A DNA stretch of 64,000 nt from Advenella mimigardefordensis DPN7. GTDB lineage: Bacteria > Pseudomonadota > Gammaproteobacteria > Burkholderiales > Burkholderiaceae_B. The notes below the pieces were generated by a model, which ran no database searches, had not been told where the DNA came from, and saw nothing but the letters and a program-made list of their open reading frames with translations. A program made the position numbers and the translations under genes. The stretch is from contig NZ_CP003915.1 of assembly GCF_000521505.1 (NCBI RefSeq), forward strand, positions 3,844,001 through 3,908,000, written 5' to 3'. The first letter of the stretch is position 1; each line of letters starts with the position of its first letter. Shown piece by piece: positions 1-64,000 of the stretch.

Positions 1-302
1 ACATTCACCGGATCGGCAAATTCAAGACCGGCCGTCGCGGGCTCAATCACCAGATCGCTCAACGGTTTTGCCTGACAAGCAAGGGCGAATCCCTGTTCAT
101 GCTCATCTTCGGTCAATGCCATGGGAAACTCGTCGTAATGCACCGCTCCCTGCTGCACCTTGATGCGACACGTGCCACAACCTCCAAAAGTACACTCATG
201 CGGCAGTCGAACGCCGACACGCAGGGCTGCTTCAAGAATGCTTTCGCCGTCTGCGATTTCAAAAGTCTCGCCAGTGTCTGAGCGGCTAACCTGGTTTGGC
301 AT
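1..302 (-). CDS. [2Fe-2S] ferredoxin domain of an oxidoreductase, partial (C-terminus outside window)
   Basis: Reading in from position 302 gives about 100 codons before the window edge. The protein starts MPNQVSRSDTGETFEIADGE and has a plant-type ferredoxin cluster: Cys37, Cys42, Cys45 (C-x4-C-x2-C) and Cys76. In this family such an N-terminal domain is usually followed by FAD and NAD(P)H domains (BenC or phenol-hydroxylase-reductase type); that part lies outside, so a stand-alone ferredoxin remains possible. The ATG is preceded by GAGGTGA. It is the last visible gene of a four-gene minus-strand operon with a diiron oxidase, aldehyde dehydrogenase and GlcG protein. It is likely to feed electrons to an oxygenase, possibly the diiron protein (inference). 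Confidence 0.8.
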   Translation of the reverse strand, partial: MPNQVSRSDTGETFEIADGESILEAALRVGVRLPHECTFGGCGTCRIKVQQGAVHYDEFPMALTEDEHEQGFALACQAKPLSDLVIEPATAGLEFADPVN

Positions 303-349
303 AATCTATTCACCTCTGATGTCGGATACGTAATTCGGCATGCATGTAT

Positions 350-829
350 TTATTTCTTAATATCTGCCTGCACCAGGACTTTCATCTCCTTCTTGAGCAA
401 CTCATCGGCAAGCGCCTGCAAACCAGCCAGACCGGCTGCGGTATCCTGTTCACCATTTCCGCCGCTAAGCCCGATTCCTCCGACTACCTCATCATCAATC
501 ACTATCGGAAAACCGCCGACAAATGCCGCGAACTTGCCTTCGAAACTGAGCTGAATGCCAAACGCTTCGTTGCCAGGCAGTGCGGGACCATTAGGTGGTG
601 TCGTGAATAAATGCGTAGAACGCTTGTGTCCCGCAGCCGTAAATGCTTTGTTCCATGCAATTTGCGGGCCCGTAATTCGAGCGCCGTTCATACGCTCCAA
701 TATGATAGGAAAGCCGCCTTCATCGACAACACAAACCGATTCCAGCACACCTATTTCTTTAGACTTGGCCACAGCGGCATCCACAATCAGGCGAGCCTCT
801 TCCAACTCGATACGTACGATTTTTTTCAT
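350..829 (-). CDS. GlcG/HbpS-family heme-binding-like protein
   Basis: A 159-residue protein of the GlcG/HbpS (DUF336) family. It opens with a helix rich in Glu/Ala (EEARLIVDAAVAKSKEIG), continues with VCVVDEGG and RMNGARITGPQIAWNKAFTA, and ends with the Gly-rich GGFPIVIDDEVVGGIGLSGG typical of the fold. Family members bind heme or act as small accessory proteins beside oxidative catabolic genes; the exact role is usually unknown. No signal peptide is visible, so it is probably cytoplasmic. It sits between the aldehyde dehydrogenase and the ferredoxin gene with short gaps and is presumably co-transcribed. Confidence 0.85.
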   Translation of the reverse strand: MKKIVRIELEEARLIVDAAVAKSKEIGVLESVCVVDEGGFPIILERMNGARITGPQIAWNKAFTAAGHKRSTHLFTTPPNGPALPGNEAFGIQLSFEGKFAAFVGGFPIVIDDEVVGGIGLSGGNGEQDTAAGLAGLQALADELLKKEMKVLVQADIKK

Positions 830-929
830 CTCTTTACTCTGTAGGTTCCATTACCCCGGCAAGACATTTGCAGGGTGATTAGCTGCCCGCGTCAGGTTTG
901 AGACGGGCTGGTATCTCGGCGCAGCACTG

Positions 930-2390
930 TCAGGCTGCGCGGTAGATTGTCTTTATTTGGGTGAAAAACTCCAGGCCAACGCGACCGGACTCACGAAACG
1001 TCGAAGTACTGGAGCGTTTCAGACCACCAAAAGGAGCGTTGATCAAATTGCCTGTTGTTGTCCGGTTGATTTTCACGGTGCCCGACTGAATATCCTGGGC
1101 AAACCGATGAGAATAACGAGCACTGCGCGTCGCCAGGGCTGCAGACAAGCCATATTCAGAATCGTTGGCTTGAGCGATGGCATCGTCGTAATCCTGCACC
1201 TCAATGATGCACAGGACCGGACCGAAGATTTCCTCTCGGGCAATACGCATTGTTTGTTTGACATCAGTAAACACGGCCGGCGCAACATAAAGGCCTTGGT
1301 CAAAATCATCGCCGGTTAAACGATCGCCGCCTGTAAGCAACGTGGCTTCATTTTTACCAATTTCTACATACTTGAGCACCGTTTCCAATTGCGACTGCGT
1401 TGCCATCGGCCCCAAATCACAGCCAGTCTGCAAGCCGCTACCAATCCTGAGAGATTTCACGCGCGCTACCAATTTGCTGGTAAATGCTTCAATCACCCCC
1501 GATTCCACCAGAATACGACTTGTGCCGGTGCAGGCCTGACCGCTCAGGGAGAGTCCTCCCTTTACCGCAAGATCCACCGCCTGATCCAGATCGGCATCAG
1601 CAAGAACAATCAGCGGATTCTTTCCTCCGAGCTCCATCTGGAGTCGGGTTGTCATGCAGCACGAGCGGTGAATAGCCTCCCCGGCTGCAGTCGAACCGGT
1701 AAACGTTACAGCGCGCACTTCCGGCGATTGGGTCAATGTATCCCCAATACGCGATGCCTTGCCGGTTATGAAATTCAACACACCGGCCGGCAGTCCGGCA
1801 TTGATCAATGCTTCGGCCAATCGGTAGCCACTGAGCGGTGTATCAGTAGACGGCTTGAATACAACGGTGTTTCCTGTCATCAAGGCAGGCGCTATCTTGC
1901 GCGAAGGGATGGAAATAGGAAAATTCCAGGGCGAAATGACAGTGACAACGCCTAACGGCTCACGCTGCGTATATACCACCATATCGGGATCGTCCTGCGG
2001 AAACGTTTCACCAGTATAGGTTTGCGCTTCCACTGCGTAAAAGCGCAATGTTTCAGCCGAACGCAAAACTTCGCCTTTGGCAAGATTCAACGGCTTGCCT
2101 TCTTCACGCGTCAATTCAATTGCAATATCCTCAGCTCTCGCCTGAAGATCATCTGCCGCTGCAAACAAAATGGCAGCACGCCGGGAAACAGGTGTTTTTT
2201 TCCAGCCCTCGAAGGCTGCGTGAGCTGCCTGAACGGCAGCCTCTGCATCTTCTTTTACCGAACTCTGGAAACGCCCCACAACATCCCGCTGATCAGCAGG
2301 ATTGCCATTGACAATGGTCTCACCAGATACACTTGCACGCCACTGACCTCCGATGTGATTAAGAAATATCTGATTCTGTAGATCTTGCAC
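930..2390 (-). CDS. NAD(P)+-dependent aldehyde dehydrogenase
   Basis: A full-length (486 aa) aldehyde dehydrogenase, closest in style to the alpha-ketoglutaric semialdehyde or vanillin-type group. Catalytic elements are visible: Asn156 in SPWNFP, Glu253 in ELGGKN and nucleophile Cys287 in SGQACTGTSR, with EEIFGPVL and the C-terminal NAPFGGLKRS. The start is GTG with AGGA upstream; no ATG lies near. It follows the diiron oxidase gene by about 70 bases. In this operon it probably oxidises an aldehyde released by the oxidase; the substrate cannot be read from sequence. Confidence 0.9.
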   Translation of the reverse strand: MQDLQNQIFLNHIGGQWRASVSGETIVNGNPADQRDVVGRFQSSVKEDAEAAVQAAHAAFEGWKKTPVSRRAAILFAAADDLQARAEDIAIELTREEGKPLNLAKGEVLRSAETLRFYAVEAQTYTGETFPQDDPDMVVYTQREPLGVVTVISPWNFPISIPSRKIAPALMTGNTVVFKPSTDTPLSGYRLAEALINAGLPAGVLNFITGKASRIGDTLTQSPEVRAVTFTGSTAAGEAIHRSCCMTTRLQMELGGKNPLIVLADADLDQAVDLAVKGGLSLSGQACTGTSRILVESGVIEAFTSKLVARVKSLRIGSGLQTGCDLGPMATQSQLETVLKYVEIGKNEATLLTGGDRLTGDDFDQGLYVAPAVFTDVKQTMRIAREEIFGPVLCIIEVQDYDDAIAQANDSEYGLSAALATRSARYSHRFAQDIQSGTVKINRTTTGNLINAPFGGLKRSSTSTFRESGRVGLEFFTQIKTIYRAA

Positions 2391-2462
2391 GATTCGTTTT
2401 CCTGTTGGTCGATAAACAATGAGGGGTTGAATTAGTCTGTATTACAAATGTGGCCTGACAGA

Positions 2463-3194
2463 TCAGGCGACCAATTCCAGTTCCTGTAGCGAAACATCAC
2501 TATTGACATAGTCGTTGTACAGTGCTGTTGTATACAACAGTCGCATCTGCGCACCGATTTCGCATATTTTCAGACAGCGCTGCTGGAGCTCGACGGTGTT
2601 GGCGTGTTCCAGCACAATCTGATAACCGCGCTCGCCATGAATTTCATCGGAAACGATATGCAGATCGAAAAATTCGACCTCCTCATCGGTGAAACCATAT
2701 TTTTCACGCAGTGTAGGGGCCTGCTTACGGTAGATCGAAGGCACTTGTGATTCCAATCCGACAACCAATCCGGCAACAGCAACAATAGGATCTTCTCTCA
2801 TTGCAACTGCATAACACCAGGATTGCAGTGCACGGGTGGTGGGCGACATGTTGTCAGGATTGACCACCCGTTCACGTGTCGTGCCGCATGCCTGTGCAAA
2901 ACGGATGAGCAAATCTGTGTGACGGTCCCCGCCGATTTCCTCTTCGTACATATTGGCCAGCAGAAAGTCTTTGGCTTCTGTATAGGTATCCGGAGTACGC
3001 GCGTATACATAAGCAAGATAATCGGCGAAGGGACCTACATAGTGGTAATGGTTCTCAGCCCAACGAGACATATGTTCACGACTGAGCTTGCCGGTTGCCC
3101 AGGCAATGCTGAAGGGAGAGGCATTTGCACTTTTGCCTTTGATAGCAGTTTCCAGTGCAGTCCGGAATTCGTCACGAGTCATAAGGTTTGCCAT
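2463..3194 (-). CDS. Heme-oxygenase-like diiron oxidase (HDO/PqqC/CADD superfamily)
   Basis: A 243-residue all-helical protein of the PqqC/TenA-like iron-containing redox superfamily. A complete diiron ligand set is visible: Glu85 (NMYEEEIGG), His92, Glu148 (GLESQ), His179, Asp183 and His186 (LHIVSDEIH), with spacings like those of CADD and related heme-oxygenase-like diiron oxidases. Known relatives cleave or hydroxylate amino acids, amines or fatty acids with O2. AAGGATC precedes the ATG. It is the first gene of the operon containing an aldehyde dehydrogenase and ferredoxin domain, directly downstream of a putative GntR operator. Fragmentation of an amine or amino acid to an aldehyde is a reasonable guess, not shown. 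Confidence 0.85.
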   Translation of the reverse strand: MANLMTRDEFRTALETAIKGKSANASPFSIAWATGKLSREHMSRWAENHYHYVGPFADYLAYVYARTPDTYTEAKDFLLANMYEEEIGGDRHTDLLIRFAQACGTTRERVVNPDNMSPTTRALQSWCYAVAMREDPIVAVAGLVVGLESQVPSIYRKQAPTLREKYGFTDEEVEFFDLHIVSDEIHGERGYQIVLEHANTVELQQRCLKICEIGAQMRLLYTTALYNDYVNSDVSLQELELVA

Positions 3195-3265
3195 TTCTAG
3201 ATCCTTTAAATAAGTACGCTCTGGAAAAGGACAGGGCGTGGTGGTTAAATCGACATTTATATAAA

Positions 3266-3283
3266 TTGTATACTATATACTAT
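3266..3283. promoter_or_regulatory. Putative GntR operator 1 (TTGTATACTATATACTAT)
   Basis: An A+T-rich site beginning TTGTATAC, about 75 bases upstream of the diiron oxidase start. It closely matches a site before the transporter and TauE genes and an inverted copy before the GntR gene. TTGTATAC-type sequences are typical of FadR/VanR-type (FCD) GntR targets. Binding is inferred from recurrence and position. Confidence 0.6.
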
Positions 3284-3418
3284 TCATAAAAACTAGGGAA
3301 AACCCGCGAATGTCGACGCATGAGTGTTAAGTAGCGGGGTTTAACGAGAGCAGGTGAAGTCAGTAATTTTTCAACCTGCCTTATGTTGAGGACGATGCGT
3401 ATCGTGGGCACAGATAAT

Positions 3419-4876
3419 TCAATACCCGAGCGCCTGACCGTCTTTTCTTTTGTCAGCCACGCCCAACAGGGAACCATCAGGCATGCGCATAACCGCATGG
3501 GCGCCGCCAAAATCGCTGCGCCCTGCCAGCTCGCCGGCTGACTTTGCGGGCTGCTGATACCCCGCATCGCGCAAGGCTTGCTCTACACAAACATCCATCC
3601 CCGCCTCAATCGCAAGTGTGTTGCCGGCTTCAAGTCGCCAGCGTGGCGTTGAAACGGAATCGGACAGAGCGTTGCCCCAACTGAGCACACGCGTCAAAAT
3701 CTGCACTTGCCCCTGTGGCTGCATCAGTCCGCCGACCACGCCCATTCCAAGATGAAAGCGTCCGTCCAATGTGCTCATTCCAGGCACAACGGTATGATAG
3801 GGTCGCTTGTTCGGTGCCGGACCATTGACATGTCCCGGCTCAGCGAACCCGAATCCCCTGTTCTGCAGGACAAATCCACCATCCGGTACGGCAATACCGC
3901 TACCAAAGCGCTTGAAAATACTGGACATGAGTGTGATGGCCAGGCCTTGCTCATCCACGATCACTGAGCATACCGTGTTACCTGACGGGTCCGCGACGGT
4001 CTGACTGGCTCGACGCATAGCATGTTCCGTTGCCTTCACCATAGACACATGTGCAAGGGGGTCCGCCGGGTCCAGGTTGTCTTCCTGTATCCGCTGCAAG
4101 GCATCCAGGATGGCTATCCCGTGTGTATTGGGTGGACACTGATGTACCATGAATCCATTGAACAACGTCTTGACCGGCTCGCAGAAATCACCGGTGTGTT
4201 TCTGAAAATCCGCAGCATCCAGCAGACCACCCGCTCGCTGAACCGCCTGTGCCGCCCTTTGCGCCACCCAGCTCTCATAGAACGCGTCAGCGCCTTCTTG
4301 AGCGATCATTTCCAGGACTCGGGCCAATTGCGGATTCGCAACATGGTCACCGGCTTGCGGACTGTTGCCGGCACGAAAAAGCTGCGCGCAAACCGGATCA
4401 CGCTTTAATACAAAATCAAAGATGGCCCATTCCTGCGCCGCCACAGCGGCCACGGCAAAGCCATCGCGCGCATAACCAATGGCGGGGTTGAAAAGACAGC
4501 GCCAGTCCAGCTTGCCATATCGCGCATGCAAATCCGCCCAGCCCCTGACTGCGCCTGGCGTTGTGACCGACCACGGGTGACGCTCCGGAATCCGGCGGCC
4601 GGGAAAATCATCCAATGCCGAAGGATCCATGGCGGCGGGTGCGCGCCCAGTACCGTTATAGCAAACAACCTGTCCATCTGGTAAACATAAAGTAGCCAGT
4701 AAATCCCCGCCAATACTGGTAGCCATGGGCTCCACAACACCCAGTACGGCATCGGCTGCGATCGCAGCATCAACCGCGCTGCCACCAGCCTGAAGCATCG
4801 CGTTTGCAGCGGCGGCCGCCAATGGGTTACCAGTGGCGATCATTGAGCGCGAGCCCGTGCATTGTTTCGCATTCAT
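3419..4876 (-). CDS. Gamma-glutamyltransferase-family Ntn-hydrolase
   Basis: A 485-residue member of the gamma-glutamyltransferase/acylase family, somewhat shorter than secreted GGTs (about 580 aa) and lacking an obvious signal peptide, so probably cytoplasmic (YwrD or acylase-like). The likely autoprocessing and catalytic Thr is Thr301 in SGNTVCSVIVDEQG. The large subunit begins GNPLAAAAANAMLQAGGSAVDAA, and the family GRAP and FKRFGSGIAVPDGGFVLQNRG segments are present. Such enzymes hydrolyse or transfer gamma-glutamyl or related acyl groups. The gene lies 8 bases after the transporter gene, so uptake and hydrolysis are probably coupled; the substrate is unknown. Confidence 0.85.
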   Translation of the reverse strand: MNAKQCTGSRSMIATGNPLAAAAANAMLQAGGSAVDAAIAADAVLGVVEPMATSIGGDLLATLCLPDGQVVCYNGTGRAPAAMDPSALDDFPGRRIPERHPWSVTTPGAVRGWADLHARYGKLDWRCLFNPAIGYARDGFAVAAVAAQEWAIFDFVLKRDPVCAQLFRAGNSPQAGDHVANPQLARVLEMIAQEGADAFYESWVAQRAAQAVQRAGGLLDAADFQKHTGDFCEPVKTLFNGFMVHQCPPNTHGIAILDALQRIQEDNLDPADPLAHVSMVKATEHAMRRASQTVADPSGNTVCSVIVDEQGLAITLMSSIFKRFGSGIAVPDGGFVLQNRGFGFAEPGHVNGPAPNKRPYHTVVPGMSTLDGRFHLGMGVVGGLMQPQGQVQILTRVLSWGNALSDSVSTPRWRLEAGNTLAIEAGMDVCVEQALRDAGYQQPAKSAGELAGRSDFGGAHAVMRMPDGSLLGVADKRKDGQALGY

Positions 4877-4884
4877 AGCAATTC

Positions 4885-6408
4885 TCAGCTGAACAACAGA
4901 ACGGCGCTGATCGTTGAAATAAACAGTGCGATCAAGACAGGTAAGGTCAGGGCGCGAACCAGATCCAGTATGTGCACTCGGGCAAAGCCCGCCACTGCGA
5001 TCAGGGAAGACCAGGCGATCAGCGTGCCGCCACCTGTCCAGACTGATCCCATTTGTCCGACTGCCGCCAAGGTGGAAGGATCCATGCCAATGACGGGTCC
5101 CAATGCCCCAGACAACGTACCAGTCAGCGGCAAGCCGGAAAAACCGGAACCGTCGATTCCAGAAATCATGCCCACAAGCAGAACACCGAAAGCCATCATA
5201 AAATGGTTGCCAGGGATCAAATGCTGACCGGCTGAGATCAGCTCAAACAACAGGCTGGGCGCCTTATCTAACGGAATTCCAAGAATCTGCGAAGTGGCCT
5301 CATTTGCCCCAAGAAAAAAGAACCCTGCGATTGGAAGTACCGAACCCATTGCTTTGAAAGCAAAGACAAATCCATCGGTCATATGCTCCGGACAGACATC
5401 AAGCATCTTTCGCGGCCCCACCGTCGCCAATGTAGCCAGCATCATCAGAATAAATGCAACACCGCCAACCAGACCGGCCGCATCACCTCCCCTCAAGACA
5501 GGCAACCCTGGAATCATCCGCGGTAACGCCAACAGCAGGATTACCCCAAGGAAGGCTGCCGGTGTCAGTATGGCAAAAACCCGAGCCCAACCGACAATAC
5601 GCCGGTCTTCCGCATGTTCCTCATCACTGCGAGACGTACCGTAATTGACCGCGCGTGCCATTTCCGCTTTGTCGAAACTGCCTTGATGTTCAATTTCCTG
5701 ACTTGTGCCATCACTCGCCCGGGCCTGCCACTCCACCAGCAACTCAGGGTCCGGTTTACGAAAATGCTTGCGCGCACAGAAAAACGTGATTGCCAGAGCA
5801 ATCACACCGGTAATCAGGGAAAGCACGAGCGCCTTGTCCGCCACAACTTGTGCGCTAACCGCAGCGCCCGCTGCCTTTGCGCTGATTCCTGGTGCAACAC
5901 CAATAACATAATCGGACGACAGCGCCATCCCCTGTCCGGTAATGGCGATCACCATCGCACCGGTCAGCGGCGGGAGCCCGGCAGCAATAGCAGCGGGAAG
6001 CAGAATCGCAGAAACCAGAGGAACAGCTGGCGTGGGCCAGAAGAAAAGAGAAATGGTGTATGTTGAAATCGCGATAACCAAAAATGAGGCTATGCCTCCT
6101 CGCATCACGCGACGAAACGGCTCCACCATCCGGACATCTGCCTGTATCACCTTCAACGCGTTAAGCAACGCGGTCATGAAGGTAATCACAAGAAAAATGT
6201 TGAACAGTTCCTGGGCGGCAACGAAACTTGCCGAAAAAATACCAATCAACCCACTGATAGGGCTACCGGTGATCGCAGTCACCACGAAAAAAGTGCCAAG
6301 CACAGAAGGCACAACCACGTTGGCTCGAAAAAGCATTGTTACGATGATTACCAACACACTTAATAGGTATATCCAGTGTGACACGTTCAAGACAACGTCA
6401 AATTGCAT
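4885..6408 (-). CDS. Multi-pass membrane transporter, ion-transporter/citrate-symporter-like
   Basis: A 507-residue protein with roughly a dozen hydrophobic segments and a charged cytoplasmic loop near residues 210-275. Motifs such as FFWPTPAVPLVSAILLPAA, ITGQGMALSSDYVIG and GISGIDGSGFSGLPLTG resemble CitM, ArsB or GntP-like secondary transporters, but a specific subfamily cannot be assigned by eye. It is first in an operon with the gamma-glutamyltransferase-like gene and is transcribed divergently from a TauE-type permease, with a putative GntR operator in the shared promoter region. Import of the compound degraded by the locus is inferred. Confidence 0.75.
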   Translation of the reverse strand: MQFDVVLNVSHWIYLLSVLVIIVTMLFRANVVVPSVLGTFFVVTAITGSPISGLIGIFSASFVAAQELFNIFLVITFMTALLNALKVIQADVRMVEPFRRVMRGGIASFLVIAISTYTISLFFWPTPAVPLVSAILLPAAIAAGLPPLTGAMVIAITGQGMALSSDYVIGVAPGISAKAAGAAVSAQVVADKALVLSLITGVIALAITFFCARKHFRKPDPELLVEWQARASDGTSQEIEHQGSFDKAEMARAVNYGTSRSDEEHAEDRRIVGWARVFAILTPAAFLGVILLLALPRMIPGLPVLRGGDAAGLVGGVAFILMMLATLATVGPRKMLDVCPEHMTDGFVFAFKAMGSVLPIAGFFFLGANEATSQILGIPLDKAPSLLFELISAGQHLIPGNHFMMAFGVLLVGMISGIDGSGFSGLPLTGTLSGALGPVIGMDPSTLAAVGQMGSVWTGGGTLIAWSSLIAVAGFARVHILDLVRALTLPVLIALFISTISAVLLFS

Positions 6409-6481
6409 TAAGAGGCCTTATTCCCATACCAAAAACTGCTACGCAACATCTCGCAATCGCTTTTGATTTTATTCAAAAAAA

Positions 6482-6499
6482 TTGTATACTGTATATTAT
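6482..6499. promoter_or_regulatory. Putative GntR operator 2 (TTGTATACTGTATATTAT)
   Basis: Lies in the divergent promoter between the transporter (minus) and TauE-like (plus) genes. Its first 15 bases are identical, in reverse orientation, to the site before the GntR gene, and it matches operator 1 at most positions. Confidence 0.65.
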
Positions 6500-6619
6500 C
6501 TGCAAAATTATATTCACGCATACGCTGGTTTTCCCTATGTTTGACCTGCCATTTCTCTTAAATAGAAATACGAACCTGCCGAACATGATTCGAACGCCTT
6601 TCACCTTTAAGCAATTCCC

Positions 6620-7360
6620 ATGCCGACTCTTGACCTCCTGCCGTTTATCAATCCATGGTTATATGCATTGATGGGTGCACTCATTTGCGGGTCTGCCTTC
6701 GTTCAGGGTATCAGTGGTGTGGGTTTTACACTCGTTGCTGCACCTGTGGCAGCCATGGTATGTCCTGAATTGGTGCCCGGCGCACTACTGACGCTGGGCA
6801 GTTTTGTGACATTGTTGACTGCCATAAGAGAACGACGACATATTGCATGGTCTCACGCCGGGTCAGCCCTCATCGGACGAGCCGCGGGAACAATAGTCGC
6901 AGTTTTCCTCCTCACGCAATTGGCACAACGGCCGCTGCACTTTCTTTTTTCCGGTCTGATCATTCTAGCCGTCGGTTTGACAATGTGCGGTCTGCGAATC
7001 CAGGGAACACGACTCAATATTAGTATCGCCGGCGTCATTTCGGGCATCATGGGCACGCTGACGTCTGTGGGCGCACCTGCATTAGTCATCATCTTGCACA
7101 ATCAAAAGCCACCCGTGTTACGCGCAACAATCGGCGCTATTTTATTTTGTGGATCCGTTCTCTCATTATTCATGCTCGCATTGACCGACCATTACCATGC
7201 ACACGAATTCTGGTTGAGTGCGACACTCATACCCTTCATGCTTATGGGATTTTGGCTGTCTGGCTATATCAGGCACAAGGTCACTCCAACCACCTTGCAT
7301 AAAGGCCTGCTGATTTTTTGCCTGCTAAGTGCTATCGCTCTTCTGATTAAAACGATCTGA
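6620..7360 (+). CDS. TauE/SafE-family membrane permease (first copy)
   Basis: 246 residues with about eight hydrophobic helices. The N-terminal VQGISGVGFTLVAAPV and central GVISGIMGTLTSVGAPALVIIL are the repeated Gly/Pro-containing halves of the TauE/SafE (DUF81) fold. Members export sulfite, sulfoacetate or organic anions. The gene is divergent from the transporter/hydrolase operon and shares the operator region, so it probably belongs to the same regulon. The substrate is not deducible. Confidence 0.85.
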   Translation: MPTLDLLPFINPWLYALMGALICGSAFVQGISGVGFTLVAAPVAAMVCPELVPGALLTLGSFVTLLTAIRERRHIAWSHAGSALIGRAAGTIVAVFLLTQLAQRPLHFLFSGLIILAVGLTMCGLRIQGTRLNISIAGVISGIMGTLTSVGAPALVIILHNQKPPVLRATIGAILFCGSVLSLFMLALTDHYHAHEFWLSATLIPFMLMGFWLSGYIRHKVTPTTLHKGLLIFCLLSAIALLIKTI

Positions 7361-7381
7361 TGAACCCTGCAATGTTCACCC

Positions 7382-7396
7382 ATATACAGTATACAA
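7382..7396. promoter_or_regulatory. Putative GntR operator 3 (ATATACAGTATACAA)
   Basis: The exact reverse complement of the first 15 bases of operator 2, placed about 70 bases before the GntR start codon. This suggests that the regulator controls itself and the two catabolic units. Confidence 0.65.
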
Positions 7397-7465
7397 ATTG
7401 GCCTGTAATCAAGGTTGATCCTTTATAATCAATCTGTTTACATCCACTGATTTCAGACTCACCTT

Positions 7466-8191
7466 ATGAACATTAGCTCAAAAATTGCAGGAGACGAATC
7501 TCAAGCTGCTGGCCCTGACCTCAAAATTGGTCAGAAGCACTCCCCGCTGTTTGCAGTCATTCGCGATAAATTGCGAGAGCGCATCTTGTCAGGCGAGTTT
7601 CAGCCAGGCGCAAGACTGGTTGAAGACAAGCTTTCAATTGAAATGGCTGTCTCCCGCATTCCCGTGCGTGAAGCATTACGGGCACTCGCGGCTGAGGGCC
7701 TAGTCACTATTGAACCTCGCAAAGGCGCTTCCGTTTCAATACTGTCCGAAGAGACCGCATATGATATGGTCGAAGTGCGCGCTTCACTGGAAGGGTTGAA
7801 TGCCAAGTTGGCGGCGCAGCGGCGTAATGAAGAAGCCATCAAGAAATTACAACTGATATTGGAAGAAGGGGCTGCTGCGGTAGAACGAGACGATATGAGC
7901 ACATGTCGGGCATTGAACACTCAATTTCATGAGCACCTCGCGCAGGTCGCAGGAAATGCCGTGCTAAATGAATTGATGCGCTCTCTTCGAGACCGTACAG
8001 CCTTGGTATTTGCGCCAAGCAATATGAAACGCGTGAAAGAAAACTGGTTCGATCACTCTCAGATCCTGAAAGCTGTGATTGCCGGTAATGGTGAGCTTGC
8101 CAGTCTGCTTGCTACCCAACACGTCGATAATGCTGCCCGCGCTTATATCGAAGCACGAGAGAAAACCCACCAGAAGGCCAACGAAGCGTAG
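7466..8191 (+). CDS. GntR-family regulator, FCD (FadR/VanR) subfamily
   Basis: 241 residues. The N-terminal winged helix (about 30-95) contains LRERILSGEFQPGARLVEDKLS and SRIPVREALRALAAEGLV, the GntR signature. The C-terminal all-helical FCD domain has metal-ligand-like His/Asp residues in NTQFHEHL, WFDHSQIL and ATQHVDNA. FCD regulators normally repress catabolic operons until a small carboxylate ligand binds. The three TTGTATAC-like sites nearby are the probable operators. A second TauE-type gene lies 79 bases downstream on the same strand. Confidence 0.92.
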   Translation: MNISSKIAGDESQAAGPDLKIGQKHSPLFAVIRDKLRERILSGEFQPGARLVEDKLSIEMAVSRIPVREALRALAAEGLVTIEPRKGASVSILSEETAYDMVEVRASLEGLNAKLAAQRRNEEAIKKLQLILEEGAAAVERDDMSTCRALNTQFHEHLAQVAGNAVLNELMRSLRDRTALVFAPSNMKRVKENWFDHSQILKAVIAGNGELASLLATQHVDNAARAYIEAREKTHQKANEA

Positions 8192-8270
8192 CTATTTAAG
8201 GGAAATCGCTGACCGATAGTCTGATTTTCAACGCCGGCTGCTCAGATTTTTTGTTTGAAAGGAAGACATC

Positions 8271-9086
8271 ATGACTCTCATCGACCCTGTTTTATTGGGC
8301 AGTTTGCTCGTTCTTGGCGCATGCACCGGTTTTCTTGCCGGTTTACTTGGTATCGGCGGTGGCATGATTATCGTGCCATTCCTTACCGCCATTCTCTCTA
8401 CTCTCGCCGTACCTCTGGATCTGACCGTAAAAATGGCTATTGCTACCTCCATGGGCACGATCCTCTTTACCTCTATTTCAAGCGTACGTGCCCATCAACG
8501 AAGAGGAGCCATTCGATGGGATTTGGTGCGCGCTTTTACCCCCGGTATCGTCCTGGGCGCACTGGCTGGCAGTCTCGGCTTGTTCACTTTTGCGCGAGGC
8601 ACCAGTCTGGCCATACTTTTTGGCTGCTTCGTTATCTTTTCTGCAACCCAGATGTTTCTGGATCGCAAACCCAAACCAAGTCGCTCCATGCCAGAATTGC
8701 CCGGGAGGCTGGGTGCTGGCATGATGATTGGCATGATATCGGGACTTGTTGGTGCAGGCGGCGGCTTCATTAGCGTACCGTTCATGATCTGGTGCAATAT
8801 CTCCATGCATGTCGCCGTCGCAACAAGCGCTGCGCTGGGATTCCCGATCGCATTGGCTAACGTCCTTGGCTATGTTACCGGGGGAATATCCCTCACCCAC
8901 CTTCCACCGGGATCCTTTGGCTATATCTGGTTGCCGGGTTTGGCTGCCATTGCCCTTCCCAGTGTGTTAACAGCACCGCTAGGCGCCAAAGCGGCACACA
9001 TGCTACCTGTTCGGACGTTAAAAAGAGTCTTTGCCGTCATTCTTTACCTGCTGGCGATATATATGCTCTGGAAAGCCTTACATTAA
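8271..9086 (+). CDS. TauE/SafE-family membrane permease (second copy)
   Basis: 271 residues, about eight membrane helices. The two halves carry GTGFLAGLLGIGGGMIIVPFL-like and MISGLVGAGGGFISVPFMIW motifs, diagnostic of TauE/SafE. AAGGAAG sits 5 bases before the ATG. It is probably co-transcribed with the GntR gene. It is only distantly related to the TauE gene upstream; two permeases in one regulon suggest export of a sulfonate, sulfite or organic acid product, but this is inference. Confidence 0.88.
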   Translation: MTLIDPVLLGSLLVLGACTGFLAGLLGIGGGMIIVPFLTAILSTLAVPLDLTVKMAIATSMGTILFTSISSVRAHQRRGAIRWDLVRAFTPGIVLGALAGSLGLFTFARGTSLAILFGCFVIFSATQMFLDRKPKPSRSMPELPGRLGAGMMIGMISGLVGAGGGFISVPFMIWCNISMHVAVATSAALGFPIALANVLGYVTGGISLTHLPPGSFGYIWLPGLAAIALPSVLTAPLGAKAAHMLPVRTLKRVFAVILYLLAIYMLWKALH

Positions 9087-9153
9087 ACCTCTCGCTCAAT
9101 ATGCTGCGCCAGGTGCCATCTTGATGTGGAATGATCTGTCAGCGTCGATAGTG

Positions 9154-10686
9154 TTAACCGGCTGAAGCCTGAACAGGCGGCGCTATCGGATTTGCAGGAG
9201 AAGAGCGCAACAACACCGCCAGCATCAGGCTCAGCAGGCTTGCCCAGAAAACAAGATGAAACCCGTCTATATGGGCAATCACCTGAGATTCACGCTCAAT
9301 GACACTTGCAATACCATTTAACCCAGAAGAACGTATGCGCTCCACGACCAGCGGCTCACCGGCCTGCACGAAGGCGCTCAATGATGCATAACTGGTATCT
9401 GCTGCCATACGGAGCCAGGTGGACATGATGGTACCGGCCATTACCGGCATCAATACGCGTGCAATTGAAACATACGCACCGAGCGCCACGCCATGTTGCG
9501 GATTGAGATTGGTGACGAATGCGGCAATTAATCCGATGAGCATAATACTCTCGCCAAGCGACTGCATAATCAGGATCGTAATAAATTGATCCACTCGCCA
9601 GTTGTGGCTGATATGTGTGCCTAGCCATGCTGTGATCGCGATGACAATCAGTCCGCATATGATGAGCAGCCTGGGCTCGGCGCGTCTGGCCAGATAGACA
9701 GCCAAAGGCGTCGCGGCGAGATACGCCGCGAATGCAATCAACGTGGCAGAGCCCGTCTGCATGGGCTTGAGATCGCCCATTTGTGCCAGAAATGTGGGGA
9801 TCAGCAAGGAAGTGGGCGTCATCAGCACACCGAACAGGCAGGCAATCACCAGACAAATGAGGATGTTTCGATGGCCAAACGCTGAAAGATCTCCAAATGC
9901 ATTTGGCTGCAACACCGCGCGAACAACCGCTGCGAAAAACAGCATAGCTCCTCCCGCAACAGCGGTAACCACCAGGCCGGAATCCAGCCAACCCAGGCGT
10001 TCGGCCGATTCGATACCGATAAAGATCAACACCAGGCCTGTGCAGAATAAGGCCATGCCGGCCCAGTCAGCCTGCCGCCATTGATCCCGATTGACAGGCG
10101 TCAGCGGCATTGCTTTCCACGCCAGCAGGGCAATGAGCGGCCCGATAAATGCCGTCACCCAATAAACCCAGTGCCAGCTGACCTCCTCCACCAGAAAACC
10201 CGACGCGCCATACCCCGCATCCATGCCGGTCGATACACGCAGGCTATAGGCAGCCATGACAACCAGCCAAAGCCGCGGACGCACACTACGCAACCCCAAA
10301 CTAATCGTCAATGGCAGGTAGATGCCCATGCACAAGCCGGCAACAGCATGCAGAAGGACCAGCATTGGATAATTGTGTGCGAAAGCAGGAATGAGTAGCG
10401 TTGCGAAACCAAGACACAGACTGGGCGTAACGAGAATCCGTGTCGGCCCGATAATGGTGGCCAGCAAGGGGACAACCGACATGGTAACAAGCTGTGCACC
10501 GTTTAGCGCGGTGCCCAGCCACGCGGCTTCCAGCACATCCAGACCGAACTGGCCGCGCAGATCTGGTAGCGCCGAGGAAAACAGCCGTCCTTGCAACGTC
10601 GTGAGAACCGCGCCCAGAAAAATGGCCACTACGGTGAGTACAGGTCGGGCATGGGGCGTGTTAGCGAAAAGCGAACGGCGTATCAT
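9154..10686 (-). CDS. DHA2-type MFS multidrug transporter (EmrB-like)
   Basis: About 510 residues with 13-14 hydrophobic helices, matching the 14-TM DHA2 family. AVLTTLQGRLFSSALPDLRGQFG resembles the usual helix-1 region (ANVALPTI in EmrB) though altered, and helix 5 has a motif-C-like region. The ATG at 10686 is chosen; a TTG six bases upstream overlaps the preceding stop codon and is less likely. It is coupled to the membrane-fusion gene, so the pair forms an inner-membrane pump and adaptor that would use an outer-membrane channel encoded elsewhere. Confidence 0.88.
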   Translation of the reverse strand: MIRRSLFANTPHARPVLTVVAIFLGAVLTTLQGRLFSSALPDLRGQFGLDVLEAAWLGTALNGAQLVTMSVVPLLATIIGPTRILVTPSLCLGFATLLIPAFAHNYPMLVLLHAVAGLCMGIYLPLTISLGLRSVRPRLWLVVMAAYSLRVSTGMDAGYGASGFLVEEVSWHWVYWVTAFIGPLIALLAWKAMPLTPVNRDQWRQADWAGMALFCTGLVLIFIGIESAERLGWLDSGLVVTAVAGGAMLFFAAVVRAVLQPNAFGDLSAFGHRNILICLVIACLFGVLMTPTSLLIPTFLAQMGDLKPMQTGSATLIAFAAYLAATPLAVYLARRAEPRLLIICGLIVIAITAWLGTHISHNWRVDQFITILIMQSLGESIMLIGLIAAFVTNLNPQHGVALGAYVSIARVLMPVMAGTIMSTWLRMAADTSYASLSAFVQAGEPLVVERIRSSGLNGIASVIERESQVIAHIDGFHLVFWASLLSLMLAVLLRSSPANPIAPPVQASAG

Positions 10687-10688
10687 AA

Positions 10689-11825
10689 TCAACCCGATTC
10701 CGCCTGGGTTTTGTACGCGACATGCTGCGCCTGTTTCGTATAAGGAGGAATATGTTCTCCTTTTGTATTGACGCTGGCTTCGACAGACATGCCAGGATGT
10801 AGCCTGTTTAACTCCCGCTGCCCGGGGGCCAGCTCGATACGCACCGGGATGCGCTGCACGACTTTGGTGAAGTTGCCGGATGCATTGTCTGCCGGCAGCA
10901 ACGCTGATTCGGCACCGCTCATGGGCGCGATTTCTCTGACCCGGCCACGAAACTGCCTGCCGGGAAGGCCATCAACGCTCACAACAACAGGCTGACCAGG
11001 CTGAACATGGGCCAGCTGCGTTTCCTTGTAATTGGCGATCACGTAGGACTGATCGGAAGGCACAATAGACACGATCTGGGTGCCGGTGCTGACCAGACTG
11101 CCCAGTTGAACATGGCGTTTGTTAAGCACGCCATCGAAGGGCGCGACAATGCGCGTATAGTCAAGGTCACGTCTGGCCCCTTCCAGTTCGGCTGCAGCGG
11201 CGTTTACATCGGCTGCCCGCAGCCCACGCTGGCCTTCGAGGACAGCCAGCGATTGACGGGCCAGGTCGACCTGCGCCATGGCCGCTTCGTGCTGGCTGAC
11301 CGCATGATCCAGGTCCGCCTGGGCACTTTCAAACAATTGCCGCGACAAAGCGCCTTGCCGGACCAGTTTTTCCTGACGTTCCGGATTGCTCTTGTGTTGA
11401 CGAACCCGAACCTGGGCCGCGCGGGCATTGGCCTGTTCACCCTTGATGCGAGCGCGCTGTTGCGAGATTTCCCTGTCGAGATTGTCCAGATTGGCCTGAG
11501 CCTTGCTCAGTGTGGCCAATGCGGATGCGACTTTCAGGACATAATCGCTGTCATCGATCTGCGCAATCAACTGACCCACGCGCACTGTTTGGTAATCGTC
11601 AGCCGGCAAAGCCTTGATATAGCCGGAGACTTTGGTGCTCAGCACCGCAAAGTCCGATTTCACAAATGCATTTTGTGTCGTTTGAATCGTCCGGCTGCTG
11701 GTCCAATCGCGCCATTGGGTTGTTGCCAGGATAAGCAGAGCAATGATGGCCACGCACCCTACCCAGGGAGCCAGGCGCAATGCCAGCGGGCGACGGTTTG
11801 TCGTTTCTTCAGGCTGAATAGTCAT
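10689..11825 (-). CDS. HlyD/EmrA-family membrane fusion protein
   Basis: 378 residues. One N-terminal membrane anchor (VGCVAIIALLILATTQW) is followed by a biotinyl-lipoyl half motif, a long Ala/Gln/Arg-rich coiled-coil hairpin (about 90-200), and the second lipoyl and beta-barrel part beginning RIVAPFDGVLNKRHVQLGSLVSTG. The start at 11825 (MTIQPEETTN) has AAGGAC at good spacing; an upstream TTG would add five residues. It bridges the EmrB-like pump to an outer-membrane factor. It is divergent from the TetR gene across the paired operators. Confidence 0.9.
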   Translation of the reverse strand: MTIQPEETTNRRPLALRLAPWVGCVAIIALLILATTQWRDWTSSRTIQTTQNAFVKSDFAVLSTKVSGYIKALPADDYQTVRVGQLIAQIDDSDYVLKVASALATLSKAQANLDNLDREISQQRARIKGEQANARAAQVRVRQHKSNPERQEKLVRQGALSRQLFESAQADLDHAVSQHEAAMAQVDLARQSLAVLEGQRGLRAADVNAAAAELEGARRDLDYTRIVAPFDGVLNKRHVQLGSLVSTGTQIVSIVPSDQSYVIANYKETQLAHVQPGQPVVVSVDGLPGRQFRGRVREIAPMSGAESALLPADNASGNFTKVVQRIPVRIELAPGQRELNRLHPGMSVEASVNTKGEHIPPYTKQAQHVAYKTQAESG

Positions 11826-11896
11826 TAAGCGTCCTTGCAAATTTCACCATCGTGTATGGCGCCTGCGAACAGCACCAAAATCATGGCTTCCGACAA

Positions 11897-11942
11897 AACT
11901 AACGATGTTAGTTTATTTAAATGATACACTAACATCGTTAGT
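11897..11942. promoter_or_regulatory. Two palindromic TetR-type operators in the efflux/TetR divergent promoter
   Basis: AACTAACGATGTTAGTT (11897-11913) and ACTAACATCGTTAGT (11928-11942) are palindromes with ACTAAC/GTTAGT arms around a 3-base centre. They lie between the efflux operon and the TetR gene, about 27 bases before the TetR start. Two sites with 14 bases between them fit dimer binding to both promoters. Confidence 0.85.
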
Positions 11943-11969
11943 TTTCAAACCATCAAGCCTGAGTGCGAT

Positions 11970-12626
11970 ATGAGAGCTCCGAAAATTCAGCGAGAACAAG
12001 TGGTTCAGACAGCGCTCGCGCTCCTGGACCAGGACGGCCTGGAAGGGTTGACGATGCGCAAACTTGCCCGGTCTTTGAAGGTGCAGGCGCCGTCACTGTA
12101 CTGGCACTTCGATAGTAAGCAGGCGCTGATCGACGGCATGGCCGATGCCCTTGTGGATACGGTGGCAAGAGATATATCCCAAACTGCGTCATGGCAAGAT
12201 CGTGTCCTGCAGGTAGCCGGAGAATTTCGTCAGGCATTGCTGCGTCATCGCGATGGCGCCCGGGTATTTGCGGGCACGTATGTGGTGACCGATAACGTGT
12301 TGCGAACCAGCGAGGCCATGATCTCCGCTTTCGTGCAGGCCGGCGCAAGTGCAGAACTTGCCGCCGTATTCAGTTTCAGTACAACCTATTACGTTCTTGG
12401 TTTCGTCATGGAAGAGCAGGCGCTGGGGCCGGGCAGTACGCTGGATTTGGCTGAGCGTAAGCGCCAGTTCCTGGCATCCACCCAGGACAAATACCCACAT
12501 AGCTTGGCTGCAAGCGAAGCCATATTTTCTGAAAACTTCGATCACCGCTTTGTGACCGGGCTGGAGCTGCTGATCGCTGGCTCGTATCAGCGTATTCGCG
12601 CCGACGCTGCCCAATCTCACCGGTAA
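11970..12626 (+). CDS. TetR-family repressor (TetR_C type)
   Basis: 218 residues. The N-terminal HTH reads QTALALLDQDGLEGLTMRKLARSLKVQAPSLYWHFDSKQALIDGMAD, close to tetracycline-repressor-class proteins (LYWHVKNK-like), followed by a helical ligand-binding domain. Divergent placement beside an EmrAB-like pump and the double palindrome strongly suggests that it represses that pump and itself until a toxic ligand binds. The ligand is unknown. Confidence 0.93.
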   Translation: MRAPKIQREQVVQTALALLDQDGLEGLTMRKLARSLKVQAPSLYWHFDSKQALIDGMADALVDTVARDISQTASWQDRVLQVAGEFRQALLRHRDGARVFAGTYVVTDNVLRTSEAMISAFVQAGASAELAAVFSFSTTYYVLGFVMEEQALGPGSTLDLAERKRQFLASTQDKYPHSLAASEAIFSENFDHRFVTGLELLIAGSYQRIRADAAQSHR

Positions 12627-12641
12627 ACTGGAGTCAGACTA

Positions 12642-13013
12642 ATGCACATTGACACTCGTCAGTTCCCCTTGGTCTGGATGTCGGCAAATGGTGCGTCCAA
12701 CTGGGAGTCAGAGCTCAACAAGCTGCTGCTCCAAGAAGAACGATTCGTCCTTTTGACCCGTGAAATACCGGCGCGGGACAAAGAGACGGATAATGCAAGC
12801 AGAAAGCAACTGGCACTTTGGTTAAAAATCAACCGTGACCAGCTCAGGCACGTCTGCGCGGGAAGCATCGTGGTCGTGGACAGCCAGGCTATTGCAGTGC
12901 CACTGCAAGCCGTTTTGGGGCCGCTAAGCAAGGCGTTTGGTTACCCGATACGGCTAGTTGCTGAAAGGCATATTGATGCTGAAATCAGCCGTTTGCTAAA
13001 AGGGCCGGATTGA
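12642..13013 (+). CDS. Hypothetical protein, 123 aa
   Basis: Starts 15 bases after the TetR gene with GGAG before the ATG, so it is probably co-transcribed. The sequence is soluble and mixed alpha/beta. It contains NRDQLRHVCAGSIVVVDSQAIAV and ends FGYPIRLVAERHIDAEISRLLKG. No known domain is recognised. The layout suggests a small nucleotide-independent regulatory or stress protein, but no function is proposed. Confidence 0.65.
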   Translation: MHIDTRQFPLVWMSANGASNWESELNKLLLQEERFVLLTREIPARDKETDNASRKQLALWLKINRDQLRHVCAGSIVVVDSQAIAVPLQAVLGPLSKAFGYPIRLVAERHIDAEISRLLKGPD

Positions 13014-13271
13014 CAGGGATTTGGCTCAGTTTGCAAAACCGATCGTGCCCGATGGCGCAAGAAAGACTCAGGTCACTTCATCTTCATAGAGGGATGGCCT
13101 GACCGCGCAGCTTTGGACATGCATTAACCTATTCCAATGCCTATAATTCTTCAACGTGCGTGGATTGAGTACTTTGTAAAACCCAAAGCCAATAATGAAT
13201 CGTAAAAAACAGGAATGTCACCTGCCCTTTTGGCACCGCCCCATAATCATGAGAATGGAGATTTCGGATTA

Positions 13272-13694
13272 ATGCACTGGATTTTCGCGTTTGGTATATT
13301 GGCTTCACTGCTTGTTGTTTTTGTCATTTCCTACAAGAGCAAGCCATCGCAAGGCCCTAACCGCTTTGGCAAGACGGCTTCGCCTGTCGGATTTACAACT
13401 GCGGTGCGCAGGTTCTTTACCGGATACTTTGATTTTACGGGCAGAGCGAGCCGCACAGAATTCTGGTATGCAATGCTTTTTTATGTGCTGCTGCTATTCG
13501 TGCTCGGCCTGCTCAATCTTCCAGACATTGTGCTTTCAATCTTGATGGTCGTTACATTGATACCGTTTTTCTCCGTCACCACACGTCGCCTGCACGACAC
13601 AAACAGAAGCGGCTGGTATCAGCTCGTCTCATGGTTCATGCCTGTGGGCACAATCATTGCCCTGCTCTGGTTCAACGAGGAGCCGCGCGATTGA
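13272..13694 (+). CDS. DUF805-family inner-membrane protein
   Basis: About 140 residues from the ATG at 13272; an upstream ATG at 13215 has its AGGA too close and would add an atypical Pro-rich leader. One N-terminal helix is followed by the DUF805 core: FFTGYFDFTGRASRTEFWYAMLFYVLLLFVLGLLNLP and the signature TRRLHDTNRSGWYQL. DUF805 proteins are small multi-pass membrane proteins of unknown role, some linked to stress or biofilm. It stands alone between the TetR unit and a convergent phosphatase. Confidence 0.85.
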   Translation: MHWIFAFGILASLLVVFVISYKSKPSQGPNRFGKTASPVGFTTAVRRFFTGYFDFTGRASRTEFWYAMLFYVLLLFVLGLLNLPDIVLSILMVVTLIPFFSVTTRRLHDTNRSGWYQLVSWFMPVGTIIALLWFNEEPRD

Positions 13695-13815
13695 TCAGGC
13701 GAAAAGAACAACACAATTGGAGATCTTAGAACGCTGGTCATTCCCATCATTTTGAGTTTATCAGGTGTGGGGTTGCATGCTGCAAACGTGATATTCTGAA
13801 TAAGCCGGTATCCAA

Positions 13816-14505
13816 TTATCGTGGCCACACCTTAAGTGTATGCAAATCCAGCAACGTAAACCCCCCCGCATCCTGCCATCCACCTGTATCGATGTAGTAA
13901 ACGTTACCAAGCTGCGTAGGCTTGCGTAGCGTCATATGTCCGTGGACCACCGCACGTACATTGCGGACAGGCTGGGAATACTGCATTCGATAGCGATCTA
14001 CGGACCATAGGCAGGCATCCTCATCGTCCGGGCTGAACGTCGCGCCATGAATGGCCTGCCAATCGTCATAGGGGAAGTCGGCGTGGACCATGCCGACTAA
14101 ACCACCCGGCGTTTCCACCTCGATAGCCAGCGGCAAGGCGCTCAGGCAGACCGCAATGCGTTCACGAACATCGCCAGCGCAGGCATCCAACCATTCACCG
14201 CCGTGGAGGCAATGATCAACGTCCGGAATCGGATTGCCTATCGCCCGTCGCCACGTCAGCAGCTCATGATTCCCACAGATCGCATGAAACCACGGGCGTT
14301 CCAGCCAATTCAGAACATCGGCCGATTCTGGTCCCCGGTCCACAAGATCTCCTACGGAAAATAATCGATCCTTTTCTGGCGAAAACTTTACCGCAGCCAG
14401 CGCGACCTCAAGCCTACCAAAATGACCATGGATGTCACCCACCGCAAAATCCCGGCCCCTGGTATTCAATTGATAGCGCCGGACTCGACCATTACCGGGC
14501 GTCAT
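13816..14505 (-). CDS. Calcineurin-like metallophosphoesterase (PrpA/PrpB, lambda-phosphatase type)
   Basis: 229 residues. Metal-binding motifs appear in order: FAVGDIHGHFG, FSVGDLVDRGPES, AICGNHE, and a later VHADFPYDDW and VVHGHMT. This is the serine/threonine phosphatase or diadenosine tetraphosphatase-like group in which two metals hydrolyse phosphoesters. Length is typical of bacterial PrpA/PrpB or lambda phosphatase. The gene is monocistronic and convergent with the DUF805 gene. Confidence 0.92.
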   Translation of the reverse strand: MTPGNGRVRRYQLNTRGRDFAVGDIHGHFGRLEVALAAVKFSPEKDRLFSVGDLVDRGPESADVLNWLERPWFHAICGNHELLTWRRAIGNPIPDVDHCLHGGEWLDACAGDVRERIAVCLSALPLAIEVETPGGLVGMVHADFPYDDWQAIHGATFSPDDEDACLWSVDRYRMQYSQPVRNVRAVVHGHMTLRKPTQLGNVYYIDTGGWQDAGGFTLLDLHTLKVWPR

Positions 14506-14838
14506 TCCAAGGCTCCATATCGCTCCCTAACGACTTGTGCTGCATACCTATGATGATACCGGTGGAGCGGGTAAAGCGCCACCTGGATCAACGTATAGAA
14601 ATGGCGCAGTAGCGGGCGGACTTTCTGGACACATTGAAGGCCAAAAAGAAGAAAAAATGGCAGAAAATTTCCTCTGACCACTGGAGGTTGCTACATTGAG
14701 CCGCTGATAATTATCCCCAACCTAGGCTAAAACGGACAATGATCGGCCACCTTGGAAAAAGCAGATATTCACCGAACATCCTCTCTGTTGAGGTAATTCT
14801 TTGAAGACAAGGTGTTACCACGCATTTTTACATCGATA
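14506..14838. other. Non-coding gap, no gene recognised
   Basis: About 330 bases between the phosphatase start and the end of the next minus-strand gene. Broken plus-strand reading (DFLDTLKAKKKKKWQK before a stop) looks like possible mobile-element debris, but no family can be assigned. The part next to 14505 should hold the phosphatase promoter. Confidence 0.4.
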
Positions 14839-15429
14839 TCATTTTTCCCCATTTTCTATCTCTGGAGTCGACGGATTCGGTGATTTGCGCACAAGATCAA
14901 CAAAGACCTTTAGCCAGAAGAGGTCCTTTGCATTTCGCACGCAAAGTTGCTGGAGCTGCTGTACTTCCTTCGCTTGTGCCGCCGGTATTGCATTAATATC
15001 AATTGCAGGACACGATGGTCGTTCTTCCATTGCTGGTATAAGAAACGGATTCGTTTCCAACATACTGAATACTGATTTACTTAACTGGTCGGCTGCCGCT
15101 GTCGAGAAGGGTACTGGAGAATATTTGGCCATAACCTTCGTAGCCCAATCCCTGATGTCCGCGTCCTGAGAGTGGCGTGGGGAGCGCAAAATCTGCACCG
15201 CTGTTTGCAAAAGATCCCGCTGGATACCAGACTCCATAGCCGATATCTGAGCGCTTGCACCAATAGTTGCTGCAAGCTTTTGGGAATTCGCATTTGCGTC
15301 TGCCGACGAATGCTGGGCAACCCAACCGATAATAGCGACAACAATTGGTGTAGCGATTAGCGCAATGATTTGAGCAATTTTATACGTCCGTGGAAAAAAC
15401 TGGTCTGCTTTTGAAATACTATCGTTCAT
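14839..15429 (-). CDS. Hypothetical single-pass membrane protein, 196 aa
   Basis: One clear membrane helix near residues 17-38 (IAQIIALIATPIVVAIIGWVA), then a soluble, mainly helical Ala/Gln-rich domain. That domain contains four Cys residues, including SCPAIDINAIPAAQAKEVQQLQQLC. The C-terminus is Pro/Glu-rich. AAGAAG precedes the ATG. The arrangement resembles membrane-anchored helper proteins near phage or defence genes, but no family is recognised. Confidence 0.6.
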   Translation of the reverse strand: MNDSISKADQFFPRTYKIAQIIALIATPIVVAIIGWVAQHSSADANANSQKLAATIGASAQISAMESGIQRDLLQTAVQILRSPRHSQDADIRDWATKVMAKYSPVPFSTAAADQLSKSVFSMLETNPFLIPAMEERPSCPAIDINAIPAAQAKEVQQLQQLCVRNAKDLFWLKVFVDLVRKSPNPSTPEIENGEK

Positions 15430-15879
15430 TCTTCTTGTTACCTATTTGATCGGTAGCTGCTATTTTATGCAAGTGCGAAGCATGCTGTCATACCTTGTGC
15501 GGAAGATAGAAGATCCCGGAATTGTTCTACGGGAACACCAACGTCTCATTTACAAAACGGACTTTCACGTGGCTTTATGTTAACCATAGCTCATAGTAAA
15601 TATCATAAAATTCACTTTCGGTGCCACGTGAAGCGCTTGAGGTTAAATAGAAAAAAATAGTACAAGCACTAGCCAGTTAACCTAACTTCGTTAATGATTT
15701 GAAGTCAGGCCAACTTTGACCTGACTTCTATCAGCAGCGCCCTGGCGTAGTGAAGCCAGCAAGCTGAATAAAAAAAATTCCTTGAGATGCTGTACTGACA
15801 ATTAATTGGCACGTTCCTTTTTACTGAAGGCGGCTGTCAATACAATTCCTCCAATTTTATTCTGAATCAGACAATTAAG
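15430..15879. other. A+T-rich gap with an inverted repeat at 15701-15728
   Basis: About 450 bases downstream of the RiPP operon. GAAGTCAGG (15701-15709) and CCTGACTTC (15720-15728) form a perfect 9-base stem with a 10-base loop; no T-run follows on either strand, so it is not a textbook terminator. It could mark the 3' end of the operon or a remnant insertion boundary. No gene is recognised. Confidence 0.5.
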
Positions 15880-17091
15880 TCACAGACGTCTTTCGATTAT
15901 CACTAGCAGGATGACTGAAATAGCGCCAATTAATCCAAAGCTCAATTGAACAAATGCTGTCGGAATCGAGTTCCCAAGCGCCCACCCTGCCAGCCAAATT
16001 GCTGCAATAGAAGCGATACGTCCGACGCTCTTGCCGATCATCATATACTGTGGCAACCGGTGGTCAGCGATTTTACGCGCGACCGTCTCAGCCAAGAGAG
16101 GTAAAAGAAGCGAATACAAAAATCCCAAAACAATGGTGCTGGCCATTATCGTGGCGGGATCATTACATTGACCGTTTATCACAACAGCAACAGAAATGAG
16201 GAAAAACATATTCCTTACAGTTCGAGGTGTTGCGTAATTTTCCAACTTGATAAGTTTCAACACCAAAATTGCCTGGACAAGCAAAAATATACTGTAGAGA
16301 ACAGAATAAGGAGGCGGAGAAAAATGCTCATACTTAGAAGATGACAGCAATAGAAATCCGATCGCGCCAATCGACGCATTTGCCAAAAACTGAAACAATA
16401 AAAACCAATTTTCCCACGACAACATCCTATCCAAATGAAGGCTTCGCTTTGTCTCTTCGGTTGTACCTTGACCTTGATTACAGCATTCAGATACTATTCT
16501 TTTTAGTATGTGCCACGGCGCATACAATGAACACAGGTAACTCAATATCAATAGTATCCAAAGAGTGCACTCAAGATATCGATTAGCAGTAACTACAAAA
16601 AATGGAGCAAGCGCCATACTTCCCCGTCCTAGTAAGTTACTAATCGAATTACTTCGTAGAAATGAAAAATTATTGTATCGGCAATTAAACAAATTCAATC
16701 TGACAGCAAGCGGCTGATCTACTATACTCAGAACCGTCCAAACACCATAGACAAAATAGTGGTCCGCCCTAAGCGCCGAATCGACCGAGATCAGGCTCAT
16801 GATCAAATATAAACTCAAAATAGCCAAGATGATACGCACCAATAATGAGATCATCGTTTGATTCTGCAATGAGACCGCTCGCATCCGTATCGCAATGATC
16901 GGTTGAACAATAACCTGCCCTATTAATGGTCCAGTAAACAGCAGCGATGCCAGTTCTAATCCAGTGGACTTGGCCGAGATAGACGTAATCAATACAATTA
17001 CAAACGCAGCAGGCAATGCCACGATTGAAATTGAAACTGATGAGAGAAATCCATGTACTTCAAAAGAATGGCCAGACTTCGTCCGATTCAT
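15880..17091 (-). CDS. MFS-like exporter of the RiPP operon
   Basis: 403 residues with 11-12 hydrophobic segments and a short charged central loop (QGQGTTEETKRSLHLDR) typical of a two-bundle MFS protein. The motifs are too diverged to name a subfamily. The start overlaps the YcaO gene end by 32 bases, so the two are translationally linked. Its position as last gene of a peptide-modification operon suggests export of the finished peptide or self-protection (inference). Codon use is A+T-rich like the rest of the locus. Confidence 0.75.
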   Translation of the reverse strand: MNRTKSGHSFEVHGFLSSVSISIVALPAAFVIVLITSISAKSTGLELASLLFTGPLIGQVIVQPIIAIRMRAVSLQNQTMISLLVRIILAILSLYLIMSLISVDSALRADHYFVYGVWTVLSIVDQPLAVRLNLFNCRYNNFSFLRSNSISNLLGRGSMALAPFFVVTANRYLECTLWILLILSYLCSLYAPWHILKRIVSECCNQGQGTTEETKRSLHLDRMLSWENWFLLFQFLANASIGAIGFLLLSSSKYEHFSPPPYSVLYSIFLLVQAILVLKLIKLENYATPRTVRNMFFLISVAVVINGQCNDPATIMASTIVLGFLYSLLLPLLAETVARKIADHRLPQYMMIGKSVGRIASIAAIWLAGWALGNSIPTAFVQLSFGLIGAISVILLVIIERRL

Positions 17092-18013
17092 TGGGTGGGC
17101 CTAAACTAATGTCATTTGCAGAATTACTCTGAGAACGTATACAAACCATATTTTTATCGGAGTATAGAACCGCATAATAGGGATGTAAATCGTCCAAAAT
17201 AGAGAAATATGATAGAGGTTGTTTTTTCGCGTACGTAATGAATTTGCTGTCATTCTCCATTCTAAATACAAATTCGTGTAGCTCCTTTTCTGTATATTTT
17301 CGCAATAGCCGATTCACTGATCTTTGACTCAATTTCTCACCGTTCTCTCTGCAGCGTGCCATTACCACACTATCCCTTATCATCTCGCATTCAGCCAATG
17401 CGTGCGCCGTTGCATCGACACCAGAACTCCTACAAGCAGATCCCGATGCAATGTATCCTAACTTGAAATCGACGTGAATCGCGAGTGCATACCGAATCGA
17501 ATATTTGTAAAATGGAGATTCCCATACTATTCTGTAATGAGCATCATCCATTGAATGGAATATCGGTTTTCCTAATTTTAATTTTCCATGCCACCAACAG
17601 TGAGTAATGTGGCGCTCATACATCTCTAACTCGCCATGCCTTTTTGCGCGATCAAGTGTTTCTCCCACAGCCAAACCCGTAGCGTTGAGAGCCTGATTAT
17701 TCGACTTCGTTCCGATCAGAAAGGAAACTCGAGCGGCCGTTCCTCGTTCTATATCTCTAAAATGACTGAGCACTTGGATGGGTTCCATCAATTGATCATT
17801 GTTATAGGCACAACGAGACCCGAAAAAGTGCTCAATACATTCGTAATATGCCGAAGTCTCTGCTATTCTTCTCTCCTTATGACTACCAAAGCCGAAGATA
17901 TAATGCTTCTTTCCATTTGAATCAGTAGTTCCAATTCCAGCCTTTGCGACCCAATAATTCTCATTGCAAATATTTATTCTGCTTATTGTTTTTATGTGAG
18001 GTCGAATATCCAT
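17060..18013 (-). CDS. YcaO-domain protein (ATP-dependent peptide backbone modification)
   Basis: 317 residues. Three YcaO nucleotide/metal-binding regions are visible: SAYYECIEH (about 54-62, Glu58 and Glu61), ATGLAVGETL with ELEMYERH (about 111-135), and AHALAECEMIRD (about 203-214, Glu208 and Glu210). YcaO proteins use ATP to activate a peptide amide, forming azolines, amidines or thioamides. No ThiF/E1-like partner or TfuA gene is nearby, so this is a stand-alone type. The C-terminus ends VWPFF rather than a clear PxPxP. It lies between the HExxH protein and the exporter and probably modifies the small peptide encoded upstream. Confidence 0.85.
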   Translation of the reverse strand: MDIRPHIKTISRINICNENYWVAKAGIGTTDSNGKKHYIFGFGSHKERRIAETSAYYECIEHFFGSRCAYNNDQLMEPIQVLSHFRDIERGTAARVSFLIGTKSNNQALNATGLAVGETLDRAKRHGELEMYERHITHCWWHGKLKLGKPIFHSMDDAHYRIVWESPFYKYSIRYALAIHVDFKLGYIASGSACRSSGVDATAHALAECEMIRDSVVMARCRENGEKLSQRSVNRLLRKYTEKELHEFVFRMENDSKFITYAKKQPLSYFSILDDLHPYYAVLYSDKNMVCIRSQSNSANDISLGPPNESDEVWPFF

Positions 18014-18043
18014 TTTTATTTAACCTGAACATGAAAAGCTACT

Positions 18044-19111
18044 TCAAGCTAAAGTAAGTTCTTCGCCTTTTCCCAGAAATCGGTGGCTACGTTTAATATT
18101 GAAATCGAAATTTTTCCAGTATCCCCTCTTTTCTGAGTTCCAGTATATTTCTTGAATTTCCTCTAACAGGATTTCCCCTTGTTTTGTGAGCATTGCGTAG
18201 CGTCCAATTTCAACTATCCCGTTCTTGAGTTCGATCAATTGCTGCGACAAATAAATCCCGATTTCCTCAGTGAAATCCGAATTACCCAATCGATCGAACA
18301 TTTGGACAATTCTGGATGTAACAAATGTCGCGTGGAACACTCCAATCATGGCTCGCGAATCACTTCTCAATGGTGATTTATAGATTTTCTCCCTATCGTT
18401 CAATACGATTGGATCGATGCTCATAACCGCATTCAAATATAAATGTGAAACCTCATGACAAATATGTTCAATATAGTAAAGTTGCCGGTCAATCCCAGGC
18501 CTGGGTAGACGAATGAACATGCAACCAAACATCCGAACGTCAGTCAGCCCCATGGTGACTCGCCCGGAAAACAATCGAATATGAGCGAGCAGTTGTGAAA
18601 TCTCGTCGTACATATCGCTGAACAGATTCTTGATTGTTCTCAATGCCGACTTTATTTCCACTTTCTCGTGATGTAGCTGCTCACTGTTGGTGATCGGCAT
18701 TAGCTCAGCCTGCCTATTTAAGTCTTCTTTGAGACTTAGCACTGCATCATCGATAATGAATTTTTCGCAATCAGAATCTTCGATTGAGCTTATTATTGGA
18801 TATACGTTTTCAACTGAACCGTTCCTTAGATTCATCAACTTATCGAGTGTTTGATTGACGCTCAAACCGTCTGAAGCACGCATCGCTCGCAGCAATTTAT
18901 CGTGAAGATAGAACAACTCTGGATTTAAAGAAGCCACGGATTGTATTGCAACGAGATGCTCGAGAGAAAAATCGGCTCTATTTAGCGTGGAAATTGCAGA
19001 TTTTTTTAGATGAATCAGACTATTTATTACTTTTTGATAAAAAAAATCTCTAGCTATCTTCGCACGGTCTCGACTAGGGTATGCGGACACTAATGGGGAT
19101 ATCCTGCTCAT
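18044..19111 (-). CDS. HExxH-motif putative peptide-modification protein
   Basis: 355 mostly helical residues with HEVSH (His219, Glu220, His223) and, 23 residues on, SPLRSDSRAMIGVFHATF (246-263, with Arg249, Asp251, His260). This second block matches the conserved SPWR-x-DpRP-x-x-G-x-lHg pattern of the HEXXH-domain family found beside RiPP precursors (TIGR04267 type). Family members fused to radical SAM enzymes have been reported as iron/alpha-ketoglutarate hydroxylases rather than proteases, so peptide hydroxylation is the leading guess. GGAG precedes the ATG. It is separated from the peptide gene by a strong hairpin. Confidence 0.8.
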   Translation of the reverse strand: MSRISPLVSAYPSRDRAKIARDFFYQKVINSLIHLKKSAISTLNRADFSLEHLVAIQSVASLNPELFYLHDKLLRAMRASDGLSVNQTLDKLMNLRNGSVENVYPIISSIEDSDCEKFIIDDAVLSLKEDLNRQAELMPITNSEQLHHEKVEIKSALRTIKNLFSDMYDEISQLLAHIRLFSGRVTMGLTDVRMFGCMFIRLPRPGIDRQLYYIEHICHEVSHLYLNAVMSIDPIVLNDREKIYKSPLRSDSRAMIGVFHATFVTSRIVQMFDRLGNSDFTEEIGIYLSQQLIELKNGIVEIGRYAMLTKQGEILLEEIQEIYWNSEKRGYWKNFDFNIKRSHRFLGKGEELTLA

Positions 19112-19131
19112 AAAATCGTCTCCGGAAGGTT

Positions 19132-19177
19132 GAGCACCGGATGTCTTTCGAACAGCGTAGCGGACATCCAGGTGCTC
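19132..19177 (-). promoter_or_regulatory. Strong hairpin between peptide gene and modification genes
   Basis: GAGCACCGGATGTC (19132-19145) pairs with GACATCCAGGTGCTC (19163-19177) over 14 base pairs with one bulged base and a 17-base loop. It starts about 33 bases after the peptide stop codon and ends 20 bases before the HExxH start. No U-run follows, so it is more likely a partial attenuator or mRNA-stabilising element that keeps peptide mRNA in excess over enzyme mRNA, as is common in bacteriocin operons. Confidence 0.8.
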
Positions 19178-19209
19178 GGTGAACGCTAAATGGGCTAACT
19201 AATAATAAC

Positions 19210-19302
19210 TTAAGGCGTCGTGCTGACGCTCAGTTGCAAAGTAGCTAGCGTGGAATCAAATATTGCTTCCTCATCAATTGTAAAAACCACTACGTTCTCC
19301 AT
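19210..19302 (-). CDS. Candidate RiPP precursor peptide, 30 aa
   Basis: A short gene with an excellent ribosome-binding site (AGGAGAG, 5 bases before ATG). The product has an acidic, hydrophobic N-terminal half beginning MENVVVFTIDEE, suited to a leader. The C-terminal half is Ser/Thr-rich, ends LQLSVSTTP, and contains three Ser and four Thr within the last 14 residues and no Cys or Lys. It is the first gene of the HExxH-YcaO-exporter operon. Lack of Cys argues against thiazoles; oxazole-type heterocycles, backbone amidine or thioamide, or side-chain hydroxylation are possible. The leader/core boundary cannot be set from sequence; no recognised Gly-Gly cleavage site is present. Confidence 0.72.
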   Translation of the reverse strand: MENVVVFTIDEEAIFDSTLATLQLSVSTTP

Positions 19303-19371
19303 GATTCTCTCCTGAAGATAAATTTAGAAATGGCATTTGCCTGACGAACCGCGGGGCCCTCAGACGGCTAC

Positions 19372-19413
19372 AGGATAATCAAGGTTCCAGAACATGTATA
19401 TGATGTAAATCAA
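19372..19413 (-). promoter_or_regulatory. Possible FNR/Anr-type site and promoter of the peptide operon
   Basis: On the minus strand, TTGATTTACATCAT (19413-19400) matches the FNR consensus TTGAT-N4-ATCAA at nine of ten fixed positions. A -10-like GATTAT/TTATCC lies 20-25 bases downstream, the distance expected for class II FNR activation. A TTGACT (19427-19422) just upstream could instead be a -35 box. It sits about 100 bases before the peptide start. Oxygen control is a hypothesis. Confidence 0.4.
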
Positions 19414-19571
19414 ATTGATATAGTCAATCTATCATCTGAATCACTGCGCGTCGGCCGTCACCGAATTTTTCCTTACAGATTCCAACATAATGGTTTTTTA
19501 ACCAGATTTTTTTCCAAAGTGCAAGTCACCAGTTCGCACATATTTAAATTTTGATCAGTCTGTCAAAACTG

Positions 19572-19619
19572 AAAAAAAGCCGGTAGCCTAATTGTCACAA
19601 GGTACATATCACTGGCTAC
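19572..19619 (-). terminator. Probable intrinsic terminator of the LysR gene
   Basis: On the minus strand, GTAGCC at the LysR stop codon pairs with GGCTAC (19588-19583) across a 25-base loop, followed by CGGC and seven T residues. The stem is short, so termination may be weak. It would insulate the peptide operon from LysR transcription. Confidence 0.45.
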
Positions 19620-20518
19620 TTACGCACCACTCCGCGTTTCGACAATCCCTCCAACATACCCTTCGCCTCACGCAAACTATCCACAATAAAATCCGCTACC
19701 GCCCGAACCCTCGGCACCTCAACACTATCATCATGCAAAATGAGATAGATATCCTGGCTTAGATACCCCTCTGGACCGTCAACCAGCACAAGCCCGGGCG
19801 CTTGATTTCCAACCAAGCAAGGCAAATACGCATAGCCAAGCCCCGCTTGAGCGGCCGCTACCTGGCTTTTTAGTGAACTCACCTTTACAGCGGGCATACG
19901 CCAATAACTGTGCGCCATAGCAGCCCTGGCGATTGGCAAATTTTTAAAATTTTCAGACCATCCGATAATCCCGAGCTCGCCTTCTTTGCTGTTGGAGCCA
20001 ACAGCTTCTGACAGGTAAAGCGCATGGCGAAGCGATCCCAGGGTCCGAACTTTGAACGGCCCTCGCTCCGGCATGGAAACACGCACAGCTAGATCTGCCT
20101 CTCGGCCATGCAAGGCGATAGGCTGAGCGTCGGTCTGAAATTCAATATTAATCAACGGGTAACGCGCAATAAAACTCGCTAGACGGGGTAATAAAATTAA
20201 ATTCGCAATGTTCTCGCTCGTAGCTACCCGAACGGTGCCCGTAGGCTGATCTGCAGCAGCCTCAAGTGATGAGGACAGCGTGTTAAACCCATTTTCAATG
20301 GGTACGCAAGAATCCAGAAGCGCTCTCCCCTCCTTTGTAAGGGAGTAGCCGGTAGGACTACGCGCGAAAAGCAATTGACCGAGTTCGAATTCTAGGTTTG
20401 CCAATCGTCTGGACAATGTCGCCGGGCTAACGCGCAACGCGTTTGCGCCGGCGGTAAGCGATCCGGCACGAGCCGTCGTAATAAAAAACCTTAAATTATC
20501 CCAACTTATTGTTCGCAT
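19616..20518 (-). CDS. LysR-family transcriptional regulator
   Basis: 300 residues. The N-terminal HTH is WDNLRFFITTARAGSLTAGANALRVSPATLSRRLANLEFELGQLLFARSPTGYSLT, followed by a substrate-binding domain of the small-regulator (DsdC/YafC or AaeR-like) type (GTVRVATSEN, LPRLASFIARYPLINIEF, AAAQAGLGYAYLPCLV). It is divergent from the AfsA-like operon and upstream of the peptide operon, so it could control either. A 10-base inverted repeat in the intergenic region next to its start is the likely binding site. Confidence 0.92.
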   Translation of the reverse strand: MRTISWDNLRFFITTARAGSLTAGANALRVSPATLSRRLANLEFELGQLLFARSPTGYSLTKEGRALLDSCVPIENGFNTLSSSLEAAADQPTGTVRVATSENIANLILLPRLASFIARYPLINIEFQTDAQPIALHGREADLAVRVSMPERGPFKVRTLGSLRHALYLSEAVGSNSKEGELGIIGWSENFKNLPIARAAMAHSYWRMPAVKVSSLKSQVAAAQAGLGYAYLPCLVGNQAPGLVLVDGPEGYLSQDIYLILHDDSVEVPRVRAVADFIVDSLREAKGMLEGLSKRGVVRK

Positions 20519-20557
20519 TATCCTAATTCATGTGATCGCTAATACGTGCTGGTATTT

Positions 20558-20600
20558 TAGCGATTTTCAAGAATGAAAAAGGGGGTTCGAAAAATCGCTA
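20558..20600. promoter_or_regulatory. Inverted repeat TAGCGATTTT-N23-AAAATCGCTA in LysR/AfsA intergenic region
   Basis: Perfect 10-base arms at 20558-20567 and 20591-20600, 40 bases upstream of the LysR start and about 260 bases before the AfsA-like start. The LysR/AfsA gap of about 340 bases holds no gene. The repeat is a candidate LysR recognition site controlling both divergent promoters. The T and A outer bases fit the loose LysR-type T-to-A symmetry. Confidence 0.55.
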
Positions 20601-20856
20601 TAGAAATATCTTCAGTTGGTCAATAAAATTGTTGCGTAGTGCAGTTCGATTTTCAAAGTGACTAGGCTAAATAGCAATGAAGGGTGTTATGAAGTTACTA
20701 CACTGGCCCTTTGGCTCCGTCGCGTTCAGATAGGGAACTCCTTGCTGGGCGCTAAAAGGAGTATTCCTGCCTACTACGGCGGGATTATGAAGACTCATTC
20801 TGCGTCTATCAAGGTGATATAGCTGATCTTAATTGTATTGTCATGAAGGAAGTTAC

Positions 20857-21705
20857 ATGGAACATTCCGCAATCATTGTTGGAGACTGCTTCTCCGGTTA
20901 TAGCCAGAATAGTTTTGTCTACACAGTAAGCAGTTTTGCAAAAATGCTTCGTGGGGTATTAGGCGGCACAACGGACACAAGCCAGCTACCCAAAAAAATC
21001 CATTGGGGGCAAGGAGTTGGCACGCACGAACGTGGATATATAGCTGGGCTCTTATCAAAATTGAAGCTGGATATAGCTCCGCTAATCAGTGAGAATGTAA
21101 AGGAATTGGCGGGCCGAACATACGTCCACAAATGGAATCCACAAAACGTACTCGTTTCAATTCCCGAGCGAGAAAGCGACACTCGATTCGTATCTGACCT
21201 AGTCATAGATGCGCGAAATGAATTTTTGATTGATCACGCTACCGGTCAGCACGTTCAGGGAATGGTGTTACTTGAAGCCTGCCGTCAAATGTTCCTGGCA
21301 GTAACGGAAAAATATTTTATCGACAGCGATCTTCTCATCGAAACTTACTTTGTAATCAATAGCATGGGGATAAAGTACAAAGCATTCGTTTTCCCTATTG
21401 ATGCTCATGTTGTCTATATTCTAAAAAGTCTGAAACGCAAAGTGGGAGGCCGAATAGAAGTAGATTGCAGCATTTCGGTATTTCAAGCCGGGATGGAATG
21501 TTCCACTTGCGAAGTGGCTTACACAGTTTTCGATGCCCATCAACTTTCAACTCGAGAAAAGGAGATGGCTGGAAAAACAACACATTACTTCTTAAGCAGT
21601 GAGGTTGCTCCCGCTATTTGCGAAAACAAAAAATTAATGGCTATTCCCGTAGATATAACATCTAAAAGAGTAGCTCAATTTGAAGAAAAATCAAATTTAA
21701 TTTGA
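20857..21705 (+). CDS. AfsA-like hotdog protein (gamma-butyrolactone/butenolide biosynthesis type)
   Basis: 282 residues from the ATG at 20857, which has GAAGGAAG four bases upstream; a TTG eight codons earlier is rejected. Family marks are TYVHKWNPQNVLV (about 89-100) and DHATGQHVQGMVLLEACRQ (126-144), the hotdog motif of A-factor synthases, followed by a second hotdog half (about 205-260). In streptomycetes AfsA joins a beta-ketoacyl chain to dihydroxyacetone phosphate, giving a butenolide phosphate precursor. It leads an operon with a flavin monooxygenase, a KAS III homologue and a HAD phosphatase. The product here may be a signal or an antibiotic-like metabolite. AfsA-like proteins are uncommon in Gram-negatives. 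Confidence 0.82.
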   Translation: MEHSAIIVGDCFSGYSQNSFVYTVSSFAKMLRGVLGGTTDTSQLPKKIHWGQGVGTHERGYIAGLLSKLKLDIAPLISENVKELAGRTYVHKWNPQNVLVSIPERESDTRFVSDLVIDARNEFLIDHATGQHVQGMVLLEACRQMFLAVTEKYFIDSDLLIETYFVINSMGIKYKAFVFPIDAHVVYILKSLKRKVGGRIEVDCSISVFQAGMECSTCEVAYTVFDAHQLSTREKEMAGKTTHYFLSSEVAPAICENKKLMAIPVDITSKRVAQFEEKSNLI

Positions 21706-21719
21706 GCGAGGTTGGCCAA

Positions 21720-23114
21720 ATGAGCACAAAGATTGCTGTTGTAGGCGCGGGTCCTACAGGACTAACACTCGCACTCATGGCTCAGAAGCAAGGACATGAA
21801 GTAGTAATTTATGAAGCATCACAGAAACCCGATCCACGCCCTAGAGCGGTCATGGTTCATGCACGTGCCCTAGAAATACTTGCATCACTGGATCTCGCAA
21901 AAAACTTCATCAACCGTGGATTGATGACGCCCGGCATCGATTTCATTCGCTCTGACGGTGCTCGATTCACGATGGACTTTTCAAGTCTCGAAACATCATA
22001 TGCAGGCATCCTCAATATACCTCAACCAGAAATTGAAGAAATACTTGCAACTGCTTTTCTACAGCGCGGTGGAGTAATTCATCGCAATTCTGTCGTGACG
22101 GCATTTCAACAAAAAAGTCAAAGTGTCATGTTTGACGTTAGCCGGGACGGTACAACATCTCATATCGAAGCAAACTGGCTGTTTGGTTGCGATGGTGCTC
22201 ACTCTACGATTCGCAATTTAATCGGCGCAAGTTTCGACGGAGACACGATTGATCACGAATATATACTAGGTGAAGGAGAACGAAAAACTCCTGGTGCACC
22301 TGACGTTAGCAGTATGTTGATTTCGGAAACCGGAGTTGTCTCCTGGTTACCCTTTAAGGATGGAACAGTACGAGTAGCAGGGCCTGGAAGGGGTGTATCT
22401 TTAAATCAGATAGGACAGCATTCTACTGACTCGTCCGAGCGAGCGATTGAGCTTTTTTACGCAGAGCAAAACCAACTTATTTTCAGCCCACAGTACCTAA
22501 TCGGAAGAATTATACGCGCTGGTCTGTATCGAGTTCATAAGCGAATTGCATCAAACTGGGGGTATGGAAGAGTCTGGCTAGCTGGCGATGCAGCTCACTT
22601 GCATCCACCCGCCGGCGGACAGGCACTCAACCTAGGTCTATCTGACGCTGAAGCAATTGCTATGCGCCTAACTACTTCCTCCGGAATTGGCTTTGAGACC
22701 TATGAGCTAGAACGTCGCCCAATTGTAAAAGCTACCATCGAAGAGGTGTCAATGCTTCCATTAATTGCAGCAATGCGTGAAGCGAGTAGTGATACCGAAT
22801 TTGTAAAGATAGAAAAAGCACTTTCATTGAAGGCACATCGTCTTTCCCAAATTGACACTAATTTCCTGGCGGGCGATGCCGACTGTCTAGGGAATCGTGA
22901 TGATAAGGAATTAAAAACTGGGCGTAGGCTAAATGAGAAAATCGACCTTATGGATGCAATAAATGCACCACCTGGTTGGAAATTTGCCAGTGTTGGTGAA
23001 CACAATTATTGGGTTCACGCAGATCGACATGTGCGTAAAAAATCCCCGCAGAGTGACACAACATTCTCCGCTACCGGCATTCTCTCAAACAAGGAAACCG
23101 TCTCATGGGAATGA
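21720..23114 (+). CDS. Group A FAD-dependent monooxygenase (PHBH/aromatic polyketide hydroxylase type)
   Basis: 464 residues from the ATG at 21720 (GAGG 8 bases upstream; a TTG overlapping the previous stop is less likely). FAD motifs: VVGAGPTG (7-14), the DG motif FGCDGAHSTIR, and AGDAAHLHPPAGGQALNLGLSDA. The C-terminal domain resembles polyketide hydroxylases. Such enzymes hydroxylate aromatic rings or perform Baeyer-Villiger oxidation with NAD(P)H and O2. The start lies 14 bases after the AfsA-like stop, and the gene end overlaps the next gene by 10 bases, so it is tightly coupled within the operon. Substrate unknown. Confidence 0.9.
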   Translation: MSTKIAVVGAGPTGLTLALMAQKQGHEVVIYEASQKPDPRPRAVMVHARALEILASLDLAKNFINRGLMTPGIDFIRSDGARFTMDFSSLETSYAGILNIPQPEIEEILATAFLQRGGVIHRNSVVTAFQQKSQSVMFDVSRDGTTSHIEANWLFGCDGAHSTIRNLIGASFDGDTIDHEYILGEGERKTPGAPDVSSMLISETGVVSWLPFKDGTVRVAGPGRGVSLNQIGQHSTDSSERAIELFYAEQNQLIFSPQYLIGRIIRAGLYRVHKRIASNWGYGRVWLAGDAAHLHPPAGGQALNLGLSDAEAIAMRLTTSSGIGFETYELERRPIVKATIEEVSMLPLIAAMREASSDTEFVKIEKALSLKAHRLSQIDTNFLAGDADCLGNRDDKELKTGRRLNEKIDLMDAINAPPGWKFASVGEHNYWVHADRHVRKKSPQSDTTFSATGILSNKETVSWE

Positions 23115-24049
23115 TGCCTTTCTGGATTTCTGAGATTGCGTCGGTTATACCCGATGCTCGCATTGCTCCACCCACTGGAAGCGATGATCAGAATCGTAGC
23201 GGATATATTTCAGTCGCCGTTGAAAAGCAGCGAGTCGGCGGCGAGCTAGCTCACGACGCAGTAATCAACCTCGTTGCCACGGTAGGTTCGAAATCGGTGT
23301 CCCGTGTTGAGGCCATATTCCACGCCTCTGTCATAGATCAAGGAATGGGGGTTTTCTGGAATCCAGGTTACGCCCTTCAAAACCATGCAGGAGCCGAAAA
23401 GGCCAACGCACTGTCATTACGCCAGGGCTGCAATGGTCTTATGCTTGCTTTAATCCAAGCAGGCAGGTTGAGCCAGCACGGTAAACAGTCGCTTATTGCC
23501 GGAAGTGATTGTTTTGAAATTCCAGGGTTTAATCGCTTTGTATCAGACTATGGGATTATGTACGGCGATGGTGCTACGGCATGCATTGTGGGTAGTACAA
23601 CAGGCCGATTCAAAGTGATCGACATTGTCGAGATATCGTCTCCAAAATTGGCCCCGTTACATGATGGAAGAGGTTTTCCCACAGGCGACGTTAGATCGGC
23701 CAAGAGGCGCTATCTTGAGCGAAACGGGAAAGATTGTCTAACGCGATTTACCCGTAAGGCGATGGATCAATTAAGCAGCAAAGCCAAGGAATACAAAGTT
23801 GAACGCATATTATTTCCAAATCTTGGGAAAGAGTTGCTTGAAACAAACTACTATCCTGCGTTCGACTGCGCTGAAGAACGAAGTGCGGGTGAGCTGGGTA
23901 AAAGAATTGGCCATCTCGGCACTGCCGATCAATTGGTAGCACTTGACAGCCTTCACAGGTCCGGTGAAATTTGTGCTGGCAAACGACTTCTTCTCGTTGG
24001 AGCTGGCTCTGGATTCTCTTGGTCGGGAATTGTCGTGGAGGTAGCCTAA
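23105..24049 (+). CDS. Ketoacyl-ACP synthase III homologue with altered active site
   Basis: 314 residues of the thiolase fold. The nucleophile Cys109 is in LRQGCNGLML and YGDGATACIVG (about 153-163) matches KAS III. At the positions of the canonical His (HQAN) and Asn (GN) the protein reads LFPNLG (236-241) and IGHLGTADQ (268-276), so the usual Cys-His-Asn triad is incomplete and a His occupies the Asn region. Such changes occur in acyltransferase-like homologues such as CerJ relatives. It may load or transfer an acyl group rather than condense malonyl-ACP. It overlaps the HAD gene stop-to-start (TAATG). Confidence 0.85.
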   Translation: MGMMPFWISEIASVIPDARIAPPTGSDDQNRSGYISVAVEKQRVGGELAHDAVINLVATVGSKSVSRVEAIFHASVIDQGMGVFWNPGYALQNHAGAEKANALSLRQGCNGLMLALIQAGRLSQHGKQSLIAGSDCFEIPGFNRFVSDYGIMYGDGATACIVGSTTGRFKVIDIVEISSPKLAPLHDGRGFPTGDVRSAKRRYLERNGKDCLTRFTRKAMDQLSSKAKEYKVERILFPNLGKELLETNYYPAFDCAEERSAGELGKRIGHLGTADQLVALDSLHRSGEICAGKRLLLVGAGSGFSWSGIVVEVA

Positions 24050-24702
24050 TGTCCAAGATTGCATTCTTTGATGTCGATGAAACATTAATCCGCCCGAAAA
24101 GCATGTTTTCATTTCTAAGGTTCTATTTGGAAAATAAACGAGGTGATGATTCCAAAGTTTACGAGAATTTCTGGACAGAGATTATGAATATGACATCGTG
24201 TGGCGCGTCACGCTCGACAGTAAACAAACGTTATTACGAGTTTTGGAACGGTGAAAAATTGGCAGACGTTAATGACGCAGGACTTGCCTGGTTCGAAAGT
24301 GAGCGTCAAAACGACTATTTTTTCATACAACCAACGGTTAACGCTTTGAAATCTCACAAAGAAGCAGGCTGTCTGGTCGCTATGATTTCTGGATCATTTG
24401 AATCACCGCTCACTCCCATTGCCAATTATCTATGCGTTGACTACATCTTATGTAGCCAACCCGAAGTAATCGGCGGCACCATGACCGGGAACATTGAACA
24501 ACCCATGATCGGGATGAACAAGTCTCGCGCAGCACAAAAGCTAATGGAACAACACGATGCCTTGCCCCAAGAGTGTTTTGCATATGGCGATCATCTTTCT
24601 GACATTTATCTTCTTGAACAAGTTGGACACCCAAGAGTCGTAGCAAACGACCCTGAACTCATAACGGTTGCCACCGCAAGAAACTGGAAAATACTGCAAT
24701 GA
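24049..24702 (+). CDS. HAD-IB family phosphatase (SerB-like)
   Basis: 217 residues from the ATG at 24049, which overlaps the previous stop codon; a longer upstream reading with a different N-terminus is not supported. HAD motifs: FFDVDETL with Asp8 and Asp10, MISGSFE (motif II), NKSRAAQKL (motif III Lys) and FAYGDHLSDIYLL (motif IV). This subgroup removes phosphate from small metabolites. In an AfsA pathway a phosphatase is needed to dephosphorylate the butenolide phosphate, which fits this gene's place. It is coupled by ATGA to the exporter gene. Confidence 0.9.
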   Translation: MSKIAFFDVDETLIRPKSMFSFLRFYLENKRGDDSKVYENFWTEIMNMTSCGASRSTVNKRYYEFWNGEKLADVNDAGLAWFESERQNDYFFIQPTVNALKSHKEAGCLVAMISGSFESPLTPIANYLCVDYILCSQPEVIGGTMTGNIEQPMIGMNKSRAAQKLMEQHDALPQECFAYGDHLSDIYLLEQVGHPRVVANDPELITVATARNWKILQ

Positions 24703-25904
24703 CTGATATATCGACTACCGAAACTCAAGCTATCAGGACGAAAAATTCTGATTCTTTTTATGCTTTTCTCATCGTCGCCCTCGCGCCCATTGGTCAGATG
24801 GGTATCGATATCTTCACCCCTTCACTGCCACTCATCGCCAAAGAATTCATGTCCAGCCGCGAGACCGTTCAGTTAAGGGTGTCGCTCTATTTGGCTGCCT
24901 TTTCCATTGGCCAGCTGTTCTACGGTCCACTTTCCGACAGCATAGGGCGCCGTCGGGCGCTGGTACTGGGATTGGTATTATTCCTGACCGGTTCGCTCAT
25001 CGCCATTACCGCCTCCAATATCGAAGTTTTTATCACAGGTCGCGTTATTCAGGGCTTTGGTATTACATGTGCGTCTGTTTTGATGCGTGCAATTGCAACC
25101 GACATGTTCAAACCGCCACAACTGGCCAGCGTTTTAACTTATATGGTTGTCGGCTGGGGAATGGGGCCTATTATTGCACCGGTCATTGGCGCCGCCTTCC
25201 AGGAAACAATCGGGTGGAAATATTCATTAATTTTCCTGGCAGTGTACGCCGTCATTCTTCTGGCGCTTATTGCCTTTGTCATGAAGGAAACCAATCGCAA
25301 TCTGGTGGCTTTTAGTCTGACTAAGATTGCCTCAGGCGTGGGTGAGATTTATGGTAATTTTCGATTCACGCTCATCTTTCTTTCTATGGGTTTTTGTTAC
25401 GGGGTGATTTTGTGTTTTAACCTCGTCGGACCATTCGTCGTTCAGGAAGCGATGGGCTATAGCCCCGGTACATTCGGCGTGCTTGCCCTGGCGATGGGAC
25501 TCGTCTACTTTCTCGGGGTCCTATCGAATCGCGTCATGCCTGCGGCCATCACTCCAGCAAGAAAATTCTCCATTGCATCGCTTATTTGTGTCATCGCTGC
25601 CGCTATACAACTCTCTCTTGCGCTAGTAGCCGACCTAAACATTTGGGCTCTTGCCGTTCCTTTTGCTTTTGTCGTCTTTTTCTGCGGCGTGATGTATCCA
25701 AACCTCATGGCCATGGGCGTTTCAGCCTTTCCGCACATCGCGGGCCTCGCCAGTTCCCTGTTGGGCTTTTCACTGATGCTTCTCGCTGCAGCCATTATGT
25801 GGCTTTCCTCCTTGATGCAAGCCCACTCCCTGTTGCCATTCGCAACCCTCACCCTTGTACTCATGTGCGGCGTTTTTGTAATGATCCGCGCTATTCGTCC
25901 TTAA
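24699..25904 (+). CDS. Bcr/CflA-type MFS drug-resistance exporter
   Basis: 401 residues, 12 membrane helices. Helix 1 region GQMGIDIFTPSLPLIAKEF and motif A (YGPLSDSIGRRRAL), then RVIQGFGITCASVLMRAIATDMF, are characteristic of Bcr/CflA DHA1 transporters. Its start overlaps the HAD stop codon, implying co-expression with the AfsA-like operon and a role in exporting its product. Base composition rises here toward the chromosomal level, so it may be an older resident gene onto which the island was joined. Confidence 0.92.
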   Translation: MTDISTTETQAIRTKNSDSFYAFLIVALAPIGQMGIDIFTPSLPLIAKEFMSSRETVQLRVSLYLAAFSIGQLFYGPLSDSIGRRRALVLGLVLFLTGSLIAITASNIEVFITGRVIQGFGITCASVLMRAIATDMFKPPQLASVLTYMVVGWGMGPIIAPVIGAAFQETIGWKYSLIFLAVYAVILLALIAFVMKETNRNLVAFSLTKIASGVGEIYGNFRFTLIFLSMGFCYGVILCFNLVGPFVVQEAMGYSPGTFGVLALAMGLVYFLGVLSNRVMPAAITPARKFSIASLICVIAAAIQLSLALVADLNIWALAVPFAFVVFFCGVMYPNLMAMGVSAFPHIAGLASSLLGFSLMLLAAAIMWLSSLMQAHSLLPFATLTLVLMCGVFVMIRAIRP

Positions 25905-25924
25905 TACCCCTTACAGAGGCTCTT

Positions 25925-26995
25925 ATGTCAAATGTGAAAAATGCTGTACCAAATGCAAAAACCGCTCTTCCCACCCGCCGCGCAGGCAACAGCAGCTTAC
26001 TGGTCTCCATGATGGGCCTTGGCTGCATGGGCATGTCCGAGTTCTATGGCGAGAAAGACGATAACCAGTCTCGTGATTTACTCAATTACGCTGTCGATAA
26101 AGGGGTTCGCTTCTTTGATACCGCAGATGTTTACGGCTATGGCCATAACGAAATATTGGTCGGCAGCGTACTTCGGAATCATCCGAAGCGCAGCGACATT
26201 GTTCTCGCCACCAAGGGTGGTATCGTTCGGGATGATAATGACAGCACTCGCCGGGGTGTGAATACCTCTCCTGAGTATCTACAGGCCGCCATTGAACGCT
26301 CACTTAGCCGCCTGGAAACAAAGATTGATCTTTATTATTTACATCGTGTAGAGGACGATGGCGCACGGATAGAAGAAAGTATGTCGGCCCTGGCGGATCA
26401 GCTGCTTGCCGGACATATCGGCGCGGTTGGGCTGAGCGAGGTTTCAGAGCAGACCATTCGGCGCGCCCACGCCGCCCTGCTTCAAGCAACGGACGGAAAA
26501 TATGGGCTTGCGGCCATCCAGACAGAGTTTTCATTGATGACGCGGCATATTGAAGCTAACGGTGTCGATCAGGCATGCCGCGAGCTGGGTATTCTGCTGG
26601 TAGCATACTCGCCGATTTGCCGTGGATTGTTAACTGCCCCTTCCTTCAATCCAGAAGCGCTTTCAGAGTCAGATTTCCGCCGTAATCTGCCCCGATTCAC
26701 CGGAGACAATCTTAAGCATAATCTTCAGTTGGTCGAGGTTCTGGCAACGGCGGCTAAGAACGAGGGCCTGACGCCTGCGCAGGTGGCGCTCGCCTGGGTA
26801 ATGGCGCAGGGCAATCATGTAGTGCCTATACCGGGTACGCGTAGCAAGGCGCGTCTTGATGAGAATATTGCTGCATGCGAGGCTAAACTCAGTCCAGAGA
26901 CAATGGCATTGCTGGCAGGGGCGTTCGCACCACAAGCAGTGGCTGGGTTGCGCTATACGCCGGCTGCGATGCAGGCTTATGGGCTTTCCAGCTAA
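25925..26995 (+). CDS. Aldo/keto reductase
   Basis: 356 residues from the ATG at 25925, 20 bases after the exporter stop. Family marks: MMGLGCMGMSEFYG, FFDTADVYGYGHNE (catalytic Asp and Tyr), a Lys in VLATKGG, DLYYLHRVED, and the cofactor region VVPIPGTRSKARLDEN. It is a YajO/Tas-type soluble NADPH-dependent carbonyl reductase. Same strand and near the AfsA-like operon, so it could supply a reduction step (in streptomycetes a reductase acts after AfsA), but this family is common and general. Confidence 0.92.
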   Translation: MSNVKNAVPNAKTALPTRRAGNSSLLVSMMGLGCMGMSEFYGEKDDNQSRDLLNYAVDKGVRFFDTADVYGYGHNEILVGSVLRNHPKRSDIVLATKGGIVRDDNDSTRRGVNTSPEYLQAAIERSLSRLETKIDLYYLHRVEDDGARIEESMSALADQLLAGHIGAVGLSEVSEQTIRRAHAALLQATDGKYGLAAIQTEFSLMTRHIEANGVDQACRELGILLVAYSPICRGLLTAPSFNPEALSESDFRRNLPRFTGDNLKHNLQLVEVLATAAKNEGLTPAQVALAWVMAQGNHVVPIPGTRSKARLDENIAACEAKLSPETMALLAGAFAPQAVAGLRYTPAAMQAYGLSS

Positions 26996-27103
26996 GTTTG
27001 GAGGACAGCTCAGGCGTTGAATACGAAACTCCCGGGTATTACATTTGCATTAATCGCGCAAGTTGAAAAAAAATGCTCGGGTCCTACATGGGCAATAAAG
27101 CCC

Positions 27104-27613
27104 TCAAACTTCACAAACCTCAGCCATACTCCGATACTGCCCCTTGAAATACAGCAACGGCTGCATGCCCGCAGCCTCTTGCAGATTCAACGCCCTCACC
27201 TCACCAATCACAATCAGATGATCCCCTGCAACGTGCTCTGCATAAATCTCACAATCAAGCCAGTGCAGGTTGCCCGTTAAAACCGGGCTACCCAGAGGCG
27301 ACGTCTGCCATTCCACGTCGCGCCACTTGTCCGTGCCGCGCCGGGCAAACTGATTGGAAATCGCCATTTGCTCGTCTGACAGGATATTGACTGCGAAACG
27401 CCCTGCCTGGCGAATTTTGGGGTAACTGCCTGAACTTTGCATCACGTTGAACGACACCAACGGCGGATCCATAGACACGGCATGGAAGGACTGGCAGGTG
27501 AAGCCTATGGGTTCACCTTCGAGGCGCGCAGTGATTACCGTGATGCCGGACGCGTAATGTCCTAGCGCTTCACGAAAACGTAGTGGTTCAATCGCAGGAG
27601 TGAGAAGTGACAT
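27104..27613 (-). CDS. Flavin reductase-like, FMN-binding (DIM6/NTAB family)
   Basis: 169 residues from ATG 27613 (MSLLTPAIEPLRFREALGHYASG); the longer upstream reading adds a low-complexity leader. The FMN-binding split-barrel motifs are SGITVITARLEGEPIGFTCQSFHAVSMDPPLVSF and GDHLIVIGEV. It sits directly downstream of mesD and mesX on the same strand. Reduced flavin supply to the oxygen-dependent MesX/MesD methionine synthase is a sensible role; a small neighbouring flavin reductase in such loci is also known from other bacteria. Ordinary NADH:FMN oxidoreductase function in another pathway cannot be excluded. Confidence 0.88.
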   Translation of the reverse strand: MSLLTPAIEPLRFREALGHYASGITVITARLEGEPIGFTCQSFHAVSMDPPLVSFNVMQSSGSYPKIRQAGRFAVNILSDEQMAISNQFARRGTDKWRDVEWQTSPLGSPVLTGNLHWLDCEIYAEHVAGDHLIVIGEVRALNLQEAAGMQPLLYFKGQYRSMAEVCEV

Positions 27614-27745
27614 TGTAGAAGTGAGATACCGGGTGCAACTTGAAGGAACGAAGGAGATGCAATCCAACAATGCTGCCGAACTGCAGCCCTTCGTCCGTGT
27701 CTGGCCATCGCGAGCAGCTCGCAACGAACCTATCCCGTCTGGGAA

Positions 27746-28786
27746 TTATTTGGACAGTTCCTTGCGGACGATTTCCGCGCCGGCACTCAGGGCGCTCAGC
27801 TTGCCTCTGGCAACGTTGCGAGACAAGGGTGCCATGCCGCAGTTGGTGCAAGGATAGAGTTTATCGGCATCCACGAACTGCAGCGCTTTGCGCAACGTGT
27901 TGGCCACTTCCTCGGGCGTTTCAATGGTGTTGGTGGCGACATCAATCGCCCCCACCATCACTTTTTTACCGCGAATCAGTTCAATCAGATCCATGGGGAC
28001 GTGGGAGTTTTGACATTCCAGCGAGACGATGTCGATCGCCGATTTCTGCAGCTTTGGAAACGCTTCTTCATACTGGCGCCACTCCGATCCCAGGGTCTTT
28101 TTCCAGTCTGTATTCGCTTTAATGCCATAGCCATAGCAAATGTGAACAGCGGTTTCACACTTCAGTCCTTCGATGGCTTTTTCCAGCGTCGCAACACCCC
28201 AGTCATTCACTTCGTCAAAGAACACATTGAAGGCGGGCTCATCAAACTGGATGATGTCTACACCGGCGGCTTCCAACTCGCGTGCTTCCTGGTTAAGAAT
28301 CTTTGCAAATTCCCAGGCCAGTTTCTCGCGGCTTTTGTAGTGAGCGTCATAAAGGGTGTCGATCATCGTCATGGGACCTGGCAAGGCCCATTTGATCGGC
28401 TGATTGGTCTGCTGGCGCAAAAATTTGGCATCGTCAACAAATACGGGTTGGCGCCGCGCCACAGCCCCAATGACCGACGGCACGCTCGCATCATAGCGGT
28501 CACGAATCTTAACGGTCTTGCGGTTCTCGAAATCCACGCCTTCCAGGTGCTCAATGAACGTGGTCACGAAATGCTGACGCGTTTGTTCACCGTCGCTAAC
28601 GATATCAATACCAGCATGCTGTTGTTCCTGCAATGACAAACGCAATGCATCCTGCTTGCCTTCGATCAAACCCTCTTCCTGCAGTTTCCAGGGAGACCAG
28701 AGTTTTTCTGGTTCGGCGAGCCAGGAAGGTTTGGGCAGGCTGCCGGCGGTGGAAGTGGGCAATAGTTTTTTCACAGTTGTAGACAT
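27746..28786 (-). CDS. mesD: Folate-independent methionine synthase MesD (core MetE-like)
   Basis: 346 residues covering only the C-terminal catalytic half of cobalamin-independent methionine synthase. Zinc-binding residues lie in HICYGYG, LECQNSH and the C-terminal YPCTNCGM. The homologous N-terminal half needed for folate binding is absent. Partnership with DUF1852 in the next gene (15 bases away) identifies the MesD branch, known to require MesX and oxygen to methylate homocysteine; the methyl donor is not methyl-folate. Upstream of the pair lies a MetR-like box, consistent with methionine control. Confidence 0.92.
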   Translation of the reverse strand: MSTTVKKLLPTSTAGSLPKPSWLAEPEKLWSPWKLQEEGLIEGKQDALRLSLQEQQHAGIDIVSDGEQTRQHFVTTFIEHLEGVDFENRKTVKIRDRYDASVPSVIGAVARRQPVFVDDAKFLRQQTNQPIKWALPGPMTMIDTLYDAHYKSREKLAWEFAKILNQEARELEAAGVDIIQFDEPAFNVFFDEVNDWGVATLEKAIEGLKCETAVHICYGYGIKANTDWKKTLGSEWRQYEEAFPKLQKSAIDIVSLECQNSHVPMDLIELIRGKKVMVGAIDVATNTIETPEEVANTLRKALQFVDADKLYPCTNCGMAPLSRNVARGKLSALSAGAEIVRKELSK

Positions 28787-28801
28787 GTTACTTTTGAATC
28801 C

Positions 28802-29785
28802 TTAAATACTGTAGTTAGCGGACCATTGCTCAAGAATCGCCCGGTATGGTTTTATAAAATGCTCCTCGGCATACTTTCCCTGCTCGACAGCCAGCCGGCT
28901 GCGCTCTTCCCGATCATAAACAATCCGCGTTAAGGAGTAATCCTGATGCTTCAGACTTGGCTGATAAGACTGCCCGGCCGCAGAATTGGCGTTGTAAATC
29001 TCGGGCCGATAAATTTTCTGGAACGTGTCCATCGTACTGATGGTGCTGATCAGCTCAAGATTGGTGTAATCACCCAGCAAATCACCGGAAAAATAAAACG
29101 CCAGCGGCGCAGCACTATTGGCAGGCATGAAGTAGCGAACCTTCATCCCCATTTTTTTGAAGTACTCATCTGTTAATGAATATTCATCCTGAAGGTATTC
29201 AACGCCTAAGACCGGGTGCTGATTTTCCGTCCGATGATAGGTCTTGCTGCTGGAAACGCTCAGGCATATGACAGGCGGTTTGGAGAAATTTTCTTTGTAA
29301 GTGCTTGAATTTACGAAGCACTTGAACAATTTTCCATGCAATTCCCCAAAATCTTCCGGTGTGCTGAGTCCTGGCTGCGTCTTGGCGTGTTCCGGGAGCA
29401 CCACACTGAAGTCATAATCGCGCACGTAAGAGGAAAAATTGTTTCCTACAATACCTTCGATGCGTTCATTGGTTTTACGGTCAACAACGCTCGTCTTTAA
29501 GATTTCAATCACAGGGAGGGCGCTATCACTGTTTTCGCCGTCAAAGCTCATTTCAACTGAGATAATTTCCAGGTTGACGCTATAACGATCGCCTTTGGGG
29601 TTATCCCAATGTGCCAGGGCATTGAAACGATTGTCAATCATCTTCAGGGTATTGCGCAGATTCTCCTGACGCGTCGTTCCCCTGGCCAGATTGGCGAAAT
29701 TGGTGGTGATTCGGGTATTGCCTGCGGGACGATAGTCCTCATCGAAACACGTGCTCTTTATGGCAAATGTGAACTCATTACTCAT
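28802..29785 (-). CDS. mesX: MesX (DUF1852), partner of folate-independent methionine synthase
   Basis: 327 residues of DUF1852 (FAIKSTCFDEDYRPAGNTRITTNFANLARG at the start, RPEIYNANSAAGQSYQPSLKHQDYSLTRIVYDREERSRLAVEQ near the end). The MesD/MesX pair is known from Acinetobacter and relatives, where MesX and molecular oxygen are needed for methionine formation; the chemistry of MesX itself is unresolved. It is the first gene of the minus-strand operon mesX-mesD-flavin reductase. Confidence 0.93.
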   Translation of the reverse strand: MSNEFTFAIKSTCFDEDYRPAGNTRITTNFANLARGTTRQENLRNTLKMIDNRFNALAHWDNPKGDRYSVNLEIISVEMSFDGENSDSALPVIEILKTSVVDRKTNERIEGIVGNNFSSYVRDYDFSVVLPEHAKTQPGLSTPEDFGELHGKLFKCFVNSSTYKENFSKPPVICLSVSSSKTYHRTENQHPVLGVEYLQDEYSLTDEYFKKMGMKVRYFMPANSAAPLAFYFSGDLLGDYTNLELISTISTMDTFQKIYRPEIYNANSAAGQSYQPSLKHQDYSLTRIVYDREERSRLAVEQGKYAEEHFIKPYRAILEQWSANYSI

Positions 29786-29910
29786 TTTAATCTACAGCCC
29801 TGATTCCTAAGATAAAACCACATCTGCTATTTATCGCCGCTCAAATTTCTAAATTTTTATTTCAGCAGTCATGACATTTGTGATGCAAAGGATGCAGTTT
29901 ATATGTGCCT

Positions 29911-29936
29911 TTCATAATTAATATGAATAAATTTCA
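29911..29936. promoter_or_regulatory. MetR-like box TGAATAAATTTCA overlapping an inverted repeat
   Basis: TGAA-N5-TTCA at 29924-29936 fits the MetR consensus exactly. It overlaps TTCATA-N5-TATGAA at 29911-29927. The site is about 140 bases upstream of mesX, facing the methionine operon, in a 279-base gap that holds no other feature I recognise. Confidence 0.6.
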
Positions 29937-30064
29937 TCAACCGATTGGCTTAATTCATAGTATGGCGGGATGGAGCGCGTTCTGGCGATGGCAACGAAGA
30001 ACGAAGGCCCGAATTTGCACAGATCGCACATATGGACCAGATCAAATACGGGATAGATACCAGT

Positions 30065-30862
30065 CTATGACGAATGTATTTGCGCGATGCGTTTCTTGAA
30101 ATATTGTGCCGGCGTACTTCCCAGAGCTTTCTTGAACATGGTAATAAATGCGTTGACCGACTCATAACCCAGTTCAAACGCTACGTTTTGTACGGTCTGG
30201 CCGCTTGCCAGTTCGCGCAGTGCAACGATAAGGTGCAGTTGCTGACGCCAGCGTCCGAATGTCAATCCCGTTTCCCGGCTTAACAGGCGCGCCAGTGATC
30301 TCTCGCTCATGGCCACCCGCTTCGCCCAATCGTTCAACGTACTGCGATCGGCGGGCTCGTTAGTCAGCGCCTCAGCCATGGTCCGTATTTTCGGATGATC
30401 GGAAATCGGAAAATTGAACTGCTCATGGGGCATGTCTGCCAATTCGTCCAGCACCACTCTGGCAAGGCGCGCAGCATGACTATCCGCTGGATAATCGGGG
30501 AGTTCGCGAGCCAGCCGGTCAATCAACTCCCGGATCACGGGAGAAATCGAAAGCGTACAACTGTAGTCGGGCAATCGTGCAGCCCCCGGCTCCACGAACA
30601 AATAATTCAGCCGCGCGTTAGACGTCGCATGAGCACTATGTGACACACCGCCCGGAATCCACACGCCGCAGTTTGGGGGAACAATCCATATTTCGTTGCC
30701 GGTTGTGCAGGTAACGGCACCGTGCAGGGCGATGATCAGTTGACCTTTTCGATGCACATGCAAAGGCACTTCCGCCTGATGATCTGCGAAATCGAGCTGA
30801 TGGACGACCGCCGGCAACGGCGAGCGGTCTGGGTCGAAAACAGAAATGGCTGATCGGGACAT
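30065..30862 (-). CDS. AraC-family regulator with N-terminal cupin
   Basis: 265 residues. An N-terminal cupin-like ligand domain (EVPLHVHRKGQLIIALHGAVTC, PPNCGVWIPGGVSHSAHA) is followed by two AraC helix-turn-helix units near residues 160-260 (DWAKRVAMSERSLARLLSRETGLTFGRWRQQ and VQNVAFELGYESVNAFITMFKKALGSTPAQYFKK). It is divergent from the FUSC efflux operon with an 82-base gap and is the probable regulator. Confidence 0.93.
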   Translation of the reverse strand: MSRSAISVFDPDRSPLPAVVHQLDFADHQAEVPLHVHRKGQLIIALHGAVTCTTGNEIWIVPPNCGVWIPGGVSHSAHATSNARLNYLFVEPGAARLPDYSCTLSISPVIRELIDRLARELPDYPADSHAARLARVVLDELADMPHEQFNFPISDHPKIRTMAEALTNEPADRSTLNDWAKRVAMSERSLARLLSRETGLTFGRWRQQLHLIVALRELASGQTVQNVAFELGYESVNAFITMFKKALGSTPAQYFKKRIAQIHSS

Positions 30863-30944
30863 TGGCTTAGAAATGGCAGAATTTAGGTATTTTTTGTCAG
30901 AATACTGAATTTATTTTACGCTATAACTAGAGAATAATGACGGT

Positions 30945-33062
30945 ATGACAACATCAGCCTCTGCAAATACCGTTATAAGCACAGCCAGTGAAGCCATGCG
31001 GCACGCAGGATCAACTGTGCTTCGCACGCCAGCCATGAAGGCAGATGCAGATGCGATCCTCTTCTCTGCCAAGAGTTTTGCCGCAGCGATGCTGGCCTAC
31101 TATATCGCATTGCGTATCGGGCTTCCCAAGCCTTTCTGGGCCATTGTGACCGTTTACGTTGTTTCGCAGACATCAGTCGGTGCATCACTTAGTCGCGGCG
31201 TTTATCGCTTTGCCGGTACGTTCATCGGCGCCATCGCGACCGTTGCCATTGTGCCAAATTTCGTGAACAACCCAACCATATGCAGCATGGTGCTTGCCGG
31301 CTGGATTAGCCTGTGCCTGTTTTTCTCACTGCTGGATCGCACGCCCCGAGCCTACGCCTTTGTTCTTGCAGGCTACACCGCCAGCCTCATCGGGTTTCCA
31401 AGCGTGCTCGATCCTGCTTCCGTTTTTGACACGGCGTCCCTGCGTGTGCAGGAAATCTGCATCGGCATTCTTTGCACGGTTCTGGTCCATCGCTATGTCC
31501 TGCCGAAGCGCATGACCGGCCAATTCACCGGCAAGCTGTCTGTTACGCTGCGAGACGCCCGACTGCTTGCGGCAGATGCACTGACTGGCAAGTCCGGTAA
31601 AAGCCGCAGCGATCGCAGCCAGCTGGCCGCGGACCTGCTGGCGTTACAAGGGCTGACGACGTATTTGCCGTACGATTTTGCTCCCGCCACCCCTCGTCGC
31701 GATATGCTGCAACGGATTCATGACCGGCTGGCTCGATTACTGCCGCTCACCACAGAGATTGAAGACAGGATTCATTCTCTTGGCAAAACTAGCGAGAATG
31801 CGCCCGCAGCATTGAAGGTGCTTATCAACGATGTCCATGCCTGGATCACAGCCACCAGGTCGAATGAACAGACGGGCACTGCTGCGCAACTGATGAGCCG
31901 CGCGCGTTCACTCCAGCAACAGTGTGGCTCAGGCGCAGCAACATCGGGCCACCGGCTCGCTGCCAACCTCGCTGGCCATCTGGTCGAAATGATCGGTTTG
32001 CTTCAGGACTGCGAGCGGCTTGAGCACATTATCGCGGCGCCCAGGCGATCAGCCCTCATGGATTCATTTCATGGCACGACGCATGTGAAGGGCTACGTAT
32101 ACCACCGTGACCTCTGGATGGCGGGCCGCGCTGCGCTGGGTGCCTGCGTCGGCATTCTTCTTGGCTGCGCCTTCTGGATCTGGTCAGCATGGCCGGAAGG
32201 CGGAACGGCCGTCTCTATTCTTGGCGTATGTTGCACCCTGTTCGGGAATGTCGATGCACCCGCGCCTAACGTATTCAAATACATAGTTGGCTCGCTGTAT
32301 GGAGTAGCAATCAGTTTTGCTTACAGCTTCGTCATCCTTCCTCAAGTGACAGACTTCATGGCTCTTGTCGCGGTGCTCTGCCCTGCGTTCCTGTTCGCAG
32401 GCTCGCTGCAAGCGCGTCCGGCGACGGCGTATATGGCGCTGGGCATCACCCTCACCATTCCGATTCTCGCCAATCTGAGCACTCAGTACACCGTGGACTT
32501 CGCTGCTTCCCTCAACACCACGGTTGCGCTTTTTGGTGGAATCGGATTCGGTGTCGTGAGCATGTCTCTGTTCCAGACCGTATCGGTAGATGCTGCGATT
32601 AAACGGCTGCTTCGCTTAAGTCGACGTGACGTCGGCCGCCGAGCCGTAGGAGCAGCGCCGAACGAAGCACACTGGACGAGCCTCATGATTGACCGGACAG
32701 CATTGCTGCTGCCCAGGCTGCGGGTATCCCGGAACAACGATACCAGCATACTCGACGACACTCTGGACTTTCTTCGCATCGGACATGCAGTTAGTCAACT
32801 GCGCAAGGCGCGCCCACGCTTAACTGGTGAAGTCCGCATGAAGTTGAGCGAACTTCTTTCAGCCATTGCCGCAAACTTTCGATACCGACGCCCGTTGACA
32901 CCTGCCGACTACCGTGACCTCAACCGGCACATCAAGAGCCTGATGGCGATGGTGGAGAGCAGCGCGCACAAAGATCACCAGCGAATACTCGACCTGCTCA
33001 TCGACCTCAGATTCGCACTTCGCATCAATGAAATGACAAGTAGGCGAGCACACAACTTATGA
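30945..33062 (+). CDS. FUSC-family aromatic/fusaric acid exporter (AaeB-like)
   Basis: 705 residues in two FUSC halves. The first has helices at about 40-190 beginning AKSFAAAMLAYYIALRIGLPKPFWAIVTVYVVSQ. A soluble helical region at about 195-385 precedes the second membrane half starting RAALGACVGILLGCAFWIWSAWPEGGTA. This is the energised component of p-hydroxybenzoate or fusaric acid efflux. The next two genes encode DUF1656 and HlyD partners; the ATGA stop-start overlap with DUF1656 confirms an operon. Confidence 0.92.
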   Translation: MTTSASANTVISTASEAMRHAGSTVLRTPAMKADADAILFSAKSFAAAMLAYYIALRIGLPKPFWAIVTVYVVSQTSVGASLSRGVYRFAGTFIGAIATVAIVPNFVNNPTICSMVLAGWISLCLFFSLLDRTPRAYAFVLAGYTASLIGFPSVLDPASVFDTASLRVQEICIGILCTVLVHRYVLPKRMTGQFTGKLSVTLRDARLLAADALTGKSGKSRSDRSQLAADLLALQGLTTYLPYDFAPATPRRDMLQRIHDRLARLLPLTTEIEDRIHSLGKTSENAPAALKVLINDVHAWITATRSNEQTGTAAQLMSRARSLQQQCGSGAATSGHRLAANLAGHLVEMIGLLQDCERLEHIIAAPRRSALMDSFHGTTHVKGYVYHRDLWMAGRAALGACVGILLGCAFWIWSAWPEGGTAVSILGVCCTLFGNVDAPAPNVFKYIVGSLYGVAISFAYSFVILPQVTDFMALVAVLCPAFLFAGSLQARPATAYMALGITLTIPILANLSTQYTVDFAASLNTTVALFGGIGFGVVSMSLFQTVSVDAAIKRLLRLSRRDVGRRAVGAAPNEAHWTSLMIDRTALLLPRLRVSRNNDTSILDDTLDFLRIGHAVSQLRKARPRLTGEVRMKLSELLSAIAANFRYRRPLTPADYRDLNRHIKSLMAMVESSAHKDHQRILDLLIDLRFALRINEMTSRRAHNL

Positions 33063-33256
33063 TCGTTGATCTCAATATTGGAGGGGTCCTTTTCCCCGGT
33101 CTCCTGATGTTTGCACTCATTGCGCTGGTCGCGACTATGGTAATGATTCGAATTTTCACAGCTGTCGGGATCCGTCGCTTATTTGCACATCAGCCGCTCC
33201 TCGAGCTAACCACATTCGTCATTATTTACAGCCTGCTCCTGCAACACTGCCATTGA
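33059..33256 (+). CDS. DUF1656 small membrane protein (AaeX-like)
   Basis: 65 residues, two hydrophobic helices: DLNIGGVLFPGLLMFALIALVATMVMIRIF and a second beginning LLELTTFVIIYSLLLQ. DUF1656 is the small conserved partner of FUSC/HlyD efflux units. Overlaps the FUSC stop by four bases. Confidence 0.92.
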   Translation: MIVDLNIGGVLFPGLLMFALIALVATMVMIRIFTAVGIRRLFAHQPLLELTTFVIIYSLLLQHCH

Positions 33257-33278
33257 GCAAACCTTTACCTTGAAGCCT

Positions 33279-34184
33279 ATGCTATCCCTACTCAGCCGTT
33301 ACACTCTGACCCTCATCTTCGTTGCCATCGCCGTGTTTATCGCGACCAAGACCTGGAGCCATTACGAGCAAACACCCTGGACCCGCGACGGACGGGTTGG
33401 CGTGGATGTCGTACAGATCGCACCGGAAGTCTCGGGTACGGTCAGCGCAGTACGCGTTGTTGATAATCAGTATGTGCGCCGAGGCGACATTCTTTACAAA
33501 ATCGACGCCGAGCGACTTCGGATAGCTGTGATATTGGCAGAGGCCGATGTCGAAGCAAAACGTCAGGACATGATTGTTCGCCAGGCGACGGCACGACGCT
33601 ACAGCCAGGTACGCGATGCGGTATCCAAAGAGTCCGTCCAGCAAACCAGCGGTGCAGCGGCCGTCGCCAGCGCGGCTTATCAGGCTTCGGTTGCCACACT
33701 CAATCTTGCCAAACTCAACCTTGCCCGCTCTGTCATCCGCTCACCCGTCGACGGCTATGTCACCAATCTCAGGCTCCGCCCTGGAGATTACGCGACCGCC
33801 GGTGTCACCAGCATAGCCATCCTTGACGCAGCCAGTTTCTGGGTAACAGGCTATTTCGAGGAAACAAAGATCCGACAAATCAACATTGGCAGCCCCGCGA
33901 AAATCATGCTGATGGGCTATGAACAGCCAGTTTCCGGTCATGTCGAAAGCATCGGGCGCGGGATTGAGAACAGTAATGACACCCCCGGTCATCTCGGCCT
34001 GCCAAACGTCGCACCAACCTTTTCCTGGGTACGCCTGGCTCAGCGCATCCCGGTGCGTATCCATATTGATCACGCCGCCCCGGGTATCGCACTTGCAGCA
34101 GGCATGACCGCGACCGTCGAAATCGCCCCCGCGAGCATGGAAGCGACCAAAGGGAAACCGAAGCAGGACGTTGCCGTACAATGA
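33279..34184 (+). CDS. HlyD-family periplasmic adaptor (AaeA-like)
   Basis: 301 residues from ATG 33279 (a TTG three codons upstream is an alternative). N-terminal membrane anchor, then lipoyl half DVVQIAPEVSGTVSAVRVVDNQYVRRGDILYKID, a short coiled coil, and RSVIRSPVDGYVTNLRLRPGDYATAGV. It matches AaeA/EmrA adaptors and completes the FUSC-DUF1656-HlyD trio for export of aromatic carboxylates or similar compounds. Confidence 0.92.
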   Translation: MLSLLSRYTLTLIFVAIAVFIATKTWSHYEQTPWTRDGRVGVDVVQIAPEVSGTVSAVRVVDNQYVRRGDILYKIDAERLRIAVILAEADVEAKRQDMIVRQATARRYSQVRDAVSKESVQQTSGAAAVASAAYQASVATLNLAKLNLARSVIRSPVDGYVTNLRLRPGDYATAGVTSIAILDAASFWVTGYFEETKIRQINIGSPAKIMLMGYEQPVSGHVESIGRGIENSNDTPGHLGLPNVAPTFSWVRLAQRIPVRIHIDHAAPGIALAAGMTATVEIAPASMEATKGKPKQDVAVQ

Positions 34185-34199
34185 AAGGCAGTGGCAGCG

Positions 34200-34249
34200 C
34201 CCATGATCGAGGCATTCACGTTGTGTGCTATCGTGGTCGAGCCCATCAT
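34200..34249 (-). pseudogene. Fragment of the copper TonB-receptor gene
   Basis: These 50 bases match 46421-46470, inside the oprC-like gene, at 45 of 50 positions. On the minus strand they translate to MMGSTTIAHNVNASIMG, against MMGSTTVARNVNASIMG in the receptor. An in-frame stop lies just upstream and homology ends on both sides. It is a short relic of recombination or a lost paralogue. Confidence 0.6.
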
Positions 34250-34880
34250 TCAACTAAACAAGCAAAAAGGCAACGATTGATATGCATCAATGCTCTATTG
34301 CCGGATCTAAAATGCTTTTTCCAAAGAAACCATCAGGAAAATCAGAGGCATAGAGGCCGCCACACTCAGTCATCTTTCAAAATTATTTACCCAACTTTTC
34401 AAATGCCATAAACCAGTCGTCTAACGCCGATACAGACTGATTTTCCGCCTAGCGCACTATGATGCAGGCACCGCAAAGGCATGGGTAGATTATCTGGCGA
34501 TTTATAGTATTGCTGCGCTGTAAAGTTCGGCGTTTCTTCGGAATCACAAAAAATCGGGCTTTTTCCCTGTGAGAACAGCGCATGATTTTTCTCAGAATAT
34601 GACATCCCACGAGAATATTTGCATCTAATTGCTTCAGTAGTTCCGGATAATGCTCATACAGACCCGGTCGATTGCAATATTTGCTTGCAATATCGGGATC
34701 AATCCGAATTGTTCGCCAAAATGCCCCTTGTTAACCTCAAGCCAGTCGATGATACCCAACCTGGCTGAACCTTAAGGCTTTCCAGACCAATAAAAACGAG
34801 GCCGCGCAGAGTGCGGGCAGAAGCAGTCAACAACCACAATTACATTCTTCATTTAGAAGAACACACAAAATAAGGGGGGC
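34250..34880. other. Gap with degraded reading frames
   Basis: About 630 bases without an intact gene. On the minus strand one frame reads DIASKYCNRPGLYEHYPELL and on toward 34440, where a stop interrupts it, then SVSALDDWFMAFEKLGK near 34390-34440. This may be a decayed gene of unknown identity, but no family is recognised. The last bases before 34887 hold an AAGGGGGG ribosome-binding site for the DUF4150 gene. Confidence 0.4.
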
Positions 34881-34886
34881 TTGACA

Positions 34887-35282
34887 TTGTTTAATACAAC
34901 TCAATTGGCTGGGGGATGGATTGGCTGGCCAGATATGTGCAAAACGCCTCCGGCAATGTTGCCTATTCCCTATCCTAATATTGGCACGCACGCGCTGGCG
35001 CCGAATCCGTGTTTTCGTGTGTTGTATTGCTGTGCCCCGGTACATAACAAGAACACCAAAAAAGCGATTTCTTTCGGCGATCAGCCTGGTGTGGCGGGCG
35101 GTGTGGCGTCTCAGGTTTTTATGAGCCAGACCTCACATCTGGCCGCGTATTCCCGAACCTACAAAATCAACAACAAGCCTGCAGTACGGCTGACAGGCGT
35201 GGAGAAAAGCAACAGACGAAATGTCATTGTCTTTGACATTATCCCCAGCGTGCAATTTAAGAATCTGTGCCTGGCTGCCTGA
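34887..35282 (+). CDS. DUF4150 PAAR-like protein of the type VI secretion system
   Basis: 131 residues from a TTG start at 34887, seven bases after AAGGGGGG; another TTG is six bases upstream. Sequence MFNTTQLAGGWIGWPDMCKTPPAMLPIPYPNIG is the DUF4150 signature, which forms a PAAR-like spike tip loading cargo onto VgrG. Later it carries GDQPGVAGGVASQVFMSQT. It begins an island of three unknown small proteins, a DUF2169 protein and a pentapeptide protein, so these are probably its cargo and chaperones. Confidence 0.88.
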   Translation: MFNTTQLAGGWIGWPDMCKTPPAMLPIPYPNIGTHALAPNPCFRVLYCCAPVHNKNTKKAISFGDQPGVAGGVASQVFMSQTSHLAAYSRTYKINNKPAVRLTGVEKSNRRNVIVFDIIPSVQFKNLCLAA

Positions 35283-35356
35283 GCGAACAACAGCAAATTC
35301 CGGTTGCCATATCGCCGCGCACATGCGGTTTGTAGAATAACGAGGAGAAACATACG

Positions 35357-35854
35357 ATGGCGCGGTACCTTGGTGTGTATACCGACAGATTCGTGGGGAC
35401 AGCCACCTATACCCTCACAAAAAACGAAACAAAGTCGGTCAAAAATTCGTCCACCAATATATTCAAGTCCAGTTTTGATCTGACATCAAGCGCATATATC
35501 AACGTGAATGGCTCGTTACTGCTGGAGGTCTCGGCCCTGGGATACGACCTGCACTTTCATAAGCAGACAGACGATGCGACCTTTAATGCGACGTTGATGG
35601 GGTTGAATTTAAACCTTTTCGGCGCTTTCGGGCTGAGTACATCAAATACGCACGCGCTGGGCAGGGTGGTAACCAGCCACGGGTATTTGCTCTGGTCGAA
35701 CGTCGCGGTCTTTAAGGTGTTGTGGAGTAAAGTCACTCAGACGTCAGGTGGCAGATTAAAGCGTAATACGAAGGATGAAGTTGAATTTGCTGCAGTGCGA
35801 TATCTGAGAACAAAGCAGGCGATCGAAATGTCTGGTCGCGCCAATACAAGTTAA
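35357..35854 (+). CDS. Unknown protein, first of three related T6SS-island proteins
   Basis: 165 residues starting MARYLGVYTDRFVG. No known domain. A central hydrophobic stretch (GLNLNLFGAFGLS, LLWSNVAVFKVLW) could be membrane-inserting or a packed beta structure; the C-terminus is basic. It shares with the next two genes a start of the form MA(R/K)-aromatic-L-x3-T and a Thr/Asn/Tyr-rich N-terminal third. Its place between the PAAR-like and DUF2169 genes points to T6SS cargo or cargo assembly. Confidence 0.75.
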   Translation: MARYLGVYTDRFVGTATYTLTKNETKSVKNSSTNIFKSSFDLTSSAYINVNGSLLLEVSALGYDLHFHKQTDDATFNATLMGLNLNLFGAFGLSTSNTHALGRVVTSHGYLLWSNVAVFKVLWSKVTQTSGGRLKRNTKDEVEFAAVRYLRTKQAIEMSGRANTS

Positions 35855-35863
35855 GGTGGCAGA

Positions 35864-36367
35864 ATGGCAAAGTACTTAAAAACATTTACCAACTTCTATG
35901 ATGGCCCCGTTACATCAACCTACAACAACACCGAATACAATAATGTAAGCGGTGCCACGAATTATACTTATACGAACGGGTTAACCATCAACGCGGCAGG
36001 CCAAACGGTTGGAAGAATATGCCCGATTCTGCATTACAGCGAGAATCGCAAATTAACCGTCCACGATGGCCGGGTATCGCTGCTGTTCGGTCAAATTGGG
36101 GCTGCTGGCGGCAATTACCAGTTAAATTGGGGCATTAATATTGCTGCATCCCTCACCTACAAAACCGAAACTGCGCTCAGCTACAACCTGTTTTCCGTCC
36201 TGTTTTTTAATCCGTCCAGCGTCAAACTGGTCCATAGTAATTCGGAAAAAGGAAAAAATTGGAGAACATTCAAAGTGTATCGCGTCAGGAAAGGTCAGGA
36301 AGACTATGTGAAAAAAGTTCAACGTAAAAGCGTTAACTTCCACGGTCTGACGTTCAGGGGGTTTTGA
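35864..36367 (+). CDS. Unknown protein, second of three related T6SS-island proteins
   Basis: 167 residues starting MAKYLKTFTNFYDGPVTSTYN, 9 bases after the previous gene. The N-terminal region is Asn/Tyr/Thr-rich; there is a Gly/Leu-rich middle (VSLLFGQIGAAGGNYQLNWGINIAASL) and a basic C-terminus (KVYRVRKGQEDYVKKVQRKS). Tandem arrangement and a shared N-terminal pattern indicate duplication followed by strong divergence. Function unknown. Confidence 0.75.
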   Translation: MAKYLKTFTNFYDGPVTSTYNNTEYNNVSGATNYTYTNGLTINAAGQTVGRICPILHYSENRKLTVHDGRVSLLFGQIGAAGGNYQLNWGINIAASLTYKTETALSYNLFSVLFFNPSSVKLVHSNSEKGKNWRTFKVYRVRKGQEDYVKKVQRKSVNFHGLTFRGF

Positions 36368-36373
36368 AGCAAA

Positions 36374-36871
36374 ATGGCCAAATTTCTCGGACTCGCAACA
36401 GACTTCTACAAAGAGCCAGCGAATTATCATTATGAGAGCACGCTGACCAAAACGGTCACACAGGCCTCGACACATACCCACCACGGACCACTATGGTGGA
36501 TTGCGCTGGGAAACATTAGCTGCAAGGCGCCGACTATCACGGAAGAATACAGCTGGATGATCCGGATTGTTGGGCTGGACTTGTACCTACTGGCCTTCAA
36601 AGGGTTGATCGTTCCGGTCAATCTGTCCATCTCCGCCTTCAGCTACAACATGTCCGGCCTGTACGTGAATTTGTCGGGCATAATCACCAATACCGGGCTG
36701 CCGTACTTTATCCTGCCCTCCCCCCGGCGCAAAGGTGCCGCAGTCATCAATTTCAATCGTACCGGTATCCTGCAGGAACAAATGGTCGCCAAGCAGATTG
36801 AGGCTAAAAAAAATAAAAAGAAAGCGGTCGTCATTAAAGTCTTTGATGTCGATCGAAATCTGGTTTCCTGA
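36374..36871 (+). CDS. Unknown protein, third of three related T6SS-island proteins
   Basis: 165 residues starting MAKFLGLATDFYKEPANYHYE. It has strongly hydrophobic segments (WMIRIVGLDLYLLAFKGLIVPVNLSISAF, LYVNLSGIITNTGLPYFIL) and a Lys-rich region near the C-terminus (EAKKNKKKAVVIK). Its stop is adjacent to the start of the DUF2169 gene. Hydrophobic, possibly membrane-active, but no family is recognised. Confidence 0.75.
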   Translation: MAKFLGLATDFYKEPANYHYESTLTKTVTQASTHTHHGPLWWIALGNISCKAPTITEEYSWMIRIVGLDLYLLAFKGLIVPVNLSISAFSYNMSGLYVNLSGIITNTGLPYFILPSPRRKGAAVINFNRTGILQEQMVAKQIEAKKNKKKAVVIKVFDVDRNLVS

Positions 36872-39520
36872 ATGAAAACAATTAAACCGAACACGCTTAG
36901 CGTGATGAGTCGTCCCTATCGCTGGCGGGGAATGTCACAATTGGGCGTAGGGTTGTTTGCGCTGCTGAAAAAGCGAGGCGACAGCTACGTCTTTGAATCC
37001 GATCAGAAATTGTGGGCCGATATTCTGCCTACCCTGGACTCTAACGGTTTTCTGGATCACGTTATTCCCAAGGCGAAACCCGAATTCCTGATTTCCGGAT
37101 TCGGCTATACCGCGCATCAGGAAAGCAAAACGGCCTGCGTGGTCAGGGCGCAGGTCGCTGATAAGGAGAAAACGTTAAGGGTAACGGGCGATCGCTACTG
37201 GATTGGAGGCAAACCCACGGAGCCAGTGCCGTTTGAACGTATGGAACTCACCTGGGGCAATGCCTTTGGCGGTAGCCAATACGCCGACAATCCGCAGGGC
37301 AAGGGACTGGATACGATCCCGGTCGGCGATACCTCAGCCGTGCCGCTGCCTAACATCGAGTCACCTACGGATGCGGTCGAACATCGGGACAGCCGGCCCA
37401 CGCCTATCGGCTACGGCCCCATGACGCTTGACCATCCGCTGAAGCAGGCGCAGGTGGGCACGCACTCCGAGGAATGGCTCAAATACGATTTCCCCGGCTT
37501 TCTGCCGGACATGAATCCAGGCATTTTCAATATGGCATCGGATGACCAGCAATGGGCCGACCGTAGCGAAATTCCTTTGGGTGAATCCTTTCAGATCTGG
37601 AACATGCATCCGTCCCTGCCCTGCTGGGAAGGCGCTATACCGGCACTGCATGCGCGATGTTTTGTACTCATGCAGGACACCCCCACACAGACTGCTTTTC
37701 GGGAAGTGGAGAATATGCGCGCCACAACACTGTGGCTGCTGCCCGAACAGGATTCCATCATGATATTTTTTCATGGCAGCATCGAAATAAGGGACGATGA
37801 AGCCGAAGATGTGCTGACCATCCTGGGTGCAATCGAAGCCGCCGGCGAAATGAAAAAGGCGGACTATTATCATCAGATATTGCAGTTGCGATCGGACCCC
37901 AAAACGGTCATGGATCATATTCTTAAAGACGAAGAACTGTTACCCGCCGCCATGCTGGCGCCAATGGAAGATGAAAACTTCACCGTTGAACCCAACCAGT
38001 TGATCAAGCGGCTGGAACTGTTCGGCGCAACCCAGAAAAGAGAAGCGCAGGAAAAACTCAAAGGCGTGGGTGTGGACCCTGACGAGATTCTGCCGGAATT
38101 CGTGGGCCCACATGAGAATCCCATGGAGATCGATAACGCCCGAATGAACCAGCAGGTGCAAAGCATCATCTCCGACATGAAAGGCAGATTGGGCAGCCAG
38201 GCTGACGCGGCAGACGACTATGGGGAAAAGATAATGGCCGTGCTCGATGCCATTGATTCAGACGACGCCAGCCTGGATACGATACCGAAGATTCCGGTGT
38301 CGGGTCCACCCGACATGACCCACATCGAAATGATAGAGCAAAGCGCCCGAGATGGGAAAAACCAGTTCAGTGCGTATCCGGACGCCCAAATGACGCCCAG
38401 GGATATTGAACAGCTGAAGGAAAAGACACGCAAATCCTATCTATATACTGCGCATTACCAGCTTGCCGCCTCCAAACTGTCCACCGACAAAAACGAAGTG
38501 CTGAAACAGAATGTGCTCCAGCGCTATGCAAAGAACAAGGACCTGTCAGGCATGGATCTGACCGGTGCAGACTTTAGCGACATGACACTGGATGGCGCGG
38601 ATTTTTCCAACGCATTCCTGGAGGCAGCCACCTTCTCGAACACCAGCCTACGCGATGCTGATTTCTCGGAAGCCGTGCTAACACGCGCCGTGTTTGACGG
38701 CGCGACACTTGAAAACGCGCTGTTCGTAGAGGCAAACATGGCGCTGATTCAATTGCGCAATTCCCATTTCAAATCCTGCACATTCCGTGAAACCAATCTG
38801 GAACAGCTAAATGCGGAGAAAACCACATTTGAAAACTGTACCTTCGAACAACTCATCAGCGACCACTGGACGCTGAACCAGGTGGTGCTGCGCGCCACAC
38901 AGATGAACACATGCATTCTGCAGGAGTGCGAGTTCAAACAGTGCCACACTGAAGAATGCAATTATTGGAAAGTGGCCTTTGTAGAAACAACATGGGACGA
39001 GTGCCAGGACCAGGGCAGTGAAATGACCAATGTAGCGTTCAGCGAAAGCAAGCTGCAGCGCTGCGAATTCCGGGGTTCAGCATTAATCAACCTGTTGCTT
39101 GAGGACGACTGCCTGCTGCAGGCTAACCAATTTACGAACTCGCTGCTTAAGGAGTGCACATTCATCGCCCTCACGATGGACGGCACGATTTTCTCCGGCA
39201 CGAATATGAATGACTCGGATTTTTCAAATACCAAAGCAAGACATTGCAATTTCGATGGCGTCAGCGCCCGCGACACCTTGTTTTTCAAAGCCGATCTCAC
39301 TGGTAGTTCATTTCGCGAAGCCAACCTGATTCAGGCCTCCATGGAGCGTGCGAATCTGACCGACTGCGATTTCGAAGCCGCAACGCTTTTTCGCACCAAT
39401 GTATCGAAAGTGGAAACGAGCGCAAAAACCTCTTTAAGCAACGCATATATGGACCAGCTGGAAATCTACCCAATGTATCGTGACAGGCTGAACGCGAAAT
39501 CATTATTCGGCCATGAGTAA
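36872..39520 (+). CDS. DUF2169 protein fused to pentapeptide repeats (T6SS accessory)
   Basis: 882 residues. The N-terminal DUF2169 domain (about 15-310: YRWRGMSQLGVGLFALL, YWIGGKPTEPVPFERMELTWGNAFGG) is followed by a charged helical linker. From about residue 559 a long pentapeptide-repeat helix begins (LSGMDLTGADFSDMTLDGADFSNAFLEAATF), running almost to the C-terminus with many Cys-containing coils. DUF2169 proteins occur beside DUF4150/PAAR-like genes and are thought to help load or stabilise T6SS cargo. The gene overlaps the next by 8 bases. Confidence 0.9.
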   Translation: MKTIKPNTLSVMSRPYRWRGMSQLGVGLFALLKKRGDSYVFESDQKLWADILPTLDSNGFLDHVIPKAKPEFLISGFGYTAHQESKTACVVRAQVADKEKTLRVTGDRYWIGGKPTEPVPFERMELTWGNAFGGSQYADNPQGKGLDTIPVGDTSAVPLPNIESPTDAVEHRDSRPTPIGYGPMTLDHPLKQAQVGTHSEEWLKYDFPGFLPDMNPGIFNMASDDQQWADRSEIPLGESFQIWNMHPSLPCWEGAIPALHARCFVLMQDTPTQTAFREVENMRATTLWLLPEQDSIMIFFHGSIEIRDDEAEDVLTILGAIEAAGEMKKADYYHQILQLRSDPKTVMDHILKDEELLPAAMLAPMEDENFTVEPNQLIKRLELFGATQKREAQEKLKGVGVDPDEILPEFVGPHENPMEIDNARMNQQVQSIISDMKGRLGSQADAADDYGEKIMAVLDAIDSDDASLDTIPKIPVSGPPDMTHIEMIEQSARDGKNQFSAYPDAQMTPRDIEQLKEKTRKSYLYTAHYQLAASKLSTDKNEVLKQNVLQRYAKNKDLSGMDLTGADFSDMTLDGADFSNAFLEAATFSNTSLRDADFSEAVLTRAVFDGATLENALFVEANMALIQLRNSHFKSCTFRETNLEQLNAEKTTFENCTFEQLISDHWTLNQVVLRATQMNTCILQECEFKQCHTEECNYWKVAFVETTWDECQDQGSEMTNVAFSESKLQRCEFRGSALINLLLEDDCLLQANQFTNSLLKECTFIALTMDGTIFSGTNMNDSDFSNTKARHCNFDGVSARDTLFFKADLTGSSFREANLIQASMERANLTDCDFEAATLFRTNVSKVETSAKTSLSNAYMDQLEIYPMYRDRLNAKSLFGHE

Positions 39521-40574
39521 AGAAATACTGTTTAGACACCTGGCGCGCGGCGAACCCTGCGCCAATAACGACTTCTCGGGCCTCACGCTTACCGGACTGG
39601 ATCTGTCTGGCATGGCGTTCGACAACGTCAACCTCTCCAAAGCCGACCTGAGCCGGGCGGACCTGAGAGAATGTGTATTCAATGAATGCCAGCTTGATGA
39701 GACCATCTTCGACCATTGCCGGATGGAAAAAGCGGTATTCAACGAATGCACATTGCGTGCCGCATCGTTCATGAAAAGCGATATGAAAGACGTGATCATC
39801 AGTCGCACGGATGCCACAGGCAGTCGCTTTCAGGACGCGATTATGCACTCGGCCGTCCTGCAGGAAACAAACTTTACCGGTGCCAAACTGGATGCCAGCG
39901 TTGCGTCTCAGTGTGTTTTTCATGCATCGCAGCTGGCGCAAGCCGATTTCGGCCAAACCGACATCAACAAACATATCTTTTATGAAATAGATCTGCGGCA
40001 AACCATTTTCAGCAATAAAACCTTCAATCAGGCCAGCTTCATTGCCTGCGATCTGAGCGGCCAGCATTTCCAGGGCACCACTTTTATGGCCTGCCAATTC
40101 TCGGAAGCCAACCTGTCGCATTGCAACTTCCACCAGGCCATACTAACCCGCTCCATCTTTGCAAAATCCAATCTGGGTGCCGCCACGCTGAATGAAGTGG
40201 ATGCTGAATATGCGCTCTTCACTGAAGCCGATGCGTCCAACGCGAGTCTGCAACAGGCTCGGCTGGACAATACCATGTGGCAGGACAGCAAACTGGTGGG
40301 CGCCGTGTTTACCCGTTCAACGCTATCGAACGCCGGTTTTGGTCGTGCCAACTGTCAGGACGCCGACTTCACGGGTTGCAAACTGGAGTATGCCAATTTC
40401 GATTACGCCGATCTGCGCGGCGCGCGCTTTGACCAGGCACAATTTCACTACAGTTCCATGCATGCCGCACTCTCGCAACACCCCACATTGAAGAACAAAG
40501 CCGGCGTATCGCCACCTGATCAGGCCCTGTACAAGGCGGAAATGCATAGTGTCAGAAAAAAACGCGCAGAATGA
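39513..40574 (+). CDS. Pentapeptide-repeat protein of the T6SS island
   Basis: 353 residues, nearly all A(D/N)LSx-type pentapeptides: GLDLSGMAFDNVNLSKADLSRADLRE through YANFDYADLRGARFDQ. It forms a right-handed quadrilateral beta-helix. It overlaps the DUF2169 gene and likely arose by duplication of its C-terminal part. It may act with it as an adaptor or scaffold. The C-terminus is short and basic. Confidence 0.92.
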   Translation: MSKEILFRHLARGEPCANNDFSGLTLTGLDLSGMAFDNVNLSKADLSRADLRECVFNECQLDETIFDHCRMEKAVFNECTLRAASFMKSDMKDVIISRTDATGSRFQDAIMHSAVLQETNFTGAKLDASVASQCVFHASQLAQADFGQTDINKHIFYEIDLRQTIFSNKTFNQASFIACDLSGQHFQGTTFMACQFSEANLSHCNFHQAILTRSIFAKSNLGAATLNEVDAEYALFTEADASNASLQQARLDNTMWQDSKLVGAVFTRSTLSNAGFGRANCQDADFTGCKLEYANFDYADLRGARFDQAQFHYSSMHAALSQHPTLKNKAGVSPPDQALYKAEMHSVRKKRAE

Positions 40575-40608
40575 TACTGGATCGCTGCGGATCTGATGTA
40601 AGCAGTCA

Positions 40609-40644
40609 TGTCGGCTGTAAGGTCGGCTTTAATGTCGGCTAATA
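40609..40644. repeat. Three 12-base tandem repeats (core GTCGGCT)
   Basis: TGTCGGCTGTAA, GGTCGGCTTTAA and TGTCGGCTAATA lie head to tail just after the pentapeptide gene. They are imperfect and non-coding; they may be slippage debris or a weak transcript end. Confidence 0.65.
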
Positions 40645-40689
40645 TGCCCGCCTGCAACGATGTGGCACAGATCACTTTTGAAGTGAAAA

Positions 40690-41157
40690 TTAGTTTATAT
40701 CCTGTATATGCGCCTGGCTGATTTTATCGAAATCAATAATGGCATCGCCCGTATCCGGTAAGTAGCGTACCGGAACCGACTTGAGTTGCTCTGCGGCGTA
40801 AATCATATCGCTCGGCCAGCCGAATTCCGGTATGGATAGGCTTATACCCGACGGGCCCGGAGCTAATATCGCCTTGTAATAAGGTATGCCGGCATCAGAC
40901 CAAGATGCCGTCTGCTCCATTGACAGCACCTCTACCTGCGCGTCAATACCCTGGGCGTCGATTCGCGCGCGCAGCGCGTCCGCCTTTCTGCTGGCTCGGT
41001 ATTCATCGTAGATATAAAACACCGAGGGTAGCAACACAAGGCAGCTGTATGTGAAGAAATAGACAGACCTGAAAAACAGCGCATTGATGACGCCAAGTAC
41101 AACGAATACGCCATAGCTCAGATAGAACAGCCATCGCTTCAATGACTCTGTTCTCAT
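40690..41157 (-). CDS. Hypothetical membrane protein, about 155 aa
   Basis: ATG 41157 is chosen because AGGAGG lies 9 bases upstream (a longer reading to 41226 lacks this). Two N-terminal membrane helices (LFYLSYGVFVVLGVINALFF and FFTYSCLVLLPSVFYIY) precede a soluble C-terminal domain with VEVLSMEQTASWSDAGIPYYKAILAPG. It resembles DUF3592-like proteins (two helices plus a beta domain) only loosely. Function unknown; it is convergent with the T6SS island. Confidence 0.72.
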   Translation of the reverse strand: MRTESLKRWLFYLSYGVFVVLGVINALFFRSVYFFTYSCLVLLPSVFYIYDEYRASRKADALRARIDAQGIDAQVEVLSMEQTASWSDAGIPYYKAILAPGPSGISLSIPEFGWPSDMIYAAEQLKSVPVRYLPDTGDAIIDFDKISQAHIQDIN

Positions 41158-41320
41158 ACGGAATTTCCTCCTGCGCTGATTGTCGCATGATGAGCTTGTC
41201 ATGTCACCCGGGGCGGTTCTGATCATTTGCCACGCAATCTGTCCGCCATCATCAATCCAAATCGTATAGGCGCCCTTTTGAGCGCCTCCGGCGTGTTTGG
41301 ACTAATCTGACGCCAAACGT

Positions 41321-42127
41321 TCACCCCCCCAGCGCGACAACATCCGCAGGCAAGTCAGTCTGGTGATACTTTTTATAAATCTCATTTAACTTGCCATTCT
41401 TCAGATTCGCCCGTATCAGTTCATTCATTTTCTCTTTGATTTCCGGGTTGTTCTTTGCGACCCCAATGGCCAATTTGGCGCTGGACATCACAATGCGAAT
41501 ATCCATTGCCTTGGCCGGATATTTTTGATTCAACGCGCCGATGATCGAGGGTGCGGTGGCAAAAATACTGCTTTGTCCGCTGGTAATGGCCGTGATGGCC
41601 GTTGCATCGTTTTCAAAACGGACAATATTGGTGCCGGGCGGCGCCTGCTTGGTTACCTGCTGGTCATTGGTTGTCCCTCTGGCAGTCACAACCGTTTTAC
41701 CCACCAGATCTTTCAGCTCTTTAACGGGTGAATCCTTGGATACGGCAATCACCGCTTTGTTGTCTGCATAGGGAATAGTGAAATCAACCACCCTGGCCCG
41801 CTCTTCCGTAATCGACAAGCTGGAAATAACGACATCCGCCTTATTGGTTAACAGAAAGGGAATGCGATTGGCCTGAGTTGTGGGCACGATCTGCAGCTTG
41901 ACGCCCAGACTGTCTGCGATCAAATTGGCCGTTTCTACGTCTGAACCGATGGCGGTCATCTTGTCGTCTGTCATGCCGTAAGGCGGCGCATTCAGGTCAA
42001 TGGCCACGCGCAGTAATTTTTGCTCCATCACCTGCTCTAGTGTATTTGCGCTCGCTAACGGCAATCCACCGCAAATAGCGCCCATGATAGAGAAAGCCAG
42101 CAACACAGGCTTAATTCGATACGTCAT
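41321..42127 (-). CDS. Periplasmic amino-acid-type solute-binding protein (SBP_bac_3)
   Basis: 268 residues from ATG 42127 (GGAGA six bases upstream; longer reading rejected). Signal peptide MTYRIKPVLLAFSIMGAICGGLPLASA, then LRVAIDLNAPPYGMTDD, VETANLIADSLGVKLQIVPTTQANRIPFL, SITEERARVVDFTIPYADNKAVIA and LVGKTVVTARGTTNDQ, all standard in polar amino acid binding proteins. No permease or ATPase is nearby. It follows the amino-acid-synthesis and dehydrogenase genes on the same strand, so is probably expressed with them. Confidence 0.9.
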   Translation of the reverse strand: MTYRIKPVLLAFSIMGAICGGLPLASANTLEQVMEQKLLRVAIDLNAPPYGMTDDKMTAIGSDVETANLIADSLGVKLQIVPTTQANRIPFLLTNKADVVISSLSITEERARVVDFTIPYADNKAVIAVSKDSPVKELKDLVGKTVVTARGTTNDQQVTKQAPPGTNIVRFENDATAITAITSGQSSIFATAPSIIGALNQKYPAKAMDIRIVMSSAKLAIGVAKNNPEIKEKMNELIRANLKNGKLNEIYKKYHQTDLPADVVALGG

Positions 42128-42259
42128 GCATGTCTCCAGATATATAGTCATTATTGATTAAAAACCCAACGACAACGGCCATAAACTGTATAGCGCGTCA
42201 TCGCCCGGTTTGGTGCTTAGTATATATGATGTATCTGGAGAATCCGTAAAATCATTCAG

Positions 42260-42835
42260 TTAGCGCTGCCCATCCTCACCAACCACTTCTTCAATCAGCA
42301 GCCCGCCCAACCGGGAATGTGGCCTCGGGCCGGTAGCCATGCCCAGCGCAAACAGGATTTCATCAGGCTTGGGCGAATCCACTGCGCCCACCTCCACCAA
42401 ATTGAAATGGCTACGCACATACGATGCATGAATGTAATGCAGTGGCATAATCAACCTGAATCCGGCTGTTGCGGTGACCTGGGACGCAGGCACCATGGCC
42501 TTGGGATTACCCAATACTTCGCGCATGGCCCAGCCTCCGGCTTCGTGCCACACAGCGCCATGCTCAGCTTCACCGTTCAGGCCAACGATGGCCGCCTTGC
42601 CATAAGACTGGACGTTTTCCTTACCTAATACGCCAGTCAGGCGTGTTGCCAGATCAAAGCCCACGGTACGCAGCTCTTTCATGAAATCAATCAGATTTTC
42701 TTCATACCGTCCGGCAAATGGATTTTTGACTACGGCAAAGGCCACTGCGCACTGCAGAGGTTGCTCAAGCACCGGGCCACCGTCATGAAAGATGTCTTCT
42801 ACCGTAAGTACGGTCTTCCTAATTTCTATTGTCAT
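42260..42835 (-). CDS. Amino acid synthesis family protein (PF06684)
   Basis: 191 residues: EIRKTVLTVEDIFHDGG, VAFAVVKNPFAGRY, KAAIVGLNGEAEHGAVWHEAGGWAMREVLG and MPLHYIHASYVRSHFN are typical of this family. Biochemical function is unsettled despite the name; members often sit in catabolic operons with amidase or dehydrogenase genes. It lies between the dehydrogenase and the binding-protein genes. Confidence 0.9.
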   Translation of the reverse strand: MTIEIRKTVLTVEDIFHDGGPVLEQPLQCAVAFAVVKNPFAGRYEENLIDFMKELRTVGFDLATRLTGVLGKENVQSYGKAAIVGLNGEAEHGAVWHEAGGWAMREVLGNPKAMVPASQVTATAGFRLIMPLHYIHASYVRSHFNLVEVGAVDSPKPDEILFALGMATGPRPHSRLGGLLIEEVVGEDGQR

Positions 42836-42886
42836 ATTCGCTCCTGGTGTTAATTTATCGTGCTAAATACCTGCCCTGATCAACAA

Positions 42887-43771
42887 TCAGGCATTCAGGG
42901 TATGGGAAAGATGGTGGTGAATTTCCAGATTGTCCGCCTGCGCCGGCGCTGTCTTTATGGCGCTTTGCCAGGTCTGGAAACACAGGCCCAGCAGACCCGG
43001 ACTCAGGCTCAGTTGCTGAGCAAGATCGTGAGAAATCCCCAAATCCTTGGCCATCAGGTGCAGGCCGAACCCACCGCTGAAGTCTCCGCCTTTCAGCATA
43101 TGTTGCCGGACCTTGGTTTCAGTGGCGACATTGCGCCCACTGGAGGCGTTAAGCACATCTGTAAACTTTTCCAGATCCAGATCCAGTTTTTCGGCCACAA
43201 TCAGCGCCTCGGACACAGCCATCAATCCGGCGGCGTAGACGTAATTGTTCAGGGTCTTCATACTGTGGGCAGAGCCTGCTTTCCCTGTAGGGATAATCGC
43301 CGTCCCCATTGCCTCCAGAGCGGGCCGCACCCGTTCCAGCACCGAGGTTTCCCCGCCAACCATGATCGCCAGCGTCCCGTTTTTTGCTTTCTGAACGCTA
43401 CCGGACACAGGCGCATCCAGCAATGCGATGCCTGTTTGTGCTAATTTTTTGTGCAGTTCAAGCGTATCCAGCGGCGAGCTGGAAGACATATCAATCACAA
43501 CGGCATCTTTGCTCAATGCCCCTTCCCGCTCGCACAGCGGCAGAACGCAGTCCTGTACGATGCGACCATTCGGCAGCATCAATATCAGGATATCGATATC
43601 GACCAGCTCATCCAGTGAATCCAGTAAGGCGTAAGTAGACCCGTTTTGTGCCTCCCGTATCGCTGCCCGGGCTTGTGGGTTACCGTCAAACGCCTGTACC
43701 TCGAATTTCTCTGACAGGTTCTGCATCATGGGCAGCCCCATTTTTCCAAGTCCTACGAATCCAATCTTCAT
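42887..43771 (-). CDS. NAD(P)-dependent 3-hydroxyisobutyrate-dehydrogenase-family enzyme
   Basis: 294 residues. N-terminal Rossmann motif MKIGFVGLGKMGLPM, VIDMSSSSPLDTLELHKKL, the substrate-binding DAPVSGSVQKAKNGTLAIMVGG, and catalytic-Lys region GSAHSMKTLNNYVYA. The family oxidises beta-hydroxyacids or tartronate semialdehyde-type substrates. Divergent from a LysR gene; operon partner of the PF06684 gene. Confidence 0.93.
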   Translation of the reverse strand: MKIGFVGLGKMGLPMMQNLSEKFEVQAFDGNPQARAAIREAQNGSTYALLDSLDELVDIDILILMLPNGRIVQDCVLPLCEREGALSKDAVVIDMSSSSPLDTLELHKKLAQTGIALLDAPVSGSVQKAKNGTLAIMVGGETSVLERVRPALEAMGTAIIPTGKAGSAHSMKTLNNYVYAAGLMAVSEALIVAEKLDLDLEKFTDVLNASSGRNVATETKVRQHMLKGGDFSGGFGLHLMAKDLGISHDLAQQLSLSPGLLGLCFQTWQSAIKTAPAQADNLEIHHHLSHTLNA

Positions 43772-43904
43772 TCTTCCACCCTGTGTTATACAGTTGTCAT
43801 TTCTCTAATTCAGGGAAAAAGTCTAAAGGAAAACCGGGGTTTCGCTGTATACCAATAATGCAGCAGGCCATAACCGGGAGTTAATCAGTAGAGGAGCCAT
43901 TAAT

Positions 43905-44807
43905 ATGAAATTCAAGCTGCGCCAAATGGAAATATTCAGGGCAGTCATGATTACCGGTACGATCAGCGGCGCGGCACGCATGCTGTTCATCTCCCAGCCG
44001 GCGGTAAGCAAACTGTTATCGCATACCGAAACAAATTTGCGATTGAAACTCTTTCACCGGAGCAAAGGCAAGCTGATTCCCACGCCGGAAGCGCATAACC
44101 TGTTCAATGAAGTCAATCAGGTCTATGAAGCCGCGCTTAAAGTGGATGCCTTTGCAGAGAATTTGTCAGCCAATCCATCAGGAAAGGTGCATATCTGCTG
44201 CAGCCCAAGCCTGGGGCTTGACGTTATTCCATCGGCATTACAGTTGTTTTCAGAGAAGTACCCGGATACCAAAATTCACTTTCACACCACGCTGATACAG
44301 GATATCCCGCTGGAACTGCTCAGCCGTAAATCCGATATCGCGATTTCGGTGCTGCCCGTAGAGCACCCGAACCTGGCTGTTGAGACCTTAATCCGTGGAA
44401 AGATGGTATGTGCCGTCCCTCAGGCTCATCCTTTCGCAACCAGGCCGGAAATTTCCCTGCATGATCTCCAGGACCAGAAACTGATCCTTTACTCACGTCA
44501 GATTCCATTTGGCCAGCTACTCAATATGTCCGCAGAAAAGCATGGTGTCGCGTTCTCGCCTATCATTGAAGTCCCGCGCGCCGAGCTTGCCTGCTCACTG
44601 GTGTCGAAAAATGTGGGGATAGCCATTGTTGACCAGTTTTCCGTTGGAAATCAGCTTTGGCGCAATCTCGTCGTCAGGCCACTGGCTGAAGACATTTCGA
44701 TCAAGGTCAGTCTGATCGAGTCAAAATTTGATAATCCGTCAACCGAGACAACAAACTTCAAAACCATTCTAAAAAAATACCTTAAGCAGACCTATGCGTC
44801 CGCTTAA
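43905..44807 (+). CDS. LysR-family transcriptional regulator
   Basis: 300 residues, HTH in KLRQMEIFRAVMITGTISGAARMLFISQPAVSKLLSHTETNLRLKLFHRSKGKLIPTPEA and a PBP2-type effector domain. AGGAG precedes the ATG. It is divergent from the beta-hydroxyacid dehydrogenase operon and followed by a Bug-type binding protein, so it probably controls uptake and breakdown of one carboxylic acid. Confidence 0.93.
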   Translation: MKFKLRQMEIFRAVMITGTISGAARMLFISQPAVSKLLSHTETNLRLKLFHRSKGKLIPTPEAHNLFNEVNQVYEAALKVDAFAENLSANPSGKVHICCSPSLGLDVIPSALQLFSEKYPDTKIHFHTTLIQDIPLELLSRKSDIAISVLPVEHPNLAVETLIRGKMVCAVPQAHPFATRPEISLHDLQDQKLILYSRQIPFGQLLNMSAEKHGVAFSPIIEVPRAELACSLVSKNVGIAIVDQFSVGNQLWRNLVVRPLAEDISIKVSLIESKFDNPSTETTNFKTILKKYLKQTYASA

Positions 44808-44902
44808 ACAATTCCTTTTGGTTATATGTATCGACACTTTGGAATAAGGCAAACGGCCCGTTTCTTCTTATCATCAAAATAACCACAACAAGGAGACAAA
44901 AC

Positions 44903-45877
44903 ATGTTTGCCAGATCCCTATCTGCTACCTTACTGCTTTCTATCGCCTGCACCGGCATCGCCCGCGCAGAAGCGCCCCGCCCTGCATCCTTCCCTGATTC
45001 TCCCATCACAATTGTGGTCCCGTTTGGCCCCGGCAGCGGCTCGGATGTGTATGCGCGTTATTTTGGTGAAAAACTATCAAAGCGCCTGAAGCAGCCAGTT
45101 GTGATCGAGAACAAGCCAGGCGGTGGTGGAACCGTGGCAGCGCTGTCTGTCATGTCACAGCCGGCAAATGGCCTGTCGATTTTACTGGGCAGCAATTCTC
45201 CCATGGCTGTGAATGTATCCACTTATAAGCAGCTACGTTATGATCCGGTGAAACAATTTATTCCCCTCTCGGGCCTGACGCGCAGCATGGCCGTATTGAT
45301 TGTTCCTAAGGACTCACCCATACAGAACGTTGAGGATCTGGTTAGTCGCGGCAAATCAACGCCTCGCCTGAATATGGGCACCTACTCCACGGGCTACCAG
45401 CTTGGTGTCGCCGAATTTGCAAAAGAGGCCGGAATCAACTGGCAGGACGTTCCCTACAAGGGACTTTCACAGACAACCACAGACGTGATTGGCAAACAAC
45501 TGGATCTGGCCGTGGTCGACACGCCTGGCACCACCCGAATCATTAACGGGGAACAGGTAAAGGCGCTGGCCGTTACCGGAGATAAGCGACATCCGGAGCT
45601 ACCCAACGTGCCGACGCTCAAGGAAAGTGGCTACGCGGATGCCATCCATTACAGCTGGACCGCGCTTTGGCTGAAGGCAGATACGCCCAAAGAAACCGTA
45701 CAATATCTTTCCGACAATATGCAGGCAGTGTTGAATGAACCCTCTTCCGCCACCTTCGTATCGAACAATTCCGGGGAAATCATGGACTTGCAGCCGGAAC
45801 AGTTACGTAAATTTCAGCTGGAAGAGATCGATCGCTTCGAAAAGGCCGCGACGCAAACAAACTTTACAAAGTTATAA
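44903..45877 (+). CDS. Bug-type tripartite tricarboxylate transporter solute-binding protein
   Basis: 324 residues. Signal peptide MFARSLSATLLLSIACTGIARA, then FPDSPITIVVPFGPGSGSDVYAR, VVIENKPGGGGTVAALSVMSQPANG and DVPYKGLSQTTTDVIGKQLDLAVVDTPG are the Bug signature (two beta-strand carboxylate loops). RBS AAGGAG. No TctA/TctB genes adjoin, as is usual for the many orphan Bug proteins of Alcaligenaceae. The ligand is unknown. Confidence 0.93.
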   Translation: MFARSLSATLLLSIACTGIARAEAPRPASFPDSPITIVVPFGPGSGSDVYARYFGEKLSKRLKQPVVIENKPGGGGTVAALSVMSQPANGLSILLGSNSPMAVNVSTYKQLRYDPVKQFIPLSGLTRSMAVLIVPKDSPIQNVEDLVSRGKSTPRLNMGTYSTGYQLGVAEFAKEAGINWQDVPYKGLSQTTTDVIGKQLDLAVVDTPGTTRIINGEQVKALAVTGDKRHPELPNVPTLKESGYADAIHYSWTALWLKADTPKETVQYLSDNMQAVLNEPSSATFVSNNSGEIMDLQPEQLRKFQLEEIDRFEKAATQTNFTKL

Positions 45878-45969
45878 AATCGCCTGAGTGAAGGCGCCGG
45901 CAGACCAACGCCAGAGACGCCCTCTCGGCCCCCTGATGTGTCTGGACTGGCCCGGCGCCAACCCCTCAA

Positions 45970-48027
45970 TCAGAATTGAAGACTAAGCCGCGCCCAGGCA
46001 GAACGGCCCGGTTCACTCACCCGCGTATTCGACGGGAAACCAAAACCCGCATTACCAGCCAGATTCAAGTGCTCGCTGTATTGTTTATTCAATACGTTAT
46101 CAATGCCAACTGTAAATTTGGCGAGTTTACTGAACGTATAGCTTGCGTTCAGCGACAGAACACCAAACCCCGCGCTCGAGCCAAAGTCCTTGCCCACCAC
46201 ATTACCCTTGTTGACAGCAGTGCGATGCTGGCTGGACACCAGACGCCACAGCGCCCCGGCTGACCATGGGCCATTTTCATAGGCAAGCGTCAGTCTGGCT
46301 TCCAGCGGCGGAATCTGTGGCAAGGGTCCTCCGTCGGTCCGGTTTCTGCCCCACGCATACGCCACGGTCGAACCGATTTGCCAGTGTGGATTGAATTGAT
46401 ATGTCAAGCCGCCTTCAGCACCCATGATAGAGGCATTCACATTGCGTGCCACCGTGGTCGAGCCCATCATGCCCCCCTTCTGGTAATCGAACAGAATAAA
46501 ATCCTGCACATAGCCTGCATATGCAGACACCCAGGCCTGAGTATGCTCGCCCTTGTATTGTGCGCCGATATCCAGTTGCGTGGTTTTCTCAGGCTTGACG
46601 CCCTGGAAGGCATTGACCGATCCTTCGGGACCTTTCTTGGGAGAGAACAGTTCCCAGTAATCGGGGAAACGGGCAACGTGACCGATACCCACGTATACAC
46701 CGGCAGGTATGGATTGCAGGTCTTTCTCATATCTTAAAAAGCCACCAGGCAGGGTTTTCGTGCGGCGCTCATTTACTGTGGGGTTGGCCATTTTCATTTT
46801 CATCGAACCGGTGGTTTGCCTAAAGTCTTTGACCGATGTCCAGTCTATGCGCAAGCCGGCGATCAGGCGGTCCCGCTGCGTCGCATGCCAGGTGGCTTCG
46901 CCGAACAGGCCCAGATTGCCAAATTCTGCATCTTTGGTCCAGTCATTGTCCTTATAGGATTGCTTGTCTGTACCCCTGCGTGCGCGGTGGCGGCTTTGCT
47001 GCCAGTCCATCCCGGTCACCAGTTCTACGTCCGGCGCGACGTTGAACGTTGCGGCGATACGCCCACCCCAGGTGGCACGATCCACATTGCTGGCCATCCC
47101 CATACGCATGGAACTATTAGGATCGGGCGAGCGCAATGTGTAATTGTCCATCACGTGATCAGCATAGTTGTAATAGAACTGCGCCTCCAGTTTTTTCATG
47201 ACAGAACTAATATTATTCTTTTCAAATCTCAGCCCAAGACTTTCACGCTTAAATTGCGACCCGTCCATGCCGCGGCCGGCATATCGGGCCTCGCCGTCTC
47301 CTACGCCAGCAGTTAATTCAAGCAGCGTATCCTGATCCGGCGTATAACCCAGCGTCAGGTCAGCGTTCCATTTGTCCCAGCGTGACGGGATCTTGTTGTG
47401 ATCGCCGTCTTTATAGTCATCTGAATGCGAATGGTTGGCTGTTGCCCGAACATAGAAGGATTCATTGCCCACGGTCAAATCAGCGGCCTGATCGTTTCTG
47501 CCGAAGGAGCCTGCGGTAAGACTGCCATCAAAGCGCACTTCCGACTGGGTAAAGCGCGGCGTATCGCGATCGAATTTGACCGTGCCGGCCGAAGCGCCCG
47601 GCCCCCATAACACCGTTTGCGGACCCTTGATCACCGTTAAGGCATCAAAATTTTCAGGTGAAATATAGGAACTGGGCGCATCCATCCTTCCCGGGCAGGC
47701 CCCGGGCATAGAGGAACCGTTAGTCAATACATTCAGCCTGGAACCAAACATCCCCCGTAGAACCGGATCACCGTTGGTGCCGCCATTTCGTATGGAAGCA
47801 AAACCCGGTATGGTTTTTAAATAATCCGTACCATCACTGGCGGGCAGCGGCTGGCGCGGCAGCTTGGGATTGGTGGACATCAGCAATGGAGTCGATGGCG
47901 CTACCACCGTAACCACCACGGGCCCCAGCTGTTGAACGGGCGGTTGAGGGTTGGCCTTTGCGTATCCGGACACCAGCATGCAAGCCGAGCACACGGTCGC
48001 AGAAACAGTAAAGCAAGAGTGTTTCAT
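45970..48027 (-). CDS. oprC: TonB-dependent copper receptor (OprC/NosA type)
   Basis: 685 residues. Signal peptide ends SGYAKA. The plug contains MFGSRLNVLTNGSSMPGACPGRMDAPSSYISPENFDALTVIKGPQTVLWGPGASAGTVKFDRD, the Cys/Met-containing segment of OprC-type copper receptors. The 22-strand barrel ends with the aromatic C-terminus ARLSLQF. It imports copper across the outer membrane with TonB energy. A DUF2946 gene lies upstream on the same strand. A 50-base relic of this gene lies at 34200. Confidence 0.9.
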   Translation of the reverse strand: MKHSCFTVSATVCSACMLVSGYAKANPQPPVQQLGPVVVTVVAPSTPLLMSTNPKLPRQPLPASDGTDYLKTIPGFASIRNGGTNGDPVLRGMFGSRLNVLTNGSSMPGACPGRMDAPSSYISPENFDALTVIKGPQTVLWGPGASAGTVKFDRDTPRFTQSEVRFDGSLTAGSFGRNDQAADLTVGNESFYVRATANHSHSDDYKDGDHNKIPSRWDKWNADLTLGYTPDQDTLLELTAGVGDGEARYAGRGMDGSQFKRESLGLRFEKNNISSVMKKLEAQFYYNYADHVMDNYTLRSPDPNSSMRMGMASNVDRATWGGRIAATFNVAPDVELVTGMDWQQSRHRARRGTDKQSYKDNDWTKDAEFGNLGLFGEATWHATQRDRLIAGLRIDWTSVKDFRQTTGSMKMKMANPTVNERRTKTLPGGFLRYEKDLQSIPAGVYVGIGHVARFPDYWELFSPKKGPEGSVNAFQGVKPEKTTQLDIGAQYKGEHTQAWVSAYAGYVQDFILFDYQKGGMMGSTTVARNVNASIMGAEGGLTYQFNPHWQIGSTVAYAWGRNRTDGGPLPQIPPLEARLTLAYENGPWSAGALWRLVSSQHRTAVNKGNVVGKDFGSSAGFGVLSLNASYTFSKLAKFTVGIDNVLNKQYSEHLNLAGNAGFGFPSNTRVSEPGRSAWARLSLQF

Positions 48028-48292
48028 AGCAAGTTATTTCCTGAATTGAAAATAGGGGTATTCACATCGTGATAACTATTTCCCGGGTACAACGCCTTGC
48101 TATAACGTGGGGACAAGCCGCGCATTTTTTGGTAAGCCATTTTTGGGGGCTGTCGCCCAAAAGCAGACGCAACAAGGCCCTACTACCGACACAGTGGTAG
48201 CCCAAAACCGAACGAAACAAGCAAACGTAAAAAACCTCGGAAGAGCGTTATCACAACTAGGCGATCATCAGCAACGTGATCGCTCGAGTGTC

Positions 48293-48715
48293 TCAACCGA
48301 GGGATATAGGAGGGGCGCGTGGCCCGATAGGCGGTCCGAGCGCAGGCAGCGGCGGCAGGGGACGAGTGCGGTCGGCAAGCAGAACCGGGCGTTGCTGCCA
48401 GACCGTGGCGTTCAAGAGAAGTGTTGTATGTGCCGCCAGGACGCCTTGCGACAAGACCAATCCAAAGGGACATTCCTGGCCGGCGTGATCCGCAGGCTCC
48501 TTATTCTTATTCTGCAAATCCAGCACGATAGTTTGCGTGCCGCCTTGTGCATTACACAACGTAAGCTCAACGCCCGTACCACTGCCGGCGGCCAGAGTGG
48601 GCATATACCCTGCTGGAATCACCGATCTGCAAAGAAACGCGAGCAAGGCCAGGCAAAGAAGAACCTGCCAGCCAATCGTACTTTTTCCCTGCGTAAAAAT
48701 GGATGATCTAAACAT
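48293..48715 (-). CDS. DUF2946 small membrane-associated protein
   Basis: 140 residues. One hydrophobic N-terminal helix (GWQVLLCLALLAFLCRSVIPAGYMP), then a periplasmic region with CPFGLVLSQG and ending in Pro-rich residues. DUF2946 is typically found next to copper receptors, which is also the case here. A metal-related periplasmic accessory role is likely. Confidence 0.85.
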   Translation of the reverse strand: MFRSSIFTQGKSTIGWQVLLCLALLAFLCRSVIPAGYMPTLAAGSGTGVELTLCNAQGGTQTIVLDLQNKNKEPADHAGQECPFGLVLSQGVLAAHTTLLLNATVWQQRPVLLADRTRPLPPLPALGPPIGPRAPPISLG

Positions 48716-48934
48716 TGCGCTGGAATTTTATAATATTTTAAAAAATATTTTTACAGCGCTTTGTTTTTATGCTTTATTGAATAATTGGTAGTGATGACCA
48801 ATGAACGGCTTTCAATGGCGAATAGCCCGCTACACAATAGAACGGCCGGCAACAAACACCGGCGCACCTACCCGAAAACTTCACGAAGCCACAAGCAGAC
48901 AATAACAAGGTGCTCCGCAAGCGAATTTCCGTTT

Positions 48935-49228
48935 TTAGGATTGACTCAAATATTTCTGAATCGCTGTTCTCAAATCATTAAAAAATTCACGAATATCCGC
49001 GATATCTACTTCCGGCGAAAATTCCTTTTCAAACATGTCATCCAGATTCTGGCCGTTGCTTTCTTCAAAATGATCAAGCTCGTCGACTAATTCTTCAAGT
49101 ACAGGTTTGGATGTATCCAGAACATAATATTGAATGATTTCATCCGGCTCATCCGTTCCAGCAATCGTATCAACGTCCATATTCAGGTAGGCGTCTAGCA
49201 AATTTCTGATGTGTGGATAATGATTCAT
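48935..49228 (-). CDS. CdiI-type contact-dependent inhibition immunity protein (orphan)
   Basis: 97 acidic, all-helical residues beginning MNHYPHIRNLLDAYLNMDVDTIAG and resembling the CdiI_2 immunity family (HPHLRQLLGAYFHQDW-like start). No CdiA, CdiB or toxin gene is adjacent. Orphan immunity genes are common resistance genes against neighbours' toxins. Assignment is by N-terminal motif and composition only. Confidence 0.7.
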   Translation of the reverse strand: MNHYPHIRNLLDAYLNMDVDTIAGTDEPDEIIQYYVLDTSKPVLEELVDELDHFEESNGQNLDDMFEKEFSPEVDIADIREFFNDLRTAIQKYLSQS

Positions 49229-49407
49229 ATTGCCTGACCTTCACGGTGTACGCCATCGCCCTGTAGACTTCGCGCTTAACTCAAACATCGCATATTAAAA
49301 TAATAATATAGTATTTAAGCGACAGCCAGCACACAGTTTATAGTGTGATTAATCTCACAGCGCATTGCAATTGTTCAATGCGCAACTATTCGTATTGTGC
49401 ATCTGCT

Positions 49408-50289
49408 ATGTCTTCTTCAGAAGTTATCTCGTCGCCTGCTCCCCGCCCTCGCGTTCGTGAAGGCCAGGAACGCGGTGTGGCGCAAAAGGCGTCCACCCTC
49501 AAAAGCGCCAGCCTATCGCCACGCCAATTACAGGCCATCTCCTGGATTGTACCAGTGCTGATTCTGGCCATCTGGGAACTGCTTTCCCGCATCGGCTACA
49601 TCGCGCCGCAAATTCTGCCCGCACCCAGCAGCGTGGCGCAAACAGCAATTGAACTGACGCAGAACGGCACGCTACTTGTTCATTTGGGTTATAGCCTTGC
49701 GCGCGCTGCTGTTGGTTTTGTGATTGGCGGTGTAATTGGGTTTTCCTTGGGTATGGCCGTGGGCTTCTCACGCCTGGCCGAAGCTGTACTGGACCGCTCT
49801 GTGCAAATGATTCGCGCCGTGCCGTTCATGGCGTTGCTGCCGCTGGTGATTGTCTGGTTCGGCGTGGATGAGTCCGGCAAGATTTTCCTGGTTGCCCTGG
49901 CCGTGATGTTTCCTATTTATATCAATACCATACTGGGCATTCGCCAGGTTGATCCAAAATTGCTGGAGCTGGGTCGCGTGACCGGTTTAAGCAGGCGTGA
50001 GCTGGTACGTCGGATCATTCTGCCGGGCGCCATGCCGTCTATTCTCACCGGCGTGCGCTACGCACTGGCCGTTGCATGGCTCGCACTTGTTATTGCAGAA
50101 ACCGTTGCGACCAACAGGGGCATCGGTTTTCTGGCCATGGATGCACGCGAATTTCTGCAGACCAATGTGATTGTGCTGACCATTCTGATTTACGCCATTA
50201 TTGGCGTGGTCGCAGACAGCGTTGCCCGGGCGCTTGAACGCAGGCTGCTGGCCTGGCATCCCAACTACGACAAGGATAGCAGTAAATGA
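49408..50289 (+). CDS. ABC transporter permease, SsuC/TauC-like
   Basis: 293 residues from ATG 49408; upstream starts (to 49345) are possible but unconserved. Six helices, with the binding-protein-dependent motif ELGRVTGLSRRELVRRIILPGAMPSILTGVRYALAVAWLALVIAE. It matches aliphatic sulfonate, taurine or nitrate permeases. Overlaps the ATPase gene. Confidence 0.92.
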   Translation: MSSSEVISSPAPRPRVREGQERGVAQKASTLKSASLSPRQLQAISWIVPVLILAIWELLSRIGYIAPQILPAPSSVAQTAIELTQNGTLLVHLGYSLARAAVGFVIGGVIGFSLGMAVGFSRLAEAVLDRSVQMIRAVPFMALLPLVIVWFGVDESGKIFLVALAVMFPIYINTILGIRQVDPKLLELGRVTGLSRRELVRRIILPGAMPSILTGVRYALAVAWLALVIAETVATNRGIGFLAMDAREFLQTNVIVLTILIYAIIGVVADSVARALERRLLAWHPNYDKDSSK

Positions 50290-51005
50290 GTACCCAGCCT
50301 ACTTCCCGTCTAGCAGTCAGCACTCGCGGTTTGCGCCGTCAGTATGGCGAGCGCGTCATTATCGATCATCTGGATCTGGATATCGAGTCGGGTGAGTTCG
50401 TGGCCCTGCTTGGCGAAAGCGGCTGCGGCAAAACCACATTACTTAGAGCATTGGCCAGACTCGATGAGATCGATGCCGGCACCATTGACGGCCCCACGCA
50501 TCCGGCCGTTGTGTTCCAGGAACATAGACTGCTGCCCTGGGGGCCGCTGTGGCGTAATGTCGCGCTGGGAATGGACGATGCGTCCGGTAAAACTCAGGCG
50601 ATCTCCGCGTTGCGCGAAGTGGGACTGCAAGGCCGGGAAAACGACTGGCCACGCAGCCTCTCGGGAGGTCAGGCGCAACGGGTCGCCCTTGCGCGTGCGC
50701 TGGTGCGCGAGCCCCGCCTGCTTCTATTGGATGAACCGTTTGCCGCCCTTGATGCCCTGACCCGCATCAAAATGCATGTACTGGTCAAGGAACTGGTACA
50801 GCGCCACACCCCCGGCGTACTGCTGGTGACGCACGATGTGGACGAAGCCATCGACCTGGCCGATCGCATTCTCGTCATGCGCAACGGCAAGATTGCACAA
50901 ACCTATCTCACCCAGCATTCAGACCAGAAAGCACGTGCCAGCCTGCGTCTGGAACTCCTGCAGGCGCTTGGGGTGGATATCTCGCAGTTGCAGACCGCCG
51001 CCTGA
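50286..51005 (+). CDS. ABC transporter ATP-binding protein, SsuB/TauB-like
   Basis: 239 residues. Walker A LLGESGCGKTTLLRAL, Q-loop VVFQEHRLLPWGPLWRNVALG, signature RSLSGGQAQRVALARALVREP, Walker B LLLLDEPFAALD, switch VLLVTHDVDEA. Starts 4 bases before the permease stop. Powers import with the permease and the binding protein of this operon. Confidence 0.94.
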   Translation: MSTQPTSRLAVSTRGLRRQYGERVIIDHLDLDIESGEFVALLGESGCGKTTLLRALARLDEIDAGTIDGPTHPAVVFQEHRLLPWGPLWRNVALGMDDASGKTQAISALREVGLQGRENDWPRSLSGGQAQRVALARALVREPRLLLLDEPFAALDALTRIKMHVLVKELVQRHTPGVLLVTHDVDEAIDLADRILVMRNGKIAQTYLTQHSDQKARASLRLELLQALGVDISQLQTAA

Positions 51006-51162
51006 AGTAATTCTTCAGCGCGCCTATCCATACATTGGTTGACCTGCTTGCACAGCAAGCGCAGGGCTGCCTCGGCACGTCCGTACTTGATTGCATTTGA
51101 AATATCAATTTTTTTAATCTACTTACTCTCTGTTTACAGTACAGGCCGAATCGGAACACTTT

Positions 51163-52302
51163 ATGAAACACACATTGCCTCCCTCTGCATCCATTACCAG
51201 CGACTCTGACACGCCCGCGGATAGCCGGCTGTCTGCCCATACTAGTACAAACAGCGCCGCTGATGTTAATTCATCTGTGATCGCTTCACCCACACTGGCC
51301 AGCGCTAGCCGCCGTCGCATGCTGCTGGGCGCTGGCGGCCTGGGCGCGCTTTCTCTTGGTATGCTGGGCACGGGCGGATTGCTGTTGCCGCAAGACGGGT
51401 TTGCTCAGGGAACACGCAATACCGATACAGTCCGCGTTGGTTATGGGCGCGGCGGTCTGACACTGGTTGCAAGGGAACGCGGCGAGTTCGAGAAAACGCT
51501 GGCGGCGCAGGACATCAAGGTGCAATGGGTTGGCCCCTTCCCCAACCACGCGCCGTCACTGCAGGCTGTGGTGGGTGGCAGTGCCGATTTCGGTTTCTGG
51601 GGCAGCACAACGCCAGCGCTGGCGGCCATTATTGCCGGGTCACCGCTGGTGTTTACGCAGTTCAACGTCTACAATCCGCGCAGCACGGCCATTATTGTCA
51701 AAAAAGACTCAGGCATCAACTCGGTCAAAGATCTGGCCGGAAAGAAAGTCGCAGTCAATCGCTCCGGCCTGGGCGAGTTTTTGCTGGTCGCCGCCCTGGA
51801 AAAACACGGCGTGGATCGCAAGTCTGTTGAAGTGGTCTATCTGAATCCGCCTGATGCGGCACCTGCCTTCGGTCAGGGTAAGGTTGACGCCTGGTCCATG
51901 TGGTCTCCTGCCGTGGATATTGCACGTGTGAAGTTTGATGCAAAGGATATTTTCTTTGAAGGCACCGATCTGGATTTTCTGATTGATTATTCGTCACTCG
52001 TCACGCAGCGCAAGTTTGCCACAGAGAACAGCGCTCTCGTACGTGCGGTAATTAACGCCTGGTATGACGAAGGAAAATGGGTAGACGCCAATCCGCGAGA
52101 GTCCGAAACGCTGGCGCAAAAGGAAGGCGGCTACAGCGACGAAGTCCGAGATCACCTGATTGCTTACAACCGCCAGAACAAATTCTATGAAGCAGATGAT
52201 CCTGCATTCCTGCGTGAATTCCAGCGCGCCGCCGACTGGCTGGCTGAACGAGCCATTCTTCCGAAGAAAATTGCCGTCGCCGACTACGTTGTGCGCGTCT
52301 GA
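51163..52302 (+). CDS. Solute-binding protein of an aliphatic-sulfonate-type ABC transporter
   Basis: 379 residues. An unusually long N-terminal region precedes a twin-arginine-like signal SRRRMLLGAGGLGALSLG (about 49-66) and cleavage near GFAQ. The mature part has VRVGYGRGGLTLVARERGEFEKTL, FGFWGSTTPALAAIIAGSPLVF and DAWSMWSPAVDIARVKF, typical of SsuA/TauA. GGAA precedes the ATG. It probably delivers a sulfonate, sulfate ester or sulfone to the adjacent oxidoreductases. Confidence 0.9.
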   Translation: MKHTLPPSASITSDSDTPADSRLSAHTSTNSAADVNSSVIASPTLASASRRRMLLGAGGLGALSLGMLGTGGLLLPQDGFAQGTRNTDTVRVGYGRGGLTLVARERGEFEKTLAAQDIKVQWVGPFPNHAPSLQAVVGGSADFGFWGSTTPALAAIIAGSPLVFTQFNVYNPRSTAIIVKKDSGINSVKDLAGKKVAVNRSGLGEFLLVAALEKHGVDRKSVEVVYLNPPDAAPAFGQGKVDAWSMWSPAVDIARVKFDAKDIFFEGTDLDFLIDYSSLVTQRKFATENSALVRAVINAWYDEGKWVDANPRESETLAQKEGGYSDEVRDHLIAYNRQNKFYEADDPAFLREFQRAADWLAERAILPKKIAVADYVVRV

Positions 52303-52332
52303 TGCAGTAAGACCCTTAAAAAAGGAAAGACA

Positions 52333-53730
52333 ATGTCAGAAAGAAAACACATCCGGCTCGGCGTTAACGTCCTGGCATCGGGCAGGCATGACGCAGCATG
52401 GAAAACCCTGGCCAACCCCGCGGCGCTATCAACGGATATCGACGAGTTCGTAAAAATTGCAAAAGTGGCCGAACGCGGCCTGATTGACGCACTGTTTCTG
52501 GCAGACGGGCCAGGCGGGCTGGTCGCCGAAGCCTACAGCCGCCCGTGGCGCGCGCTGGATCCGCTCACATTGCACGCCGCGCTCAGCCAGATCACACAGC
52601 ATATCGGTCTGGTGGTCACCACCACCACGCTTTTCGGGCACCCTTATACCGTGGCCCGGCAAATTGCATCGCTGGATCATATTTCCAAAGGGCGTGCGGC
52701 CTGGAACATCATTACCAGTCAGGCGCCCGTTGCCCAGGCCGCCTATGGCATTGATCACGCCTTCGGGCAGAACGAACGCTATCAGCGCGCCGAAGAGTTT
52801 GCGCGGATTGTCACGGGTTTTTGGGACTCTTTTCCCAACGAGGCCGTTATTGCCGATGCCAAACGCAATATTTTCGTGGATAAACAACAGCTGCGCCCGA
52901 TTGACGTACAGGGCAGCCATTTTCGTAGTGCCGGGGTGCTGTCTACGCCCGTTTCACCTCAGGGACGGCCGGTGATTTTTCAGGCGGGACAGTCTGAGGA
53001 TAGCAAAGCTTTCGGTGCGCGCTGGGCCGATGCCCTGTTTACCGGCCAGCGCATTCTGGAGAACGGACAAAAGTTTTACGCCGATGTCAAAGCACTCGCC
53101 AGAGGTTACGGACGCGATCCGGATCAGCTATTAGTCATGCCGGGCCTGTTCCCCATTCTTGGAAGTACCGAAGCAGAAGCAAACCGACGCAAGGATGAAC
53201 TGGACGAACAACTGGATCATGAAGGCCTGCGCCGTGAACTGGCTCGTCATCTGGCACTGCAGCCGGACGATCTGCCTTTTGATCAGCCCTTGCCCTACGC
53301 GAAAATCAACACAGCAGAACCCAACGTCCCCATTGCATCGCGCTGGCATCGTCGGGAAATTTTGAACGAGGCACGGCTGCGCAACTGGACAGTACGCCAG
53401 GCCGTACGCGGCAATCTGGTCGGCGGTCATCGTGTGATTGTGGGTACACCGGAACAGGTTGCCAAAGACATTATTCACTGGTTCGACCATCGGGCCGCAG
53501 ACGGCTTCAACCTGAACATTGATGTACAAACCAGCGGACTGGAAGATGTGGTGGATCATCTTATTCCCGAACTGCAGAAAGCCGGGCGATACCGCCACGA
53601 ATATGAGGGCACAACATTGCGCGAGAATCTGGGTCTGGATCACTATGACGCAGCACGTGCCAGCACGCACACACTCCCGGATACCGACCAGCCCAGCCGC
53701 TCAACCGAATCGGCCACAGCCGACGCATAG
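52333..53730 (+). CDS. LLM-class flavin-dependent monooxygenase (NtaA/DszA/SnaA family)
   Basis: 465 residues. Starts KHIRLGVNVLASGRHDAAWK, with ISKGRAAWNIITSQAPVAQAAYGI, NEAVIADA and QAGQSEDSKAFGARWADALFTGQR. The family uses reduced FMN and O2 to cleave C-S or C-N bonds. 31 bases after the binding protein and 15 before the acyl-CoA-dehydrogenase-like partner, so it probably desulfurises the imported compound. Confidence 0.93.
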   Translation: MSERKHIRLGVNVLASGRHDAAWKTLANPAALSTDIDEFVKIAKVAERGLIDALFLADGPGGLVAEAYSRPWRALDPLTLHAALSQITQHIGLVVTTTTLFGHPYTVARQIASLDHISKGRAAWNIITSQAPVAQAAYGIDHAFGQNERYQRAEEFARIVTGFWDSFPNEAVIADAKRNIFVDKQQLRPIDVQGSHFRSAGVLSTPVSPQGRPVIFQAGQSEDSKAFGARWADALFTGQRILENGQKFYADVKALARGYGRDPDQLLVMPGLFPILGSTEAEANRRKDELDEQLDHEGLRRELARHLALQPDDLPFDQPLPYAKINTAEPNVPIASRWHRREILNEARLRNWTVRQAVRGNLVGGHRVIVGTPEQVAKDIIHWFDHRAADGFNLNIDVQTSGLEDVVDHLIPELQKAGRYRHEYEGTTLRENLGLDHYDAARASTHTLPDTDQPSRSTESATADA

Positions 53731-53745
53731 GAAAAGTAGTTAACG

Positions 53746-55050
53746 ATGAATACTGAAAACCGACAGGAAAAAGCCGCGCTGGCCGAAGCCCGGCAATCAC
53801 GCATAGCGCAGATTCAGGAAGCCTTGCTGGATTGGCATGACATAACGAAGAAACTGGGGTACGTGCCGCTATTCGAGCAATTTTCGGCAACGGCAGCAGA
53901 GCGCGATGTGCAGCATAGACTGGCACTGGAAGAAGCCAGGCAGATCAAAGCGCAGGGCTTCGGTGCGCTGCGCCTTGCACAGGCTCAGGGCGGTTCAGGA
54001 GTGACGTTACCGGAACTGTTCTTTGTGGTGCGAGACCTGGCTCGTGCAGATCCAAACATCGCCCATATTTTCCGGAACCATTTCTTCGCCGTTGAACAAC
54101 ATCTTGCCGCACCCGACACGCCTTTCGCGGCTCGATTGCTGCCGCAAGTTGCTGACGGAAAGACACTGGGTGTGGCCTTTAATGAGTTGACCGGTGAGCC
54201 TGCTGGCGCCGTCGGACGCACCCCCGGCACGCAACTGGAAAAAGACGCAACACAGCCTGGCTGGCGCATCTCCGGCACTAAAATCTATTCGACCGGCAAT
54301 CTATACGCTGATTATCTGCTGGCCTCAGTCTCGGATCCAGACTCTGCTGCGGTCAAACAATTCTTTGTTTCTACCCAGGCCGAGGGCGTACGCCTGGACG
54401 ACGACTGGCACGGCTTTGGCCAGAAGCTGACCGGATCAGGCACCACCGTGTTCGACCGGGTGTATGTTGCGCCGGAAGATTTGTTCGATACGCCGCCCCG
54501 CCCCACCGTGAACACGCCGCATGGACCGCGCGTCCTGTTTGGTTTCACTTTCCATCAGGTTTATCTGACAACGATCATTACAGGTGTCATCGACCGCATT
54601 CTGGCAGATGCCCTTGCGCTCGTTGGCAAGCGCACGCGCAACTATTACCATGGGCTCACTGAGCTACCGGCACAGGAACCCGAGATCCAGTCGACTATCG
54701 GACGTATCGCCGCCTGGCGCGGCGCCGCCATAGCCAGCACAGATCGGGCCATCCATGCGCTGGATCATGCCTGGCAGCACAGAAACACGCCAGACGCTTA
54801 CGAGGCATCACGCCTGTCTACACTGGCCGCATCCGAGGCCAAAGTGGTTGTTGACGAAACGGCTGCCACACTGGCCAGCCTGCTGATTGATGTCGCCAGT
54901 GGTAGCGGCGTATCCACACAGGCTGCGCTGGACCGACACTGGCGCAACATCAAAGTGATCGCTTCGCACAACCCGCGTATCTACAAAGAACGCGTGCTGG
55001 GCGATCATTATCTGAACGGGACCGATTTACCAACGGGCGCGTTCTTCTGA
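53746..55050 (+). CDS. Acyl-CoA dehydrogenase-like flavin monooxygenase (DszC/SfnB type)
   Basis: 434 residues of the acyl-CoA dehydrogenase fold: ELFFVVRDLARADPNIAHIFRNHFFAVEQHL, WRISGTKIYSTGNLYADYLLASV, GSGVSTQAALDRHWRNIKVIASHNPRIYKERVLGDHYLNGTDLPTGAFF. The C-terminus matches DszC/SfnB-type oxidases of sulfones or sulfides rather than true acyl-CoA dehydrogenases. Last gene of the sulfur operon; a hairpin follows. Confidence 0.92.
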   Translation: MNTENRQEKAALAEARQSRIAQIQEALLDWHDITKKLGYVPLFEQFSATAAERDVQHRLALEEARQIKAQGFGALRLAQAQGGSGVTLPELFFVVRDLARADPNIAHIFRNHFFAVEQHLAAPDTPFAARLLPQVADGKTLGVAFNELTGEPAGAVGRTPGTQLEKDATQPGWRISGTKIYSTGNLYADYLLASVSDPDSAAVKQFFVSTQAEGVRLDDDWHGFGQKLTGSGTTVFDRVYVAPEDLFDTPPRPTVNTPHGPRVLFGFTFHQVYLTTIITGVIDRILADALALVGKRTRNYYHGLTELPAQEPEIQSTIGRIAAWRGAAIASTDRAIHALDHAWQHRNTPDAYEASRLSTLAASEAKVVVDETAATLASLLIDVASGSGVSTQAALDRHWRNIKVIASHNPRIYKERVLGDHYLNGTDLPTGAFF

Positions 55051-55080
55051 TGGTTGGAAATGAGTTGTTTTCAGGGGGTT

Positions 55081-55106
55081 AAGCAAGGACGCTGATGCGC
55101 TTGCTT
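55081..55106 (+). terminator. Hairpin after the sulfur operon
   Basis: AAGCAAG pairs with CTTGCTT and, inside, CGC pairs with GCG around TGAT with a two-base bulge; 30 bases after the last stop codon. No U-run follows, so termination is uncertain. Confidence 0.35.
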
Positions 55107-55150
55107 TGGCGGGATTGCGTTGTGGTGGCTGGTTGCCGCTGCCTTGACTG

Positions 55151-55576
55151 TTATTCGCAATCCCGTGGCTTGATCCAGCCGAGTGATCGAAATCCCATAT
55201 AGATCAACTCAATAAAAAAACAATAGCCGTAGCCGACCAACAATCCATAAAATAAAAGTATAAAAAACGCATCGAAAGAGACGATAAGTGCCGGATTAGT
55301 TAACCTGTCTATATACAACCGTAAATACCAGCCACAAATAGCAAATACGACGAAAATTGGCGGTGTTAGCCAAAACAATCGCCTTATTTTGCTATCGGTT
55401 CGATATTTACCGATGAGATAAAACATCGCAATGGCAAAGACTGTGTATTCAACTCCCGAAAAGCCCAGAGACAAGAAAAGAAACTTACTTAACCACGTAC
55501 TGCTAAATAGCAACAAAAATAAGGGTAGCGCTATTGGCAGGAGTAAAGTTCCCCGGTAGAAATTTTTAAGCGTCAT
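55151..55576 (-). CDS. Hypothetical four-helix membrane protein, 141 aa
   Basis: Four hydrophobic stretches (LLLPIALPLFLLLFS, FTVFAIAMFYLIG-like, LTPPIFVVFAICGWYL, FFILLFYGLLVGYGYCFF) and a basic tail. No family is recognised. It lies downstream of the PAAR gene on the same strand within the RHS island and may be an immunity protein for a displaced toxin (inference). Confidence 0.65.
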   Translation of the reverse strand: MTLKNFYRGTLLLPIALPLFLLLFSSTWLSKFLFLSLGFSGVEYTVFAIAMFYLIGKYRTDSKIRRLFWLTPPIFVVFAICGWYLRLYIDRLTNPALIVSFDAFFILLFYGLLVGYGYCFFIELIYMGFRSLGWIKPRDCE

Positions 55577-55712
55577 ATGAATGGAGCCTGTAAATCATTC
55601 TGGCCTGGCATTGCACAATGTATTCCTGATTTTCAAGGCTTAGAGCACTCGTCGGACAATAAAAGCACCATTGACCGTAATCCAAAATACAGTATTGACC
55701 CGGATCAGTGAG

Positions 55713-55979
55713 CTACAAACTGGGTCCACCGCCATCAACAATGATTGTGGCGCCACAACTAGTCGTGCTACCGTGGCGCGCTAATCTTCTACCCTCAATC
55801 GTGGCAGCCCCTCCGTCTGTAATAAACACTTCGCCATGTTCCGGGCACATGACTTTATCGCCCACACGCGCAACATTTCTGCCGTCGATCGTTAACCCGG
55901 CCGTCGCTGTGATTATTTTTCCGCCATGAGTAGTTCGGTTTCCCAGTACAGCTATCGGAGCAGTGTAATTATCAGACAT
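55713..55979 (-). CDS. PAAR-domain protein (T6SS spike tip)
   Basis: 88 residues from ATG 55979. Motifs APIAVLGNRTTHGGKIITAT, GLTIDGRNVARVGDKVMCPEHG and GRRLARHGSTTSCGATII are the three PAAR-type repeats with metal-binding His/Cys. It sharpens VgrG; downstream of the VgrG-RHS gene with only a short gene between. Confidence 0.92.
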   Translation of the reverse strand: MSDNYTAPIAVLGNRTTHGGKIITATAGLTIDGRNVARVGDKVMCPEHGEVFITDGGAATIEGRRLARHGSTTSCGATIIVDGGGPSL

Positions 55980-55987
55980 ATTCAGGT

Positions 55988-56320
55988 TCAAAATTGATGT
56001 ATCACAAACGAAGTAATCAGGACGACGCCAAACAAGACATGCAATCCGTACACAACGTTAGAAATAGTCCTCAGCCGGCTGTAGTCGGGAAAGGCTTCTG
56101 CTATTTCTCTGGGCGGAACAGGATGTTTGAATAAATAATGCACAAAACCATATCTGCACTTGGTCAAATCAAACAGGAAATATAAATCTGATATTGAGCC
56201 TGTTTTCTCCAGCAAAGGCGGACGATTTCTGAAGAAATCCAGCAAGCCGGAAAGCGCCGACTGAGCATAAACAGCCGACACCAGAAAAGCCACGCCCACA
56301 ACCGCAATAAAGTAGATCAT
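55988..56320 (-). CDS. Candidate membrane immunity protein for the RHS toxin
   Basis: 110 residues, with one N-terminal helix (IYFIAVVGVAFLVSAVYAQS) and one C-terminal helix (VVYGLHVLFGVVLITSFVIHQF) around a soluble centre. It starts 13 bases after the VgrG-RHS stop codon, the usual immunity position. No domain recognised. A membrane immunity would suit a toxin acting at the membrane or periplasm. Confidence 0.7.
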   Translation of the reverse strand: MIYFIAVVGVAFLVSAVYAQSALSGLLDFFRNRPPLLEKTGSISDLYFLFDLTKCRYGFVHYLFKHPVPPREIAEAFPDYSRLRTISNVVYGLHVLFGVVLITSFVIHQF

Positions 56321-56333
56321 CACTTAAATCTCA

Positions 56334-59300
56334 TTACCAGGCACCACCAAACATCTGACCGATTGCATTGGGGGGAACGACGGGTGGAACAAAATCCGGA
56401 GGCAACGGGGTCGTGTTGGGTGGCGCTTCCTTACCCGTGTTCTTGCAAGAAGTACATTCAGGGCGGCAACTTTCCATTCGGGAGCTTAATACTTTTGACC
56501 CTCCGCCACCAAAACCAATGCCCGCTGAATACCCTCTTTTATAGATAGTGAGTAAACTCTCGGAGTACGCATCGCCAAGCTTAACACTTCCTAAGCCAAT
56601 ACCTTTGATAAAGGACACATTGGCACCTGCCTCGCTATAATCTCCGTTAAAGACGTTCGGATCGATATGGTCTAATCCGTCTACGAAAGAAGTATCAAAT
56701 CCTTGCGCCGCGACATTAAGACCACGACCATAGGTGCCGCCACCGGCAAGCACTTCAACTCTTGCCATTTGCCCGTTGATGCACTCAGATCTTAATTTAT
56801 AATGCGTGCCAGATACAACGCCGGCCGACGCCTGATATCCTTCACCCGTCCACGTGATCAGCCCTAAGGGATCCTGTCTTTGCACAGGATTTCCCTGTAC
56901 ATAAGCGTAAGCATTCATGCCGCCCTGGATACCAATCGGATCCTGATTGATATACCGCCCCGCATCGGAATCATAATAGCGATAACGGTTGTAATGCAAC
57001 CCTGATTCGGCATCGTAATATTGCCCGGGAAAGCGAATCGGATTTTCTTCCCGCCCTACGATAAAACGGTCGATCTGCCCATAGGATGAATAGTCAGCAG
57101 CCCACACGATCTGCCGATGTTCGTCGTAGATTTCCTGTGGCGTACCCAAATGATCATTTACATAGTATTGCGTTTTGCCGTTTACCACTCTTGCTAATGG
57201 CCCCATACCGTCAGGATGGGCGATATACGTAGTCCTTTTTTCCGTATCGGAGCCTTCTATTTTTTGTATTTCCTGGATCATCCAGTTTCCATCCCACACG
57301 AAATATGTGGTGCGTACCGGCTGCCCAGGCACATGGCACAGTTTTGCAATGCGCCGTCCCCATGCGTCGTATCGGTATTGGGTGTTCCGACCATCAGCGT
57401 GTTCGATACCTACTAACTGGTGAGCTGCATCATATTGATAACGCGTGGTTTGGCTGTCGAGTTCCGTACCATCGCCCGTCTGATCAATGTCGTTACCGAC
57501 ATCGGGATCAAAATTCGCCATGATCAATCCCGGCTTATTCTCCATGGCCACAAGCGAAGAGAGTGTAGACGAACGACGATTTCCGTGGCCATCATAGGTA
57601 TAGCTAACAAGACTGTTTTTTCTGGAAGATAGGAAAGCAGACAGTCGATCACCCTTACTCTGCTGTACCATTTTTTGTTCAGACAATGTCCGCTCCAGAT
57701 TAGCCGAGTCGGTCAGCAGATTACCTGTCACATCGTAGCGAAACGTTTCAGTCTGATGGACCTTGCCTTGCAAATAGCGTGTCACTTCGGCCAGACGTGC
57801 TTGTGAGTTGTACTGAAAAATTTTATGACCACGATAAATGTCATTGAGTGATGTCAGCTGGCCGGCCTTGTCATATTCCCAGGTTCTCCAGGGACGAGGG
57901 GTATCAACCAGATTGCCGCGGTCATCAAAACTCTGCCACAAGTGCCCGGTCAGCTGACCTGCCTCATTGCGTTGCCAATGATGTCTTACCATTCCTTGTG
58001 TACGAGCCACCTCGCGTTGCAGGGGATCACGTTCAAAGGCCGCTAATGTTTCCTGATTCAGCAGCACACCATGCACATGGCCGGAACCATAGCGCTGCAA
58101 GGTCAACGTCCCAACTGCAGGTATATGCGTCGACTCCCTCTTGCCCAGAGCGTCCAGCACATGCGTAAGACGCACGACATGCCCCTGATGTGACTGGGTT
58201 TCGGCGATGCAATTGCCTGCTGCATCATGCTCGAATGTCATCTGACTATCAGGCTGCCCGGGCTTCACCGCTCTGGCCTGAAGCAGGAGTCCTCGCGGAT
58301 CATAACGATAGCTATCCTGACTACCATCGGCGAATTGGCGTTCAATGACGCGCCCGACCGCATCATAAATTATCCGCGTAACGAGTTGACCGTCCTGCCC
58401 ATGCTCAATTCGTTCTATAAGTTCACTCGCCGCGTTGAATCTGTAAGATTGCTGGCGCGAATCAAATCCTGTCTGCTCGATTAAGCGACCTCGCGAATCA
58501 TAGACAAATGACATTGTCTCGCCCTTCGCATTGGTTACACCAGTAACGCGCCCTAATTCGTCGTAGGCATAGCTCGTTCGTCTACCGGTATGGTCTGTAA
58601 CAACAACCGGCTGATCATACACGTTCCATTGCGTATGTACGGAATTACCTAAGGCGTTTTTTTGTACGACAGGTCTACCGGCTCTATCGTACTCAGTACT
58701 CCAGCTGCCCTGATCCGAGGTTTGACTCCGTTCCATTTGCCCGGCATTATTCCACTGATAATGAGTTGACTGTCCTGCAGCATTGGTTGCTGTTTCGATC
58801 TGGCCAAGCTTGTCATATTTATAACTGGATGTATTCCCCGAGCAATCAACCTGGGATGCCAATTGTCCGGCGTCATCCCATTGCGTCTTTGTGATATTAC
58901 CTTTGGCATCGGTACGCGAGACCGGCAGGCCATTGGCATAGGCATAGCTCGTGCTATGGCCCAGTGGATCGGTCTCGCTCGCCAGATTGCCCGCTTCGTC
59001 ATAACTGCGCTGCCACACATGGCCTGCCGGATCGGTAATCTGCACGGGCTGATTCTGTGCGTTATAGGATAGGCTGGTTACGTTCCCTGCCGCGTCGATC
59101 ATGGATGTCGGGCTGCCTGCCGCGTTGTTCACCAACCGCGTGCTGCGTCCCAACTCGTCCGTACGACCAGAGATGCTGCCTGTTTCATCAAAATGAATCT
59201 GCTCCACGCTACCATCCGGATGTGTCACCCGATCGACTGCCCACAAGCCGTTGTAGTGATACTCCGTTGTGTTGCCCAGCCCATCGGTAACCTGCGTCAT

Positions 59301-62300
59301 TTTGGAAGCCGGCAGATACGTAAAGCGTGTATCGCGCGTAATCATTGGCTTTGCACCCGGCGCTGCCGCATTCTCCGCATAGGCATAGGTGCGCACGCAC
59401 TTTGCCTGTGGCGTATCGCCATCCCATTCCGAAACGTGCACGGCGCCCGAAGGCGTACGATACTCGTTCAGCAGATGATGTGTATATCGGTAACGCCAAA
59501 CGCGGCCACCCCGATCAGCGGCGCGAACCAGATCGCCTTGCTCATCATAGGCATAACGAGCCAGCGGCTGTCCGTGTTCATCACCAACCAGATGCAAGGC
59601 CACAATCCGCTCTTGCGCATCCAGTTCACAACGCACCGTATGCCGGTTGTTGCGCACATACTCCAGTCCTCCTGCAGCAGTGTACTTCAACTCCAGCCAC
59701 TGTCCGTCACGCGTCGTTACTCGATGCAAGCGCCAGCGTTTAGACGCTTTGGAATGCCGTTCATAATGTTCTTCATTACCATTGATAAAACGAATGATGT
59801 AGCGCGACTGCGAGGCATGATCTTCAATACGTTGCAGCGTGTATTTCTCAATCGGATGGAAATGTTCCTCACCAACTGCCAGATCCGGGAAGTTCAATTG
59901 GCGGCCATCGGCATCAAAATACACCAGCCCCGCCGTGCCCTGCCTGATTTCAGTTGAATAAGGCAGTTTCCACGCCACGCCCAGGCATCCTTGGCGCTGA
60001 TCGGCACTGCGATACATCCGGTTCCAGCGAATCGGCAAACGCCCCGGCAATACAAAATCTTCGGCAACCAGTATCTTCTGCCCGGTGGCCACATCCACAG
60101 GATGCTGCGATGTCGTGCGTTTGGCGCATTCAGCGGCGTCGGCCTCAGTAACCGGCACCAGCCCTTGCGCATCGCCCCCCGTCATACTGATGATCGGTGC
60201 CTGCAAGTAAATGCCTTTACCCCGGATGCGGATTCCGGCTTCGTCAATTGTGATAACGCCACCCGGGCCAATCAGCTTGGCATATTGAGCACCTGACAAG
60301 CTCGCCTGGCCGCTATCGGTAATCCGGATCTGGTTGGCGTCTGAGCTTTCCACTTCGCCGGGCAATTGCGGTTGAAAATACGGCGTCGCAAGTAGCGGTT
60401 GTTCCTGTTCTTTTTGTACTGCTGTTTGGACCGCCTTGCCGCGCACCGTCACCGAATACACATGCCCAACGTCTGAGGTCCAGCTTTGTACCACCCTGTC
60501 GGTCCTGTCCATACCCACGGTACTGGCCATCTGCAGACCGATATTGCGCAGGTACAGACCGCCCACGTTCACGTTATAGGCCAGGCCGACATTCATCATT
60601 TTGCCCAGACCAACGCTTTGTACCGAAGCCAGATCCACCGTCTCCTGCTTATAGCCGCCGGTATGCAGCTTCCAGTGCCAGCGTATTTTATCAGTCTTGT
60701 TGTTGCCAACGGTCAGCGTGTCATTGTGTTCAACTTCAACGTCCTGATCCCGTTCGGCATGGATCCATAGCTGTTCCTGCCCTTTCTTGTCTTCGAAACG
60801 AATCGCATTGGCCGTGTCATAACTCCCACCTGGGGATGAGCGTGAATACAGACCCATCTGCGTGGCGTTATCCGGTAGCGTCCAGGGCGGCATCATCGCT
60901 GCGTTGTAGACCCTGCCGGTAATGATCGGTGCGTCCGGGTCTCCGTTCAGGAAATCTACTATCACCTCGTCGCCGATGCGAGGCACCTGGATTGCGCCGA
61001 AGTTACCGCTGGCCCATGCACTCGATACCCGAATCCAGCAGGAGCTGTTCTCATCACGCTTGTCATAGCGGTCCCAATGGAAATGCACTTTGACCTGACC
61101 ATACTCATTGGTCCAGATCTCTTTGCCTTCAGGCCCCACCACCACGGCCGTTTGCGGCCCCAGGGTACGTGGCTTGCGCGTCGTGCGTGGCGGACGGAAT
61201 GGCAAGGTGGTGCATTGCACGGTCAGATCGAACACGCAGCGCCGGCCGTTTTGTATGGCTTCCTCAGGTGAACTTACTGAATGGTAGTTGTTCTCCTTCA
61301 GATCGTAGCGCGTACTCAGAACGACATATTCGCGGTTTTCTTCTGTACGCGGACAGCGAATCAGGTTGAACAGCGAGCCGGTTGCCACACCTCGGGCGGT
61401 GCTGCGCAACGTTTTAGTATCGCGAATGTGATGCTGTTCCTGCATGCGTTGACGGGCATAGCGCTCGCCTAACGGATTATCCCCGTAGTTACCCGGCCAC
61501 TCATATACTTCCGACTGGTTATGCTCATGCTCCAGCTCGATCTGCTGGCGCGCGGCCAGATCAGCCTTAGGCGTCGTAAAGTTGTAGTCGTTAGTGGTGT
61601 ACTGTCCGGGACGCAGGTCCTGAAACACCGCCACATGAGTCATGTAGTCCTGCTGCGGTAATGTCAACTTATCTTCAGTGAAATACGGCACATGCTCATA
61701 GCCATCCACAGGCTTGTGGCTTTGCACTTCATCGCTCATCACCAGCGTGTGCTTGTCCTGTTCATGACGAAAGTAATAATGAATCCCTTCAGCTTCCAGC
61801 AGCCGGCTCACAAACTGAAAATCAGTCTCGTCATATTGCACGCAATAGACGCGTGGCGCGTAGCTTTCTACCAAGTCAAACTCAAACGCATAACCATAGG
61901 GTGACAGCACCTGCTTGATGGTCTCTGGCACAGACTGGTTCTGATAGATACGGAATTCTTTCTTATGGGTCGCCAGCCAGAACCAAGGTGCCACGCGCGC
62001 TTCATAGACGAAGTAGCGATCCGCATCGCCTTCCTGACCTACCAGCGCAAAACTGGCAATCACGCCGTTGATATAGCGCGGGGCGGCTGCGGTGTTGATA
62101 GTGAGCGTCAGGGACTTACCCAGCAATGACCGGACATCCACCTGCATCGAACGATGCAGCAGTCTGACGGTATAGTCGGAAAGCGTAGACATCCCATCTG
62201 TGCCTTGCATGGCGTCAAACAGGAATTCGGCATTTTCAGCCGCAATGGAAACCCCGATCAGCCGGTCAGGGTTGATCACGTTTAATATTTTTGTATTCGC

Positions 62301-62306
62301 GGACAT
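56334..62306 (-). CDS. vgrG: VgrG-RHS fusion protein with C-terminal polymorphic toxin
   Basis: 1,990 residues. VgrG part (1 to about 650): TRYDLKENNYHS, WTNEYGQVKVHFHWDRYDKRDENSSCWIRVSSAWASGNFGAIQVPRIGDEVIVDFLNGDPDAPIITGRVYN and a DUF2345-like tail. The RHS shell begins at about 735 (HPVDVATGQKILVAEDFVLPGRLPIRWNRMYRS), with numerous YD repeats. It ends HLGTPQEIYDEHRQIVWAADYSSYG and the self-cleaving DPLGL near 1810. The last ~178 residues after DPLGL are the variable toxin: Gly-rich, no familiar nuclease or protease motif, four Cys in ESCRPECTSCKNTG and a Pro-rich tail. The start at 62306 (ATG) is used; an upstream TTG adds one residue. Confidence 0.95.
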   Translation of the reverse strand: MSANTKILNVINPDRLIGVSIAAENAEFLFDAMQGTDGMSTLSDYTVRLLHRSMQVDVRSLLGKSLTLTINTAAAPRYINGVIASFALVGQEGDADRYFVYEARVAPWFWLATHKKEFRIYQNQSVPETIKQVLSPYGYAFEFDLVESYAPRVYCVQYDETDFQFVSRLLEAEGIHYYFRHEQDKHTLVMSDEVQSHKPVDGYEHVPYFTEDKLTLPQQDYMTHVAVFQDLRPGQYTTNDYNFTTPKADLAARQQIELEHEHNQSEVYEWPGNYGDNPLGERYARQRMQEQHHIRDTKTLRSTARGVATGSLFNLIRCPRTEENREYVVLSTRYDLKENNYHSVSSPEEAIQNGRRCVFDLTVQCTTLPFRPPRTTRKPRTLGPQTAVVVGPEGKEIWTNEYGQVKVHFHWDRYDKRDENSSCWIRVSSAWASGNFGAIQVPRIGDEVIVDFLNGDPDAPIITGRVYNAAMMPPWTLPDNATQMGLYSRSSPGGSYDTANAIRFEDKKGQEQLWIHAERDQDVEVEHNDTLTVGNNKTDKIRWHWKLHTGGYKQETVDLASVQSVGLGKMMNVGLAYNVNVGGLYLRNIGLQMASTVGMDRTDRVVQSWTSDVGHVYSVTVRGKAVQTAVQKEQEQPLLATPYFQPQLPGEVESSDANQIRITDSGQASLSGAQYAKLIGPGGVITIDEAGIRIRGKGIYLQAPIISMTGGDAQGLVPVTEADAAECAKRTTSQHPVDVATGQKILVAEDFVLPGRLPIRWNRMYRSADQRQGCLGVAWKLPYSTEIRQGTAGLVYFDADGRQLNFPDLAVGEEHFHPIEKYTLQRIEDHASQSRYIIRFINGNEEHYERHSKASKRWRLHRVTTRDGQWLELKYTAAGGLEYVRNNRHTVRCELDAQERIVALHLVGDEHGQPLARYAYDEQGDLVRAADRGGRVWRYRYTHHLLNEYRTPSGAVHVSEWDGDTPQAKCVRTYAYAENAAAPGAKPMITRDTRFTYLPASKMTQVTDGLGNTTEYHYNGLWAVDRVTHPDGSVEQIHFDETGSISGRTDELGRSTRLVNNAAGSPTSMIDAAGNVTSLSYNAQNQPVQITDPAGHVWQRSYDEAGNLASETDPLGHSTSYAYANGLPVSRTDAKGNITKTQWDDAGQLASQVDCSGNTSSYKYDKLGQIETATNAAGQSTHYQWNNAGQMERSQTSDQGSWSTEYDRAGRPVVQKNALGNSVHTQWNVYDQPVVVTDHTGRRTSYAYDELGRVTGVTNAKGETMSFVYDSRGRLIEQTGFDSRQQSYRFNAASELIERIEHGQDGQLVTRIIYDAVGRVIERQFADGSQDSYRYDPRGLLLQARAVKPGQPDSQMTFEHDAAGNCIAETQSHQGHVVRLTHVLDALGKRESTHIPAVGTLTLQRYGSGHVHGVLLNQETLAAFERDPLQREVARTQGMVRHHWQRNEAGQLTGHLWQSFDDRGNLVDTPRPWRTWEYDKAGQLTSLNDIYRGHKIFQYNSQARLAEVTRYLQGKVHQTETFRYDVTGNLLTDSANLERTLSEQKMVQQSKGDRLSAFLSSRKNSLVSYTYDGHGNRRSSTLSSLVAMENKPGLIMANFDPDVGNDIDQTGDGTELDSQTTRYQYDAAHQLVGIEHADGRNTQYRYDAWGRRIAKLCHVPGQPVRTTYFVWDGNWMIQEIQKIEGSDTEKRTTYIAHPDGMGPLARVVNGKTQYYVNDHLGTPQEIYDEHRQIVWAADYSSYGQIDRFIVGREENPIRFPGQYYDAESGLHYNRYRYYDSDAGRYINQDPIGIQGGMNAYAYVQGNPVQRQDPLGLITWTGEGYQASAGVVSGTHYKLRSECINGQMARVEVLAGGGTYGRGLNVAAQGFDTSFVDGLDHIDPNVFNGDYSEAGANVSFIKGIGLGSVKLGDAYSESLLTIYKRGYSAGIGFGGGGSKVLSSRMESCRPECTSCKNTGKEAPPNTTPLPPDFVPPVVPPNAIGQMFGGAW

Positions 62307-62488
62307 CAAACATGCAGGCTTGCGTTCACCCGCCCCTTTTATGCAGAAATATTCTTATTTATTGAGAAACAACCACTCACATTCATTATAAAGTTGCAAT
62401 AGTGGACAGCTGCATATTTTTACAAACTCTTTCAATAAGCTGAATGTGGTTGATCTAATCCGTTTGAGAACAATGCCTTCGCTGCATG

Positions 62489-62632
62489 CTATGCCTGATA
62501 ACCACTTTCCGTGACGGTGAACCCACCGTCGACTTTGGCAACAATACTCACTTGCATAATATTTGGAAACAAATAGATAAATTCGGTTAACTCGATTATA
62601 ACGACATCAGAATCAGAGTTAGCGAGGGTAAT
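62489..62632 (-). pseudogene. In-frame 47-codon relic after the lipoprotein gene
   Basis: Directly after the lipoprotein stop codon, the same frame stays open for 47 codons, reading ITLANSDSDVVIIELTEF and on to FTVTESGYQA before a stop. It looks like a genuine protein end but has no ATG near its start (one internal ATG at codon 26). It may be the C-terminus of a lost gene, perhaps a duplicate immunity protein. The rest of the 62310-62632 gap shows nothing recognisable. Confidence 0.35.
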
Positions 62633-63154
62633 CTACCGGAACGCGTCGCAACGTTCGTGACCGATTTGCGTTTCGTAATACTGTTTCATACTTTCCGAAG
62701 ACAGAACACAAACCCAGACCGCTGGTTTTCCATCAACATATTCCCCATTCTGAATCGTAATAAAGGTGGGTGTCACGTCGGGACCAAGAAACAAACGTTC
62801 CTGATTCTCTGCAAGAAACTGGCTCGCATTCTCTACCTGATAGATGGCGCCGTCCGTCATGCCATGGCTGTAGCGTTTTTGTTTGGCAGCTGGCAGGCGG
62901 CTGGCATCAAAGCGGCCAACATACTGCAGCGCCAGTTTCCCTTCAAAGGCGTGATAGCGCAGATACGAATTGCCCAGTTCAACTTCCATGCCCACCAGTT
63001 TGCCGTTATCTGAACGCGGGATCGCCTTCAGGGTAACGGGTTTGGCAAGGGTATCAATTCTGTATTCCCCGGAGGCAACGCTGGCGCAGCCCAGCAGCAC
63101 GGCCATGATTGCACCAGTTATAACGCGTCGGAAAAATACAGACGATAATCTCAT
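62633..63154 (-). CDS. Putative lipoprotein next to a lysozyme-like effector
   Basis: 173 residues from ATG 63154. Signal ends VLLGCAS, a lipobox with acylated Cys. The soluble part reads YRIDTLAKPVTLKAIPRSDNGKLVGMEVELGNSYLRYHAFEGKLALQYVGRF. It follows the lysozyme-like gene by 17 bases; a periplasmic lipoprotein is the usual immunity for a cell-wall-degrading T6SS effector. Confidence 0.8.
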   Translation of the reverse strand: MRLSSVFFRRVITGAIMAVLLGCASVASGEYRIDTLAKPVTLKAIPRSDNGKLVGMEVELGNSYLRYHAFEGKLALQYVGRFDASRLPAAKQKRYSHGMTDGAIYQVENASQFLAENQERLFLGPDVTPTFITIQNGEYVDGKPAVWVCVLSSESMKQYYETQIGHERCDAFR

Positions 63155-63171
63155 AGTCAAACGCTCCGAAA

Positions 63172-63999
63172 TCAGGGGTTGTCGTTATGCGCCGGATGGC
63201 GGGTAGTGTGATTTTGCATCAGGGTATAGCCATTGGTCTGGTCACCAGAGAACATGCGCACATCCATATCGCGTCGGTTCTGCACGCCAGCCACCCAGAC
63301 ACTGTTCGAGGTATTATAGTGCGACTCCAGATAGGCCGGGACCATCGAATAGCGACCGCGATTCAACAACTCGCCCAGGTTCTGGCGATTGGTGTTCTTG
63401 GGGTTTTTAGTACCATCATGAGAATAAATCGAGGCCGCATTGGCTGTCAGCGCGCCGGGCCCGCCATTGAATCCCAGATCCAGAATCGCATCAACCTCGT
63501 ACGCATATAGCGGCACAAACACCTCGCGCTCGATGCGATTGCCGCCGTTTTTCTTGATGTCTTCCTGCAGCAGTTCATTCATTTTCGCATCGGACAGCGG
63601 CTGCGCCCAATCACCCTGGGTAAAGCGCTTGCTGGCAATTTCCGCGTCGGTAATCTTATGACCAATCCCAATGGTATCGTTACCGCCTTCGACAGACGGA
63701 TACTGCTTGGCTTCGCGCCCTTCAGCGCCTTCAATCAGGCTCGTATAGTTATCAGAGGCCTTCCATGGTTTCCACTTGCGCACGGTGGTCAATTTCTCAA
63801 TTTTTTTGTCGGCTATTGGCGCCACTGCATAGGCCTTCGCCGTTAGCGGTGCCTCGTCGGTCTGATTGGCTGTCTCAGTCTGCGCCGTGGGATAGCCGTC
63901 ATCATCGGTGCGATGGCCCAGGTAAAAATAAAGAGTCTCGGTTTTGTCGGCCGTAAAATAGCGCTCGGTCAGGCCATTTTCATCCGTCGAACCACGATA
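63172..63999 (-). CDS. Lysozyme-like (GH24-type) T6SS effector, 5' end outside window
   Basis: Open to the right edge; about 275 residues visible, reading YRGSTDENGLTERYFTADKTETLYFYLGHR at the edge, then a linker and the lysozyme domain (SLIEGAEGREAKQYPSVEGGNDTIGIGHKIT, LDLGFNGGPG). A GTG at 63825 is not the true start because the frame stays coherent upstream. The Glu of IEGAEG and Thr of TIGIGH match phage T4 lysozyme; the position of the T4 Asp20 appears to be Ser, so catalysis may differ. Delivered by VgrG/PAAR proteins encoded nearby (inference). Confidence 0.85.
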   Translation of the reverse strand, partial: YRGSTDENGLTERYFTADKTETLYFYLGHRTDDDGYPTAQTETANQTDEAPLTAKAYAVAPIADKKIEKLTTVRKWKPWKASDNYTSLIEGAEGREAKQYPSVEGGNDTIGIGHKITDAEIASKRFTQGDWAQPLSDAKMNELLQEDIKKNGGNRIEREVFVPLYAYEVDAILDLGFNGGPGALTANAASIYSHDGTKNPKNTNRQNLGELLNRGRYSMVPAYLESHYNTSNSVWVAGVQNRRDMDVRMFSGDQTNGYTLMQNHTTRHPAHNDNP

Positions 64000-64000
64000 G

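Follow-up and report, generated by a model that had tools for sequence, protein, structure and literature searches.

A four-gene Advenella locus pairing a HExxH-type peptide hydroxylase with a stand-alone YcaO protein: a probable RiPP cassette

Described systems with similar enzymes

HExxH proteins of the TIGR04267 family have been described, in publications dated 2024-2026, as aKG/iron beta-hydroxylases that act on RiPP precursors. ChlH/ChlBH, BpmH/BipH, PflC/PosC, and PesO belong to this family and share HE..H and SPxRxDxR blocks with the HExxH protein considered here. The aKG-HExxH clusters compared here contain a small precursor and a transporter, as the locus below is proposed to do, but their partner enzymes are radical SAM, MNIO, nitroreductase, or AS-like proteins, whereas the partner here is a stand-alone YcaO.

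Where else do a hydroxylase and a YcaO work side by side? In Escherichia coli, a stand-alone YcaO that has neither TfuA nor RRE thioamidates the ribosomal protein uL16 next to a beta-hydroxylated Arg. YcaO and the aKG-dependent hydroxylase RoxA act on neighboring residues and resemble the Advenella pair. However, their substrate is a folded ribosomal protein whose gene lies elsewhere, while the substrate proposed here is a short peptide, and the E. coli YcaO is extended by a TPR domain of about 150 residues. RoxA is not known to be a HExxH protein. The std cluster of Streptomyces thermodiastaticus also comes close, devoting a YcaO, a hydroxylating oxidative enzyme, and an MFS permease to one precursor, but it uses an MNIO as its oxygenase, includes a peptidase-carbamoyltransferase as well, and contains a TfuA, which the Advenella cassette lacks. 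The streptamidine-family amidine peptides likewise combine a stand-alone YcaO with a short precursor (31 to 89 residues) that is not classically Ser/Thr/Cys-rich, although their clusters, from Actinobacteria and six Firmicutes, have other partner genes; HExxH has no occurrence in that paper (PMC8442711). In an open-licence full-text library, we found no description of a HExxH protein paired with a stand-alone YcaO.

Layout of the locus

The window is a 64,000-nucleotide stretch of the Advenella mimigardefordensis DPN7 genome. A sequence-only reading of it had described a compact locus of four same-strand genes: a 30-residue peptide with a strong ribosome-binding site, a HExxH protein with an SPLR-x-D-x-R block, a YcaO protein, and an overlapping MFS-like exporter. 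When the coordinates were rechecked, all four open reading frames (ORFs) were found on the minus strand, with the following features.

19401..19413, minus strand: FNR/Anr-box-like site TTGATTTACATCA, candidate regulatory element (pattern match; kept in the G003 remnant)
19309..19313, minus strand: Shine-Dalgarno (SD) sequence AGGAG, 6 bases 5' of the ATG; kept in Advenella sp. S44
19210..19302, minus strand: 30-codon ORF for the proposed precursor peptide MENVVVFTIDEEAIFDSTLATLQLSVSTTP
19132..19177, minus strand: hairpin of 14 pairs, without a T-run behind it, between the peptide and HExxH genes
18044..19111, minus strand: aKG-HExxH-type peptide beta-hydroxylase, 355 aa (TIGR04267 and PDB profile matches)
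18443..18457, minus strand: HEVSH motif, residues 219-223 (H, E, S, and H invariant in 14 homologues)
18353..18376, minus strand: SPLRSDSR block, residues 246-253 (S, P, R, D, and R invariant in 14 homologues)
17060..18013, minus strand: stand-alone divergent YcaO, 317 aa (PF02624)
15880..17091, minus strand: MFS-like membrane protein, 403 aa, proposed exporter (hydropathy; Oligoflexia homologue)
15835..19379, no strand: block common to the window and Advenella sp. S44, taken as the extent of the cassette (blastn)

The membrane-protein gene does overlap the YcaO gene, by 32 nt. Against an 18,072-base stretch of S44, the window gives a single blastn match of 3551 columns at 79.8% identity, which ends just beyond the four ORFs. 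This block of about 3.5 kb, at another genomic site in S44, consists of these four genes alone, in agreement with the earlier observation that ThiF-like, TfuA, LanB, and radical SAM partners are missing. A LysR gene at 19616-20518 was ruled out as a member of the unit because it lies outside the block. All four ORFs are open in both genomes and under purifying selection (dN/dS 0.09 to 0.20).

The two enzymes

The HExxH protein scores 59.4 bits against TIGR04267 (curated cut-off, 40), and its profile matches PDB entries 8s5f (ChlH) at 1.6e-6 and 22nu at 8.3e-9. H219, E220, S222, and H223, together with S246, P247, R249, D251, and R253, are invariant among the 14 aligned homologues, and SPLRSDSR aligns with SPWREDLR of ChlH. 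The protein belongs by sequence to the aKG-HExxH-type peptide beta-hydroxylases, with catalysis predicted. It is the slower evolving of the two enzymes (dN/dS 0.09 and dN 0.084 between the window and S44, against 0.17 and 0.144 for the YcaO). Its nearest other relatives reach 47% identity; relatives occur in Rhizobium sp. 2YAF20, Ochrobactrum sp. MYb29 and EDr1-4, and Marinomonas primoryensis.

The YcaO protein is more divergent. It scores 37.2 bits against PF02624 (gathering cut-off, 25.7), is the only match to that model in its own genome, and has a weak nearest PDB profile match (E 0.0086). E58, E61, E130, E133, and R134, which may lie at ATP-binding positions, are invariant in the three relatives; the usual SNG motif reads ATG in an alignment with LynD. 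Is it an azoline-forming enzyme of the TOMM/LAP kind? Such cyclodehydratases are marked by a C-terminal PxPxP. The protein ends instead in LGPPNESDEVWPFF, without PxPxP (the Oligoflexia homologue described below ends in ILDPYC), and scores 31.6 bits against the azoline-forming model TIGR03604, far under the cut-off of 219.25. The shared block, with its four ORFs, encodes no C protein, E1-like, or ocin-ThiF partner that could bind a leader. On these three counts, membership in LAP/TOMM was rejected. Membership among the YcaO-TfuA peptides was rejected too, since the block lacks a TfuA gene next to that of the YcaO. Neither a protease nor an RRE was recognized within the cassette.

The peptide and its surroundings

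Between the window and S44, 27 of the 30 peptide residues are identical, and the two copies of the ORF differ at 7.0 synonymous and 4.0 nonsynonymous sites, giving a dN/dS of 0.14 (P = 0.005 under neutrality). The ORF is therefore under purifying selection and conserved as a protein. Of 3000 Markov replicates generated for the 505-nt region, 57 contained an SD-led ATG ORF at least 30 codons long. The peptide lacks Cys, matches no Pfam or NCBIfam model, and has no obvious leader/core border.

Behind the ORF lies the hairpin (z -1.89; 9 of 200 shuffles fold equally well), with a counterpart in S44 (z -2.41; 2 of 200). It was ruled out as a simple terminator, as no T-run follows it; it is possibly an attenuator or an mRNA-stabilizing element. 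The FNR/Anr-like site lies within a 22-nt stretch (19395-19416) that is identical in the G003 remnant, but it is outside the S44 block, where homology ends at 19379, and absent from that block. The window has three such matches against 0.87 expected, with at least three in 8 of 100 shuffles. Promoter and terminator scans gave near-chance counts (12 found versus 10.1 expected and 3 versus 3.4).

The membrane protein

Eight hydropathy segments exceed the threshold in the fourth protein, which has no convincing match among the Pfam and NCBIfam models. Its gene has a dN/dS of 0.20, and BLASTP relates it to the protein at the Oligoflexia locus (2e-10, 24% identity). Of the earlier description as an overlapping MFS-like exporter, the overlap stands, the MFS-like character comes from hydropathy and its interpretation, and export is a putative role. 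No immunity gene was recognized in the unit, and PADLOC matched 0 of the 4 cassette proteins.

Distribution and recurrence

The cassette is present in 2 of 10 Advenella genomes, a third carries a broken remnant, and the GC content of the cassette is low (41.5% versus 51.3%). Beyond the genus, an Oligoflexia metagenome-assembled genome has homologues of the HExxH protein (30%), the YcaO (32%, from an overlapping gene), and the membrane protein adjoining one another. This locus (L006) has its own SD-led 40-codon ORF and a hairpin ahead of the enzymes, the latter in the same place but a different hairpin (z -1.70; 9 of 200 shuffles fold equally well). Similarity between the peptides of the two groups is only moderate, slightly above that of shuffled sequences: 58 and 29 of 5000 shuffles score as high as the Oligoflexia ORF against the two Advenella peptides. 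A search for homologous triplets, which the sequence-only reading had proposed, thus turned up a short SD-led ORF before the enzymes in S44 and in Oligoflexia, both of the other intact loci found.

How often do these enzymes meet elsewhere? A YcaO lies within 10 kb of the HExxH relative in only 3 of 16 genomes checked, a set that left out 13 genomes from a search of 347 genomes of the order, genome G1102, and three of six plasmid records (Streptomyces, Embleya, and Xenorhabdus TH1). In a 24-row HExxH tree the YcaO-linked proteins do not group (the label clusters equally well in 71 of 500 shuffles), though rows marked as lacking YcaO include many of undescribed neighborhood and the Oligoflexia protein sits on a long branch. 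The HExxH profile found no near relative in 289 genomes of the class (the best other match, at 190 bits, is from a genome that lacks YcaO) or in the 347 of the order (best 78 bits). Of the pattern stretches in viral contigs, none was confirmed by profile, whether for HExxH (22 stretches) or for YcaO (82), and a tblastn search of plasmids with the YcaO gave no match at 1e-5. Only three close YcaO relatives came from a word-based search of 5.8 billion proteins that may miss relatives. One relative search needed shared 5-residue words and another exact conserved patterns; both can miss relatives, and a requirement of this kind made one search overlook the Oligoflexia YcaO.

Another locus, L027 in genome G056, has, like the cassette, HExxH, YcaO, and MFS-like genes together with a short ORF, all on a single contig of 7.2 kb. 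Unlike the cassette, it also holds a JmjC-like and a ThiF/E1-like partner, and its YcaO is fuller, with a TIGR03604 score of 124 bits that is still under the cut-off. Its peptide is unlike that of the window (an equal or better score came from 4535 of 5000 shuffles). In a scan of six chosen regions, an SD-led ORF was present in five and in L027 there was none, the 48-codon ORF there lacking such an SD. The HExxH and MFS pair of a Pantoea plasmid was rejected as kin of the cassette, its MFS protein not matching that of the window (E 0.58).

What might the cassette do?

We consider it likely that the four genes are a complete, genuine, rare, self-contained RiPP cassette for one short peptide, which the HExxH protein beta-hydroxylates and whose backbone amides the YcaO modifies. 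We infer both the substrate relation and the order of events. The 30-residue peptide would be the substrate, with an N-terminal half that perhaps serves for recognition and a Ser/Thr-rich end, LATLQLSVSTTP, that would carry the modifications. Because its family is described as aKG/iron RiPP beta-hydroxylases, part of the chemistry can be predicted: the HExxH enzyme would hydroxylate one or more residues at the beta-carbon. The YcaO would use ATP to activate backbone amides. Since the peptide has no Cys and the cassette no TfuA, our first guess, a tentative one that falls a little short of probable, is a (methyl)oxazoline at Ser/Thr; a thioamide with host-supplied sulfur is a distinctly weaker second, and an amidine a doubtful third. 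Hydroxylation and thioamidation each add about 16 Da, so a +16 mass shift of the peptide is ambiguous. A host protease may trim the leader, and the MFS-like protein may export the product and perhaps protect the producer. Competition with other bacteria seems the likeliest role.

Could the small ORF instead be a regulatory leader peptide that works with the hairpin to control the enzymes, whose substrate would be a cellular protein, as in E. coli? A hairpin does sit directly 3' of the ORF in all three loci, and the uL16 case is a precedent, with RoxA and YcaO acting on neighboring residues. Attenuator peptides often contain a run of one codon, however, and this peptide has none and is conserved at the amino acid level. 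Moreover, the exporter travels with the unit, the characterized HExxH enzymes considered above act on adjacently encoded precursors, and the window YcaO is small and divergent while the S44 genome has another YcaO as well, in a 769-aa frame, all of which makes this explanation improbable. That the cassette is a decaying, nonfunctional island, as its low GC, sporadic presence, and broken remnant might suggest, is scarcely credible given four open, selected ORFs in two genomes and intact HExxH motifs.

Other alternatives accept a modified peptide. It may have a non-killing role (metal-binding, redox-related, or signaling), perhaps at low oxygen, in keeping with the upstream FNR/Anr-like site kept in the G003 remnant and the lack of a recognized immunity gene. 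We think this unlikely: the site is near chance and absent from the S44 block, the HExxH reaction itself requires oxygen, and sporadic presence, different sites, and loss, all seen here, are typical of competition genes. Nor is it at all likely that the HExxH protein alone modifies the peptide, with the YcaO a passenger or binding protein. The YcaO does evolve faster, and the HExxH and MFS pair of the Pantoea plasmid comes with no annotated YcaO, but purifying selection on the gene and its place beside HExxH in Oligoflexia, at 32% identity, argue against this. A bolder variant, which we regard as a long shot, has the HExxH enzyme beta-hydroxylate residues other than Ser/Thr (such as Leu, Gln, or Asp), after which the YcaO closes 5-substituted oxazolines or thioamidates the adjacent amide. 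If this sequential reaction is true, YcaO heterocyclization would no longer depend on encoded Ser/Thr/Cys, and the enzyme pair would set apart a RiPP class.

Implications

The RiPP-type cassette proposed earlier from sequence thus gains support from selection on the peptide and from the S44 and Oligoflexia loci; the new peptide class proposed with it stays a candidate. The enzyme families are known, and it is the pairing of HExxH with a stand-alone YcaO that makes the product a candidate for a modified peptide of a new kind. Recognition of aKG-HExxH enzymes as oxygenases of RiPPs is recent, and the chemistry of many stand-alone YcaO proteins still awaits assignment. At 3.5 kb, with four genes and a 30-residue peptide, the cassette is a very small system for studying YcaO peptide recognition, and its size permits expression of the entire unit in E. 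coli in one step. It bears on how a YcaO finds its peptide without a recognizable RRE, E1-like protein, or TfuA, on the reaction that this YcaO carries out, and on its possible joint work with a beta-hydroxylase.

The four-gene cassette

The cassette consists of four consecutive minus-strand ORFs, as the sequence-only reading had described, ranging from a 30-codon peptide ORF, the proposed precursor, to a membrane protein of 403 aa.

19302-19210, minus strand: peptide ORF, 30 codons
19111-18044, minus strand: HExxH protein, 355 aa, TIGR04267 match
18013-17060, minus strand: YcaO, 317 aa, PF02624 match
17091-15880, minus strand: membrane protein, 403 aa, from hydropathy

Both enzyme assignments made in that reading hold in family-model searches, the 355-aa protein matching TIGR04267, the model for aKG-HExxH-type peptide beta-hydroxylases, at 59.4 bits (cut-off, 40) and the 317-aa protein matching PF02624 at 37.2 bits (cut-off, 25.7). 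The HE..H and SPxRxDxR blocks of the HExxH protein are common to ChlH (PDB 8s5f), to which they align. The YcaO is the single PF02624 match in its genome and reaches 31.6 bits against the azoline-forming SagD family, far under the cut-off of 219.25. The membrane protein has 8 hydropathy segments over threshold and no family model above cut-off; it is presumably MFS-like.

What of the 30-codon ORF? Compared with the second intact copy, in Advenella sp. S44, its product differs at 3 of 30 residues, and the ORF has 7.0 synonymous and 4.0 non-synonymous differences by Nei-Gojobori counting, giving a dN/dS of 0.14 (P = 0.005 if the ORF evolved neutrally). For the three cassette proteins the ratio is 0.09, 0.17, and 0.20 between the same copies. 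A strong ribosome-binding site had been claimed for the peptide, and indeed a conserved AGGAG lies six bases 5' of its ATG. A 14-pair hairpin without a T-run follows the stop codon and is conserved in S44; 9 of 200 shuffles fold as well for the window and 2 of 200 for S44. The peptide has 8 Ser/Thr among its 30 residues and no Cys.

Mobility of the cassette

When the 64-kb window is compared with an 18,072-base stretch of S44, homology is confined to one block (window 15835-19379, 79.8% identity), which holds the four ORFs and no other ORF of note. The flanks are unlike: a LysR gene lies upstream in the window, while the S44 copy has a transposase pair upstream (IS3-type as read by eye) and a 1943-aa DUF4011/helicase protein downstream. 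GC content is 41.5% in 15880-19302 vs 51.3% for the window. The intact cassette occurs in 2 of 10 Advenella genomes, and a HExxH-profile search of 240 family genomes yields just these two copies and one distant relative. A third Advenella genome, G003, carries a remnant in which 168 nt of the YcaO/MFS junction lie near about 100 nt from upstream of the peptide, the intervening genes being absent.

L071 4515-4682: membrane-protein start and last YcaO residues
L071 4770-4873: region upstream of the peptide

The 22 nt at window 19395-19416 are identical in this remnant and include, read on the minus strand, TTGATTTACATCA, which resembles an FNR/Anr site. From the single shared block, differing flanks, low GC, remnant, and sporadic presence, we therefore conclude that the four genes move together and are lost together.

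The surroundings have features of their own. The S44 copy sits in an accessory-gene region, between the 1943-aa protein (DUF4011/helicase/MTES_1575; L028 1965-7796) and, beyond the transposase pair, an ATP-grasp protein (13505-14764). Window 20833-26995 holds a row of genes for an AfsA-type hotdog protein, an FAD monooxygenase, a KASIII-like protein, a HAD protein, and an aldo/keto reductase, possibly a small butyrolactone-like pathway; G003 lacks a counterpart of window 20607-24670. At 35357-36871, three successive ORFs of 165, 167, and 165 aa, followed by an 882-aa ORF, have starts that look similar by eye and are probably paralogues.

Recurrence outside Advenella

When genomes from 84,980 species were scanned by a pattern-based method with the HExxH profile, 2 of 44 stretches were confirmed: S44 and an Oligoflexia MAG. 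In both, a short ORF accompanies the enzyme genes. The Oligoflexia HExxH protein (330 aa; TIGR04267, 66.4 bits) is 30% identical to the window's; its gene is overlapped by that of a YcaO with 32% identity. A membrane protein resembling the window's follows on the opposite strand (24%; BLASTP 2e-10, single comparison); the MFS transporter beside a Pantoea HExxH gene gave no match to the window's membrane protein (E 0.58). A profile of the three YcaOs matches these three only (E <= 0.1, 7896 candidates). Ahead of the enzyme genes is an SD-led 40-codon ORF, MKDAKKTKRQQSKSSKKIFSPIKDKLLDTAMSTITYDVTG, that aligns to the Advenella peptides without gaps, 58 (window) and 29 (S44) of 5000 shuffles scoring as high. 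The same figure is 4598, 3893, and 4535 of 5000 for the Pantoea, Xenorhabdus, and G056 peptides, which are unlike the Advenella ones. A hairpin of different sequence lies at the same place. The Oligoflexia locus is good evidence that the three proteins recur and moderate evidence that the peptide does. About 7 kb away lies a second, different YcaO (312 aa; L006 3060-3998, minus strand).

How general is the pairing? Several findings speak against a wide distribution. Nearer relatives of the window's HExxH protein (38-47%) come from Marinomonas, Rhizobium, Ochrobactrum, and other sources. A YcaO lies within 10 kb of the relative in 3 of 16 genomes checked: S44, the Oligoflexia MAG, and G056. The G056 cluster is of another make, with a HExxH protein, a protein without a family match that we read as JmjC/cupin-like, an MFS protein, a ThiF/E1-like protein, a fuller YcaO, and a 48-codon ORF on one contig (L027 574-7027). 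On the HExxH tree, which long branches leave unsure, the YcaO-linked rows require three changes; the pairing may have several origins, relatives may have lost it, or it may be present in them but unseen. A possible HExxH-only minimal system is found on Pantoea agglomerans plasmid NZ_CP068441.1 (L040 6497-8743), which has an SD-led 23-codon ORF, a HExxH protein (TIGR04267, 91.8 bits), and an MFS transporter; within 7 kb of these no YcaO is annotated.

A possible modification pathway

According to PMC12636437, PMC13060819, and PMC12707348, HExxH enzymes of the TIGR04267 type work on precursors as iron/aKG oxygenases. Gln hydroxylation together with backbone cleavage is described for PflC and PosC, while PesO yields 3-hydroxyproline and BipH hydroxylates a biphenomycin intermediate. 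PMC13063428 describes a stand-alone YcaO that thioamidates uL16 with neither TfuA nor an RRE, next to an Arg that is beta-hydroxylated. The cassette YcaO would most likely activate a backbone amide with ATP. Because the peptide has Ser/Thr and no Cys, and given the uL16 case, we would rank an oxazoline first as its product, a thioamide second, and an amidine third. The product would then be exported, and its role is likewise conjectural.

Is this the unrecognised class that had been claimed? Neither the two enzyme families nor the general plan, in which a precursor is served by enzymes and an exporter, is new. Among the open-licence papers listed by full-text searches, and in passages of PMC8442711, PMC13174530, PMC12452194, PMC4603692, and PMC13252029, we found no HExxH enzyme paired with a stand-alone YcaO; the pair may be published elsewhere. 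Within that literature, what is new is the combination of a HExxH enzyme with a stand-alone YcaO.
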